Part shown: positions 1 through 44,985 of the stretch, one piece after another
Layout: every line of letters starts with the position of its first letter
Numbering within the stretch: position 1 is the first letter of the stretch
Assembly: GCA_900317555.1 (NCBI GenBank)
Contig: ONHF01000023.1
Location: forward strand, 1 to 44,985
Source of the DNA: an uncultured Lachnospiraceae bacterium
GTDB taxonomy: Bacteria; Bacillota; Clostridia; Lachnospirales; Lachnospiraceae
Direction of reading: 5' to 3'
Length of the DNA: 44,985 nucleotides
Notes under the pieces: model-generated
Database searches by the model: none
What the model was told of the DNA's origin: nothing
The model's input: the letters and a program-made list of their open reading frames with translations, nothing else
Translations under genes and position numbers: made by a program

Positions 1-173
1 CAGGTCCCACTCCCTAACCGAAAACCCAGGCCTGCAAAAGCGGCTTAATTACAGAGGAAAGTGGCATTTCTTACCCACAGGGATGCCTGAAGAGCCTAAT
101 TTTATCAAATATAATTGTTCTTATGATTTCTCCGTGGGAGAAAGATGCTAAAATAATAAAACAGAGGTTTGAT
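1..173. other. Leader of the diguanylate cyclase gene, no gene seen
   Basis: I see no coding sequence here. A short inverted repeat (GGCAT at about 72-76 against ATGCC at 83-97) could form a weak hairpin. Because the downstream gene makes c-di-GMP I looked for a c-di-GMP-I riboswitch, but the expected conserved blocks are not recognisable. The segment probably holds the promoter and 5' leader. Confidence 0.4.
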
Positions 174-1418
174 ATGAACAATATCTGGTCAATCATCCAG
201 GAAACGGCAGGCATTCGCGCAGACCAGGATTACGTCAAAACATATCTGGAGCACCACAACCTCGCCTACCTGATGGTCATTTCGATGTTCAGCATTGTCA
301 GTCAGACCCTGATGCCGCTTATCGGCCTTCTCGGCTTCCCGGCAGCAGGTGCTGGCGCTGTTCTTCGCGCGCCTTCTTTTCTTCCGGTTCACTATGTTTA
401 CATGATTGAGATCGCGTGCAGTACGGTCTGTTTTTTCTTCGCGATGCACGCACACCGGAAGACGCCTTTCAACTACAAGATAACAAACGCAGTCTGCCTT
501 CTCTACGGCTTTGCGATGACCTGCTACGGCGCCTACATTTCGGTCTATGATCCGCACCTTGGTCTCACGGTCATGCCGTTCCTGATCAACGAAATGTGGA
601 TCTTCGGTCTGCTGGCCCTGCCACCGGTTCTCTCGCTATTCGTGTCGGCATTCTACTTTATATCCTATGCGCACATTTTGAACGTGATCCAGTACTCGTT
701 CGGAAGAACGATCTGCCTTCTTCTGTTCTGGGTTTCGATTTATGTGATCAGCGTTGTACGCTACCGCGTTTCACTGAATGTTGTGCATGAGAAGCACCGT
801 TCGGAGGCCGTGTATGAAAAGCTCGAAGTCATTTCCAGAACCGACGCCCTGACCGGCCTGAAAAACAGGACTGCCCTGAACAGCGACTTCCCCAGCTTTT
901 CTTCCGCGCATCTGTATGTCATGATGACGGATATCGACAATTTCAAGGAATACAATGACAGCCTCGGGCATGCGTTCGGAGATGAAATCCTCGGGAATTT
1001 TGGAAGATGCCTCTGCTCGGTTTTCGGACACGACGACGTCTACCGCTACGGCGGCGATGAGTTTCTTGTGATCGCGGATAATTACAATGACGAGACATTC
1101 CTGAAAGCCGTGAACCGGGTACGCTCCAAATTCAATAACTGCACAGTCGGCGGCAGCTGCATCCACGCGACCTTCAGTGCAGGAAGCGTCGAAGGCGCCT
1201 GCCACAGCGGGCAGGACTGTCTGGAAATGATACGGCAGGCGGATATCCGGCTGTACAAAGCCAAAGACGGAGGGAAGAACAGACTCTTCGAGGGTACAAA
1301 TCCTTCTCCCGGCCGCTCAGAAGATCAGCATGTACCGGATACCGGACCCGGTCCCGGCACATGCCAGAGAAATGAAAAAGATGTGAATATAACAAAATCT
1401 GCCCCCGCCGGACAATGA
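174..1418 (+). CDS. Membrane-bound diguanylate cyclase (GGDEF)
   Basis: Predicted to make cyclic di-GMP from two GTP at the cytoplasmic face of the membrane. The N-terminal half is strongly hydrophobic, with about five or six membrane segments, and the C-terminal half is a GGDEF domain beginning near the SRTDALTGLKNR motif. The catalytic loop RYGGDEF is intact. In typical cyclases the inhibitory site is RxxD five residues before GGDEF; here the aligned residues are FGHD, so product inhibition is probably lost. An in-frame ATG exists at 123 but has no ribosome site. The ATG at 174 follows AGAGG at 6 nt and is preferred (414 residues). There is no EAL or known sensory domain, so the signal is unknown. 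The stop codon region overlaps a bidirectional terminator. Confidence 0.9.
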   Translation: MNNIWSIIQETAGIRADQDYVKTYLEHHNLAYLMVISMFSIVSQTLMPLIGLLGFPAAGAGAVLRAPSFLPVHYVYMIEIACSTVCFFFAMHAHRKTPFNYKITNAVCLLYGFAMTCYGAYISVYDPHLGLTVMPFLINEMWIFGLLALPPVLSLFVSAFYFISYAHILNVIQYSFGRTICLLLFWVSIYVISVVRYRVSLNVVHEKHRSEAVYEKLEVISRTDALTGLKNRTALNSDFPSFSSAHLYVMMTDIDNFKEYNDSLGHAFGDEILGNFGRCLCSVFGHDDVYRYGGDEFLVIADNYNDETFLKAVNRVRSKFNNCTVGGSCIHATFSAGSVEGACHSGQDCLEMIRQADIRLYKAKDGGKNRLFEGTNPSPGRSEDQHVPDTGPGPGTCQRNEKDVNITKSAPAGQ

Positions 1419-1450
1419 ACCTGGCTTCTTGTTCTCCGGAGGCAGATTTT
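1394..1450. terminator. Bidirectional terminator between the GGDEF gene and the XRE gene
   Basis: AAAATCTGCC at 1394-1403 pairs perfectly with GGCAGATTTT at 1441-1450, with an inner CCGG/CCGG pair. The A and T tails on either side let it serve both convergent genes. The left arm overlaps the 3' end of the diguanylate cyclase reading frame. Confidence 0.8.
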
Positions 1451-1460
1451 ATTATCAGCG

Positions 1461-1847
1461 TTATTCGTCTCTGCGCGGATGCCTGTCCAGATAATCGCGC
1501 AGCTCCTTGTCATGCCGCACGATCAGATCCATAAAGTCATCCGCCAGATCTTTGTATACAGGGAGCAGACCACTCCATTTCCTCCCGAACTGATAGGTTT
1601 CAGGGTCCAGCTCCTCTTTCTTTATAGAATCGCTGCGGAGGGTTTCCGATATGTCAATATTCAGCGCTTCCGCTGCCTTGATCATCGTATCCATCGAAAC
1701 TCTGCGGGAAGGGTGCAGCAGCAGTGTATAAACCGTATTCCTGCTGCAGCCGATTCTGCGGGCAAGCTCTTCCTTGCTCATGCCGGACCGCTTCCACTTT
1801 GTAATAATCGACTGTCGCAGTAATGCGGTCTGTTCTGGCGTAAGCAT
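1461..1847 (-). CDS. XRE-family helix-turn-helix regulator
   Basis: A small cytoplasmic DNA-binding protein of 128 residues. Residues about 10-60 match the lambda-repressor/XRE fold: MSKEELARRIGCSRNTVYTL is the typical recognition-helix region, followed by the helix containing MDTMIKAAEALNIDI. The C-terminal half is charged, ends in a probable helix and matches no domain I recognise. It is convergent with the diguanylate cyclase. Its upstream region carries repeated ATTGTGC half-sites, so autoregulation is plausible. Target genes are unknown. Confidence 0.8.
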   Translation of the reverse strand: MLTPEQTALLRQSIITKWKRSGMSKEELARRIGCSRNTVYTLLLHPSRRVSMDTMIKAAEALNIDISETLRSDSIKKEELDPETYQFGRKWSGLLPVYKDLADDFMDLIVRHDKELRDYLDRHPRRDE

Positions 1848-1909
1848 ACGTCCTTATCCTTTCACTGAATTCTGTTTCCATTGTAGTGAAGGAGCGGCCT
1901 TCGCGAAAG

Positions 1910-1946
1910 GCGCAATATATTGTGCATTATGTATTAATAATTGTGC
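1910..1946 (-). promoter_or_regulatory. Candidate operator of the XRE regulator
   Basis: ATTGTGC occurs at 1919-1925 and again at 1940-1946, exactly 21 bp or two helical turns apart. A near-inverted copy, GCGCAAT, lies at 1910-1916. The cluster is about 65-100 bp upstream of the XRE start codon. The repeats are seen directly; the operator role is inferred. Confidence 0.4.
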
Positions 1947-1987
1947 GTTTAATATGATATTTTCAGCAAATATCACGCTTCCGTTCC

Positions 1988-2015
1988 ATAAAAAAACAGG
2001 TGCCCGCCGGCACCC
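1988..2015 (-). terminator. Intrinsic terminator of the 3D-domain gene
   Basis: On the minus strand GGTGCC (2009-2014) and GGCACC (1999-2004) form a GC-rich hairpin followed by an uninterrupted T tract (the A run at 1988-1996 on the plus strand). It lies about 50 bp after the stop codon at 2068. Confidence 0.85.
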
Positions 2016-2067
2016 GCTGAAATACTGCATTCATGTCATATGTACATATGGTGTTCGTAAAAAGTTA

Positions 2068-2559
2068 TTACCACGCCACCGCGATGTCCATCGTCCCGGG
2101 CTGAGAAGCCGCGAAAGTTCCCGTATCGCAGACAATCGCCGTCCCGAGGCTCGTCTCTACAAGACTTCCGTACGGATGAACGCCGTAATTGGCGGCAATC
2201 ATTATGTAAGGTCCGAACATCTTGACCCCGTCGTTTCTGACCCAGTACTCGCCTGCAAAGCCCGCCGCGGACAGATTCGCGGCAACCCGGCTCATGTTCA
2301 GGTTGTAGTACACTTCCTGTCCGCTGGGTCCGTTGATTCTTCCCGCGCTTCTCGTCAAAACAGTGCCGCCCCACACAAGACTTCTGGTCTGCGCGGCAAG
2401 CACTTCTTTCGACGCGCCGGCAAGCACCTGCGAAGACAATGCCGGCTGTGCCACTCCCGCAGTATCCTTCTCCGCCGCGAACGCCGCAAGCGGTGTGCCT
2501 GCTCCTGCCATAACAAATGTGAACAGTGTCAATGCAATTGTCGCAATGATCTTTTTCAA
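2068..2559 (-). CDS. Secreted 3D-domain (double-psi beta-barrel) protein
   Basis: An exported protein of about 163 residues. A lysine-rich start and hydrophobic stretch (KKIIATIALTLFTFVMAGAG, then an alanine-rich AFAAE site) form a signal peptide cleaved near residue 30. The C-terminal 90 residues, from RINGPSGQEVYYNL through VETSLGTAIVCDTGTF to the final DIAVAW, match the clostridial 3D domain found in cell-wall enzymes related to MltA/RlpA-type folds. The aspartates in CDTG and MDIAV correspond to the 3D motif. I choose a TTG start at 2557-2559: it follows AGAGAGGA at 8 nt and lies exactly at the signal peptide, whereas the longer frame from 2658 begins upstream of the likely transcription start. 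A peptidoglycan-related role is inferred. Confidence 0.75.
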   Translation of the reverse strand: MKKIIATIALTLFTFVMAGAGTPLAAFAAEKDTAGVAQPALSSQVLAGASKEVLAAQTRSLVWGGTVLTRSAGRINGPSGQEVYYNLNMSRVAANLSAAGFAGEYWVRNDGVKMFGPYIMIAANYGVHPYGSLVETSLGTAIVCDTGTFAASQPGTMDIAVAW

Positions 2560-2658
2560 TAAACAAATCCTCTCTGAATTCAGGCGGCCCCCGTCCGGTG
2601 CCGTGAAATATAAATCGTGCTCTTCATTTCCACAGCAAATTTTGCTGTACTGCAACAA

Positions 2659-2687
2659 ATATTACAAAAATATTTCATTTATGTCAA
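2659..2687 (-). promoter_or_regulatory. Sigma-A promoter of the 3D-domain gene
   Basis: On the minus strand a perfect -35 TTGACA (2682-2687) is followed after 17 bp by TAATAT (2659-2664). Transcription would start near 2652, about 90 nt before the TTG start. Confidence 0.75.
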
Positions 2688-2942
2688 GTTCTGTAAATAT
2701 AAGTTAATTTGTTAACAACTATCTTAACAATTGAGCAAGCCGCGCCGGCGGAGCTGCTCAGCTGGCTAACGTAAGGCGCGGCTCGCGCAGCGCCGCTCAC
2801 AACACGCCGGCCGCCTGCCCCGGCGGCGCTTTCTTCTTGCCGATCCTGCTTTAACGCGGTAAAATTCACATAACTATAAAGAAGTAAAACAGCGGGCGCC
2901 GCAAGGCGCACGGCCGCGGATACCCATCCAAAGGAGGACAAC
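2688..2942. promoter_or_regulatory. GC-rich regulatory region upstream of threonine ammonia-lyase
   Basis: No gene is seen. The block at 2735-2835 is full of GC-rich inverted segments around GCGCCGGCGG and CCGGCGGCGC. A plus-strand promoter, TTGCCG at 2837-2842, 17 bp spacer, TAAAAT at 2860-2865, lies about 80 bp before the ilvA start. The leader ends in a strong AAAGGAGG ribosome site. I looked for a T-box and did not find its conserved GGGTGGNACCGCG element. Confidence 0.55.
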
Positions 2943-4160
2943 ATGGCGGAACTGACTCTGGAAAGCTTTGAACGGGCTTGCGAAATTGTAAAAGAAGTTA
3001 CACTTCCCACCGACCTCATCTACTCTGATTCCTACAGTGAGCAGACCGGTGCCAAGGTATATCTCAAGCCCGAAAACATGCAGCGCACCGGCGCCTACAA
3101 AGTGCGCGGCGCCTACTATAAAATCAGCACGCTTCCCGAAGAAAAGAGAAAATCGGGCCTGATTACCGCCTCTGCGGGCAACCACGCGCAGGGCGTCGCG
3201 TACGCCGCGTCCCGCTTCAAGGCAAAGGCAGTCATCGTCATGCCGACGACCACGCCGCTGATCAAAGTAAACCGCACTAAAGCGCTCGGGGCCGAGGTTG
3301 TTTTGCACGGTGATGTTTTTGATGAAGCGAGCGAGTACGCGCACAAGCTCGCCGAAGAAAAGGGCTACACCTATATTCCTCCGTTCGATGATCCCGCTGT
3401 CGCGACCGGGCAGGGCACAATCGCGATGGAAATCATCAAGGAACTTCCGCTCGTCGATTACATTCTCGTTCCGGTGGGCGGCGGCGGACTGGCAGCCGGC
3501 GTTTCCACGCTCGTCAAACTTCTGCGCCCCGACTGCAAGGTTATCGGCGTCGAGCCCGAGGGTGCAGCCTGCCTGACGGCCTCCCTTAAGGCCGGCAAGG
3601 TTGTTACGCTTCCTGCGGTCAGTACGATTGCGGACGGTACAGCGGTCAAAACACCGGGCTCTATTATTTTCCCCTACCTCCAGAAGAATCTGGACAGCGT
3701 CATCACTGTGCCGGACGAAGATCTCATTGAGGCCTTCCTTGACATGGTCGAAAATCACAAGATGATCGTCGAGAATTCCGGTCTGCTTTCGGTTGCCGCG
3801 TTAAAACAGCTCGACTGCCGCGGTAAAAAAGTTGCCTGCGTTCTTTCGGGCGGCAATATGGATGTCATCACAATGTCCTCAGTCATCCAGCAGGGACTCA
3901 TTCACCGCAACCGGATCTTCACGGTTTCGGTTCTGCTGCCGGACAAACCGGGCGAACTGCAGAAGGTGGCAGGTGTCATCGCGGCCGTGAACGGCAACGT
4001 CATCAAGCTCGAGCACAACCAGTTTGTCAGCGTCAACAGAAGCGCGGCCGTGGAGCTTCGTATTACTCTCGAAGCCTTCGGTACAGAACACAAACAGCAG
4101 ATTCTTACCGCGCTTGAAAAGAACGGCTACACGCCGCGCGTTGTCCGCACGGTAATCTGA
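2943..4160 (+). CDS. ilvA: Threonine ammonia-lyase with C-terminal ACT domain
   Basis: A PLP enzyme that deaminates threonine (and probably serine) to 2-oxobutyrate and ammonia. At 405 residues it matches the shorter catabolic-type family. The PLP lysine is K53 in TGAYKVRGA, the phosphate-binding glycine loop is VPVGGGGLAAG near residue 178, and the last 80 residues form one ACT-type regulatory domain (FTVSVLLPDKPGELQKVAGV). The start has an ideal AAAGGAGG site. It is followed by a DUF3810 gene, thrH and dus on the same strand, and thrH also acts in serine/threonine metabolism. Whether it works in isoleucine synthesis or in threonine breakdown cannot be decided from sequence. Confidence 0.93.
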   Translation: MAELTLESFERACEIVKEVTLPTDLIYSDSYSEQTGAKVYLKPENMQRTGAYKVRGAYYKISTLPEEKRKSGLITASAGNHAQGVAYAASRFKAKAVIVMPTTTPLIKVNRTKALGAEVVLHGDVFDEASEYAHKLAEEKGYTYIPPFDDPAVATGQGTIAMEIIKELPLVDYILVPVGGGGLAAGVSTLVKLLRPDCKVIGVEPEGAACLTASLKAGKVVTLPAVSTIADGTAVKTPGSIIFPYLQKNLDSVITVPDEDLIEAFLDMVENHKMIVENSGLLSVAALKQLDCRGKKVACVLSGGNMDVITMSSVIQQGLIHRNRIFTVSVLLPDKPGELQKVAGVIAAVNGNVIKLEHNQFVSVNRSAAVELRITLEAFGTEHKQQILTALEKNGYTPRVVRTVI

Positions 4161-4219
4161 GAACGGCCGGCGGCGCATTTTCGGCGCGGTCCGGCAGTGC
4201 CGGGCCGGCGCGGGCATCT

Positions 4220-5101
4220 ATGGGATACAGGCGTTTTTATCGCGCTTACCTTCGCGCGGCGCTCTGGATCGCCAGTGTGACGGCGCTGATCATGGTTCTG
4301 AACTGTTTTATCCAGTATCATTGCACGCCTCTTGAGGAATCGCTGCAAGGGTACGGCAGACAGTATTCCACGGAAGATCTTGCAGAATTGCGGGATATGA
4401 TTGTGGAACAGGCAAATACGCTTGCGGAAGAAGTGCCGGAAACGAATTTCTCCCGGGCGGTTCTTCATGATCCAGCGGCGGCTTCCCGCGATGCTGTAGC
4501 CGCCCTCGCATCTATGTATCCGCGGCTTGGCGGCTATCAGGTCAACCCCAAACCGCTGTATTACTCCTGGTTTGTCAGTCAGCAGTACATGCAAGGATAT
4601 TATTTTCCGTTTTCGATGGAAGCGAATTATAATAATCTGATGATGCCGATGAACATCCCTTTCACGATGTGCCACGAAATCGCGCACACCCACGGGTATA
4701 TTCTGGAGGACGACGCAAATTTTCTGGCTTTCCTTGCCTGCACGGAATCGAAGGAACCGGTTCTCCGCTACAGCGGCTATCTTGGAATTCTTTACTATGT
4801 GGACAATGATTTTTACGCGTCCGCGGGAAAAACAGAGTACCGGCGCCATCCCGACATCAGCGAAAAGGTCCGCTCCGACAGCCGTTTTCTCAGTGAGAAG
4901 GCGTGGGCGCAGGTAGAACAGCTCTCCCCGCTCCCCACCAAAACCGTGCAGGCAGCCGCCGACACTTACGTTGATACAACATTAAAAGCAAACGGCATCG
5001 CGTCCGGCAAGGCAAGCTACTCTCATGTTGTCGCCCTGCTTCTGGAATATTATGATGGGGATTATTCCGGCGCGAAGCGGCATACTCACAGCAGCTCATA
5101 G
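4220..5101 (+). CDS. DUF3810-type membrane-anchored metalloprotease-like protein
   Basis: A protein of 293 residues with one N-terminal membrane segment (about residues 10-28). It carries a zinc-protease-like HEIAH motif at H152-E153-H156 in the context FTMCHEIAHTHGYI, with a downstream acidic stretch EDDANFLAFLACTES that may supply the third ligand. This layout is typical of the DUF3810 family, for which no substrate is established. It starts 60 bp after ilvA with only a weak ribosome site and is followed 33 bp later by thrH, so co-transcription is likely. Peptidase activity is inferred from the motif alone. Confidence 0.72.
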   Translation: MGYRRFYRAYLRAALWIASVTALIMVLNCFIQYHCTPLEESLQGYGRQYSTEDLAELRDMIVEQANTLAEEVPETNFSRAVLHDPAAASRDAVAALASMYPRLGGYQVNPKPLYYSWFVSQQYMQGYYFPFSMEANYNNLMMPMNIPFTMCHEIAHTHGYILEDDANFLAFLACTESKEPVLRYSGYLGILYYVDNDFYASAGKTEYRRHPDISEKVRSDSRFLSEKAWAQVEQLSPLPTKTVQAAADTYVDTTLKANGIASGKASYSHVVALLLEYYDGDYSGAKRHTHSSS

Positions 5102-5134
5102 CAGCGCAGCAGCCGCTGCGGAAAGGATTACAGA

Positions 5135-5734
5135 ATGGATATTGTATGTCTTGATATGGAGGGTGTTCTGGTTCCGGAAATCTGGATCGCGTTTTCCAAG
5201 GCCAGCGGTATTCCCGAACTTTCAAGGACGACCCGCGACGAACCCGACTACGATAAACTTATGCGCTGGCGCCTTGGTATTCTAAAGGAACACGGCCTCG
5301 GACTGAAAGAAATCCAAAAGACAATAGGGACCATCGATCCTCTCCCCGGCGCGCGGGAATTTCTGGACGAGCTGCGTTCTCTGACGCAGGTGATCATTAT
5401 CAGTGATACCTTCACGCAGTTCGCAATGCCGCTTATGAAGAAGCTCGGGTATCCGACGCTGTTTTGCAATACGCTCGAGGTCGCTCCTTCCGGAGAGATC
5501 ACCGGCTTCAAGATGCGCATCGAAAATTCCAAGTACAGCACGGTCCGCGCACTCCAGTCCATCGGCTTCAACACCATTGCAAGCGGCGATTCGTACAACG
5601 ACCTTGCCATGATCCGGGCAAGCAAAGCAGGCTTTCTGTTTAAATCCACCCCGCAGATCAAAGCGGACAATCCGGACATCCCGGCATTTGATGAGTTTCC
5701 GGATCTGTTAGCCGCCATCAAATCCGCGCTCTGA
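5135..5734 (+). CDS. thrH: ThrH: phosphoserine phosphatase / homoserine phosphotransferase
   Basis: A HAD-superfamily phosphotransferase of 199 residues. The nucleophile motif reads LDMEGVLVPEIW (D7, with Glu where most HAD phosphatases have the second Asp), the form characteristic of ThrH. Motif II is IIISDTF near residue 90 and motif IV is GDSYNDLAM near residue 150. The family hydrolyses phosphoserine and can pass the phosphate to homoserine, giving homoserine phosphate for threonine synthesis. It has a clear GGAAAGGA ribosome site and lies in a run with ilvA, DUF3810 and dus, which fits serine/threonine metabolism. Confidence 0.9.
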   Translation: MDIVCLDMEGVLVPEIWIAFSKASGIPELSRTTRDEPDYDKLMRWRLGILKEHGLGLKEIQKTIGTIDPLPGAREFLDELRSLTQVIIISDTFTQFAMPLMKKLGYPTLFCNTLEVAPSGEITGFKMRIENSKYSTVRALQSIGFNTIASGDSYNDLAMIRASKAGFLFKSTPQIKADNPDIPAFDEFPDLLAAIKSAL

Positions 5735-5749
5735 AGCCGGAGGAGTTAT

Positions 5750-6940
5750 ATGCAGTTATATTTTGCCCCGCTGGAGGGGATCACCGGCTATGTTTACCGG
5801 AATGCGCATCACGCGTGTTTTGGCGGCGTAGACCGGTATTTTACGCCTTTTGTCGTCGCGACTTTCACACGCAAGGTCAAGACCCGCGAGAAGATGGACA
5901 TTCTCCCGCACAACAACGCCGGCACCCCTCTTGTCCCCCAGATTCTCTCCAACAATGCCGAAGAATTTCTCGCCACGGCGCGCTACATGGCGGACTTCGG
6001 CTACCCGGAAGTCAATCTCAACCTCGGCTGCCCCATGGCGACAGTGGTGAACAAACATAAAGGTTCCGGTTTTCTTAGTGTGCCGGACGAGCTGGACGCG
6101 TTCCTTGATAAAATCTATAACGGTGCGGAGCAGATCCGGACCGGAAGCGGGAAGCCGCTCCGCATTTCCGTCAAAACACGCCTCGGCATGAACTCCCCCG
6201 AAGAATTTGAAAGAATCTTTTCGATCTACCGTCAGTATCCGCTTTCGGAGCTGATTGTCCATGCGAGAACGCGGAAGGAAATGTACGCCGGCATGCCTCA
6301 CCTTACGATTTTCCGGCGTCTGCTTGATGAAACCCCGATTCCGCTCGTCTACAACGGGAATATTTTCACGGTGCGGGACGAAGAGCGCGCCGAAGCACTC
6401 TTTGCAGGCACCTCCTCTCCCTGCCGCGGCTTTATGCTCGGCCGGGGCCTGCTTTCGGACCCGGCGCTTGCGGAGAAGATCTGCGCGGCCGCGGGCAGCG
6501 CGGCGGGCATATCGGCTTCCGGCAACAGATCGGGCGCTGCATGTGCTGATGCGCAGGGCGCCGGCAATATGCCAAGCCGTACTGATGCGCGGGGCGCCGG
6601 CAATGCCGCGTCCGGAGGCGGTGCGGCACGAAACTGCGCGGCGACAGAAACTGCTGCGGAACGCGGCAGCGAAGATATGTCCAGGCGGCTGCGCAGCTTC
6701 CATGATACGCTTTACCACGGATATCAGGAGCAGTATCAGGGCTTTCACGGACAACATTCCGGAGAAACGGTCATCATCAACCGGATGAAAGAAGTCTGGA
6801 CATTCATGGGCAATCAGTTCGAGGATGACGCCCGCTTCCTCAAGAATATTCACAAAGCAAAAAATCATGTGGAATACGAAGCGGCTGTCCGGATGATATT
6901 TGCGAACTGTGCGGTCACAGGCGCAAAAGACGGACTGTAG
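5750..6940 (+). CDS. tRNA-dihydrouridine synthase with an Ala/Gly-rich insertion
   Basis: A flavin enzyme that reduces uridine to dihydrouridine in tRNA. The N-terminal TIM barrel is intact: YFAPLEGITGYVYR, the catalytic cysteine C94 in NLGCPMATVVNKHKGSGF, SVKTRLGM, and the FMN-phosphate region YNGNIFT and GRGLLSDP. Between the barrel and the C-terminal helical domain, at about residues 245-308, is a low-complexity Ala/Gly/Ser/Arg stretch missing from ordinary family members. Part of it is a two-copy 36-bp direct repeat (6546-6581 and 6582-6617). The start follows GGAGGAG, 15 bp after thrH. Which tRNA uridine it modifies is unknown. Confidence 0.9.
   Translation: MQLYFAPLEGITGYVYRNAHHACFGGVDRYFTPFVVATFTRKVKTREKMDILPHNNAGTPLVPQILSNNAEEFLATARYMADFGYPEVNLNLGCPMATVVNKHKGSGFLSVPDELDAFLDKIYNGAEQIRTGSGKPLRISVKTRLGMNSPEEFERIFSIYRQYPLSELIVHARTRKEMYAGMPHLTIFRRLLDETPIPLVYNGNIFTVRDEERAEALFAGTSSPCRGFMLGRGLLSDPALAEKICAAAGSAAGISASGNRSGAACADAQGAGNMPSRTDARGAGNAASGGGAARNCAATETAAERGSEDMSRRLRSFHDTLYHGYQEQYQGFHGQHSGETVIINRMKEVWTFMGNQFEDDARFLKNIHKAKNHVEYEAAVRMIFANCAVTGAKDGL
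6546..6617 (+). repeat. Two-copy 36-bp direct repeat inside dus
   Basis: CTGATGCGC(A/G)GGGCGCCGGCAAT opens both copies, at 6546 and at 6582. The first 22 bases match with one difference, after which the copies diverge. The repeat encodes part of the low-complexity insertion and suggests expansion by slippage or duplication. Confidence 0.7.
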
Positions 6941-7220
6941 CTCGGGCGCCGCGCCGCGCTTTTCCAGCATATTTTATGGGCGCGGCGCCGTGCATTTCTT
7001 GCATAACTGAAAATTTCCTGATTTTGCAAGAAGCCCTTCGGCGTATTTCTCAATTCCGCGCCTTTTGCAAGAATGATTTGTTCCTATGCCTAGTTTTCTT
7101 CTTGCAAATCCTCGAAATTCGTACTTTTGCAAGAAGCCTTTCGAGCAAGACGCGCTGATACTCCACGGCACGCCAAATGCAATGCCGCGTAGCGCGGCGC
7201 CGCGCATTTCCAGCCAACTT
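6941..7220. repeat. Intergenic repeat block with TTGCAAGAA elements
   Basis: This non-coding stretch lies between the convergent dus and fliB-like genes. The 8-9-mer TTGCAAGAA or its complement occurs five times: inverted near 6997, direct near 7023 and 7065, inverted near 7100, direct near 7127. Several direct copies continue as AAGCC(C/T)TTCG. The block is bounded by GC-rich segments ending in a shared CGCGC(A/T)TTTCCAGC direct repeat, near 6955-6968 and 7201-7214, and GGCGC/GCGCC palindromes recur at both ends. I see no reading frame that looks like a real gene. It may be a MITE-like element or a structured 3' region. Confidence 0.6.
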
Positions 7221-8240
7221 CTAGCAGGAAGCTCCCTTCATGATCTCCAGATTCTTCTCATCATGCTCTATTTCCCGCGAATAGCTGTGCGCGATATCTG
7301 CCATATCCTCCGCGTCAAATTGCCCTTTTGTCGCAAAGCGAAGCAGGCACAGCAGAAAGACTGCGCGCAGGCTCCGGCGGCAGAGAACTTCCGCCGTTTC
7401 CCGCTCCTCAAACCATTCGTCGATCGAATACCGCCAGAGAAAATATACCTGGAGCCGCCGGAACCACCCCTGCGCCTTTTCCCCCGCGCAGACAATAAAT
7501 TCCCCGGTCAGCGTGTCCAGATGAGACTCGTCCTGTATCAGCTGCTGCAGCATCGAAAGCTGCTCCGACCAGCCCGCGCCAATGGGTTCACAGCGTTGCA
7601 GCGCCGAAAGAAGTGCCATATCCACTTCTCCGGCAGCGCCGGAGTCCGTACCAAGTGCAGCGGCAAATGCTCCGGCTGCCGCACGGCGCCGCGGCGCCGC
7701 CAGCTCCCACGCGAACGGCTTCGACTGAATATCCTTCACTTTCTGGTCTCTTGCCGCAAGGATCGTCTGAAGGCGCTGCTTCTCATCTTCTGACAGCGCG
7801 TCTTCCGCCCCCTCATCCTCCGTCAAAGTGTAGGAAATCGGCCCATCCTCCGCAAAAAAGATCTCCGCAACCGCAGGACACGACAAACTCAGATCCTGCT
7901 GAGAATAGTCCCCGGCCTCAATATAGTATCTCGGATACTCGCGGCAAGTCGTGCACAGCGCGCCTTCGCCCATTTGGAGGATGATCCGGCAGAGGCCTGT
8001 TCTGTCCAGAAACGGACAGTTTCCATCCGCAGTCAGCGGAAAAAATCGCGCGTGCCCGTCCTCCGTTTCCTCTTCACGGATACTCGCGCGCACCTCTTTC
8101 GCGAACTCCCCCGGCGCAAGCTGATAATATTCATTTGCGTCATCATCAATATCCACTTCCCACCCGCGGCAGCAGGTGTCCCCGCACTTGTCCGCAGTGC
8201 AGGTAAATTTGCTATAATAATCTGGACGTTCAATTTTCAT
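7221..8240 (-). CDS. FliB-like (flagellin lysine-N-methylase family) cysteine-cluster protein
   Basis: A cytoplasmic protein of 339 residues. It opens with MKIERPDYYSKFTCTADKCG and then DTCCRGW, the cysteine pattern of the FliB/UPF0153 families thought to bind an iron-sulfur cluster. A second cysteine set follows (NCPFLDRTGLCRI and ALCTTCREYPRYY). FliB methylates lysines of flagellin in enterobacteria, but no flagellar gene is in this window, so the target is unknown. The frame stays open upstream to 8786, antisense to rlmH. I choose the ATG at 8240 because the conserved domain starts there and AAAGG precedes it. It is divergent from rlmH. Confidence 0.8.
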   Translation of the reverse strand: MKIERPDYYSKFTCTADKCGDTCCRGWEVDIDDDANEYYQLAPGEFAKEVRASIREEETEDGHARFFPLTADGNCPFLDRTGLCRIILQMGEGALCTTCREYPRYYIEAGDYSQQDLSLSCPAVAEIFFAEDGPISYTLTEDEGAEDALSEDEKQRLQTILAARDQKVKDIQSKPFAWELAAPRRRAAAGAFAAALGTDSGAAGEVDMALLSALQRCEPIGAGWSEQLSMLQQLIQDESHLDTLTGEFIVCAGEKAQGWFRRLQVYFLWRYSIDEWFEERETAEVLCRRSLRAVFLLCLLRFATKGQFDAEDMADIAHSYSREIEHDEKNLEIMKGASC

Positions 8241-8370
8241 CTCGTCTGGCCTACCTTTCCCGAAGCCGGCTTTGAACGCTGCACGGGCGGCATCGGACCG
8301 CCGGCAGCATCTTTGTACGAACGCCATTATAATTTTCGCGCGGCATGATGACAACCGTGCACGGAGCAAT

Positions 8371-8847
8371 ATGACAATTACGATTCTTGCCATCGGCAAA
8401 CTTAAAGATAAATCGCTGCAGACCCTGCAGAACGAATATATTAAGCGGCTGCAGCCCTTCGCCAAAACAGACATCACTGAAATCAAAGACGACCCCGAAA
8501 CGCATCCGGACCGTGCGGCAGAATGCGGGCTTATCAAAGACCGCGAGGCGCAGCGCGCGCTTGAGAAGATACGGGGCGGGGATTTTGTTGTTTTGCTCGA
8601 TTTGCACGGAAAAATGTGGTCCAGCGAAGAATTCGCCGCCCATCTGCAGGAGTGGACACAGGCTTCCCAGCGGCTTGTTTTTGTTATCGCAGGTTCGCTT
8701 GGTCCCGGGAAAGCACTGACAGAGCGTGCGAATGTGCGCTGGAAGCTTTCGGATCTGACGTTCACGCATCTGATGACGCGCGTCATTCTGCTGGAGCAGA
8801 TCTACCGGGGCTTCATGATCGACGCGGGCCGCTCGTATCATAAATGA
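8371..8847 (+). CDS. rlmH: RlmH, 23S rRNA pseudouridine-1915 N3-methyltransferase
   Basis: A SPOUT-fold methyltransferase that methylates pseudouridine 1915 in helix 69 of 23S rRNA on assembled ribosomes. The 158-residue length is normal. It begins MTITILAIGKLKDKSL and has the family glycine loop VIAGSLGPG and the C-terminal signature TFTHLMTRVILLEQIYRGF followed by SYHK. The longer frame from 8272 is rejected; the ATG at 8371 has GGAG at 5 nt. Its TGA overlaps an ATG of the next frame, so coupling with the YkgJ-family gene is likely. Confidence 0.95.
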   Translation: MTITILAIGKLKDKSLQTLQNEYIKRLQPFAKTDITEIKDDPETHPDRAAECGLIKDREAQRALEKIRGGDFVVLLDLHGKMWSSEEFAAHLQEWTQASQRLVFVIAGSLGPGKALTERANVRWKLSDLTFTHLMTRVILLEQIYRGFMIDAGRSYHK

Positions 8848-8864
8848 GAAAGGAAAACAGGCAA

Positions 8865-9518
8865 ATGAACACAGACAGCTCCCGGAACCGCCGGTACACT
8901 TCCTCCGACATGGCAAAAATCTACTGTGAAAAATGCAATGGCTGCGGTGACTGCTGCCATGGTATGACCGATACCATCCATCTCGATCCCTATGATATTT
9001 ATCTGCTTTGTTCCGGCCTGCAGACCACGTTTCAGCAGCTTCTGGATAGCGGACGGATTGCTTTGCATGTGGAAGACGGCCTTACGCTCCCGCATCTTAA
9101 AATGCCGGACAGCCCGGGAAGCGCCTGCACATTTCTTTCATCCGACGGAAGGTGTGAAATTCACCCGTTCCGCCCGGGACTTTGCAGACTGTTTCCTTTA
9201 GGCCGCGACTACGATGCGCAGACAAAGACTTTTCAGTATTTCATTGTAGATAACGGCTGCCCGATGCCCGGCAAAATGAAAGTCAAGATAGATAAATGGA
9301 TCGGCATCAAAGATCTCGCGGCTTATGAAAAATTTGTCGCGGACTGGCATTATTTTGTCCTGGATGTGAAGGCGAAGCTTACTGCTTCTGACGAGAGTTT
9401 TGCACGTGCGCTGAACCTGTTCATACTGAAAGTATTCTATCTTACGCCTTATGAGCCTTCGAGGGAGTTTTACGAGCTCTTTTACATGCGGCTGAAAGAG
9501 GCGCGGACTGTGCTGTAA
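8865..9518 (+). CDS. YkgJ-family cysteine-cluster protein
   Basis: A cytoplasmic protein of 217 residues from the CxxCxxCC family (YkgJ, formerly UPF0153), presumed to bind an iron-sulfur or zinc centre. Near the N-terminus it has CEKCNGCGDCC and further on CTFLSSDGRCEIHPFRPGLC followed by RLFPLG, the usual two cysteine sets. The C-terminal third is helical without known motifs. An ATG at 8844 overlapping the rlmH stop is possible, but the ATG at 8865 has AAAGGA upstream and seems better. The function is unknown. It is the second protein of this cysteine-cluster type around rlmH, the other being the divergent FliB-like gene. Confidence 0.75.
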   Translation: MNTDSSRNRRYTSSDMAKIYCEKCNGCGDCCHGMTDTIHLDPYDIYLLCSGLQTTFQQLLDSGRIALHVEDGLTLPHLKMPDSPGSACTFLSSDGRCEIHPFRPGLCRLFPLGRDYDAQTKTFQYFIVDNGCPMPGKMKVKIDKWIGIKDLAAYEKFVADWHYFVLDVKAKLTASDESFARALNLFILKVFYLTPYEPSREFYELFYMRLKEARTVL

Positions 9519-9519
9519 A

Positions 9520-9789
9520 TTATTTATCTCCATAATGCGTGCGGCATTCAATAATAATTAACACATCGTCTGATACTGCATATATGATCCGATTTTTGCC
9601 ATCAATCCTTCGGGACCAGAATCCTGAAAGATTTCCCACAAGCGGCTCCGGCTTTCCAATACCGGCATAAGGGTCCCTCATCATATCCTTAAGTAATTTA
9701 TTGATCTTTTTGAGAACCCCTTTGTCGGTAGACTGCCAGTACACACAGTCATCCCATGCATCAGTATCCCACTCCAGTTTAAATGCCAT
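9520..9789 (-). CDS. yoeB: YoeB-type mRNA interferase toxin
   Basis: An 89-residue RelE-superfamily toxin that cleaves mRNA in the ribosomal A site. It carries the full YoeB signature: DCVYWQSTDKGVLKKINKL, then GIGKPEPL (catalytic Glu), SGFWSRRID (Arg) and the C-terminal CRTHYGDK (His). The antitoxin gene lies 2 bp upstream on the same strand. The toxin stop codon abuts the stop of the convergent YkgJ-family gene with a single base between them. Confidence 0.93.
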   Translation of the reverse strand: MAFKLEWDTDAWDDCVYWQSTDKGVLKKINKLLKDMMRDPYAGIGKPEPLVGNLSGFWSRRIDGKNRIIYAVSDDVLIIIECRTHYGDK

Positions 9790-9791
9790 AA

Positions 9792-10046
9792 CTACTCCTC
9801 AATCAGCTCATGGGTTGAAGTGTGTAGTGCTCCATTTTTATATGCATTCATCTTCTGTTCCAGATAGCGCATATTATATTCCGAATAAAATGAATCCGCT
9901 GTGATTTCAAAAGGAATTCTCCGCTCTCTGGCAACTGTCTTCAAAAATATTGTAACAGCTGTTGTCATTGGCATTCCCATTTCATCAAGGACATTTTCAG
10001 CCTCTTTTTTCACCTTATCGTCGATTCGTACGTTTACCTGTGCCAT
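9792..10046 (-). CDS. dinJ: RelB/DinJ-family antitoxin
   Basis: An 84-residue antitoxin. The N-terminal ribbon-helix-helix reads AQVNVRIDDKVKKEAENVLD then MGMPMTTAVTIFLKTVARE, the classic RelB/DinJ pattern, and the C-terminal tail should wrap the toxin. The start has a very strong AAAAGGAGGGG ribosome site, as expected for an antitoxin made in excess. YoeB is best known with a YefM/Phd-type antitoxin, so a DinJ-type partner makes this a mixed pair. Confidence 0.9.
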   Translation of the reverse strand: MAQVNVRIDDKVKKEAENVLDEMGMPMTTAVTIFLKTVARERRIPFEITADSFYSEYNMRYLEQKMNAYKNGALHTSTHELIEE

Positions 10047-10074
10047 CGAAAGCCCCTCCTTTTACATGTATTAG

Positions 10075-10100
10075 TGTATAGCATTTGATATCATTATACA
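10075..10100 (-). promoter_or_regulatory. Promoter and operator of the DinJ-YoeB operon
   Basis: On the minus strand a perfect -10 TATAAT lies at 10093-10098. It is embedded in an inverted repeat with arms TGTATA (10075-10080) and TATACA (10095-10100). A good -35 is not evident. Overlap of palindrome and -10 fits autorepression by the RHH antitoxin. The rest of the gap, 10101-10269, holds nothing I can name. Confidence 0.55.
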
Positions 10101-10269
10101 ACGCTTTGCTATATATTACTGTTTGCTTTACCATTTGACATAAAATCTCCATAACTTTACTTTTTGTGACTGATAACGGCAAAACAAGTAAAGCTGCAAG
10201 GATAAGAGGCTTAAAGGATCCCCCCCTGAACAACTTAATCCGCTTTCTATGTCTCTTTTCCGATATCCT

Positions 10270-11336
10270 TTACCCCTCTACCACCGCCCGCCGATACACC
10301 TCAAACGCCGACGGAATCGAATACTTCTCATTGATCTGCGCGATATCCGCCATAAACACGGCAGAAGGCTTCTCTTCGCCTTCCCAGGCAGAAACCGGCT
10401 CCTGCTCTCCGGGCAGCGCCGCCGTCTCATCCACCAGCACATCCACCCCCTGCATCTGCCACTCCACATGCGTAAAGATATGTTTTGCGGGAGGGAGCGG
10501 CAGAATCCGCAGCGGTTCGAACCCGAGGTTCCGGACAAACGCTGCTGCCTGTTCGGCATCCAGGAGACCTTCCGCATTCGGGAACTCATACAGTCCTGCC
10601 AGAAGTCCCTTCGACGGCCGGCGCCGCAGCGCGATTTTATCGTGATAATGGATCACAAAAACCGTTTTCCGCGAAATCTTCCGCGCTTTCTTCACCTCCT
10701 GCACAGGAAACGCCCGAGGTCCATCAGTGCCTGATTGAAATCGCCCGGACGCTCCTGCGGCATTAAAGGCGCAAAGAATCTGCGCGCGGCTGTTTTGGCG
10801 GTCTCCGTACGGATGCCTGCCTCATATTCTGTCATCCGCGCGAAGATGCGGAGCAGATTTCCGTCAACTGCCGGCACACACTCGCCAAAAGCAATCGAAG
10901 CAATCGCAGCCGCCGTATAATCCCCGATTCCGGGCAGCGAAAGCAGCTCCGCCTTCGTCCGCGGCATCTGCCCGCCATACTTTTCCATCATCACGACCGC
11001 GGCTTTGTGCAGGTTGCGGACGCGGCTGTAATAGCCGAGCCCCTCCCAGAGCTTGAGCCAGACATCTTCCGGTGCCGTGGCAAGAGAAGCTATATCCGGC
11101 AAAACACGCGTAAACCGCAGATAATACTTCTTCACCGCTTCCACGCGCGTCTGCTGCAGCATAATCTCCGAAAGCCATACGTGATACGGCGCCGGATCCT
11201 CCCGCCACGGAAGAATCCGGCGGTTCCGGTCATACCACGAAAGCAGTGCCTCAGCGCTCCTTTCACGGCCGCGCATTTTGTCCCGTTCCGGCTGCCCGCC
11301 CGCTCCATCGGCGCGCCGCCCCTCATCCTTCGTCAT
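10270..11336 (-). pseudogene. mutY: Split mutY, adenine DNA glycosylase lacking its Fe-S loop
   Basis: MutY removes adenine mispaired with 8-oxoguanine or guanine. The N-terminal part (10692-11336, ATG after AAGGAG) has the HhH-GPD fold with WLSEIMLQQTRVEAV (catalytic Glu), LPGIGDYTAAAIA and VDGNLLRIFAR (catalytic Asp). It should continue from MDLG into the four-cysteine [4Fe-4S] loop but instead reads RFLCRR and stops. The NUDIX-like C-terminal domain resumes in another frame (10270 to about 10718), as AFPVQEVKKARKISRKTVFV. The cluster loop, roughly 25-30 residues, has been removed at the join, leaving a frameshift. The start overlaps the SGNH gene end by 14 bp. Either a pseudogene or a truncated glycosylase; an assembly error cannot be excluded. 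Confidence 0.85.
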
Positions 11337-12453
11337 ACAGCAGCACTCCTTCCTGCTCGAGCGGCGCCATATTCTCTTCCTGATTCTTCCGCGCGAAGGC
11401 GCGTGTTCTGGCAAGCTCCGCCTGATAATTCTCCGGTGTCAGCCTTCTGCGGCCTGCCGCCATCTCCTCAACCATATATTTGTTGATCTGCGGACTGAAA
11501 TGCACCGTGTCCATATACAAATCAAGGTTCGTCGTGATCTCCGTCTCGTTCTGAAAATCAAAGATTTCCACATTCGGATACGGAAGCAGCGCCTTTATGA
11601 ACATTTCCTCACATTTTATCTGCGCGAGATACTCACCGCTTCTCACCGCGTTGTCCCACCACAGCATCGAATATGGCGGAATAAAGAAAGTAAACTTCGT
11701 CTCCGGGTGCTCCTCCACAAGAGAACGCACAAGCGCGATATTCCCTTCCGCCTGCCGCTCGTACGCGTTTTCCGGCAGCGCGTCAGCCGTCTCCTTCATC
11801 CTGTAATAATGTCCCAGCGCGCCCGCACGGCTGAAATCCTTTCCCTCTGCCCAGTTATAGGACAGCGCTTCGTCATAGCCTGCCGCCGACTGCGCGATCA
11901 TGTAGGGAATCTTTTCAAACAGGACTGTTTTGTTCCAAAGATACTTCACATCATTGATTGGATTCCGGTCATACATATACATCGGGCACCCGGAAGAGCG
12001 GAACGTCGTCACAGGCTCCTGCGTCAGCGCAGCCGGATCTACGTTGAAGAATACCCGCTCCAGCTGATGCCTCTCAAACGCCATCAGAAGATACGCGTGA
12101 AGGTCGGCGATACCGCCGTAGGAGCGGACTGCTTTGACCGTATGAACCGAAAAAGCATCGTCAAACCAGCGATTGTCATTGTTTTCGACAACAGAAGAAC
12201 CCGCGAGAACCGCATTATACCGGAAGTGGCGAAGCGCTCCCGGCACCTGATATTCCTTGTCTGTCTGGACGGCCGCAAGCCTCCAAAACGGCGCGTGATA
12301 GTGGAAGAACGGGTCCGCCACCGCCGTCAAAACAGCACACGCCAGAAGCCCCGCCACCGCCGCCAGCAGGGCGCCGCGCAGAAATGCCGCCGGGGAATTG
12401 CCGCGGCCGCTCTTCTTTTTCGTATTTCCGCTAACGGGATGTTTATTTCTCAT
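11323..12453 (-). CDS. SGNH/AlgX-DltD-like partner of the MBOAT acyltransferase
   Basis: A 376-residue protein with one N-terminal membrane segment (about residues 24-46) and an extracytoplasmic domain. It has an SGNH-type serine motif, NAVLAGSSVVENN, near residue 84 and a C-terminal DTVHFSPQ motif carrying the Asp and His of the catalytic triad. Proteins of this layout sit next to MBOAT acyltransferases and complete acyl transfer to an extracellular polymer, as in alginate acetylation or teichoic acid D-alanylation. It begins 18 bp after the MBOAT gene. The polymer modified is unknown. Confidence 0.78.
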   Translation of the reverse strand: MRNKHPVSGNTKKKSGRGNSPAAFLRGALLAAVAGLLACAVLTAVADPFFHYHAPFWRLAAVQTDKEYQVPGALRHFRYNAVLAGSSVVENNDNRWFDDAFSVHTVKAVRSYGGIADLHAYLLMAFERHQLERVFFNVDPAALTQEPVTTFRSSGCPMYMYDRNPINDVKYLWNKTVLFEKIPYMIAQSAAGYDEALSYNWAEGKDFSRAGALGHYYRMKETADALPENAYERQAEGNIALVRSLVEEHPETKFTFFIPPYSMLWWDNAVRSGEYLAQIKCEEMFIKALLPYPNVEIFDFQNETEITTNLDLYMDTVHFSPQINKYMVEEMAAGRRRLTPENYQAELARTRAFARKNQEENMAPLEQEGVLLYDEG

Positions 12454-12471
12454 ACCGCACCGCTTCCATCG

Positions 12472-14130
12472 TTAAAATTTAAAGTACAAATACGTTGAGA
12501 CACCGGTCATCGATATCATACACCAGGCAAAAAGGAGCCCCAGAAGGATGCCGTTTCGCCGGCTAAGCCGCAGTGTCTTCGCAATCTCTCTCGCACAGCG
12601 GTGTCTGTTTACCAGCACCACGCACACTGCAAGCAGCGCCGCGAGCTCTGCGAGCTTCACATACTGCGCAAGCTGCGGTGACAGCATCGAGGCGGCTTTA
12701 TCCACAACAAACAGCTCGGGCAGCGAAATATTCCCCGAAAGCCGCAGCAGATTTCCCGGGAACCGCAGATACTTCATGCAGCGCAGAAATGCAAGCGACA
12801 GGTCCGGCCTTTGCGCTCCGAAGAACACCAGCGTAAAACAAAAGAGGCCAAACGTCAGAACCCGCGCGCCGGCTGCCTTTGCGGCTGTCCCGGCAGCCGC
12901 CGATCGTTCCGCCGCCTGCGCCACGGTCTTTGAGGCCGCCGGCGAGGATTTCTCCGACGTGCTGTTTCCGGCCGCCTTTGCGTCGCCGTACCTGACTGCC
13001 GGCGCCGGCTTCCTCCGATGCGACCACAAATGATATGCCGCAACCAGTGCCCCGGACAGAACTCCCCAGATCAGATAGTTCACACTCGCCCCATGCCACA
13101 GCGCGCTTAACAGAAAAACAATCATTATGTTCAAGACTGTCCGCGCGCGCCCTTTTCTGCTGCCGCCGAGCGGAATATACACATACTTCGTGAAAAACCT
13201 CGTCAGCGTCATATGCCACTTCTGCCAGAATTTGCCGAATGACACTGTTTTGTATGGCGCGTCAAAGTTCACCGGCAGCTCAATATTCAGCATCCAGCCG
13301 ATTCCCATCCCCATGTCGCAAAATCCGCTGAAATCCATGTACAGCTGAAAGGCGTAGCAGCAGATCGCCAGAATCCCGGTCAGAAAATCACTGTAATATG
13401 CCGCTGAAAAGCCGTACGAGGCCGCCGCTGCCAGATTATCCGCGAGCAGCAGTTTCTTGCCAAGCCCCAGCGTCAGCAGTATCCAGCCGCGCGTAAAGTT
13501 TTCCTGTTGAAACCGGCGTCTCTTCGGATCTCTGAACTGACGCATGATCTCGTCGTACATCGTGATCGGACCTTCCGCCAGTTTTGGGAAAAACATCACA
13601 TAAAGCACATAATTTCCGAACCCGTCATGCGCGATTTCCCCGCGGCATCTGTCGATTATAAACGAAATTTGGCTGAACACATAAAAAGACAGCCCGACCG
13701 GTAAGGCGAACCCGGCTTTGTCGCTTACCACCGGCAGATACTTGAATACCGCAAGCACCAGAAGATTTCCGCAGATCCCGGCGGCCATCAGAAGCCGGAG
13801 GCGCCTTGCAGCCGCTGCCTGCTGTTTTCCTGCAAGCGGCGTCTGTGCAGCCGCTGCCTGCACGCCCGTCTGCTGCTGCGCCGTGCTTTCCTGCGCGGCT
13901 GCCGCTCTGCGCTGCAGGCGGTCCGCCGCCAGGCTGATCATATAATTCCAAAGGATTGTGCCGAAAATAATAAGAAGAGGCCACAGCCCGAACATGCCGT
14001 AAAACCAGGCGGACATGCAGGTCATGAAATACTCCGCCAGCCGGAAATGCCCTCTGTGATTCAGGACAAACCAGCCGGCAAGAAGAAGCGGCAGAAAGAC
14101 CAGCAAAAAAAGATACGAATTAAAGACCAT
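12472..14130 (-). CDS. MBOAT-family membrane O-acyltransferase (AlgI-like)
   Basis: A multi-pass membrane protein of 552 residues that moves acyl groups, probably acetyl, across the membrane onto a surface polymer. Core MBOAT signatures are present: FFPKLAEGPI, YMDFSGFCDMGMGIG, PVNFDAPYKTVSFGKFWQKW, and the catalytic histidine in SALWHGASVNYLIWG. Two low-complexity Ala-rich insertions are unusual for the family: RRAAAAQ through KQQAAAARR at about residues 74-112, and a Ser/Ala-rich stretch at about residues 365-415 between membrane segments. It forms a unit with the SGNH partner and mutY; trmL lies 60 bp upstream. Confidence 0.88.
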   Translation of the reverse strand: MVFNSYLFLLVFLPLLLAGWFVLNHRGHFRLAEYFMTCMSAWFYGMFGLWPLLIIFGTILWNYMISLAADRLQRRAAAAQESTAQQQTGVQAAAAQTPLAGKQQAAAARRLRLLMAAGICGNLLVLAVFKYLPVVSDKAGFALPVGLSFYVFSQISFIIDRCRGEIAHDGFGNYVLYVMFFPKLAEGPITMYDEIMRQFRDPKRRRFQQENFTRGWILLTLGLGKKLLLADNLAAAASYGFSAAYYSDFLTGILAICCYAFQLYMDFSGFCDMGMGIGWMLNIELPVNFDAPYKTVSFGKFWQKWHMTLTRFFTKYVYIPLGGSRKGRARTVLNIMIVFLLSALWHGASVNYLIWGVLSGALVAAYHLWSHRRKPAPAVRYGDAKAAGNSTSEKSSPAASKTVAQAAERSAAAGTAAKAAGARVLTFGLFCFTLVFFGAQRPDLSLAFLRCMKYLRFPGNLLRLSGNISLPELFVVDKAASMLSPQLAQYVKLAELAALLAVCVVLVNRHRCAREIAKTLRLSRRNGILLGLLFAWCMISMTGVSTYLYFKF

Positions 14131-14190
14131 ATATACTACCAGATGGAGACTTCGGTTTGAAGCCTTCCTGTGCTGTACTGTACAACATAC

Positions 14191-14766
14191 TTACCAGTGA
14201 AGCCTGTGCAATTCTCCTTCCCGCGTCAGCTCCTCAAAATGATTCTGCCGCAGCGCTTCATACAGAATAATCGCAACCGAATTTGATAAGTTCAGTGAGC
14301 GGATTTCTCCCCACATCGGTATCCGGACGCAGGCGCCCGGATGCTCTACCAGTATTTCTTCCGGAATTCCCGCTGATTCTTTCCCGAACATAATGAAATC
14401 ATCCGGCCCGAAGGAGACAGCACTGTAGGTTTGCCTGGCCTTCGTGGTTGCGAACCAAAGATGCGGCCTGCGTACAGACTCCCGTACTGATTTGTCTGTT
14501 GATCCGCTCGAAGCTTCCCTGTCTTCATGCTCTTCACCGGCAAACCGCAGGTTTTTGTTTGCAGACAGGAAATCTTCGTAATCAATATACTCCGAAAGTT
14601 TGAGTTTCTCCCAGTAATCCATCCCTGCCCGTTTCAGATATTTATCATTTAATACAAAGCCATACGGCCCGATCATATGCAGCCGTGAATCTGTGGCAAC
14701 ACATGTTCTTCCGATAGCGCCGGTGTTAAACGGGATCTCCGGCTCATGCAACACAATATTGATCAT
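14191..14766 (-). CDS. trmL: TrmL, tRNA 2'-O-methyltransferase for wobble position 34
   Basis: A SPOUT methyltransferase of 191 residues that uses SAM to 2'-O-methylate the wobble base of tRNA-Leu isoacceptors. Motifs: NIVLHEPEIPFNTGAIGRTC at the N-terminus, FGKESAGIPEEIL, and the C-terminal knot RIPMWGEIRSLNLSNSVAII followed by LYEALRQ. A charged insertion (about residues 71-95) precedes the knot. It starts 15 bp after the DUF6472-type gene and appears to be in one transcript with it and HicAB. Confidence 0.92.
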   Translation of the reverse strand: MINIVLHEPEIPFNTGAIGRTCVATDSRLHMIGPYGFVLNDKYLKRAGMDYWEKLKLSEYIDYEDFLSANKNLRFAGEEHEDREASSGSTDKSVRESVRRPHLWFATTKARQTYSAVSFGPDDFIMFGKESAGIPEEILVEHPGACVRIPMWGEIRSLNLSNSVAIILYEALRQNHFEELTREGELHRLHW

Positions 14767-14781
14767 AATTCCAGTTATTTT

Positions 14782-14964
14782 CTAAAATGCCTGATGCCGC
14801 ACCACCGCATATTCATCATCCGACTGCCAGTACGGGCATCCGCTGTGATGTTTTCCCTCCTGCATCAGCCTACCGTAATCATCTTCATCCATGTCTGCAG
14901 CGCAGAAGTATTCCTGTGTGTCCTCATCCCATTCATAATTATTACAGGTATCACATTCCGGCAT
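14782..14964 (-). CDS. DUF6472-type four-cysteine mini-protein
   Basis: A 60-residue protein opening MPECDTCNNYEWDEDTQEYF then CAADMDEDD, with a later SGCPYWQSDDEYAVVRHQ. The CxxC plus two further cysteines suggest a small zinc-binding fold, a pattern I associate with the clostridial DUF6472 family. A longer frame from 14985 exists, but the ATG at 14964 has GAGG at 5 nt and matches the conserved start. It sits between hicB and trmL with gaps of 20 and 15 bp. The function is unknown. Confidence 0.7.
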   Translation of the reverse strand: MPECDTCNNYEWDEDTQEYFCAADMDEDDYGRLMQEGKHHSGCPYWQSDDEYAVVRHQAF

Positions 14965-14984
14965 AGTTACCTCACATAGCAGCA

Positions 14985-15344
14985 TTACATAACTTTCTGC
15001 TTATAATAGTTATCAGCATACATTTCTAATGCATTTTCAACCGTTGCATTTAACGTCTCTCCACTTTCAAATGAGATTGAGGACAGCTTTTTATGCAGCC
15101 CGGGTTTGATCCGGATATTAAACGTTCCTTTATATTCCTTATCAGGATTTTTTCCGGATTCTTTGCAAAATTCCAAATAGTCATCAACAGCCTTATGGAA
15201 TTCATCTTCAATTTCTTCGGCACTTTCACTTTCAAAATTGACCAGATCGTTTATTCCTTCTACTTTCCCATAAAGGACATGATCTTCGGCGCTGTATTCA
15301 ATTTTGGTATGGTATCCTTTGTATTCCAAAACGCCATTATCCAT
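14985..15344 (-). CDS. hicB: HicB-family antitoxin
   Basis: A 119-residue antitoxin. The N-terminal half is the degraded-RNase-H-like HicB fold (GYHTKIEYSAEDHVLYGKVE, then a D-rich AEEIEDEFHKAVDDYLEFC). The C-terminal part is a DNA-binding region (TFNIRIKPGLHKKLSSIS, then TLNATVENALEMYAD) of ribbon-helix-helix type. Its ATG overlaps the hicA stop in a TAATG junction, so the two are translationally coupled. Confidence 0.92.
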   Translation of the reverse strand: MDNGVLEYKGYHTKIEYSAEDHVLYGKVEGINDLVNFESESAEEIEDEFHKAVDDYLEFCKESGKNPDKEYKGTFNIRIKPGLHKKLSSISFESGETLNATVENALEMYADNYYKQKVM

Positions 15345-15601
15345 TACAAGTCTCCTAATTGAACTAATTCATCCCGCAGTTGTTTTACTGCATAATGCTT
15401 CATCTGATCCCCGGGGTGCGGCTTATGCAGCAAAATAACAGTACCATCAGAAGCTCTGTAAAATTTAACTCTTGATCCGGATGTTTTTCCTTTATTAGAT
15501 TCCAAAAATCCCAGCTGTTGCAAAAGACTTCTGGCTTCAGAATATGTGTAATCATTCGGACAGTCTTTAATTCGCTGTAATTGTTTTTCCAGTTTGCTCA
15601 T
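15344..15601 (-). CDS. hicA: HicA-family mRNA interferase toxin
   Basis: An 85-residue toxin of the double-stranded-RNA-binding-like HicA fold, which cleaves mRNA and tmRNA. Features: YTYSEARSLLQQLGF, the basic strand KTSGSRVKFYRA, and the catalytic histidine region VILLHKPHPGDQMKHYAVKQ. The frame is open to 15634, but the ATG at 15601 follows AAAGG and lies downstream of the promoter, whereas the upstream extension would run through the operator. Toxin first, antitoxin second is the usual hicAB order. Confidence 0.92.
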   Translation of the reverse strand: MSKLEKQLQRIKDCPNDYTYSEARSLLQQLGFLESNKGKTSGSRVKFYRASDGTVILLHKPHPGDQMKHYAVKQLRDELVQLGDL

Positions 15602-15613
15602 TCGCGCGCCTTT

Positions 15614-15638
15614 GCAACTATTATTTAGTTGCATTATA
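15614..15638 (-). promoter_or_regulatory. hicAB promoter and operator
   Basis: On the minus strand an extended -10, TGG-TATAAT (hexamer at 15633-15638), directly abuts a perfect inverted repeat: GCAACTA (15614-15620), 5-bp spacer, TAGTTGC (15626-15632). The repeat starts at the transcription start, so binding by HicB would block initiation. Confidence 0.7.
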
Positions 15639-15699
15639 CCATAATCTACTTTCTATATCCATCTGCGGCCTTTTCACATTCTGACTTTCCGCCAGGCGC

Positions 15700-16389
15700 T
15701 CACACCCTGAACCTGTACCCATACCCCCAGCTCGTCTCAATATACTGCGGCTTCGAGGGATCCGTCTCAATCTTTTCGCGAATCTTCTTGATATGTACAG
15801 TCACGGTCGCGTTTTCGCCATAAGCAGCCATATTCCAGACCTTGCTGAACAGCTCGTCCTTAGAATAAACGTGATTCGGATGCTCCGCCAGAAACGTTAA
15901 CAGATCAAACTCCTTGGTCGTAAACATCTTCTCTTCACCGTTGACCCAGACGCGGCGGGCTGTTTTGTCGATTTTAAGGCCGCGGATCTCGATGATATCA
16001 TTCGCCGCCTGCCCTGCGCCGACCAGCCGCTCATACCGCGCAAGATGCGCTTTCACTCTTGCGACCAGCTCGCTCGGGCTGAACGGCTTCGTAATATAAT
16101 CGTCCGCGCCGAGTCCAAGACCCCGGATCTTGTCGATATCCTCTTTCTTGGCCGTTACCATCAGAATCGGCACGTTCTTTTTGGCGCGCACATGACTGCA
16201 GACGGTAAAACCGTCCTCGCCCGGCAGCATCAGATCCAGCAGAATCAGATCAAAATCCTCCTCCAGCGCCCGCTTCTCTCCGGTCAGACCGTTATTTTCA
16301 ATTACCACCGTAAAATCCGAAAGCTCAAGATAATCCCGCTCCAGTTCGGCGATCGACTCTTCATCTTCAATTATCAATATCCTGCTCAT
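15700..16389 (-). CDS. OmpR/PhoB-family response regulator
   Basis: A cytoplasmic transcription factor of 229 residues. The receiver domain (1-120) has the acidic pocket IIEDEES, phospho-acceptor D52 in LILLDLMLPGEDGF and the conserved lysine in DYITKPFSP. The winged-helix DNA-binding domain (about 135-229) has the FTTKEFDLLTFLAEHPNHVY and GENATVTVHIKKIREKIE motifs and ends WGYGYRFRV. The ATG at 16389 has AAAGGG at 8 nt. It lies 22 bp downstream of the histidine kinase gene. Promoter targets are not evident. Confidence 0.93.
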   Translation of the reverse strand: MSRILIIEDEESIAELERDYLELSDFTVVIENNGLTGEKRALEEDFDLILLDLMLPGEDGFTVCSHVRAKKNVPILMVTAKKEDIDKIRGLGLGADDYITKPFSPSELVARVKAHLARYERLVGAGQAANDIIEIRGLKIDKTARRVWVNGEEKMFTTKEFDLLTFLAEHPNHVYSKDELFSKVWNMAAYGENATVTVHIKKIREKIETDPSKPQYIETSWGYGYRFRV

Positions 16390-16411
16390 TGCCGTAACCC
16401 TTTCCGTCCGC

Positions 16412-17893
16412 TTATACGACCGCGTCCTTTTCTTTCTCCCTGTATTTGCGCAAAACAAACTGCATCCGCGTCCAGGCTCCCTCCTGCGAGGTTGCCCAGA
16501 TGTACCCGCCATGATCCTCAATGATCTTCTTCACAATGGACAGCCCGATTCCGCTGCCGCCTTTGGCCGAATTACGGGAAGAATCCGCCCGGTAAAATCT
16601 GTCAAAAATATTCGGCAGATCCCGCTGCGCGATGCCCTTGCCGTTATCTTCGATTTCGACACGCACCGAATCCTGTTCGTCCAGCACACGGATATCAATC
16701 CGTCCGTGCGGCTTATCCATGTATTTTACACTGTTTCCGATGATATTGTTAATAACCCTTTTGAGCTGCTCCGGGTCGGCGATAATCATCGTATCCGGAG
16801 AAACCAGATTGGAGTAATTCAGCTCAATGCCGCGCGACTCCATGTCCATGCCGATCTCCTCGACACAGTCGGCAAAATACTCCGCGACATTCAGCTTCCT
16901 GAAATTATACGGAATCTTGTTGCTGTCGATCTTCGAGTACAACGTCAGCTCGTTGATCAGGTTGTTCATGTCATTTGCTTTGTTGTAGATCGTGTGCAGG
17001 TATTTGGATTGTTTTTCCGGCGTATTCGCGATCCCGTCCATCAGCCCTTCCACATATCCTTTGATCGAAGTAATCGGGGTCTTCAGATCATGAGAGATGT
17101 TGCTGATCAACTCTCTGCTGTTTTTCTCGTCTTCCAGCTTCTCCGTCGCCGACTCTTTCAGCCGCAGCCGCATCTCTTCATAATTCTGATACAGCTCCCC
17201 GATCTCCGCCTTTTCCGTCGTCGACAGGATATAGTCGAGGTTTCCGTCGCCGATGTTTTTCATCGCGATGTTCAGCTGATTGATCGGCTCAAACATACTC
17301 CTTCGAAGCCACGATGTAAGTCCGAGCGCCGTCAGGAACAGCGTCAGCATCATCGAGAAAAACATTCCCGCAATCAGCTTCTTCGACTCCATCCGCGCCA
17401 CATGCGTCACAATGAACAGGCTTCCCTTGCTTCCGTCGCTGAACGTAAAGTCCAGCTGCTTGACAAACCGGTTCATGTTGTTGAGGTAAAGACCTACCCC
17501 CGACTGATCGGCCTCGCTCCCGTACCCCGGCAGCACGCGGAAAACAAGCTCCGAATCCTCCTCATTCCCCGAATAATACAGCTGCGATCCTTTTCGAATC
17601 AGAAGATAGGTGTTGCGGCTGCGCAGTTCTTCGCTGATCTTGTCCAGATAATCGTAGTTCTCCAGAATCTCCGGATTCTCTTGATAATCGTGCCGGATTT
17701 CATCATATACATTTTCGACCGCGACCGCGTAACTCTGCATGTTTTCGGACAGCTGACTGTAACTCAGAAACTCCTTGCTCCCGTCCGACCTCGCCAAAAC
17801 ATTCCCGATCACAAAAAACGCAATCGTCACCAGCACCATCGGCAGAATAATAATTGTTGTAAAAGCTATGAATAACTTACGCCGGAATGTCAT
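16412..17893 (-). CDS. HAMP-domain sensor histidine kinase
   Basis: A 493-residue membrane kinase, partner of the downstream response regulator. Layout: membrane segment at about 8-32, extracytoplasmic sensor at about 33-170, second membrane segment at about 172-195, HAMP linker, then the DHp domain with phospho-acceptor histidine in ISNISHDLKTPITSIKGY (near residue 268). The ATPase domain has N box RVINNIIGNSVKYM, G1 DNGKGI, F box NIFDRFYRAD and G2 GGSGIGLSIVKKI. All catalytic motifs are intact. The ligand is unknown. Confidence 0.93.
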   Translation of the reverse strand: MTFRRKLFIAFTTIIILPMVLVTIAFFVIGNVLARSDGSKEFLSYSQLSENMQSYAVAVENVYDEIRHDYQENPEILENYDYLDKISEELRSRNTYLLIRKGSQLYYSGNEEDSELVFRVLPGYGSEADQSGVGLYLNNMNRFVKQLDFTFSDGSKGSLFIVTHVARMESKKLIAGMFFSMMLTLFLTALGLTSWLRRSMFEPINQLNIAMKNIGDGNLDYILSTTEKAEIGELYQNYEEMRLRLKESATEKLEDEKNSRELISNISHDLKTPITSIKGYVEGLMDGIANTPEKQSKYLHTIYNKANDMNNLINELTLYSKIDSNKIPYNFRKLNVAEYFADCVEEIGMDMESRGIELNYSNLVSPDTMIIADPEQLKRVINNIIGNSVKYMDKPHGRIDIRVLDEQDSVRVEIEDNGKGIAQRDLPNIFDRFYRADSSRNSAKGGSGIGLSIVKKIIEDHGGYIWATSQEGAWTRMQFVLRKYREKEKDAVV

Positions 17894-18188
17894 GACTGTG
17901 GTTCCTTTCGATCTGCGGGAGGCGCTGTTTCTTCTAATTATAGCATATGCTGCCGGCGCCGCGGCGAATCAGCGGGAACGGCGCATTCCGGTATGCACAT
18001 GCCGTATGCAGTCCGGAATGCATGCGACGCGCGCGGCCGCGCGCTCTGCATACGCGAAGCCGGATGAAGCCGACTATTCCATGCCGCTTCACCCGGCGCG
18101 GCACAGGCGGCTATCCGCATCATAACCACGTCAGAGCCCACCGTGACGCCGCCTAAAAATAATACCTGAAAAATATTTCAATTCCCTG
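17894..18188. repeat. Intergenic nested palindromes upstream of perR
   Basis: No gene is seen between the divergent kinase and perR genes. GCATTCCGG (17983-17991) pairs with CCGGAATGC (18013-18021). CGTATGCAG (18003-18011) pairs with CTGCATACG (18046-18054). A 16-bp perfect palindrome, GCGCGCGGCCGCGCGC, lies at 18029-18044. The arms interleave, so the two larger hairpins are mutually exclusive. It could be an extragenic palindromic repeat or a structured leader. Confidence 0.6.
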
Positions 18189-18239
18189 TTGACATATTGC
18201 AGAGTTTGTTAAATAATAATATCAGTAATTGTTACTGAT
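18189..18239 (+). promoter_or_regulatory. perR promoter and palindromic operator
   Basis: TTGACA (18189-18194), 17 bp, AATAAT (18212-18217). Three bases later comes a perfect inverted repeat, ATCAGTAA (18221-18228), TTG, TTACTGAT (18232-18239), covering the transcription start. It resembles but does not equal the Fur/PerR box consensus. The AAAGGAGG ribosome site follows at once. Autoregulation by the encoded Fur-family protein is likely. Confidence 0.75.
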
Positions 18240-18252
18240 TTAAAGGAGGTTT

Positions 18253-18684
18253 ATGGCACTCAAATACAGCAGACAGAGGACCGCCATCTGGGACTATATC
18301 AAAGACCGCAAGGATCACCCTACGGCTGACATGGTCTACGAAGGCGTCCGCAAGGATTATCCAAAGATAAGCCTTGGAACAGTCTACCGGAATCTTATGC
18401 TTATGAAGGACATCGGAAAAATCCGGACCGTTGAAGTCGGAGACGGAGCGATCCATTTCGATCCCAATGTCAGCGAGCATGATCATTTCATCTGTTCCTG
18501 CTGCGGCAAGGTAATTGACATCGACGTTGAAGACATCGCCCGTATCAAGGAGCTCGCTTCCAGAAACTTCGGCGGACGGATCGACGGTTATTCCGCATTC
18601 TTCTACGGAATATGCGAGGAATGCATCGCGAAAGCCGCACACGCCGAACCGGTTCCTTCTTCAGATCAGGAAGTATTACGGTAG
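18253..18684 (+). CDS. perR: Fur-family regulator, PerR type
   Basis: A 143-residue metalloregulator. The N-terminal winged helix has SRQRTAIWDYIKDRKDHPTA then ISLGTVYRNLMLM. The C-terminal dimerisation domain has the metal ligands of PerR: HFDPNVSEHDHFIC (Asp and His ligands) plus structural zinc pairs CSCC and CEEC. PerR senses peroxide by oxidation of iron-bound histidines and derepresses peroxide defence genes. The reverse rubrerythrin gene follows 61 bp downstream, which supports PerR over Fur or Zur. A small hairpin (GCAGTG/CACTGC, 18699-18714) lies between the two genes. Confidence 0.85.
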   Translation: MALKYSRQRTAIWDYIKDRKDHPTADMVYEGVRKDYPKISLGTVYRNLMLMKDIGKIRTVEVGDGAIHFDPNVSEHDHFICSCCGKVIDIDVEDIARIKELASRNFGGRIDGYSAFFYGICEECIAKAAHAEPVPSSDQEVLR

Positions 18685-18745
18685 GTTTTGTTATGACGGC
18701 AGTGAATACACTGCATAATCTCATTCAAGAAAGGGGAAACTAACT

Positions 18746-19315
18746 ATGAAGTACAGATGCACAGTTTGCGGTCACATTTATGATGAAGAGAAAGAGGGAG
18801 TTAAGTTCGCTGATCTTCCGGCTGACTGGAAGTGCCCTACCTGCAAGCAGCCCAAGGACAAGTTCGTTCCTGTAGACGAGTCTAACGACACATGGGCTGC
18901 AGAGCACGTTGTCGGCATCGCCAAGGATGTTCCGGAAGACATCAAGAATGACCTTCGCGCAAACTTTGAAGGTGAGTGCTCCGAAGTCGGCATGTATCTC
19001 GCAATGTCCAGAGTAGCAATGAGAGAAGGATATCCGGAAATCGGCATGTACTACAGACAAGCTGCTTTCGAAGAGGCTGATCACGCTTCCAGATTCGCTG
19101 AACTGCTCGGCGAAGTTGTTACAGATTCCACCAAGCAGAACCTTGAGCTTCGTGTTGCGGCTGAGAAGGGTGCTACCGAAGGCAAAACCGATCTCGCAAA
19201 GAGAGCTAAAGCTGCAAATCTTGACGCGATTCATGATACTGTTCATGAGATGGCTCGTGATGAGGCAAGACACGGCAAGGCGTTTGCAGGTCTGCTGAAG
19301 AGATATTTTGGCTGA
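18746..19315 (+). CDS. rbr: Reverse rubrerythrin (NADH-peroxidase component)
   Basis: A 189-residue non-haem iron protein that reduces hydrogen peroxide in anaerobes. Domain order is reversed compared with classical rubrerythrin: the rubredoxin domain comes first, with Cys ligands C5, C8, C30 and C33 (YRCTVCGH and WKCPTCKQ). The ferritin-like di-iron domain follows with the expected glutamate and histidine pairs ([31 protein letters not shown]). This order is typical of the clostridial revRbr proteins. The ribosome site is AAAGGGGA. It is probably co-transcribed with perR and induced by peroxide or oxygen. Codon use is highly biased, which suggests strong expression. Confidence 0.93.
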
Positions 19316-19346
19316 TTGACCGCAGCTGAACAAATATGGTGAAAAG

Positions 19347-19394
19347 GCAGGCGCCCCGGCGCCCCGGAGACTTTCCAGTTTCCGGGGCGCCTGC
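19347..19394. terminator. Terminator between rbr and the ROK gene
   Basis: GCAGGCGCCCCGG (19347-19359) pairs with CCGGGGCGCCTGC (19382-19394); a nested alternative uses a second GGCGCCCCGGA copy starting at 19359. The T-rich tail is better on the minus strand (CTTTTC), so it may stop both convergent transcripts. A further perfect hairpin, CGACCGG/CCGGTCG, lies at 19440-19456. Confidence 0.75.
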
Positions 19395-19493
19395 TGGTGT
19401 TAATATATCAGTTCATCCAGTTTTTCGGCGAGCATTTTACGACCGGTGACCGGTCGCTCAGAAGATGATTTGGGTGGAAGAATAAGCTGTTTA

Positions 19494-20618
19494 CTACAAT
19501 CTCTCAATATACTTCTCAAGTGCAAGAATGGACGCGCCGTATGCACTTGCTTCCAGCTCACACACGCATGGATGAAGGTAGCTCATGCTATTTACTTCAA
19601 AAGAATCCAACTTGGTCACCTTCGGCCATAGTTTATGCATCCAAGGGCCCATAAATTTTCCGACATAACCACCCAGAATTACCTCGACATCAAAATTCAT
19701 GCGTATATCAATTACAGCGATTGCAAGATGCTCAAGATAATCTTCCCAGATTTTCTCTGCCTCTCTGTCACCAGCATTCAACTTATCGAAGAAACTCTCA
19801 AGATGTTCTCCTGTTGGCGAGAGTACCAGTGCGGAGCAATACGCATCCAGACATCCATGTTGATTACAATAGCATTTCCTCCCGCCTGGAACTATGCGCA
19901 TATGTCCAAATTCACCGCTTCTCTGATTTGCGCCATAGAATGGTTTGCCATCAATAAATACCGCTCCGCCAACACTGTTGCTGAGTGAAAGATACACAAA
20001 GTTACTTTCCGTGTTACGTCTTCGCATTTCAGCGTAACCAGCCGCATTTGCATCGTTTATACAGCAACTGGCCCACTCAAACTGGTTGGTAATCACACTG
20101 CTCGGAACATTTTTAAGATTAAGTACGTAGGAATCCATAATAACGCTTCCGTCAGTGTTCAATGTTCCCGGAAAGGAAATACCGACTCCTACAATCTTAT
20201 TCTTGTCAATGCCGGATTTTTCCAAGAATCCGTGACTGCCCTCTGTAAGTTTCTTATAATAGTCACTATCGTTTTTGTAAGGGACAAGGTCACGCTCCTT
20301 ATCTACAATCCTCTCCCGAAGGTTAGTTACTACATAACTAATATGATTTTTAGTAATATCTATCCCCAAGGTATATGCAGCATCGTCATAGCATGTCAGA
20401 ACACTGGCCTTCCTGCCGCCTGTGGATTGAAACTGACCGGAATCCCTAATCAGCCCTCTTTCCATTAGCTCATTAATATATTGCAATGTTGTTGGCATAC
20501 TGATCTGCAATTCACGTGCGATATCAGTCCTTGATGTCTTATCATGGTCCAGAATATACTTAAGTATTTCCCTTCGATATTTCCCCCTGATATCTTCTAA
20601 TTTGGATTCTTTGGGCAT
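19494..20618 (-). CDS. ROK-family transcriptional repressor
   Basis: A 374-residue XylR/NagC-type protein. The N-terminal winged helix (about residues 8-65) contains TSRTDIARELQISMPTTLQY. The sugar-binding ROK domain has GVGISFPGTLN, NDANAAGYAEMR, the GEFGHMRIVPGG histidine and the zinc site CYCNQHGC. It is the last gene of the sugar operon, with its own promoter and palindrome upstream. The related palindrome at the head of the operon suggests that it represses the operon and itself until the sugar binds. The frame is open to 20645, but the ATG at 20618 follows GGAGG. Confidence 0.88.
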   Translation of the reverse strand: MPKESKLEDIRGKYRREILKYILDHDKTSRTDIARELQISMPTTLQYINELMERGLIRDSGQFQSTGGRKASVLTCYDDAAYTLGIDITKNHISYVVTNLRERIVDKERDLVPYKNDSDYYKKLTEGSHGFLEKSGIDKNKIVGVGISFPGTLNTDGSVIMDSYVLNLKNVPSSVITNQFEWASCCINDANAAGYAEMRRRNTESNFVYLSLSNSVGGAVFIDGKPFYGANQRSGEFGHMRIVPGGRKCYCNQHGCLDAYCSALVLSPTGEHLESFFDKLNAGDREAEKIWEDYLEHLAIAVIDIRMNFDVEVILGGYVGKFMGPWMHKLWPKVTKLDSFEVNSMSYLHPCVCELEASAYGASILALEKYIERL

Positions 20619-20670
20619 ATGCCCTCCATTCCGATATATCTGCATGCAGATTTCAAGTTTCTAGTGGTTG

Positions 20671-20720
20671 TTAAATAAATGACTTTATTTAAGAATAATA
20701 TATAACCACGCGGGAAGCAA
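20671..20720 (-). promoter_or_regulatory. ROK gene promoter with palindromic operator
   Basis: On the minus strand TTGCTT (20715-20720), 17 bp, TATTCT (20692-20697), followed directly by a perfect inverted repeat, TTAAATAAA (20671-20679), TGAC, TTTATTTAA (20684-20692). The core ATAAA-N4-TTTAT matches the operator at 30141-30160, which makes the ROK protein the likely ligand of both. Confidence 0.75.
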
Positions 20721-20773
20721 ATAAATCTATAATATATGGATAATCATATAGGTGTCAGAAACTCTAAGTATGG

Positions 20774-21664
20774 TTAGTTTGTATAATTTGAATATGGTCC
20801 GCTAAAGCAATAGCGAAGATACGCGACCGAATTTCCAGCATCTTCATCCAACCGCTTTTCATCCGCGTCATGACTTAAGTCACGCCATATCTTGATATCG
20901 CTGCCTACACTCCCGCCCTGTTGTACAAATGGCTCCATGACAACATTTCCATTGTATCCGATCTCTCGAAGGGCTTCTCCGATATGATACCAGTCCAAGC
21001 CACCTTTTCCCGGGAGCCTGCGGTTGTTCTCGCCGACGTGAAAATGTCCAAGCCTACTGCCGGCTTTACGGATTGCAGCAAACATGTCATCCTCCTCAAT
21101 ATTCATATGAAATGTATCGAGCATAACTTTAACACTCGGGACATCGACCTCATCTACAAACCTTACGCACTCGTCGCAGGTATTTATAAGATAACCCTCA
21201 AATCGGTTTAAAACTTCAAGACAGTAATTAACTCCGCATTCTTGCGCTATTTTTCCAACAATGCGAACATTTTTCACACTCGTCTCCCAATCGCGCGCTT
21301 TGTCAATTGTTTTTGAATAATCAACCGGCCAGTAAGAATACAGCCCGCCGCCAATAGTAGATATATGGAGCTTTTCTAGCTTCTTAAGGATATCTGTGAA
21401 GAATATTATTGCATTTTTCTGTACCTGAGGATCCGGGCTGGCAAGATTCTCCTGCGGCCGAGGCCCATAGCCCGCAGTCAACTGCACATTCTCATAATCA
21501 GCCATCTTCTTAATTTTCAGCAGCTGCTCATCAGATATTTCCCGCAGCATCGCGCAGGAAATTTCAAGGCCGTCAAATCCCAGTTGCTTTACCTTATGGA
21601 TATATTTTATCTGATCAGCATCCCATTCTTTTTCCCAATAAGCAAAATAAATACCGTACTTCAT
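20774..21664 (-). CDS. D-psicose (allulose) 3-epimerase-family isomerase
   Basis: A TIM-barrel sugar isomerase of 296 residues that moves the C3 hydroxyl of free ketoses such as fructose/psicose or tagatose/sorbose. The four metal ligands fall at exactly the positions known for clostridial psicose 3-epimerases: E150 (CLEVLNRFE), D183 (VMLDTFHMNIEED), H209 (GHFHVGE) and E244 (VVMEPF). Family context motifs GGGLYSYWPVDYSKTIDK and GSDIKIWRDLS are present. In the loop after H209 it has GENNRR where characterised enzymes have GECNR, so specificity may differ. It has an AAAGGGAG site but lies just after a terminator-like hairpin. Confidence 0.9.
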   Translation of the reverse strand: MKYGIYFAYWEKEWDADQIKYIHKVKQLGFDGLEISCAMLREISDEQLLKIKKMADYENVQLTAGYGPRPQENLASPDPQVQKNAIIFFTDILKKLEKLHISTIGGGLYSYWPVDYSKTIDKARDWETSVKNVRIVGKIAQECGVNYCLEVLNRFEGYLINTCDECVRFVDEVDVPSVKVMLDTFHMNIEEDDMFAAIRKAGSRLGHFHVGENNRRLPGKGGLDWYHIGEALREIGYNGNVVMEPFVQQGGSVGSDIKIWRDLSHDADEKRLDEDAGNSVAYLRYCFSGPYSNYTN

Positions 21665-21689
21665 TTGTCAGGCTCCCTTTTAAAATTGT

Positions 21690-21741
21690 AATAAAAATTG
21701 AATCTGCAGGTTTCAGTAATATGCATTGCCTGCAGATTCAA
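21690..21741 (-). terminator. Terminator or attenuator between dehydrogenase and epimerase genes
   Basis: On the minus strand TTGAATCTGCAGG (complement of 21729-21741) and CCTGCAGATTCAA (complement of 21698-21710) form a perfect 13-bp stem followed by TTTTTAT. It sits inside the operon, 34 bp before the epimerase start, so it probably limits expression of the distal genes instead of ending the operon. Confidence 0.8.
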
Positions 21742-21790
21742 TCTTTCGCATTTACCGTAAAAAGTAATGGCTACAAAAAGGATCTTTATA

Positions 21791-22831
21791 TTAATCTTTT
21801 GGATCTATGTCGATAATTACCTTCATCGTCTCTTCGCGGTTTTCATCTATATATTTATAGGCATCTAAATATTGCTCCATATTGAAATGCTTCGTCATAA
21901 GCGGTTTCAATTGAACCCTTCCTTCTTCGACAAACCGCAACGCGTCTACATAGTCTTCATGGCGATACATCATAGATGTATTCAAGTCAAGTTCCGAATC
22001 ATTCAACTTTGCAAGATCTACCGTCGCCATTTTTCCAAATACTGCAACTAAGATAATGACGCTTCCTTTGCGGGCGTTCCGGATCGCCGCATTCATCGTA
22101 ATATCATTTCCTGCGCAGTCATAAATAACGTCCGCCTTGTCCGGACCAAATTCACGGATCATAGCTTCTCCAAAATCTTCTTTCTTTGTATTGGAAACAG
22201 CATCAACCCCGACCTGTTTTGCGAGCTCAAGACGAAAGTCAGAGATATCTGCACTCAGGACCTTTTGGGCCCCAAATGCTTTACAGGACTGTGCAAGAAG
22301 CAATCCAATCGGACCGCATCCAAGAATCGCAACGTTGGCTCCTTTAATATTTTCAAAGCGCTTTGCCGCATGCACAGTTACTGCCAAAGGTTCGATCATT
22401 GCTCCCTCGTCATAGCTTAGATTGTCCGGTAGCGGGGTAACTTTTTCTTCATCCACAGCAAAATAGTCGCTTGCCGTACCAACAGTCTGGAAACCCATAA
22501 CTTTCAAGTGCTCACAAAGATTATATTTTCCATGCATGCACGGATAACAACGGCCACAGTAAACCTGCGGTTCAATAACGACTTTCTGACCCGGTTTATA
22601 CTTGGCAGCATACTGACCACACTTGACAATCTGCCCGGATACCTCATGTCCTTGGGTGACCGGATATTTTGTATAAGGGTGTGTCCCATGATAGACATGA
22701 ATGTCACTTCCACAGATGCCAATCCTTTTGATACGAACCAAGACCTGATCCGGCCCCGGCTCAGGGATTTCTACCTGCCGGATTTCTATTTTACCCGGTG
22801 CCGTCATTAACTCCTGTCTCATCATTCCCAT
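21791..22831 (-). CDS. Zinc-dependent medium-chain dehydrogenase (polyol/sorbitol dehydrogenase-like)
   Basis: A 346-residue NAD(P)-dependent dehydrogenase. The catalytic zinc site uses C40 (GICGSDIHVYHG), H62 and E63 (QGHE) and a later Glu in MIEPLAV. The structural zinc cysteines are C92, C95, C98 and C106. The Rossmann motif is GCGPIG at 171-176, followed by DISDFRLELAK, whose acidic residue favours NAD over NADP. The closest broad family is sorbitol/iditol/threonine dehydrogenases, which oxidise secondary alcohols of polyols to ketoses. Next to a ketose 3-epimerase this suggests polyol-ketose interconversion. The exact substrate is unknown. Confidence 0.88.
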   Translation of the reverse strand: MGMMRQELMTAPGKIEIRQVEIPEPGPDQVLVRIKRIGICGSDIHVYHGTHPYTKYPVTQGHEVSGQIVKCGQYAAKYKPGQKVVIEPQVYCGRCYPCMHGKYNLCEHLKVMGFQTVGTASDYFAVDEEKVTPLPDNLSYDEGAMIEPLAVTVHAAKRFENIKGANVAILGCGPIGLLLAQSCKAFGAQKVLSADISDFRLELAKQVGVDAVSNTKKEDFGEAMIREFGPDKADVIYDCAGNDITMNAAIRNARKGSVIILVAVFGKMATVDLAKLNDSELDLNTSMMYRHEDYVDALRFVEEGRVQLKPLMTKHFNMEQYLDAYKYIDENREETMKVIIDIDPKD

Positions 22832-22944
22832 AACTGCTCTCCTTCAACTATTAACTTGTGAATATCCTTGTTTGTCGTTTAAGCTTGGCAATCCATCAGG
22901 GGAGATTTCTTGCCTAATATCAACGTCAGATTCTTATGCACTAT

Positions 22945-24846
22945 TTAGTAGATTCTTACTTCGAATACCCTTGCATCTGCGCACCCATTCGTAGCATACA
23001 CGGTAATGCACGCTTCATCTGCCTCTGCAGGCTCATCAAAATCCAGTATGCACAGTCTTTGATAATTCCCACGGATTTCCCTGCGGGCAACTTCTTTTCC
23101 GCTTCTTAAAAGTGAAACATCAAAATCCTTTACCAGACGTTCCGGAATCCCTTTCTTTTCTTTTTCAATAAAGGCCTTTGATACCGAAATGCAGATTTCC
23201 GCAGAAAGATCAGGATCAAACGTAATTCTTATCTGCCTGATATTCTCTGGTTTCAGAAGAGTGAGCGTCAGCTTCTCCCCGCATTTTGCGATGCCATCGG
23301 ACACCCAGAGATTTGATTTGTCTTTGACTGTCCGCGAAACTCCCGATATGACATTAACTGCTTCATAACCCTTTTTTTCACTGCTTGCAGTTACTGCTGC
23401 CTTCCTCGCAAAATCCTTCTTATCCTCATTACGCCCTCCAAGAATATAGCAGTCATTTTTCATTAATTCCTGCCGTAAGTCCTGAATATAATTTCTACCA
23501 AATTCTCTCGGAGATACTCCCAGTTGCGTTGCCATAGCTGCCGCAGTTCCCGCCGCCTGACCACCGATAGCACAAGTTCCCATGACACGCGTAGAACCGA
23601 AGGCAAGTTTCGATGCGCTGATGTCTCTACCCGCCATCATCAGGTTACGAATATTATGTGAACAATAGCATCCGTATGGAATTGCATAAAATCCGGGGAA
23701 ACTGCGGACTTTGGAGGGGATGATACCTTTTGCGTGGAAACCTCCCGCCGTATGCTCATCCATTGGCCATCCGCCATACGCCACGCCATCACTTGACTCA
23801 TTGTTCCCAACGATGTCATTTTCTGTCAGCATGTAATCACCGACGAGTCTGCGGCTTTCACGGAAGGCTCCGACAACGCCAACCCAATCCAGTTCGTAAT
23901 TTTCCGCGCCATGATCCCCATGATTCTTAATATGATCCCAGACGCCGTAAACAATCTGGTAAAGCTCATATCGAATATCTTCTGCTTGTTTTATGATGTC
24001 ATCATAATCGCCGCCGACCTCAATCCACCAATACCCCGACCGTACATCATACTTTTCCACCAGCTGATCTCTGTGATTCTCATAATCCTCGTCCGGCTTC
24101 AGTACTACTACATCGTCTGCATCATGATAGACTACGACATCGCCATGATATCGATATTTAAACCAGCTATCATCAAAATCCAGTGCCCAGGACGGCTTTA
24201 CAAATTTTACCGGATGCCCTGTGTCGTGTGCACAGAAATATATGGTATTACCCATCGTCTCGCCATCCGGCTTATCCGGCGCATCCTTTTCATCAAACTC
24301 AGACTTCTCCTCCCTGCCAATTCGGTATTCCGCACCGGCAAAATAGCCAAGTGTTCCATGTCCGGTACAGTCAATAAATATTTTTGCTGTGAATTTATAC
24401 CGCACTTCTGTACTCATCTGATAGCATTCTATAGATTGAATCTCCGTTCCATCGGAATGGACCATATCCATAGTCGTATTCATATAACTGTCAAGGTTTT
24501 TTGTCTTCCGTACGGTCGACCAGAGAACACCATCCCAGATAGAATAATTATAACTGTCATTAAGACGCTTGTTTTCAAGCTGAAGTTCCATCAGAATGCC
24601 GGTCTCTGCCGCATTTTTCTTCCCCCAGTGACAGGAAGCCCCGGATATATGCATTCTGTTTTCCGAACTCGCATTACCGCCATAAACACTGCGATCCTGA
24701 ATCAGCGCTGTTTTTGCGCCTTCTCTTGCGCTTGCAATCGCAGCACAGATCCCACTCATACCACCGCCGACGACTACGACATCATAATCCTTGCAAACCG
24801 GCGGGTTCTGCGATGGTTTTGGAATTTCATGAATAAAACATTTCAT
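22945..24846 (-). CDS. FAD-dependent oxidoreductase (PF12831-type), copy 1
   Basis: A 633-residue flavoprotein. The N-terminal FAD-binding motif is VVVVGGGMSGICAA (glycines 27-32), then SVYGGNASSENRMHISG, typical of the FAD_oxidored family. Other family blocks are FIDCTGHGTLGYFAGAEYR, WDHIKNHGDHGAENYELDWV, and near the flavin-closing region NLMMAGRDISASKLAFGSTR then GTCAIGGQAAGTAAA. The last 180 residues look like a beta-rich accessory domain. It is clearly a tandem paralogue of the next upstream gene. There is no signal peptide, so it acts in the cytoplasm. The substrate is unknown; the operon suggests a sugar or glycoside. Confidence 0.82.
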   Translation of the reverse strand: MKCFIHEIPKPSQNPPVCKDYDVVVVGGGMSGICAAIASAREGAKTALIQDRSVYGGNASSENRMHISGASCHWGKKNAAETGILMELQLENKRLNDSYNYSIWDGVLWSTVRKTKNLDSYMNTTMDMVHSDGTEIQSIECYQMSTEVRYKFTAKIFIDCTGHGTLGYFAGAEYRIGREEKSEFDEKDAPDKPDGETMGNTIYFCAHDTGHPVKFVKPSWALDFDDSWFKYRYHGDVVVYHDADDVVVLKPDEDYENHRDQLVEKYDVRSGYWWIEVGGDYDDIIKQAEDIRYELYQIVYGVWDHIKNHGDHGAENYELDWVGVVGAFRESRRLVGDYMLTENDIVGNNESSDGVAYGGWPMDEHTAGGFHAKGIIPSKVRSFPGFYAIPYGCYCSHNIRNLMMAGRDISASKLAFGSTRVMGTCAIGGQAAGTAAAMATQLGVSPREFGRNYIQDLRQELMKNDCYILGGRNEDKKDFARKAAVTASSEKKGYEAVNVISGVSRTVKDKSNLWVSDGIAKCGEKLTLTLLKPENIRQIRITFDPDLSAEICISVSKAFIEKEKKGIPERLVKDFDVSLLRSGKEVARREIRGNYQRLCILDFDEPAEADEACITVYATNGCADARVFEVRIY

Positions 24847-24892
24847 TTTTGATATCCTCTATTCTATCGACGGTATAATTGCAATCATTGAA

Positions 24893-26746
24893 CTATACAC
24901 TGTAAATCCTGACTTCCTGAATACGTGCAAACGGAGCTCCATGCGTCGCTTTGACAGTGATTTCAATCCGATCGCAGAATATGTTAGAAACTTCTATAAC
25001 ATTCAACCTTTGATAGTTATCTTGTATATCTTTTTCAAAAACGATGTCATCGCCATGATATAAACGCATTTGATAGCTCTTCACAAGTTCAATCGGCATG
25101 CCCTTCACTTCCCGGTCATAAACATTGTGAATCATCGAAGGCTGAATCTCAGAGCTCAGGTTCGTATCAAAGGTAATCCGTACTTCTCTTATCACCGCCG
25201 GTTCCTTTAGCACACCTGTAAGAATTGCTCCCGAAAGATCTTCAGACTGCCAGTAATTTGTGTCGCCGCCGACAGGTCTTGCCGCGCCATGCGCAACATT
25301 TTCTGCACAGCAGCCATCTGTTTCTTGCGATGCGGTAAAAGAAGCTTTTCTGGCGAGATCTTTTTCATCTTCATTCACAAAGCCGGGAATAAAACAATCA
25401 TTCTTAAGCAATGTTTGCTGAAGCTCATGGATATGATTCACGCCGACTTCTCTGGGGGACTCATGATACTGAACAGCCAAAGCTGCTGCCGTACCTGAAG
25501 CCTGACCACCTATGGCGCATGTTCCCATTACCCTCGTTGATCCAAAGGCCATTTTAGAAGTACTGATGTCACGCCCCGCCATCAACAGATTGTCAATATT
25601 TCTACTGTAATAACAGCGATAAGGAATTGTGTAACAGCCTTCAAAGTTATAAACCCTGGATGGATATCGCGTCAGATCATTCATTCCTCCAGGAATATGC
25701 ACATCCATCGGCCAGCCGCCATACGCGACAGCGTCATCAAAAATACGATTTGATCTGATGTCATTCTCATTCAGGATATATTCACCCTCGAGCCGTCTGC
25801 TCTCTCGATATCCGGGAACCATGCCAACCCAGTCAAGATCATAATTCTCAGCGCCATGGTCACCACCGTTCTTAATATGATCCCAAACCCCATAGATGCA
25901 TTTAAGAAGTTCATCTCGAATTTCTTCGCATGAACCAATGTTATCCTCAAGATCTCCACCCAGTTCACACCACCAGTATCCGGCATCCATATTTGAAAAT
26001 TCCGGGAGCTTGCCTTTGGCTGACGGAGAATCTGCATCTTGTATGCCATTTTCGTCGTCTACAGCTATCCGATCGACATGAGGGCGAAATTTCAAATCTT
26101 CTTCTGTATATGTGTTTGCCCATGAAGGTTTAATAAATTTCACCGGCTCTCCGCGATTCACCGCATGAAACATGATTGTGCTGCCCATTTTGTAATTGTT
26201 GGCTTCTTCCGGTGCCGACGGTTCATTAAACTCATATTTAGATTCGGAGCCTGTGCGGCTGGCAGCTCCCGCCAGGAAACCGACCGTTCCGTGACCAGTT
26301 GCATCGATAAAAATATCCGCAGAAAGGACTACTTTCTCTTCTGTAGAATTTTGATGCCCTACCACAGATCTGATCCGGCTGCCGTCCATCACTACATCTT
26401 CAATATTCGTGTTGAGATAGTAAGCCAAACCCGGAGTCTCATGAACCCTTTCCCAGAAAATCATGTCCAGTGTTGTAAAACTGGCATATGGATTACGATG
26501 CTTATTCTCCAAAAGTATTTCTTCGAGAATACCCGTTTCACGGAGATTCGGTTTTGATGAGTGACAGTTTGCACCGACAATGTGCATTCGAATTTCAGAG
26601 CTCGCGTTTCCTCCGAAAACAGACCTGTTTTGAACAAGAGCAACTTTGCAACCCATTCTCGCTGCTGCAATAGCAGCGCAAACCCCAGCTACACCACCTC
26701 CAATTACCACAATTTCATAAGTCTCTTCTTTAAGCCTGACTGACAT
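24893..26746 (-). CDS. FAD-dependent oxidoreductase (PF12831-type), copy 2
   Basis: A 617-residue flavoprotein paralogous over its whole length to the downstream copy. It has IVVIGGGVAGVCAA (glycines 16-21), SVFGGNASSEIRMHIVGANC, FIDATGHGTVGFLAGAASR, WDHIKNGGDHGAENYDLDWV, VAYGGWPMDVHIPGG, and MAGRDISTSKMAFGSTRVMG. The pair has stayed close in length and motif order but differs throughout, which suggests two related substrates or a heteromer and not a recent duplicate. It lies between the permease genes and copy 1, with gaps of 86 and 46 bp. Confidence 0.82.
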   Translation of the reverse strand: MSVRLKEETYEIVVIGGGVAGVCAAIAAARMGCKVALVQNRSVFGGNASSEIRMHIVGANCHSSKPNLRETGILEEILLENKHRNPYASFTTLDMIFWERVHETPGLAYYLNTNIEDVVMDGSRIRSVVGHQNSTEEKVVLSADIFIDATGHGTVGFLAGAASRTGSESKYEFNEPSAPEEANNYKMGSTIMFHAVNRGEPVKFIKPSWANTYTEEDLKFRPHVDRIAVDDENGIQDADSPSAKGKLPEFSNMDAGYWWCELGGDLEDNIGSCEEIRDELLKCIYGVWDHIKNGGDHGAENYDLDWVGMVPGYRESRRLEGEYILNENDIRSNRIFDDAVAYGGWPMDVHIPGGMNDLTRYPSRVYNFEGCYTIPYRCYYSRNIDNLLMAGRDISTSKMAFGSTRVMGTCAIGGQASGTAAALAVQYHESPREVGVNHIHELQQTLLKNDCFIPGFVNEDEKDLARKASFTASQETDGCCAENVAHGAARPVGGDTNYWQSEDLSGAILTGVLKEPAVIREVRITFDTNLSSEIQPSMIHNVYDREVKGMPIELVKSYQMRLYHGDDIVFEKDIQDNYQRLNVIEVSNIFCDRIEITVKATHGAPFARIQEVRIYSV

Positions 26747-26833
26747 AGAATTCCCTTACCTCCGCAGAATATCTACACTGTCTTATCTGAAATCGATGCC
26801 GGATATAAAAACACAAACTTCCTTCTTGAATAG

Positions 26834-27679
26834 TTATCCTTTTACCGCGCCCGCGGTAAGCCCGCTTACCAGCTGTTTACCCAGAATTGTAAAAACAACA
26901 AGAATCGGTATGATCGCTGCGGTGGCAGCGGCACAAAGCGGCCCCCATTCCTGTCCGAAGAAACCCATGTAATCGTATATTGCCATCTGGACATTCTTCA
27001 GTTCCCGGCTGTTGATCATGACCGAAGTCGAAATATACTCATTCCAAGCCCCGATAAAAATGAAGATACCGGCAGCTGCGAATGAAGGCTTAATAATCGG
27101 TGGAATAAGTCTAGCTATGATATATCTTTGGGAACATCCATCAATCTTTGCGGACTCCTCGATTTCTACAGGAAGAGAACGAACCCCGGAAATCATCATC
27201 CAAATGCAAAGAGGAAGATTATACGTAGCGTAAATAATCGGCATTGTATAAATGTGATTTGTCATATGGAGTTTCATCATCATCAGGTAGTTTGGAATGA
27301 GAAGCACAGAGCATCCGGTGGATAGCGGTATTCCGATTACAACAAGAGAAAACCAGAACTTCTTAAACAGAAAATTTCTACGTTCGAATCCGTAACCTGC
27401 AATGTATCCCAGTATCAGGCATAAAATAATTGTCACCAATGAATAGAAAGCACTGTTCCCGAGAGCTCGCAGGTATCCCTGTCCGACAATACGGACATAG
27501 TTACTCCAAGTTACATTGAATCCTATGACCTTCGGCGGGTATGTTGCTATCTCGTTCTTGTTCTTGAGTGATGTTACAATGCCCCAGTAAATTGGAATAA
27601 TCGTAATAAAAGCCAGCAGCGCCAGTATAATTGCTTCACTGATTTTGCTGATTACTATCTTCGGTGTGATTTTTTTCAT
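26834..27679 (-). CDS. Carbohydrate ABC transporter permease (MalG-type), cluster 1
   Basis: An inner-membrane permease of about 281 residues with six predicted membrane segments. The cytoplasmic coupling (EAA) loop reads EESAKIDGCSQRYIIARLIP, which contacts the ATPase. It ends in the typical GKQLVSGLTAGAVKG. A GTG at 27745 overlapping the upstream permease would add 22 residues. I prefer the ATG at 27679, which has AAAGG and gives the usual family length. No ATPase gene lies in the cluster, so a shared MsmK/UgpC-type ATPase encoded elsewhere is presumed. Confidence 0.88.
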   Translation of the reverse strand: MKKITPKIVISKISEAIILALLAFITIIPIYWGIVTSLKNKNEIATYPPKVIGFNVTWSNYVRIVGQGYLRALGNSAFYSLVTIILCLILGYIAGYGFERRNFLFKKFWFSLVVIGIPLSTGCSVLLIPNYLMMMKLHMTNHIYTMPIIYATYNLPLCIWMMISGVRSLPVEIEESAKIDGCSQRYIIARLIPPIIKPSFAAAGIFIFIGAWNEYISTSVMINSRELKNVQMAIYDYMGFFGQEWGPLCAAATAAIIPILVVFTILGKQLVSGLTAGAVKG

Positions 27680-27728
27680 CTTTACGGCCTTTGTATTCTG
27701 AGTATGATGTCTTCCATGCAATGCGGTA

Positions 27729-28595
27729 TCAGATCTTATAATCACTGACCTTGATGTATGCCAGAATAATCAGAGACACAACAATCATGATCAGTACGGA
27801 GAGAGCAGACGATGTTCCAAAATGGTAATAACGGAAGCCTAAATTGTATTGCATAAGAGTAATGACATTTGTTGCATCATTCGGTCCACCGCTCGTCAGT
27901 ACCAGTGGAACCGTATTATTCGTAAAGTTGCTGACAGTAAGAACAATTGTAGAAAGGAGTACAGAAGTTTTGACAAGCGGCAGTTTGATGTACCATAACA
28001 TCTGCCAGCCGCTCGCTCCATCAACTTTAGCAGCCTCAATCAGCGACTGATCGAGACTCTTCAGGCCTGCCAGTAGCATAACCATTGCATATCCGACAAG
28101 TCTCCAGACAAGAACAAACACAAGCGCAATTCTTGCCGAATCTTTGTTTTGAACAACATAGATTGATTTATGTCCAAGACCCTTCAGGATCATATTGAAA
28201 AGTCCCAGATCTCCATTAAACAGCCAGCGCCACAACAATGCTGCAACGACCATTGAAATGACCCATGGTATCAGGCCGAACATTTCAATTGCATAAGCGA
28301 ATACTCCATGCTTCCTGTCGATCCAGAGTGCAAGCGCTAGTCCGATAATAACAGAGCATGCTGTAGAAATAATTGTGATGATGAACGTGAAGATAAAAGC
28401 ATTGATGACTCTCTTGTCTGTTAGCAGTGAAGCATAATTTTTAAGTCCTACAAAATTACCTTTCACAAGATAATCCAGATTGAAAAAGCTGCAATATAAA
28501 GTATAAATCAACGGAATAATCAGGAACATCGTCAGAAAGGCCATTGCCGGTACGATGTACATGAATGAGAGTTTCTTGAATTTGTTTGTGTTCAC
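27729..28595 (-). CDS. Carbohydrate ABC transporter permease (MalF/UgpA-type), cluster 1
   Basis: A 288-residue inner-membrane permease with about six membrane segments, beginning MNTNKFKKLSFMYIVPAMAF. The EAA coupling loop is EAAKVDGASGWQMLWYIKLP. The late motif LTSGGPNDATNVITLMQYN is typical of sugar-importing UgpA-like permeases. It follows the binding-protein gene after about 100 bp that contain a strong hairpin, and forms the transmembrane pair with the next gene. Confidence 0.9.
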   Translation of the reverse strand: MNTNKFKKLSFMYIVPAMAFLTMFLIIPLIYTLYCSFFNLDYLVKGNFVGLKNYASLLTDKRVINAFIFTFIITIISTACSVIIGLALALWIDRKHGVFAYAIEMFGLIPWVISMVVAALLWRWLFNGDLGLFNMILKGLGHKSIYVVQNKDSARIALVFVLVWRLVGYAMVMLLAGLKSLDQSLIEAAKVDGASGWQMLWYIKLPLVKTSVLLSTIVLTVSNFTNNTVPLVLTSGGPNDATNVITLMQYNLGFRYYHFGTSSALSVLIMIVVSLIILAYIKVSDYKI

Positions 28596-28611
28596 GGCGG
28601 CCTGCTTTCTT

Positions 28612-28647
28612 CAGAACGAGAACTTCCGGCAGGAAGCTCTCGTTCTG
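28612..28647 (-). promoter_or_regulatory. Intercistronic hairpin after the cluster 1 binding-protein gene
   Basis: CAGAACGAGA (28612-28621) pairs with TCTCGTTCTG (28638-28647) and the stem continues as CTTCC/GGAAG. No T tract follows on the minus strand, so it looks like an mRNA-stabilising or processing element that keeps binding-protein message above permease message. Confidence 0.65.
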
Positions 28648-28694
28648 CTCTGTCATGATAAAACTATCAATAATTTCATTAATTGCTGTAAAAA

Positions 28695-30047
28695 TCAGCG
28701 CCCATTATCACTGTTGAATCTGCTCTCCGCATCCTTGAGCGCAGTCATTGGATCTGCATTATTCGTCAAGACATCCTGCACCGGATAGTTAAGATCGAGC
28801 TTCCAGCCAACATATGCCTTGTCATTTGCCGGAAGCCATCCCTGTGCAAATGCATCAAGCATCGACTGTAAGTATTTATTCTTATCTGTGATTTCGATCT
28901 TGTCGACAGTAGATTTTCTGTTAGGTGCCTGTCCGCCGATTTCAATCCATTTAAGATCAGATTCAGGTGAATACATTTTTTCAAGGAACTTACCCGCTTC
29001 TTCCTTATTCTTGGATCCGGACCATACACCCACAAACCAGCCATCAATTACAGTTCCACCCGGCAGAGGTGCAAACTGAATTGTGTCTCCATCAAAAGAA
29101 GCATTCTGACGCAGTGTAGAAAGACGTACTGCGCTTCCGACGGACATGGCGTATTTTCCTGCGGCAAACTCAGTATAAATATCCTCAATCGTTGTATTAA
29201 CGCTTTCAGAAGGAGTTATTCCGGCATCTACGCACTTCTTGGTCCATTCAAGGCCCTTGACTCCGCCGTCATTAGCCCAGTTAGCAGTACCATCTTTATT
29301 GAAGAGATCGCCATTTTCCTGAAGCAGCCAATTCACGATACACTGCGCATCATTGGTTTCGGTTGAGAACGACATTCCCATTCCGTATCGATCAATGCCG
29401 CTTGCATCTTTCCCGGTCAGCTTCACTCCCGCGTTATAAAGCTCATCAAAAGTCGTCGGCACTTCTATTCCGGCATCCTTAAGAAGGTCCTCGCGATAAA
29501 GGAAACCGGTACAATTTTTGTTCAGTGTCAGAGTATAATGTTTGCCATCGCGTTCGCCAAAACGGAAGAAGGTGTCATCTATATCGTCGATTTCGTCCTG
29601 CGTCCAGTCCTTCATAAACAGATTCTCAAGAGGTTCGAGGGCACCGGCATCAAGCACGCCATAGAGCTCATCTCGTGCACACCACATAATGTCCGGTGCA
29701 TCGCCGGATGCATTTGCTGCAAGGAACTTTGCTGTCATTGTTGTCCAGTCCTGTGGCTCAACAACGACCTTGACCCCAGGGTTTTCATCCTCGAATTCAT
29801 CGATCATCTGCTTAAGCGCTACTGATCTTCCATTTTCCGTATTTGTCGGATCAAGGAACGTCCACATCCTGATGGTAATTCCATCCCCTGATTCCGTACT
29901 TGCAGTAGATGCAGCCTTGCTCTCAGAAGCGGAATCTGTAGTAGCGGCCGCCGACGTCGATGTGGTGCTGCCGGTTGATCCGCATCCTGCAAGAAGCGCA
30001 ATCGCTGTTACCGAAGCAAGAGCCGCTGACAATACCTGTTTCTTCAT
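28695..30047 (-). CDS. Sugar ABC transporter substrate-binding lipoprotein, cluster 1
   Basis: A 450-residue lipoprotein anchored outside the membrane. The signal peptide MKKQVLSAALASVTAIALLA ends in a lipobox, LLAGC, followed by a Ser/Thr/Ala-rich linker of about 35 residues. The mature part is the family 1 sugar-binding fold (ITIRMWTFLD, then DEFEDENPGVKVVVEPQDW, DAPDIMWCARDELYGVL, and the late YSPESDLKWIEIGGQAPNRK). It is the first gene of the operon with a strong AAGGAGG site. The frame stays open to 30125, but the ATG at 30047 fits the signal peptide. The ligand is not predictable from sequence. Confidence 0.92.
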   Translation of the reverse strand: MKKQVLSAALASVTAIALLAGCGSTGSTTSTSAAATTDSASESKAASTASTESGDGITIRMWTFLDPTNTENGRSVALKQMIDEFEDENPGVKVVVEPQDWTTMTAKFLAANASGDAPDIMWCARDELYGVLDAGALEPLENLFMKDWTQDEIDDIDDTFFRFGERDGKHYTLTLNKNCTGFLYREDLLKDAGIEVPTTFDELYNAGVKLTGKDASGIDRYGMGMSFSTETNDAQCIVNWLLQENGDLFNKDGTANWANDGGVKGLEWTKKCVDAGITPSESVNTTIEDIYTEFAAGKYAMSVGSAVRLSTLRQNASFDGDTIQFAPLPGGTVIDGWFVGVWSGSKNKEEAGKFLEKMYSPESDLKWIEIGGQAPNRKSTVDKIEITDKNKYLQSMLDAFAQGWLPANDKAYVGWKLDLNYPVQDVLTNNADPMTALKDAESRFNSDNGR

Positions 30048-30140
30048 ACTTTTCCTCCTTTGTTTAAATTGTTTTGCTTTCCCCTTAAATTTCTCCAATT
30101 TGAATCTCCCCTGATTCATTGGCATCTTTAGGACAACTGT

Positions 30141-30196
30141 TTGATAAATTCTTTTATCAATGACTTAATACTAATATGTATTGTACATCTTGTCAA
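30141..30196 (-). promoter_or_regulatory. Cluster 1 operon promoter and ROK-type operator
   Basis: On the minus strand a perfect -35 TTGACA (30191-30196), 17 bp, TAGTAT (30168-30173). Seven bases downstream lies a perfect inverted repeat, TTGATAAA (30141-30148), TTCT, TTTATCAA (30153-30160). Its ATAAA-N4-TTTAT core matches the palindrome at the ROK gene promoter, and the position relative to the -10 is similar. Repression by blocking initiation is inferred. The leader to the ATG is about 110 nt. Confidence 0.8.
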
Positions 30197-30324
30197 TATT
30201 ATTGCATTAAATATTTTCATTTTTATGCCACTTTATATTACAATTTAAATTTATATTTTGTTTTGTGTTAAAATTGTCATGTATTAATTATAATGAATAG
30301 ATTATATTGAGCATTATGCTCATG
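30197..30324. other. AT-rich spacer, no gene seen
   Basis: A very AT-rich stretch upstream of the cluster 1 promoter. It may act as an UP element or be the remains of the junction with the repeat array that follows. No reading frame or stable structure is evident. Confidence 0.4.
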
Positions 30325-30327
30325 CTC

Positions 30328-30458
30328 TTGTTACCATCGGGCTGAGTTGTAATCCGAGACGCCAGTTTGTAAGGTGAGATGCTTGTTTGTAAATTGAAAA
30401 GTACATATTTGTAAACGAAACGCCACTTTTGTACACCAGATGCCATTTTATATGGACA
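30328..30458 (+). repeat. Degenerate 20-21 bp tandem repeats, possible IS21-type element end
   Basis: Starting at TGTTACCATCGGGCTGAG, about six units with the rough consensus GAGAYGCCANTTTGTAARNT follow one another: GAGACGCCAGTTTGTAAGGT (30356), GAGATGCTTGTTTGTAAATT (30376), GAAAAGTACATATTTGTAAA (30396), GAAACGCCACTTTTGTACAC (30417) and AGATGCCATTTTATATGG (about 30438). IS21-family elements begin with TG and carry several transposase-binding repeats at each end, so this may be an orphan end. No transposase or ATPase gene remains nearby. The repeats are seen; the element assignment is inferred. Confidence 0.5.
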
Positions 30459-30739
30459 GAAGACTCATCCGCTGTTTCTTTACAACAGCCATTGATCCGA
30501 CATGGCGTCGTTTTATCATGAAAACATATACGAAATGGGGGTTGGCTAATTACGATACGTGTGGATTTGACTATCACTTTACAGATGAGGCAATGGTTCA
30601 GCTGCTGATTCATTCTACGATGGCAATCCTGGAGACGTGGCTGTCTCAGGAGAATCCAACGCCTCCGGAACAGTTTTCCGATGTTTTTATTAGAATTGTG
30701 AAGACTCCGATCTATGATCTGATATCGGTAAAGAAATAA
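30440..30739 (+). pseudogene. Truncated TetR-family regulator (C-terminal domain only)
   Basis: The frame gives 99 residues that resemble only the ligand-binding/dimerisation end of a TetR regulator: FTDEAMVQLLIHSTMAILET, then WLSQENPTPPEQFSDVFIRI and VKTPIYDLI. The N-terminal helix-turn-helix is missing and no ribosome site precedes the first ATG. The 5' end of the fragment runs straight into the tandem repeat array, as if an insertion event cut the gene. It is very unlikely to function as a DNA-binding regulator. Confidence 0.7.
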
Positions 30740-30745
30740 TAAATG

Positions 30746-30779
30746 CAAAAAAGAGCGGCCAGGAGGAGACTGGTCGCTC
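30746..30779 (-). terminator. Intrinsic terminator of the cluster 2 operon
   Basis: On the minus strand GAGCGACCAG and CTGGCCGCTC (plus-strand 30770-30779 and 30753-30762, one G-U pair) form a 10-bp stem with a 7-nt loop followed by TTTTTT. It ends the long operon whose last gene stops at 30914. The 134 bp between hold no recognisable gene. Confidence 0.9.
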
Positions 30780-30913
30780 TGGATGGGCAGGTTATGTTTG
30801 GACTTGTGCCAGCTCTGTCATTCTTATCCGATCATGTCTCTTCCGGTCTCCTCCCATACGCATCCATGCAATCCATCTCCGGATCCTTCATGCACAAGTG
30901 CACTGCCGCCGTC

Positions 30914-32311
30914 TTAAATGTTCCGGGAAGCGCGAGAACGGGGCCCGGCATATTTCTTCATTGCGTCCGTAAGCGCCTCCTCAAAGGTGGCTCTCGTTTT
31001 GAGACCCATCCCTCTCGCGTACCCCGGCTCCTGCGCACCCACAATATAAATCGCGCTTGTATTCATCTCCGCGATGTGTCCGCAGCTCATCATCGAGAAG
31101 CCATGGAACGGATGGAACGCGTTCGCGAAGCGGTACTTCCGTATATACTCTTCGTTTGTGGCAAAATACTCGCCAAGCCGGTTCATGTCCGGCAGCTGGT
31201 TCATCTGATCATGCTGGAATATATCATATAACTCCCGCAGATACGGCCAGCGGCTGTCATTGAAGAAACCATTGCATAAAGAAGAGCAGATGATGACACA
31301 GTGATCGCTCATCACCCGTTTGTATCGAAGCACCTGCGCGGACAGCGCCTGCATCATCATAATCGGATTGGTTCCCATGCCGTCACCGTAATGAAACTTC
31401 TGCGGCATGCCGAAGACAAGGATGTCGTACTTCTTTTCCGCCCAGTGAACATACGTCCTTTGATCCGCAAGCTTCCAGCTTTCCGGCATCATTTCCTTCG
31501 CGTAACCGGAATAGATCGCAATCTGTCTGCTTTTGGAATCGAGTACCGCATCGCAGCAGAAGAACGGATGCCCCATTTTCTCTTCCATATGCATTGAGAT
31601 TTCATCAAATTTATGACGCATCAAAGAACCGTTGTTGACAGGAGTGAAATCCGGCCGGTGCATGACTTCCGGGACATGATGACTTGCAATGCACTTCCAG
31701 TTTGTAATTCCGGTCGCGCTGTGCTTATAGCCGCCGCTGTAGCCGCCGTAAGGATTTCCCTGTACATGGCCGATCAGGATCGCAAGGTCCGCGTCGTAGA
31801 CAGCCTTATTCATCCAGACAGGGTCGCCGCGCTTTGTTTTGCCGAGGTCAATCATATTGTCCGGGTCCTCGGAATCATGACTTGTGATCTGACCTGTATG
31901 CCAGAACTCGTCAAAAAGCTCCGGTCCGAAGATCGCCTTCGCGTCCTGCTGCGTGCTTCTTGGATGCAGGCCGTTCGAAATGATGAACTGTATATCTTTT
32001 TTCTGTACGCCTGCTTCATATAAATCCTGCAGGATATACCTGCAGGCAAGTTTTCTGTGACTTGTCGTCTGCTCTCCGCCCTTGACGCGGTCCGGAATCA
32101 CAAAAACAACGCGGCTCCCCTTATGCACCAGTTCCTTTACGGGTGCCATGCCGATCGGGTGATCCAGACTTTCGCGGTATGCTCTTTCAAGCTGATCCCC
32201 GGGAATGTACGGCGGATCCGGTACAGTTACTCCCGGAACAAATATATCGGTCCAATCCGGAAGCTCTGCTCCCATTGTTCCGGCTCCGTATTCAAAATCC
32301 AGATATTTCAT
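30914..32311 (-). CDS. LarA-like nickel-pincer racemase/epimerase family protein (DUF2088)
   Basis: A 465-residue homologue of lactate racemase LarA. LarA carries a nickel pincer nucleotide covalently bound to a lysine and racemises 2-hydroxyacids by hydride transfer. Landmarks are FVIPDRVKGGEQTTSHRKLA (Arg and His region), ISNGLHPRST, and the cofactor-lysine block GGYSGGYKHSATGITN, where LarA has SGGRK. A histidine-rich ASHHVPEVMHR follows. The changed block and length indicate a different substrate from lactate. LarB, LarC and LarE, needed to make the cofactor, are not in this window. It is the last gene of the sugar operon, so a sugar acid or other C3-C6 hydroxyacid is likely. Confidence 0.8.
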   Translation of the reverse strand: MKYLDFEYGAGTMGAELPDWTDIFVPGVTVPDPPYIPGDQLERAYRESLDHPIGMAPVKELVHKGSRVVFVIPDRVKGGEQTTSHRKLACRYILQDLYEAGVQKKDIQFIISNGLHPRSTQQDAKAIFGPELFDEFWHTGQITSHDSEDPDNMIDLGKTKRGDPVWMNKAVYDADLAILIGHVQGNPYGGYSGGYKHSATGITNWKCIASHHVPEVMHRPDFTPVNNGSLMRHKFDEISMHMEEKMGHPFFCCDAVLDSKSRQIAIYSGYAKEMMPESWKLADQRTYVHWAEKKYDILVFGMPQKFHYGDGMGTNPIMMMQALSAQVLRYKRVMSDHCVIICSSLCNGFFNDSRWPYLRELYDIFQHDQMNQLPDMNRLGEYFATNEEYIRKYRFANAFHPFHGFSMMSCGHIAEMNTSAIYIVGAQEPGYARGMGLKTRATFEEALTDAMKKYAGPRSRASRNI

Positions 32312-32360
32312 AGTGGTATTTCCTCTCCCTGCTGCTTTTGCAAAACTGTCCCGGCGAAAT

Positions 32361-33287
32361 TTACTTCACGGCTCCGGCAAAACTCTCCCCGCGCAATTTC
32401 TCTGCTTTCCCCGGAGGCGAAATCTCAATTCCCTGTGTGCAGGTAAACGTCTCTCCGGGGCTTAGAGCAAGGATCGCCGTTTTCTTTTCAATGCTGCCGT
32501 CCGCATTGAAAAGATCCGGCAGCCCGTACCACGGTTCGATGCAGACAAACGGCACATCCGCGCGGTTCGACCACACGAGAAGATACGGGAAAGCTTTCAT
32601 ATGGACACGTACGTACTCATGCGTCACTGTATTGAAAAGCTCCATATAGGAAGACTTCGGATGATCCAGAATCAGCGTATCCGGGAAGGTTCCACCGGCA
32701 GCCGGAATTCTGTTTTCTGCTGCATGCAGCGGGCTTTTCGTGCCTGTTATAAGACCGTCATTTGTTTTGTCATAACACAGCGGATTCTCCGCATCAGCGA
32801 AACGCAGTACGCAGTCGGAAGCGCTGCCCGTCCTGCCCGGAGGACAGAAAAATCCTGTGTGGAAGCCAATCGAGAAGTACATGGTTTCACTGCCGGTATT
32901 TCTGACGAGGGCTGTCTGGTCCAGCCTTCTCCCTGCAAGCTGATATGTAATCTCCAGTTCGTAATGATACGGATAGATTTCTTCCGTTGTCTCATTTCCC
33001 GTAAAGCGAAGGCGCAGGTGCTCCGCATCCGCGCTTATTACTTCATGTTCATAGTCGCGTGCGAAGCCGTGCATCGGTATCTGACGGTCTTTTCCGGCGA
33101 TCCGTATTTTACCTTCTTTCAAAGCTCCCGTGACGGGAAACAGGATCGGCGCGCGCCTCGGCCAGATTTCTTTATCACCCTGCCAGAGAAACTCTCTGTC
33201 ATCCTCTCTTCTTTTCAGGCTCCAGAGCTCCGCTCCCATTGTATTGACTGCTGCCGCGATGTAATCGTTATAAAGTATTTCCAGCAT
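32361..33287 (-). CDS. Aldose 1-epimerase-family mutarotase (LacX-like)
   Basis: A 308-residue beta-sandwich protein of the galactose mutarotase superfamily that interconverts alpha and beta anomers. It has the conserved ELWSLKRREDDREFLWQGD, APILFPVTGALKEGKIRIAG, the catalytic-type histidines in IPMHGFARD and IGFHTGF, and the acidic VCIEPWYGLPD near the C-terminus. It resembles the LacX branch, whose substrates are poorly known. The start follows GAGGAAG. In this operon it would feed the correct anomer to the isomerase. Confidence 0.85.
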   Translation of the reverse strand: MLEILYNDYIAAAVNTMGAELWSLKRREDDREFLWQGDKEIWPRRAPILFPVTGALKEGKIRIAGKDRQIPMHGFARDYEHEVISADAEHLRLRFTGNETTEEIYPYHYELEITYQLAGRRLDQTALVRNTGSETMYFSIGFHTGFFCPPGRTGSASDCVLRFADAENPLCYDKTNDGLITGTKSPLHAAENRIPAAGGTFPDTLILDHPKSSYMELFNTVTHEYVRVHMKAFPYLLVWSNRADVPFVCIEPWYGLPDLFNADGSIEKKTAILALSPGETFTCTQGIEISPPGKAEKLRGESFAGAVK

Positions 33288-33314
33288 GGATTCTTCCTCG
33301 TGCTTTTTGTTCTT

Positions 33315-34478
33315 TCAGTCAAAACGGAAAAACGGCTCGAACGGCTCTCCCAGAAGCGGCGAAAGCCACTTGCAGAACGCCTCGTTCATACCGTTGCCTC
33401 TTGCGTTTATAAAGCGCTCCGGCACTTTGTTTTCATACATCATAACGTCTTCGATCGGAATACGGATCGGATCAACATGGTATCTTTCTCCCGGTGCCCT
33501 GCGAAATCCGATCATGAAGCCGGTATCGCCCTGCAGGACCGCCCGAACGGCTTCCTGCCCGGCGAGAATAGCTTCTTCCCGGTCCACACAGGACTGATAC
33601 TCGATGCCTGCTCTTCCCGCAATGCCGGGCTTTTCGCTTCTGGCCTTATAACCCAGTCTGCGGATGACAAGCTCCGCAAGATGCGCGCTGACATCGCCAT
33701 AGTACACGCTTCTGCCGGTCTGATAAATCGGTTTTACAATCGGCTCTCCATCGTCTCCGCGAAGGCCTTCGCTGCAGACAACAACCGCGCAGCGGTTCCG
33801 GTCTATGCATTTTTGCACATCCTCCAGAAACTCCTCTTCATGGAACGGCCGTTCCGGAAGATAGACAAGATCAGGTCCGTACCCTTTATCCCTTGCAAGC
33901 ACGGAAGCCGCTGTAATCCAGCCGGCATTTCTGCCCATCGCTTCGACAACACTTACATGGATCGGAAGCGCGTGTACATCTTCCGCGATATTGGCTGTTG
34001 TAGACGCAATGTAGCGTGCTGCGCTCGGGTATCCCGGCGCGTGATCCGTAACCGCAAGATCATTGTCAATGGTTTTGGGAATGCCGCCGACACAGATCTC
34101 CAGTCCTTCGTCCCTGCAGGCATGATAAATTTTCCCGCAGGTATCCATACTTCCGTTGCCGCCGTTAAAAAGGACATACCGGATTTTATATTTTCCAAGG
34201 ATCCGCGCGATCATTTTATAATCTTCCGGCTCCAGCTGATCGCGGCTGCTGCCGATGACAGATGCGGGCGTTACGGGAAGCAGGCGTCGCTTTTCCTCCG
34301 GTATCTGCAAAAGGTCGCGGAACCGTTCTTTCAGGATCGCGCCTGAGCCGCCTATCGCGGCATACACATGCCCGATCTCACCATGCTGCCCGGCCTCTTT
34401 GATAACGCCGTAAACCGAAGCGTTCATGACCGCAGTCGGCGCACCGCCATGGACAAGAAGCAGATTCTGCTCTTTCAC
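33315..34478 (-). CDS. Phosphofructokinase-family kinase (PPi-type, mixed active site)
   Basis: A 387-residue member of the PfkA superfamily, group with PPi-dependent and atypical enzymes. Fold motifs: HGGAPTAVMNAS, GSSRDQLEPED, the phosphoryl site PKTIDNDLAVTDHAPGYPSA, and EAMGRNAGW. The lysine of PKTIDND favours PPi or atypical donors over the ATP enzyme's PGTIDND. The other diagnostic site reads GGNGSMDT: glycine as in ATP enzymes, and Asn replacing the Asp that helps bind magnesium. Phosphoryl donor and sugar are therefore uncertain. It starts with GTG after AGGAGGAG. Its place between isomerase and mutarotase, with an aldolase in the operon, suggests phosphorylation of a ketose phosphate or unusual ketose. 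Confidence 0.85.
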   Translation of the reverse strand: MKEQNLLLVHGGAPTAVMNASVYGVIKEAGQHGEIGHVYAAIGGSGAILKERFRDLLQIPEEKRRLLPVTPASVIGSSRDQLEPEDYKMIARILGKYKIRYVLFNGGNGSMDTCGKIYHACRDEGLEICVGGIPKTIDNDLAVTDHAPGYPSAARYIASTTANIAEDVHALPIHVSVVEAMGRNAGWITAASVLARDKGYGPDLVYLPERPFHEEEFLEDVQKCIDRNRCAVVVCSEGLRGDDGEPIVKPIYQTGRSVYYGDVSAHLAELVIRRLGYKARSEKPGIAGRAGIEYQSCVDREEAILAGQEAVRAVLQGDTGFMIGFRRAPGERYHVDPIRIPIEDVMMYENKVPERFINARGNGMNEAFCKWLSPLLGEPFEPFFRFD

Positions 34479-34490
34479 GAATTTCTCCTC

Positions 34491-35837
34491 CTAGAGTTCT
34501 ACTACGGGAATGCCAAGAATCCCTGCAATCATCCGAAGATCCTCTGCAATATCGGACCAGACAAGCGCATAGTGATGACTCATGCCCGTCTCTTCGATAT
34601 GATCTACGAGTGTGGTTACCGGCGTATTTGTTTTGACATTAACCATGCACCCTCTCGTGTTTCTCTTCGTCGGCACGGCAGTGCCCGGAAGCAGAAACAG
34701 CCGATACTGTCCGTCAATGTTCGAAAAGCGTGCTGCCGTCACGACTCCGCTCTTTAATGAACACCAGAATGCGGATCCCTGTCCTGCCAGAGGATGGTCT
34801 GCAAGTACAACACCGTCTTCTTTATCATGCAGGCTCGGCGCACCGTTCCCGCAATGCCAGAATGTCACTGTGTTCTCCTCTTCCGAAAGGTTGATGAGAT
34901 CCGCAATAAAGGTCACTTTTCCGGTCAAAACATGTTCAAGATACGCCGTGATGCCTGCATCCACATCACCTTCACAGGTGATATGAATTCCCTCATCCGC
35001 AAGGCGCCCGAGCACGGCGCAGGGCTGCGTCTTCGCGTTTCCCATTTCCGGCCAGCACTTGATCGTGGAATAGGCGTAGCCAAGTGCCGGATATATTTTT
35101 TTCAGGGCAAGATACAGCCGGCAGTGGTTTTCAAGGTGTCCGGGCGGCATGAGAGAAGTGTCCCAGAGAGACATGACATGCTGTTCCTCCTTTGTCACCT
35201 CCTCTTCCGGTATCTCTTTCATCTGATCAAACAGGACTTTAAGCTCCGTCTCCTCCAGACGGATTCCGAACGTCTTCCGCAGGAGTACTTCATCGGAGGC
35301 GCAGTTGTAAAAAGCGGTCGGCCGATAGCCGAACAGGCCGAACGTCGTTCCCCTGAGCGCGTGTACTGCTGAATAGGCGCGGACAATCTTCCGGATTTTA
35401 TCTGTGGCTTTTGTGTCATCACAGTTGCCGTACACGATATAGTGCGGCGCCTGCAGGCGGCGCAGACTTGCTCCGTTCATCGAAGCGCAGCACAGTCCGT
35501 TTGCGTACATTCTTTCATCGCGGTCCCATGCGTCCTCTTTCGGCGCCCAGAGAATAACCGGAACCCGCAGCTGCTCATAAATTCCGCAGCAGATGTCATC
35601 TCCGGTGAAGGCGCCGATTATCTGTATAACGAGATCCACCGCGCTTTTCCGGAAGATTTCGACGGCCTCCAAAAGCTCTGCCTGACTTCCGACAATCTTT
35701 TCAAAGACGCATACCTTGGTATCTCCGAGATTTTTTCTGCACCAGTCTCCATAGAGCCGGAGTCTTTTTTCCGGAAGCTCTCGCGGCCACCTTCCGGAGC
35801 AGGATGTGATAACACCAATGTGAAGTTTGTTTTCCAT
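34491..35837 (-). CDS. L-fucose/L-arabinose isomerase-like protein
   Basis: A 448-residue protein of the fucose/arabinose isomerase-like fold, which interconverts aldoses and ketoses with a divalent metal. It begins IGVITSCSGRWPRELPEKRL with a Rossmann-like first domain (AVDLVIQIIGAFTGDDICCG). Later come FGLFGYRPTAFYNCASDEVL, the probable metal-site region CWPEMGNAKTQPCAVLGRLA with CEGDVDAGITAYLEHVLTG, and a late TFWHCGNGAPS histidine. It is shorter and more divergent than true FucI, so the substrate is not predictable. Isomerisation of the imported aldose before the kinase step is inferred. Confidence 0.8.
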   Translation of the reverse strand: MENKLHIGVITSCSGRWPRELPEKRLRLYGDWCRKNLGDTKVCVFEKIVGSQAELLEAVEIFRKSAVDLVIQIIGAFTGDDICCGIYEQLRVPVILWAPKEDAWDRDERMYANGLCCASMNGASLRRLQAPHYIVYGNCDDTKATDKIRKIVRAYSAVHALRGTTFGLFGYRPTAFYNCASDEVLLRKTFGIRLEETELKVLFDQMKEIPEEEVTKEEQHVMSLWDTSLMPPGHLENHCRLYLALKKIYPALGYAYSTIKCWPEMGNAKTQPCAVLGRLADEGIHITCEGDVDAGITAYLEHVLTGKVTFIADLINLSEEENTVTFWHCGNGAPSLHDKEDGVVLADHPLAGQGSAFWCSLKSGVVTAARFSNIDGQYRLFLLPGTAVPTKRNTRGCMVNVKTNTPVTTLVDHIEETGMSHHYALVWSDIAEDLRMIAGILGIPVVEL

Positions 35838-35862
35838 CGTCTTCTTCCTCCCGAAGCTCCAG

Positions 35863-36918
35863 TCACTTCAGCACGATCGCCTGTGTCAAATGCCGCGGAG
35901 AATCGGCGTTAATGCCTTTTTTGAGAGAGATATAATAACCAAGGAACTGTCCGATAAATCCCATCATCGCAGCCGCCTGATATTCGCTGTAAGAAGGATT
36001 CGTCGCCAGGTGATAGCGAAGGCCTTTCATATTGTCCGTATGCGGACCGATGCCGCAGGTTACACCGGAAAAGCTCTGCATCTGCTCCATCAGCGCTTCA
36101 TCGGTCTTCTCTGTTTTTTCATTTGAAAGCAGAATCAACAGGGTGTTCTCATCCACCAGGCTCATCGGGCCGTGCCGGTACTCCATCGAATAATATGCCT
36201 CGCTGTTGGAGATGCCCATCTCCTTCATCTTGTTCATGCATTCGTTGCTGATTCCGTAATACGCGCCCTGTCCGAGCGTAATGAAAAGATTCAGATCCGG
36301 ATTCTCGCGTACGATCTTTTCGGCGAGCGCGTCACACTCTTTCAGCATCTTGCCGGCTTCCTCCCGGTAACCGGCCATCTCTTTGATCCATTCCTCATGT
36401 CCCGATACATGCATGCTCAGAATCTGCGCAAGGAAAATCATTGCCGTAAAGCTTCTTGTCATGATGACGCTGTCTTCCGCTGTGTCGGGTGCCAGAACAT
36501 AATGTTCGTTGTACAGGCGGCTGTCTTTATCGCAGGTAATCGCAAGACTCGTTACTCCCGGCAGCTCATGCACCCGGTCAATGGCTTTCCTGACTTCTGT
36601 CGTGTAACTTTTCCGGGTAATCGGCAGTACCAGCGTCTTCTTCCCCTTGATATAGTTTTCCGGGAAAAACAAAAGCTCGCTGCAAGGTACCGCCTCTGCC
36701 GGCGTGCTGTTCATGGCCCTCCAGAGATAAGCGGAGGTCTGCGCGAGATACAGGCTTGTCCCGCAGCCTGTAAAAATCAGCTGATCATATTTCTCGCTGA
36801 AGACCTCATCCAGCGTTGCCTCTATCTCCGGAAGGGTATTCAGTATCGCCTGAAAAGAATCCGGCTGACCGTAGATTTCATGATAGGTCAGCGTGCTGTT
36901 TTTCATTGTATGATTCAT
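35863..36918 (-). CDS. Double SIS-domain sugar isomerase/deglycase-like protein
   Basis: A 351-residue protein with two sugar-isomerase (SIS) domains, like the isomerase half of GlmS and like AgaS and FrlB. The first domain has QLIFTGCGTSLYLAQTSAYL and LVLPITRKSYTTEVRKAID, the second FITLGQGAYYGISNECMNKM then SEAYYSMEYRHGPMSLVDEN; the latter is the GlmS-type EYRHGP signature. Relatives deaminate or deglycate amino-sugar phosphates or fructosamine phosphates. Where this family binds with SGET-type loops, the sequence here reads TRKSYTTE, so ligand binding may differ. Its presence suggests the operon handles an N-substituted or amino sugar. Confidence 0.83.
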   Translation of the reverse strand: MNHTMKNSTLTYHEIYGQPDSFQAILNTLPEIEATLDEVFSEKYDQLIFTGCGTSLYLAQTSAYLWRAMNSTPAEAVPCSELLFFPENYIKGKKTLVLPITRKSYTTEVRKAIDRVHELPGVTSLAITCDKDSRLYNEHYVLAPDTAEDSVIMTRSFTAMIFLAQILSMHVSGHEEWIKEMAGYREEAGKMLKECDALAEKIVRENPDLNLFITLGQGAYYGISNECMNKMKEMGISNSEAYYSMEYRHGPMSLVDENTLLILLSNEKTEKTDEALMEQMQSFSGVTCGIGPHTDNMKGLRYHLATNPSYSEYQAAAMMGFIGQFLGYYISLKKGINADSPRHLTQAIVLK

Positions 36919-36939
36919 TATTCTGTCTCTCTTTCGAAT

Positions 36940-37668
36940 TTATGTAAATAACATATAGATGCCCGCAAAGATCATGAATACATAGACAACCTTGCGGAAC
37001 GTTTCCTGTCTGATCCTTTGGAAAACCGCCATTCCTGCCGCTGTTCCGGCGCCAAGACCGAGCAGCGCGAAAAGGCTGAATATCCACACTTCTTTTGTCA
37101 GGTGCCCCATGAGCAGGTGGGTGAAGAAAAGATACAGCGTTGAAAGGAAAAAATACATCTGCAGCGTCGCCGTATACTCCTCCTTGGAATCTGTAACTCC
37201 AAGGAAGTACAACACCATCGGCGGTCCGCCAATGCTCATCATGCCTCCCATGATGCCGCTCATCATACCGGCGGCCAATCCCGCTGCCGGAAGGCTGCGG
37301 GGCTTTCTCTGTGTCCGCTTCCGCATCATGCGGACCGAAAGCAGAATAAGACAGCTCCCCAGAATCTTCCGGAGCAGCTGCTCCGGTGCTTCCGCCTGAA
37401 TGCGGATGCCGATGTAACCGAATATCGCGCTAACCAGCATCGGCAGAGCGATTAATTTCCAGCGGATACTTTTCCTGTACCGCAGCGCTATGACGCAGAC
37501 CATGACAGAGGATGTGAACACTTCGATCACGGCTGCGGTCTGTATCTTCAATATCAGCGGCAAAACAGACATCACCACAATCGCATACCCGAACCCGCCG
37601 ACCGCCTGAATGAAACTTCCCGCGAATGCCGCCGTCATAACGATTGCCATGATGCTGCCGTGCTGCAT
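36940..37668 (-). CDS. TauE/SafE-family membrane transporter
   Basis: A 242-residue integral membrane protein with about seven or eight membrane segments. It has the two glycine-rich repeats of the family: AAFAGSFIQAVGGFGYAIVV near the N-terminus and GLAAGMMSGIMGGMMSIGGP in the middle. The family exports sulfite, sulfoacetate and other small organic anions and is often linked to organosulfonate metabolism. It sits inside the sugar operon between the aldolase and SIS genes with gaps of 12 and 21 bp, so it probably exports an end product of the pathway. Confidence 0.88.
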   Translation of the reverse strand: MQHGSIMAIVMTAAFAGSFIQAVGGFGYAIVVMSVLPLILKIQTAAVIEVFTSSVMVCVIALRYRKSIRWKLIALPMLVSAIFGYIGIRIQAEAPEQLLRKILGSCLILLSVRMMRKRTQRKPRSLPAAGLAAGMMSGIMGGMMSIGGPPMVLYFLGVTDSKEEYTATLQMYFFLSTLYLFFTHLLMGHLTKEVWIFSLFALLGLGAGTAAGMAVFQRIRQETFRKVVYVFMIFAGIYMLFT

Positions 37669-37680
37669 ATGTTTTCCCTT

Positions 37681-38535
37681 CTACCGCGCTTTTCCGGCAG
37701 AACCGGAAAGCTCTATGATTTTCTTGATATCCTCGCAAAGAGCATTGGAGGCGTACTGGCTCAGAAGCCAGCTGTGCCCTTTGTGATCGAGGTTTTGAAG
37801 CGCCTCCTGATAGTGCTGCACATACTTATAACGGATTTCCGTTCCGAAATTGATCTTTGCTACGCCAAGGCTGATCGCGTCTTTGATAACCGACTCGTCC
37901 ATCCCGGTACAGCCGTGCAGAACCAGAGGAATATCCGTGAACTTCCGCACATTTTCCAGCACGTCCAGATGAATGTCCGGCTTTCCGTGATAATAGCCAT
38001 GTGCGTTTCCGATCCCGATCGCAAGTGTGTCAGGCCGGCACAGGCCAAGAAATTCCCGGACCATTTCGGGGTCTGCGATATTCTTGTTCTCCTGCGGCAC
38101 ACCGTTGTCCAGCCGCTGCAATTCGCCGATCTCCGCTTCGACCGGTACGCCAAAACATTTCGCGACTTTGATCACTTCATTCGTAACGTCTGCATTTTCT
38201 TTGACCGGAAGCATTGAACCGTCAATCATCACGCTGGTAAAGCCGAGTTTCAGTGCGCCCATACAGGTCGCGAAGTCAGCCCCGTGGTCCAGATGGATGG
38301 AGCAGGGAACCGACACTTTACCCGCGCACCATTTCGCGACATTGACAAAGAAATCATTACCCGAAAAAGCACCGGTCGAAACATAATGCGCAAGTATAAT
38401 CGGACTTTCCATCTCCTGCGCCGCCTTGCAGCATGCCATGATAATATCGTAGTTCCCTCCCTGCGTATTGATTGCAGGGATCGCGTAGCCCTCCCGCGAA
38501 GCTTTTTGAAGATTTGCTAAATTTGTAGTCAGCAT
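37681..38535 (-). CDS. Class II fructose/tagatose-bisphosphate aldolase-family protein
   Basis: A 284-residue zinc aldolase that splits a ketose (bis)phosphate into DHAP and an aldehyde. Zinc and catalytic motifs are SIHLDHGAD (His, catalytic Asp), VEAEIGELQ, GIGNAHGYYHGKPDIHLDVL (His) and PLVLHGCTGMDE (His). The closest well-known relatives are GatY/KbaY and Fba. Its neighbours are the ABC permease genes upstream and the TauE/SafE gene downstream. With the kinase-like gene in the same operon it probably cleaves the phosphorylated pathway intermediate. Confidence 0.9.
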   Translation of the reverse strand: MLTTNLANLQKASREGYAIPAINTQGGNYDIIMACCKAAQEMESPIILAHYVSTGAFSGNDFFVNVAKWCAGKVSVPCSIHLDHGADFATCMGALKLGFTSVMIDGSMLPVKENADVTNEVIKVAKCFGVPVEAEIGELQRLDNGVPQENKNIADPEMVREFLGLCRPDTLAIGIGNAHGYYHGKPDIHLDVLENVRKFTDIPLVLHGCTGMDESVIKDAISLGVAKINFGTEIRYKYVQHYQEALQNLDHKGHSWLLSQYASNALCEDIKKIIELSGSAGKAR

Positions 38536-38555
38536 TTTCTGTCCTTTCTTAATTC

Positions 38556-39395
38556 TTACCCCTTCACGGCACCGGCCACAAGCCCCTTGATCATATACTT
38601 CTGGAAGAAGAAAAATATCAGGATCATCGGCAGCATCGCGACTACGGAAATTGTATTGACAAGTGACCAGTCATACGAGAGTTCTCCCAGATACCGGAGT
38701 GCGACACCCGTAGACAAGGTGCGCAGTGAATCGCTCTGAATCAGCGTCGCGCAGTGAAGATAGTCATCCCAGGTCATCAGAAACGCATAGATGAGTACGC
38801 TGACAAGTCCGGGTTTTACGAGAGGAAGTACCACGCTCGTCATCGTCTGTATTCTGGAGGCGCCGTCAATTTTGGCTGCCTCCTCAATATCCACGGGGAT
38901 GCTGTCAAAAAAGCTGCTCATCAGCATCGTTGTAAACGGAACCATTGCAGCAATGAGGGCAAGAATCAATCCCGTGAGTGTATTCAGAAGATGCACTTTC
39001 CCGAGAAGCCCGTACAACGAAATCATCCTCGATACGACCGGAAACATCTGGCTCGCGTACAGCACGCCGGAAACCACACTGTTCCAGTGATAGTGGAACC
39101 TCGAAAGTGCATATCCGGCGAGTATGGCGCAGAAGGTTGTAACTAGCGCGGTGATACCGCTGACGATAAAGTTATTCCGATAATATATGAAGAACTCCGC
39201 ATTCTGCCGGAACAACTTTACGTAAGACTGCACGGACGGGTTCTTCGCAATCATGGTCGGCGGATACATGTAAGCTTCCATGTTTGATTTGAAGCTGGTC
39301 AGGATCACCCAGTACAGCGGAAACATCAGAAATAACATGATGATGACCAGCACAAGGTATTTGAGGATTCTGGAAGCGGTTCTTTTCTTTTTCAT
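38556..39395 (-). CDS. Carbohydrate ABC transporter permease (MalG-type), cluster 2
   Basis: A 279-residue inner-membrane permease with six predicted membrane segments. The EAA coupling loop is EEAAKIDGASRIQTMTSVVL, and the protein ends FFQKYMIKGLVAGAVKG, as usual for the family. It starts 12 bp after the partner permease gene with a strong AGGGGG site. As in cluster 1, no ATPase gene accompanies it. Confidence 0.92.
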   Translation of the reverse strand: MKKKRTASRILKYLVLVIIMLFLMFPLYWVILTSFKSNMEAYMYPPTMIAKNPSVQSYVKLFRQNAEFFIYYRNNFIVSGITALVTTFCAILAGYALSRFHYHWNSVVSGVLYASQMFPVVSRMISLYGLLGKVHLLNTLTGLILALIAAMVPFTTMLMSSFFDSIPVDIEEAAKIDGASRIQTMTSVVLPLVKPGLVSVLIYAFLMTWDDYLHCATLIQSDSLRTLSTGVALRYLGELSYDWSLVNTISVVAMLPMILIFFFFQKYMIKGLVAGAVKG

Positions 39396-39407
39396 TCCCT
39401 GTTCCCC

Positions 39408-40346
39408 CTAAGTCGTCTGGTTGTCGCCCATGAGCTTATTGAAAACAATCACAACAACGATCATAAGAAGCATCCAGACGGTGGTAACCGCGGCGCCGCT
39501 ACCCAGATTATTGGATACAAAAGCTTCTCTGTAACTCAAAATCGCGAGCGTAGTTGTGCTGTTGTCCGGCCCGCCTCCGGTCATCGTCCAGATGAGAGGG
39601 AACTGCTTGAAGTTTTCAATAATGGCCATCGAAAGGACGACCTTGATGACGCTCTTCATATATGGAAGCGTGATTCTGAAGAAGCGGTTCCAGGCATTTG
39701 CGCCGTCCATAATGGCTGCTTCCTCAATCGAATCCGGCACGTTCTGCAGTCCCGAAAGCAAAAGCAATGTCGTTAACGGTATCTGTTTCCAAAGCGCCGC
39801 TATCGCGATGCCCGCAAGCGCTGTTGAAGGATTATTCAAAAGCGCAAGGTCCGTAACTCTCCCTCCCGTGACAATGCCTGTGAACCAGCGGATAAAACCG
39901 TACTGCGGCTGAAAAAGCCACATCCACGTAAGCGCGGAAATCACAGTCGGGACACACCACGGCATCATCATGATCGAGCGCAGAAATCTTGCTCCTTTGA
40001 TATCGGAATTGAGCACCAGCGCGAGTGCCATTCCGAACACAAACTGGAGCAGCACGACCACGAGACAAAACAAAAATGTATGCACAATTGCCGGGCCGAG
40101 CTTTGCGTTCGCGGTAAGCTTGATATAGTTTGCAAAATTATTCCATTCACCCGGTCGTCCGGAGATGATGTTTTTCATCTTGTAATCTAGGAAGCTCTCC
40201 CGGACCGAATCAATGACCGGCACCAGAATGAATATGGTGGTGATTACAACCGCAGGAAGAAGCAGAAGAAGAGAAAACCCCAGATCCCTCTTTTTCCGCG
40301 TCATCTGTGCACCTTGACTAACTCGCATCGTCTTGCTCCTGTTCAT
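39408..40346 (-). CDS. Carbohydrate ABC transporter permease (MalF/UgpA-type), cluster 2
   Basis: A 312-residue inner-membrane permease with about six membrane segments after a basic N-terminal tail. The EAA loop reads EEAAIMDGANAWNRFFRITL, and TMTGGGPDNSTTTLAILSYR is the typical late motif. GGGAG lies 6 nt before the first ATG. It pairs with the next gene to form the membrane channel for the sugar bound by the upstream lipoprotein. Confidence 0.92.
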   Translation of the reverse strand: MNRSKTMRVSQGAQMTRKKRDLGFSLLLLLPAVVITTIFILVPVIDSVRESFLDYKMKNIISGRPGEWNNFANYIKLTANAKLGPAIVHTFLFCLVVVLLQFVFGMALALVLNSDIKGARFLRSIMMMPWCVPTVISALTWMWLFQPQYGFIRWFTGIVTGGRVTDLALLNNPSTALAGIAIAALWKQIPLTTLLLLSGLQNVPDSIEEAAIMDGANAWNRFFRITLPYMKSVIKVVLSMAIIENFKQFPLIWTMTGGGPDNSTTTLAILSYREAFVSNNLGSGAAVTTVWMLLMIVVVIVFNKLMGDNQTT

Positions 40347-40364
40347 ATCCGTCTCCCTTTGCGC

Positions 40365-40401
40365 ATGAGAGGCCGGACGTTTTCTTTGTCCGGCCTCTCA
40401 T
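40365..40401 (-). promoter_or_regulatory. Intercistronic hairpin after the cluster 2 binding-protein gene
   Basis: ATGAGAGGCCGGAC (40365-40378) and GTCCGGCCTCTCAT (40388-40401) form a perfect 14-bp stem with a 9-nt loop between binding-protein and permease genes. No T tract follows on the minus strand. As in cluster 1, it probably protects the upstream mRNA or limits read-through. Confidence 0.75.
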
Positions 40402-40422
40402 CTGCGTTCCGAAATTTTTCAA

Positions 40423-41781
40423 TTACTGAAGCAATGTTTTTGCCGATGCGCGGAACTCTTCAATCGCCTTGTCAACATCCTCATCTGAAACAGTCACGGC
40501 CTGCGCCAGTGTATCCAGTTCCAGATTCAGGTCATTCAGCTGCGGAATCGAAGGCGATGCAACCGCCGTGCTGATTGAATCAGCCGCTCCCGTAAGCACC
40601 GCGTTGTCAGGCTGGGACATCGACTTCATCGCCGGATACGCCGGAACAATATTCGCAAGGTAATCACCAAGGACTTCGTCCCTCAGGATGTATTCGATCA
40701 GCTCCTTTACAGCTTCCTTTCTCGCGTCACCGTTGTCTGCAAGAATAAGGACCGCAGCGCTTAAAATCGACGCGCCGTCTCCGCTGCCGCCTTTTAACGG
40801 AACTGCGGATTTCGTATAAGTTTCCGCATCCTTGTTAATCGCCTTCACACCGGCAATTCCCCAGCTCTGGTCGTAGTACATGGCCAGCTGACCGAGCGCA
40901 AACAGGTTCCTGAGATCCTTAAGCTTGGCGTTCTGCGGATTATAACCCTTGTCATCAAGCGTCTGCAGCATTTCGAACGTCTGATGAAAACCGTCATTGT
41001 CAATCGAAAGATTACCGTCAGCATCAAGAACCTGACCTCCGAAATTGTAAATCATGGAATTGATGCTGGTTCCCGAAATCGGCACGGATGCGGTTGTCTG
41101 ACCGAACGGATAGATTACGTTGCCGTCAGCAGTTTTCATACCGTTTATTTTTTCGCAGTCCGCAAGCAGTTCATCATAGGTCGCGGGCGGATTGTCAATC
41201 CCTGCCTGTTTGAAAATGTCCGTGTTGTAGTAAAGAATAAATGGAGAAACATACAGCGGCACACCGTAAGCCGTGCCGTCTATGGAACAGCTTTCCACTG
41301 CGTTTTCATGGAAGCCGGAAACAAAGTCTTCACCTAGAACATCCGACACAGGTACGGCAAAGCCGGCGTCCTCATATGTCGAAATCCATGTATTCTCGCC
41401 AAAAACAATGTCGCACTTATCCCCCGCGCCGGCCATCGTGATAACCTGGCTTGTAATATCCGCATAAGGTGCCGTTACCCATTCGATCGTCACATTCGGA
41501 TGTTCTTTTTCAAAGCCCTCCTTGACTCCGTTCCAGAAATCCGTGTAAGCATCCTCAAGCAGAGCATAGTTGGCAAACTTGATAGTCACAGGTTCTGCTG
41601 ATGTTTCCGTCTCTGCATTTTCCGCTGTTTTTTCTGTCCCCGCAGCCAGCGTTTCTTTGCTTGTTTGTGCCGCATCTTTGCCTGCCCCGGAACTTCCGCC
41701 GCTGCCGCAGGCAGTGAGCCCGCCGACAAGACAAACTGCCGTTATCATGGTGATCCACTTACGAACGATTTGTTTTTGCAT
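40423..41781 (-). CDS. Sugar ABC transporter substrate-binding lipoprotein, cluster 2
   Basis: A 452-residue lipoprotein. The signal peptide (KQIVRKWITMITAVCLVGGL) ends at a TAC lipobox cysteine, followed by a Gly/Ser and acidic linker. The mature protein has the family 1 binding-protein pattern: ITIKFANYALLEDAY-like opening (VTIKFANYALLEDAYTDFW), EHPNVTIEWVTAPYADITSQ, DIVFGENTWISTYEDAGFAV and YGVPLYVSPFILYYNTDIFK. The frame extends to 41817, but the ATG at 41781 follows GGAGGG at 5 nt and matches the signal peptide. Ligand unknown. It is the first structural gene after the operator region. Confidence 0.92.
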   Translation of the reverse strand: MQKQIVRKWITMITAVCLVGGLTACGSGGSSGAGKDAAQTSKETLAAGTEKTAENAETETSAEPVTIKFANYALLEDAYTDFWNGVKEGFEKEHPNVTIEWVTAPYADITSQVITMAGAGDKCDIVFGENTWISTYEDAGFAVPVSDVLGEDFVSGFHENAVESCSIDGTAYGVPLYVSPFILYYNTDIFKQAGIDNPPATYDELLADCEKINGMKTADGNVIYPFGQTTASVPISGTSINSMIYNFGGQVLDADGNLSIDNDGFHQTFEMLQTLDDKGYNPQNAKLKDLRNLFALGQLAMYYDQSWGIAGVKAINKDAETYTKSAVPLKGGSGDGASILSAAVLILADNGDARKEAVKELIEYILRDEVLGDYLANIVPAYPAMKSMSQPDNAVLTGAADSISTAVASPSIPQLNDLNLELDTLAQAVTVSDEDVDKAIEEFRASAKTLLQ

Positions 41782-41809
41782 AATACCCTCCTTGTAAAAT
41801 CCCCCGTTT

Positions 41810-41886
41810 ATACACACGTGTGTATTTCAGGGTTAAATAAAAGTAAGCAAAATGCTTACTTACAGTATCTATACACTCGTATGTAT
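41810..41886 (-). promoter_or_regulatory. LacI-type operator pair flanking a third palindrome
   Basis: A perfect 16-bp palindrome with a central CG, ATACACACGTGTGTAT, lies at 41810-41825. A close copy, ATACACTCGTATGTAT, lies at 41871-41886. Their centres are 61 bp apart. Between them AAGTAAGCA (41841-41849), AAA, TGCTTACTT (41853-41861) forms a different perfect inverted repeat. The paired CG-centred sites fit a LacI-family repressor, probably the one encoded just upstream, bound as a loop-forming tetramer or as two dimers. The middle site may bind another regulator. Confidence 0.8.
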
Positions 41887-41899
41887 TTGTCGCATTATC

Positions 41900-41928
41900 A
41901 CAATATCACTGTCTGTATAGTCTGTCAA
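41900..41928 (-). promoter_or_regulatory. Cluster 2 operon promoter
   Basis: On the minus strand TTGACA (41923-41928), 17 bp, TATTGT (41900-41905) preceded by TG at the extended -10 position. The near operator at 41871-41886 covers about +8 to +23, a roadblock position. Confidence 0.7.
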
Positions 41929-41957
41929 TAGACCTATCCATGCATATTTCTTCTATA

Positions 41958-43016
41958 TCAGTCTGCTTTAATATCCGTGCTTCCTCTGCAGATCAGCTTC
42001 GTATGATAGACGACTTTGTCAGGGATCTCATGATTTACAATCATTTTCTGGAGCATGTCGATTGCTGTCCCGGCAATCAGATCTCGCGGAATTTCCACAC
42101 TTGTGATTGAAGGCGTTGAATACTGGCCTAGCAGCGAGTTATCGAACCCGACAACTGCAATATCTTCCGGTATTCTCTTTCCCAGTTCCTGCGCTGCATG
42201 CATCGCTATGCAGGCTACTCTGTCATTTCTTCCGAAGATGGCATTTACCTCCGGGTGTACGGTAATATAATTCTTAACCTTCTCAGCAATTTCCTCCGGG
42301 CTATGACAGCCCGAGAGAACCTGTCGCTGCGGCTGCTCCGATAACTTCCTGGCTTTCATTTCATTAATAAAACCGCGGTAACGCATATCGCTCATATCGC
42401 TGTAGTGATTGTTCCGGCTGAAACGGTCAATGTACACAATATTTCTGCGCCCCAGAGAATCCAGGTAGCGGATGACATCCCGCGCGCCGTCGTACAGGCC
42501 GTTGTCAATCTTGCCGGCATTCTCTATGTCCGAGTAGTCTCTGTTTTCGAGCAAAACAACCGGAATACCCGCATTGATAATTTCACGGATATAATCCTTG
42601 GGAAAACTGATCGAGCTGATAATGACACCGTCAAACTGTCTGGAAATAATGCTGTTCACAAACTCCTCGGTGTTGCGGTTTTGGCAAAGAGAGATCATAT
42701 ATCCGAGATCATAAGCTTTTGTGTCCATCTCACTAAGAAGGAGCGAAAAATGTTCCGTGACAATCTGATCCGCGATGAATACGATGTGATTCAACCGCTT
42801 CCCTTTCAAAGCTCTTGCGGCAGTATTCGGCCTGTATCCAAGCTTCTTGACCGCGGCGAGCACGCGCTGCCTTTTATCGCTGCTGACATAGCGGTTGTTA
42901 TTCAAAACATAGGATACGATCGTCTCGGTTACGCCCGCTTCCCGCGCGACATCTTTTCTGGTAATTCTCTGGTATCTGGCTGTTTCTGACGCTGTGGACT
43001 GTTTTTCCGATTCCAT
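41958..43016 (-). CDS. LacI-family transcriptional regulator
   Basis: A 352-residue repressor. The N-terminal helix-turn-helix and hinge read ITRKDVAREAGVTETIVSYV then SSDKRQRVLAAVKKLGYRPN and TAARALKGK. The periplasmic-binding-protein-like core has FDGVIISSISFPKDY, NAIFGRNDRVACIAMHAAQE and the late VGFDNSLLGQYSTPSITSVE. It lies directly upstream of the binding-protein gene on the same strand, separated by a promoter and CG-centred palindromes, so it most likely controls cluster 2 in response to the imported sugar or a metabolite. Confidence 0.93.
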   Translation of the reverse strand: MESEKQSTASETARYQRITRKDVAREAGVTETIVSYVLNNNRYVSSDKRQRVLAAVKKLGYRPNTAARALKGKRLNHIVFIADQIVTEHFSLLLSEMDTKAYDLGYMISLCQNRNTEEFVNSIISRQFDGVIISSISFPKDYIREIINAGIPVVLLENRDYSDIENAGKIDNGLYDGARDVIRYLDSLGRRNIVYIDRFSRNNHYSDMSDMRYRGFINEMKARKLSEQPQRQVLSGCHSPEEIAEKVKNYITVHPEVNAIFGRNDRVACIAMHAAQELGKRIPEDIAVVGFDNSLLGQYSTPSITSVEIPRDLIAGTAIDMLQKMIVNHEIPDKVVYHTKLICRGSTDIKAD

Positions 43017-43252
43017 TCCGGTGCCCCTCTTTGTATCCTGATCTTCACTGATGACACAAGCTGCTCATTTCTGCCTGCATTCTGTATTCAAAAGAAACTA
43101 TACCATAGGAAAACCGGAAAATGTCAGTCCTCTCCTGTTTCGCAGCCACCTGCAGCGCAAATCTTTCTTTACATCTTAATCCCGCACCCGTAAACTACTC
43201 TTGCACGGTCTTGTACGACCGTGAATTTATATTCTCGTATTTGGAGGTTATT
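43017..43252. promoter_or_regulatory. Divergent promoter region of the lacI-type gene and mtnN
   Basis: No gene is seen. For mtnN a plus-strand promoter TTTACA (43168-43173), 17 bp, TAAACT (43191-43196) is followed by a perfect hairpin or operator, CACGGTC (43204-43210) and GACCGTG (43217-43223), at the transcription start, and then a GGAGG ribosome site. The promoter of the divergent regulator is less clear; TATAGT on the minus strand near 43102-43107 is a possible -10. Confidence 0.6.
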
Positions 43253-43954
43253 ATGAAAATCGGTATTATCGGTGCCATGGATGTGGAAGTGGCGTACCTG
43301 AAAGAACAGATGAATGTAAAGAATGTAGTGAAGAAGGCAGGCATGGAATTTTTCGAAGGTTCCATCGGCAGTATGCCGGTTGTCGTCGTCAGAAGCGGTG
43401 TCGGCAAAGTTAATGCCGGTATCTGTGTACAGATCCTTGCGGATCTATTTGGTGTTACACATGTTTTGAACACCGGTGTGGCCGGCTCTTTGAATAATGA
43501 CATCAATATCGGTGATATTGTCGTTTCAACAAGCGCAATGTACCATGACGTCGACGCCACTGTGTTCGGATATCAAAAGGGTGAAATACCACAGATGGGC
43601 GTTGTTTCCTTCCCCGCAGACGAAGGACTCAGGCAGGCGGCTGTTCGGGCTGTCCAGGAAACCGCCCCCGATGTACAGGTTTTCGAAGGTCAGATAATCA
43701 GCGGCGATCAGTTCATTTCATCCCGTGAAGTCAAACAGAAACTGATGCGCGACTTTCACGGTTTCTGTGCCGAAATGGAGGGAGCCGCGATTGCGCAGAC
43801 TGCTTACCTGAACAAAATCCCATTTGTGATCATCCGCGCGATTTCCGACAAAGCAGACGAGTCCGTACAGGAATCCTACGACGTCTTTGAGCCGAAAGCT
43901 GCTCGACATTGCGCGGCGATCGTGGAGTATATGCTATCGCATATGACGGCTTAA
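43253..43954 (+). CDS. mtnN: 5'-methylthioadenosine/S-adenosylhomocysteine nucleosidase
   Basis: A 233-residue nucleosidase that splits adenine from methylthioadenosine, S-adenosylhomocysteine and 5'-deoxyadenosine, recycling methionine and clearing inhibitors of methyltransferases and radical SAM enzymes. Catalytic residues align: E12 (GAMDVEVAYL), the EMEG pair at 174-176 and D199 in ISDKAD. VLNTGVAGSLNNDINIGDIV is the family glycine-rich core. The long upstream extension to 43121 has no ribosome site; the ATG at 43253 follows GGAGG. The stop codon lies inside a 16-bp palindrome (43945-43960). Confidence 0.95.
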   Translation: MKIGIIGAMDVEVAYLKEQMNVKNVVKKAGMEFFEGSIGSMPVVVVRSGVGKVNAGICVQILADLFGVTHVLNTGVAGSLNNDINIGDIVVSTSAMYHDVDATVFGYQKGEIPQMGVVSFPADEGLRQAAVRAVQETAPDVQVFEGQIISGDQFISSREVKQKLMRDFHGFCAEMEGAAIAQTAYLNKIPFVIIRAISDKADESVQESYDVFEPKAARHCAAIVEYMLSHMTA

Positions 43955-43960
43955 GCCGTC

Positions 43961-44164
43961 ACCATGCAATACAGACCGGAGGCTGAGATTTGCATAGATT
44001 TTTCAAGATGTTTTATAGATGCACATCCGTATTGTATTAAAATTGGTATTTTTCAGGCACTGCACGCAGCTGCTTTTAATCCGTCTTGAATATTCTATGC
44101 AATCAGAGGCAACTCAAGTATATTGCATTGGCCAATAAGCAAAATTTTATCAAGACAACAAAAT
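43961..44164. other. Spacer between mtnN and the tRNA cluster, no gene seen
   Basis: AT-rich sequence without a plausible reading frame. Except for the palindrome at the mtnN stop (43945-43960) and the tRNA terminator next to it, I see no structured or repeated element. Confidence 0.4.
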
Positions 44165-44206
44165 AGAGGCTTCTGCATCAAGTAAATACTTAATACAGAA
44201 GCCTCT
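44165..44206 (-). terminator. Terminator of the tRNA cluster
   Basis: AGAGGCTTCTG (44165-44175) pairs with CAGAAGCCTCT (44196-44206). The loop contains a secondary AAGTA/TACTT pair. On the minus strand the stem is followed by ATTTTGTTG. It lies 7 bp after the last tRNA gene. Confidence 0.8.
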
Positions 44207-44212
44207 TTCGTG

Positions 44213-44285
<73 letters not shown>

Positions 44286-44290
44286 ATAAG

Positions 44291-44364
44291 TAGCGGGGAT
44301 AGGATTTGAACCTATGACCTTCGGGTTATGAGCCCGACGAGCTTCCAGACTGCTCCACCCCGCG
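44291..44364 (-). tRNA. tRNA-fMet (CAT), initiator
   Basis: A 74-nt initiator tRNA: it begins CGCGGGGTGGAGCAG and has the three consecutive G-C pairs around the anticodon loop (CGGGCTCATAACCCG). The first base pair is a C1-U72 mismatch, as expected for an initiator, though the commoner form is C1-A72. No CCA is encoded. Confidence 0.95.
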
Positions 44365-44400
44365 ATGTTGTATGTGGTCTGGAATAAGTCCATAACCAAA

Positions 44401-44482
44401 TGGATGGAGGTGGATTCGAACCACCGAAGCGAAACGCAGCAGATTTACAGTCTGTCCCCTTTGGCCACTCGGGAATCCATCC
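44401..44482 (-). tRNA. tRNA-Tyr (GTA)
   Basis: An 82-nt class II tRNA with a long variable arm (GCTGCGTTTCGCTTCG region), acceptor GGATGGA/TCCATCC, anticodon GTA in GACTGTAAATC and a standard T loop GGTTCGAATCC. Confidence 0.96.
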
Positions 44483-44503
44483 ATATAATGCCGAAGCACT
44501 ATA

Positions 44504-44576
44504 AGCCGATGATCGGACTCGAACCGATAACCTGCTGATTACAAATCAGCTGCTCTGCCAATTGAGCCACATCGGC
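44504..44576 (-). tRNA. tRNA-Thr (TGT)
   Basis: A 73-nt cloverleaf: acceptor GCCGATG/CATCGGC, D arm GGCTCAATTGGCAGAGC, anticodon TGT in GATTTGTAATC, T loop GGTTCGAGTCC. Confidence 0.96.
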
Positions 44577-44601
44577 ATTATTGCATACTTCTAAAAAAAG
44601 A

Positions 44602-44674
44602 TGGGGCCTACAGGGCTCGAACCTGTGACCCTCTGCTTGTAAGGCAGATGCTCTCCCAGCTGAGCTAAGACCCC
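44602..44674 (-). tRNA. tRNA-Val (TAC)
   Basis: A 73-nt cloverleaf: acceptor GGGGTCT/AGGCCCC with a G-U pair, D arm AGCTCAGCTGGGAGAGC, anticodon TAC in CCTTACAAG, T loop GGTTCGAGCCC. Confidence 0.96.
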
Positions 44675-44698
44675 ACGAAAGAGAAATATACAACTAAG

Positions 44699-44772
44699 CG
44701 ACCCGGACGGGATTCGGACCCGTGACCTCCGCCGTGACAGGGCGGCGCTCTAACCAACTGAGCCACCAGGCC
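44699..44772 (-). tRNA. tRNA-Asp (GTC)
   Basis: A 74-nt cloverleaf: acceptor GGCCTGG/CCGGGTC with discriminator G, D arm GGCTCAGTTGGTTAGAGC, anticodon GTC in CCTGTCACG, T loop GGTCCGAATCC. It is the first gene of the cluster in transcription order. Confidence 0.96.
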
Positions 44773-44864
44773 AAGTACTTAGGTAGTCTAGCACATTGCA
44801 TTTAGGAATGCAAGCTTATTCATACCTTCAAAACTGAATACAGATTTTACATCAAATGATAGTT
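44773..44864 (-). other. Leader of the tRNA cluster
   Basis: It contains a hairpin TTGCATT (44796-44802)/AATGCAA (44807-44813) and the segment ACCTTCAAAACTGAATA, a sequence type often seen in spacers beside Firmicutes rRNA genes. This hints that an rRNA operon lies just beyond the window end, but none is visible. Confidence 0.4.
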
Positions 44865-44868
44865 ATGG

Positions 44869-44985
44869 TCATACGCACTTCGTGCATACTTCCTGCGAAT
44901 GGCTTCGCCATTCTACATACATTGGTCATAAGTGCTTCGCACTTACGCCTTGCAAACAGCTTCGCTGTTTGTCCGCTTCGCGGAT
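44869..44985. repeat. Tandem two-hairpin modules with GCTTCGC cores
   Basis: Two related units each begin GGTCATA (44868 and 44926) and each hold two small hairpins: GCACTTCGTGC and AATGGCTTCGCCATT in the first, AAGTGCTTCGCACTT and AAACAGCTTCGCTGTTT in the second. A fifth hairpin, CCGCTTCGCGG, runs to the window edge. The stems differ in sequence but remain perfectly paired, while the TTCG core is constant. Confidence 0.7.

Follow-up and report, generated by a model that had tools for sequence, protein, structure and literature searches.

A Lachnospiraceae operon with a single-histidine LarA homologue and its possible role in a sulfoglycolysis-like pathway

Gene content and conserved neighborhoods suggest that an operon in a 44,985-nucleotide stretch of DNA (the window) from an uncultured Lachnospiraceae bacterium encodes, on balance probably, a sulfoglycolysis-like route of the EMP type. 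Hexoses and hexosamines with an anion other than phosphate, X, at C6 would be degraded by this route, which would end via a divergent triosephosphate-isomerase homologue (TIMx) and a LarA homologue. X is most likely a sulfonate, the substrates then being sulfoquinovose (SQ) and its 2-amino analogue, and possibly a sulfate ester.

Organization of the operon

The operon comprises 11 genes, all on the minus strand (as are all coordinates below), running from position 43016 to 30914, with gaps of 12 to 49 bases except for 76 between the solute-binding protein gene and the first permease gene and 140 between lacI and the solute-binding protein gene. The first gene (41958..43016) encodes a 352-aa LacI-family regulator (PF00356 and Peripla_BP_3), relatives of which at 64%, 49%, and 50% head the related operons L099, L101, and L104, respectively. 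Consensus matches alone predict a promoter-like TTGACA-17-TATTGT sequence (41928-41900) and a possible operator, a palindrome of 9 bp (41861-41841), between lacI and the importer genes. The latter encode an ABC solute-binding protein (40423..41817; 464 aa from the listed GTG; SBP_bac_1, E 2.1e-38) and two PF00528 (BPD_transp_1) permeases, one UgpA-like (39408..40346; best NCBIfam match UgpA, 134 bits, below the cut-off of 335) and one at 38556..39395; the importer is of the sugar type, not Ssu-like. There follow a class II ketose-1-phosphate aldolase of cluster c16 (37681..38535; PF01116, F_bP_aldolase, 252 bits), which retains the HLDHG and later HG motifs and has relatives at 59 to 77% in LarA or Iso clusters; a TauE/SafE-family exporter (36940..37668; PF01925), with homologues at 40 to 44% in further LarA loci; a double-SIS protein (35863..36918; PF01380); an aldose-ketose isomerase of the L-arabinose/L-fucose isomerase fold (34491..35837; Fucose_iso_C); a PFK-family kinase with a GTG start (33315..34478; PF00365; NF010675, 374 bits, above the cut-off of 273), which may use ATP or PPi and reads GGNGS at the site of GGGDS in the PPi enzyme 3k2q; an aldose 1-epimerase, or mutarotase (32361..33287; PF01263, Aldose_epim); and LarA (30914..32311; 906 bits to 9q3j).

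The first-pass annotation had described this tightly spaced, one-strand gene set, and every member was found in the family stated; the gene order recurs identically in another MAG (L003), at 89 to 99% identity and with lacI partly visible, and portions of the operon are found again in L099-L104. The strong terminator it placed at the end corresponds to an intrinsic-terminator-like hairpin and T-run just past larA (within about 30734..30783; -14.5 kcal/mol), but the consensus scan did not list this hairpin. The last gene is indeed a larA homologue, as had been proposed, but 30914 is the stop codon of a frameshifted larA whose conserved C-terminal stretch goes on in a different frame. In L003, larA reads through at this point, and the frameshift in the window may be an assembly error or a real mutation.

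LarA belongs to the single-histidine subfamily

In the window LarA, N186 occupies the position of the second catalytic His, and H116, K196, and H211 are retained, a pattern common to its relatives L119-L124 and L126. It resembles in this respect LarA_Bw and LarA_Sp, for which structures are available (PDB 9q3j, 9q2u, and 9q3k; PMC12611868): the second His is replaced by Asn, and the remaining tested active-site residues are kept. Against the models of characterized LarA racemases and epimerases (lactate racemase and LarAH5, 6, 10, and 14-16), the window protein scores 107 to 164 bits, below cut-offs of 460 to 740. The loss of one catalytic His makes a reversible racemase unlikely, as argued in PMC12611868. 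The available text of that paper lists carbohydrate genes near LarA (TIM, aldolase, glucosamine-6-P isomerase, mutarotase, and others), reports no substrate for LarA_Bw or LarA_Sp, and does not contain the word sulfonate. Among the matches listed from the open-licence PMC literature, none linked a single-histidine LarA or a TIM homologue to sulfonates. The route proposed here would give a concrete substrate class to a LarA subfamily that has structures and no known reaction. A search of the window's genome, 87% complete, for the cofactor-synthesis proteins LarC and LarE found neither; in the order sample described below, 6 of the 29 LarA genomes lack LarC. Plasmid-borne LarA relatives (13 records) had at most 27% identity over at most 65% of the query and were uninformative.

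The isomerase and SIS protein are distant from known families

The AlphaFold model of the window isomerase (pLDDT 88.9) has L-arabinose and L-fucose isomerases as its top PDB matches (TMq 0.77 to 0.85), and the putative metal ligands E289, D313, and H422 are invariant across 10 isomerase sequences. The protein is a distant relative of the SQ isomerases SftI and SqvD, with the fold and these three putative metal ligands in common, scoring 217 bits on the SftI model NF048012, far under the cut-off of 700; isomerases of L105, L106, and L109 reach 264 to 267 bits. Because the isomerase of L105, a locus that does not appear sulfoglycolytic, outscores the window isomerase on the SftI model, SQ specificity is not established; given the higher scores of all three, we rejected the enzyme as a proven SQ isomerase. 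The L105 locus carries Dak1, Dak2, and GH42 and has no sulfoglycolytic appearance.

The best profile for the SIS protein is the GlmD-like glucosamine-6-P deaminase NF041128 (154.6 bits, below the cut-off of 580). Like the deaminases related to GlmD and the GlmS isomerase domain, it has a double-SIS architecture (115 bits to 2cb0); unlike them, it has TRKSYT instead of SRSGET. The stretch SRSGETTEV of 2cb0 reads TRKSYTTEV in 6 of 6 homologues, window copy included, and the SxSGxT signature of GlmD is thus lost. The protein may be a 6-X-hexosamine deaminase/isomerase.

LarA loci share sugar enzymes and Ssu-like or TauE transporters

Loci around the best 80 of 408 LarA relatives were compared, with genes called by a home-made codon-usage caller; L043 and L048, in which the caller missed LarA, were left out of the counts, and longest-ORF calling was dropped because of its many false genes in loci rich in GC. 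Since truncation is frequent among the loci, the absence of a gene from a locus means little, and counts are therefore given for loci of at least 19 kb (n = 43) or at least 16 kb (n = 54). Conserved synteny outside this strain, on which the first-pass annotation had made its reading depend, proved to be wide. Among the 43 longest loci, TIMx is found in 35, a 384-aa aldolase in 33, and PFK in 30; TIMx, PFK, and an aldolase are combined in 24, and 34 have at least one of NagA, NagB, PGI, and SIS. An SsuA- or SsuC-like component or TauE is present in 37 of these loci (both in 15, Ssu only in 13, TauE only in 9), and neither in 6. SsuA-like proteins scored 63 to 155 bits, all below the SsuA_fam cut-off of 163.5, and the Ssu-like permease likewise scores below its family cut-offs, so these importers are Ssu/Tau-like by family only; the SsuB profile, which may match any ABC ATPase, was excluded as evidence. 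NagA occurs in 36 and NagB in 31 of 78 LarA loci, and GH3-bearing loci (9 of the 54) are without NagA and without SsuA. The earlier outline of uptake, mutarotation, isomerization, phosphorylation, and aldol cleavage resembling sulfo-EMP gains support from the Ssu-like importers and TauE around the same LarA in relatives.

Putative phosphate-site motifs are altered in five enzyme families

Residues that we take to be the phosphate-binding ones in TIM, PGI, NagB, and SIS enzymes are changed in the homologues from these clusters; conservation of the changed motifs within a cluster is partly expected because the clusters were built by similarity. TIMx has YGGG in loop 7 in 68/68 sequences and YGGS in none, and an ALTR-type loop 8 in 67/68, whereas the housekeeping TIM of the window's genome retains YGGS and GG. 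Its catalytic stretches are kept (NLKR in 65/68, GHCEE in 68/68, and YEPxWSIG in 64/68). PGI homologues have AKNFET in 34/35, in place of SKSGTT in housekeeping PGI, and NagB homologues have PVGPVGQ in 27/31, in place of ATGGTP in 2bkv. NagA homologues have HQHxP in 34/36 and HHRE in none, and motif mapping suggests that the lost Arg is the invariant, proposed 6-phosphate contact of Mycobacterium tuberculosis NagA (PMC6016474). The same study describes replacement of this Arg (R225A) as abolishing M. marinum NagA and, for the M. smegmatis enzyme, the neighboring Arg-219 as binding phosphate, with Arg-220 pointing away. The recurrence of such NagA and NagB homologues around the same LarA supports the amino-sugar hint of the first-pass annotation.

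TIMx accompanies LarA in sugar-type genomes

TIMx and LarA are present in the identical 29 of 392 genomes of the order sample, with no discordant genome and hence no LarA genome without TIMx. All seven genomes with a close Iso relative (at least 50%) fall within these 29; for genomes whose Iso relatives are distant, the figure is 7 of 65. The statistical tests on counts of genes and genomes ignore how the genomes are related. In the window's genome, a second LarA cluster contains TIMx; lying outside the window, this gene was invisible to the earlier annotation.

In three loci (L011, L019, and L082), LarA lies together with Ssu-like genes and a homologue of type-2 glycerol-3-phosphate oxidase, and TauE is absent; TIMx, PFK, aldolase, NagA, NagB, and PGI were not found in them by profile. 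Because these TIMx-less loci combine LarA with an oxidase homologue, the substrate of LarA may well be in the ketone form. Among 12 genomes chosen from the 80, whose completeness is unstated, TIMx is absent in seven (L011, L019, L082, L009, L018, L007, and L069) and present in the five of sugar type. L007, L009, and L018 are visible as LarA alone on truncated contigs. L069 has TIMx in neither locus nor genome, yet no oxidase homologue, and L006 has the oxidase homologue together with TIMx.

A possible route for 6-X-hexoses and 6-X-hexosamines

In the proposed route, whose substrates and reactions are all assigned by homology, the sugar would be taken up by the ABC importer and opened by the mutarotase. 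The isomerase would convert the aldose to 6-X-fructose, and the SIS enzyme would yield the same product from the 2-amino sugar, releasing ammonia. Phosphorylation by the PFK-family kinase would give 6-X-fructose-1-phosphate, which the aldolase would cleave to DHAP, entering glycolysis, and an aldehyde, C3-X. With a sulfonate as X, this aldehyde would be 3-sulfolactaldehyde (SLA). In place of an SLA reductase or dehydrogenase, TIMx from the genome's other LarA cluster would turn this aldehyde into a ketone, the sulfonate analogue of DHAP, as substrate for the nickel-pincer enzyme LarA, and TauE would export a sulfur-containing end product. Sulfoglycolysis would thereby gain an amino-sugar variant with a new C3 end. 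The earlier reading is, overall, partly supported.

X might instead be a sulfate ester, although we consider this unlikely: GlcNAc-6-sulfate, of mucin or glycosaminoglycan origin, and similar sugars with a 6-sulfate would then be degraded without a sulfatase to DHAP and glyceraldehyde-3-sulfate for TIMx and LarA. Loci of the NagA/NagB type are common, a gut source is stated for many LarA locus records, and Ssu-like importers may also serve sulfate esters. PGI- and isomerase-type loci fit less readily because 6-sulfated glucose is, to our knowledge, an uncommon sugar, and L011, L019, and L082 would suit DHPS, which is known to arise when SQ is degraded, better than glycerol-3-sulfate. Two mycobacterial NagA enzymes do turn over GlcNAc-6-sulfate, with a Km 7-fold above that for the phosphate (PMC6016474).

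The operon also invites comparison with sulfo-EMP2 (SqvD, SqiK, and SqiA; Bacillus urumqiensis and Megamonas rupellensis), which likewise combines a FucI/AraA-fold isomerase, a PF00365 kinase, and a PF01116 class II aldolase, with the mutarotase YihR in some variants (PMC9594981); for kinase and aldolase the match is at the family level only. Arthrobacter sulfo-EMP clusters share TauE and an ABC importer (PMC8873060). An ordinary sulfo-EMP2 pathway for SQ, with SLA reductase encoded elsewhere and LarA as an accessory that, for example, racemizes a C3 sulfonate for export, strikes us as quite unlikely, even though SLA-reductase-like proteins (28 to 29%) adjoin LarA in L123 and L124, where TIMx was not found in the stretch. 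Unlike sulfo-EMP2, the window operon includes SIS and LarA (TIMx lies elsewhere in the genome) and is devoid of any glycosidase, sulfoquinovosidase included; as the first-pass annotation noted for sulfosugar glycosidases, SLA reductase and dehydrogenase are absent too. Sections 8 and 9 of PMC9594981 do not list SIS or NagA/NagB among the sulfo-EMP2 enzymes, TIMx and LarA co-occur completely in the order sample, and a racemizing LarA sits poorly with the missing His. Called genes of loci L003-L082 included no homologue of the SLA reductase or transaldolase of L110 and, for its GH31, just two matches, both weak (L018, 30%; L028, 23%). By content, L110 appears to be a sulfo-TAL-like cluster, as do L107 and L108 by homology to it. 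Sulfo-TAL (SftI, SftT, SLA reductase, and TauE) shares an SftI-family isomerase and, in L110, TauE with the window, but a transaldolase replaces kinase and aldolase, and an SLA reductase homologue is present; the isomerases of L107, L108, and L110 score 351 to 419 bits, also below the SftI cut-off.

Degradation of a phosphorylated or neutral rare hexose, with LarA processing the sugar, is very unlikely: the window's importer is of the sugar type, the LarA_Bw authors suggest potential carbohydrate-processing enzymes, and LarA_Sp density was modeled as a linear phosphorylated aldose, a model its authors call highly speculative (PMC12611868), but the operon has no hexokinase to supply a PFK substrate, anion-site motifs are altered in five enzyme families, Ssu-like components or TauE mark 37 of 43 loci, and in L011, L019, and L082 LarA is accompanied by Ssu-like genes but by none of the core sugar enzymes.

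LarA as a candidate C-S lyase

Within the sulfonate route, one tentative possibility is that LarA is a nickel-pincer C-S lyase that would release sulfite from the sulfonate analogue of DHAP, the pincer accepting hydride or sulfite. Since this would be no mirror-image racemization, a single base could suffice. The ketone would come from TIMx in sugar pathways or, in L011-type loci, from the glycerol-3-phosphate-oxidase-like enzyme acting on DHPS. If so, LarA would provide a non-isomerase reaction of the pincer cofactor and a desulfonation of C3 sulfonates without glycyl radicals. Gut Firmicutes (Blautia, Roseburia, and Gemmiger are in the locus list) would then be an unrecognized source of sulfite from dietary or host sulfonates, with a bearing on gut sulfide formation. 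TauE was rejected as proof of sulfite release, since the sulfo-TAL-like L110 has TauE together with an SLA reductase homologue. For this reason, and because the LarA subfamily has lost a catalytic His, the earlier view that TauE and LarA point to an anionic or hydroxyacid product is not supported as stated; the two alone do not define the product. Elsewhere, TauE from a sulfo-TAL cluster has been described as probably exporting 3-sulfopropionate (PMC11489063).

Gene content of the operon and its LarA

The minus-strand operon at window 30914-43016 is best read as encoding an EMP-type pathway that resembles sulfoglycolysis and handles its C3 part in a new way. The first-pass annotation had described a tightly spaced sugar gene set on one strand, closed by a terminator, and this was confirmed: we found lacI, an ABC importer, a class II aldolase, TauE, a double-SIS protein (SIS), an isomerase, a PFK-family kinase, a mutarotase and larA. 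Most gaps between the genes span 12-49 bases, and the operon is followed by a hairpin and T-run. The importer consists of a binding protein and two permeases, without an ATPase. The frame of larA is broken near its 3' end (window 30914-30990), a place where the copy at L003, a locus in another genome, is intact.

The best PDB matches of the window LarA were 9q3j (LarA_Bw, 906 bits) and 9q2u (LarA_Sp, 750 bits), the next-best PDB LarA being the malate racemase Mar2 at 72 bits. In the LarA_Bw/LarA_Sp subfamily, the second catalytic His is replaced by Asn, and the structural report describes carbohydrate genes near larA and a bound, unassigned ligand of 316.5 Da (PMC12611868). According to the same paper, LarA_Bw produced in Lactococcus lactis carried no cofactor. 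Another single-histidine LarA is that of Roseburia inulinivorans (L031). N186 of the window protein corresponds to the subfamily Asn, and the remaining active-site residues tested are also kept.

The isomerase is predicted by its structural model to have the L-arabinose/L-fucose isomerase fold, and E289, D313 and H422, which we take to be metal ligands, are invariant. Close relatives (49-61%) occur in six other genomes of the order sample, a set of 392 genomes from the window's order. The same aldolase adjoins them in all six, the same importer and regulator in three and SIS in two (loci L099, L101 and L104); L101 further carries NagA, LarA and PFK, and L104 carries PGI, TauE and LarC. LarA was found in 7/7 genomes with a close isomerase (the window's included) versus 7/65 with distant relatives.

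Two further clusters were noted. One adjoins the operon on the minus strand (window 19494-30125); it is a second uncharacterised catabolic cluster encoding a binding protein, two permease-sized ORFs without annotation, two FAD_oxidored (PF12831) proteins, a Zn-alcohol dehydrogenase, a xylose-isomerase-like TIM barrel and a ROK protein. The other, at L105:5610-12506, joins an SftI-like isomerase and a class II aldolase, as do L106 and L109, which are laid out similarly; L105 further encodes Dak1, Dak2, an AP_endonuc_2 protein and GH42, a candidate sugar pathway.

TIMx usually accompanies LarA in relatives

In the order sample, LarA (E <=1e-100) was found in 29 of 392 genomes, and TIMx, a divergent triosephosphate-isomerase homologue (E <=1e-35), in the identical 29; in the phylum sample, LarA was found in 9 of 398 (E <=1e-40). 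LarC, which like LarE serves synthesis of the nickel-pincer cofactor, was present in 23 of the 29 LarA genomes versus 188 of the 363 others (Fisher p 0.006, ignoring kinship of the genomes). It was not detected in the LarA-bearing genomes G000 (the window's own), G094, G102, G180, G181 and G327, and G000 had no LarE above the cut-off either. Elsewhere in G000 lies a second LarA cluster, encoding an SsuA-like protein (cut by the stretch end), a sensor kinase, a response regulator, NagB, NagA, PGI, PFK, aldolase, LarA and TIMx; the window operon could therefore borrow TIMx from there.

Species genomes were scanned with LarA, which gave 408 relatives, and in the best 80 loci genes were predicted by codon usage and then searched with profiles, families being assigned via representatives. 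Among the 78 of these best 80 loci in which LarA was called, TIMx (~280 aa) was present in 67, a 384-aa class II aldolase in 55, PFK in 54, NagA in 36, PGI in 35, NagB in 31, TauE in 29, and SsuA-like and SsuC-like components in 29 and 27, the Ssu-like proteins scoring under curated cut-offs. L058 and L119 are examples of loci that encode an SsuA-like binding protein. Two layouts were prominent among the 54 loci that reach 16 kb: one joins NagA/NagB to SsuA, TauE and a two-component system, the other combines PGI and GH3. In these 54, GH3 was never found together with NagA or SsuA.

PFK, aldolase, TIMx and TauE are also retained beside divergent LarAs (45-62%) in L119, L121, L122 and L126, the last three from one genus; L120 retains only TIMx of the four. 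At L120:5284-11424, the divergent LarA and TIMx adjoin a glycine-cleavage-H-like protein and an arylsulfotransferase-family protein. TIMx was not found in the L123 and L124 stretches, where SLA-reductase-like proteins (28-29%; gene 9 and gene 5, respectively) adjoin LarA. The L125 LarA (28-32%), adjoined by Ssu-like genes, has Ser at the Asn position and thus falls outside the single-histidine subfamily.

Altered anion-site motifs

TIMx keeps the stretches holding the catalytic Lys, His and Glu, and lacks the usual phosphate loops. Motifs that we presume to hold phosphate are likewise altered in the PGI, NagA and NagB homologues and in SIS; same-genome controls for this comparison were TIM and PGI only. 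PFK also differs, with H in place of the K of the PPi enzyme, and was left out of this evidence. Since the motifs are altered in these five families, the sequences argue against ordinary 6-phosphates and in favor of another anion at C6, and the changes would fit a sulfonate and a sulfate ester alike.

A ketone as the likely LarA substrate

L011 (9962-19264), L019 and L082 combine LarA with Ssu-like importer genes, a homologue of type-2 glycerol-3-phosphate oxidase (285 bits in L011, against a cut-off of 460) and a pyridine-nucleotide oxidoreductase; L011 also has DUF1667 (Pfam). Profiles detected neither TauE nor core sugar enzymes in these three loci, which may represent a pathway for DHPS, a known product of SQ degradation. 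TIMx was absent from 7 of the 12 genomes tested, those of L011, L019, L082, L009, L018, L007 and L069. The five with TIMx are all sugar-type and include those of L003, L005, L025 and L041, loci themselves without TIMx. The oxidase homologue was seen in only three of the seven TIMx-less genomes (L069 is without it), and L006 has it together with TIMx.

If the oxidase homologue oxidizes DHPS, an analogue of glycerol-3-phosphate, its route and the TIMx route would converge on the ketone that corresponds to DHAP, making this ketone the likely LarA substrate. Since L011-type loci leave only LarA to yield a usable carbon compound, our guess is that LarA might be a C-S lyase; the pincer cofactor of lactate racemase is reported to react with sulfite (PMC11851776). 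In L022, L076 and L077, the LarA cluster includes genes for a short-chain dehydrogenase and a Zn-alcohol dehydrogenase, which possibly handle the LarA product.
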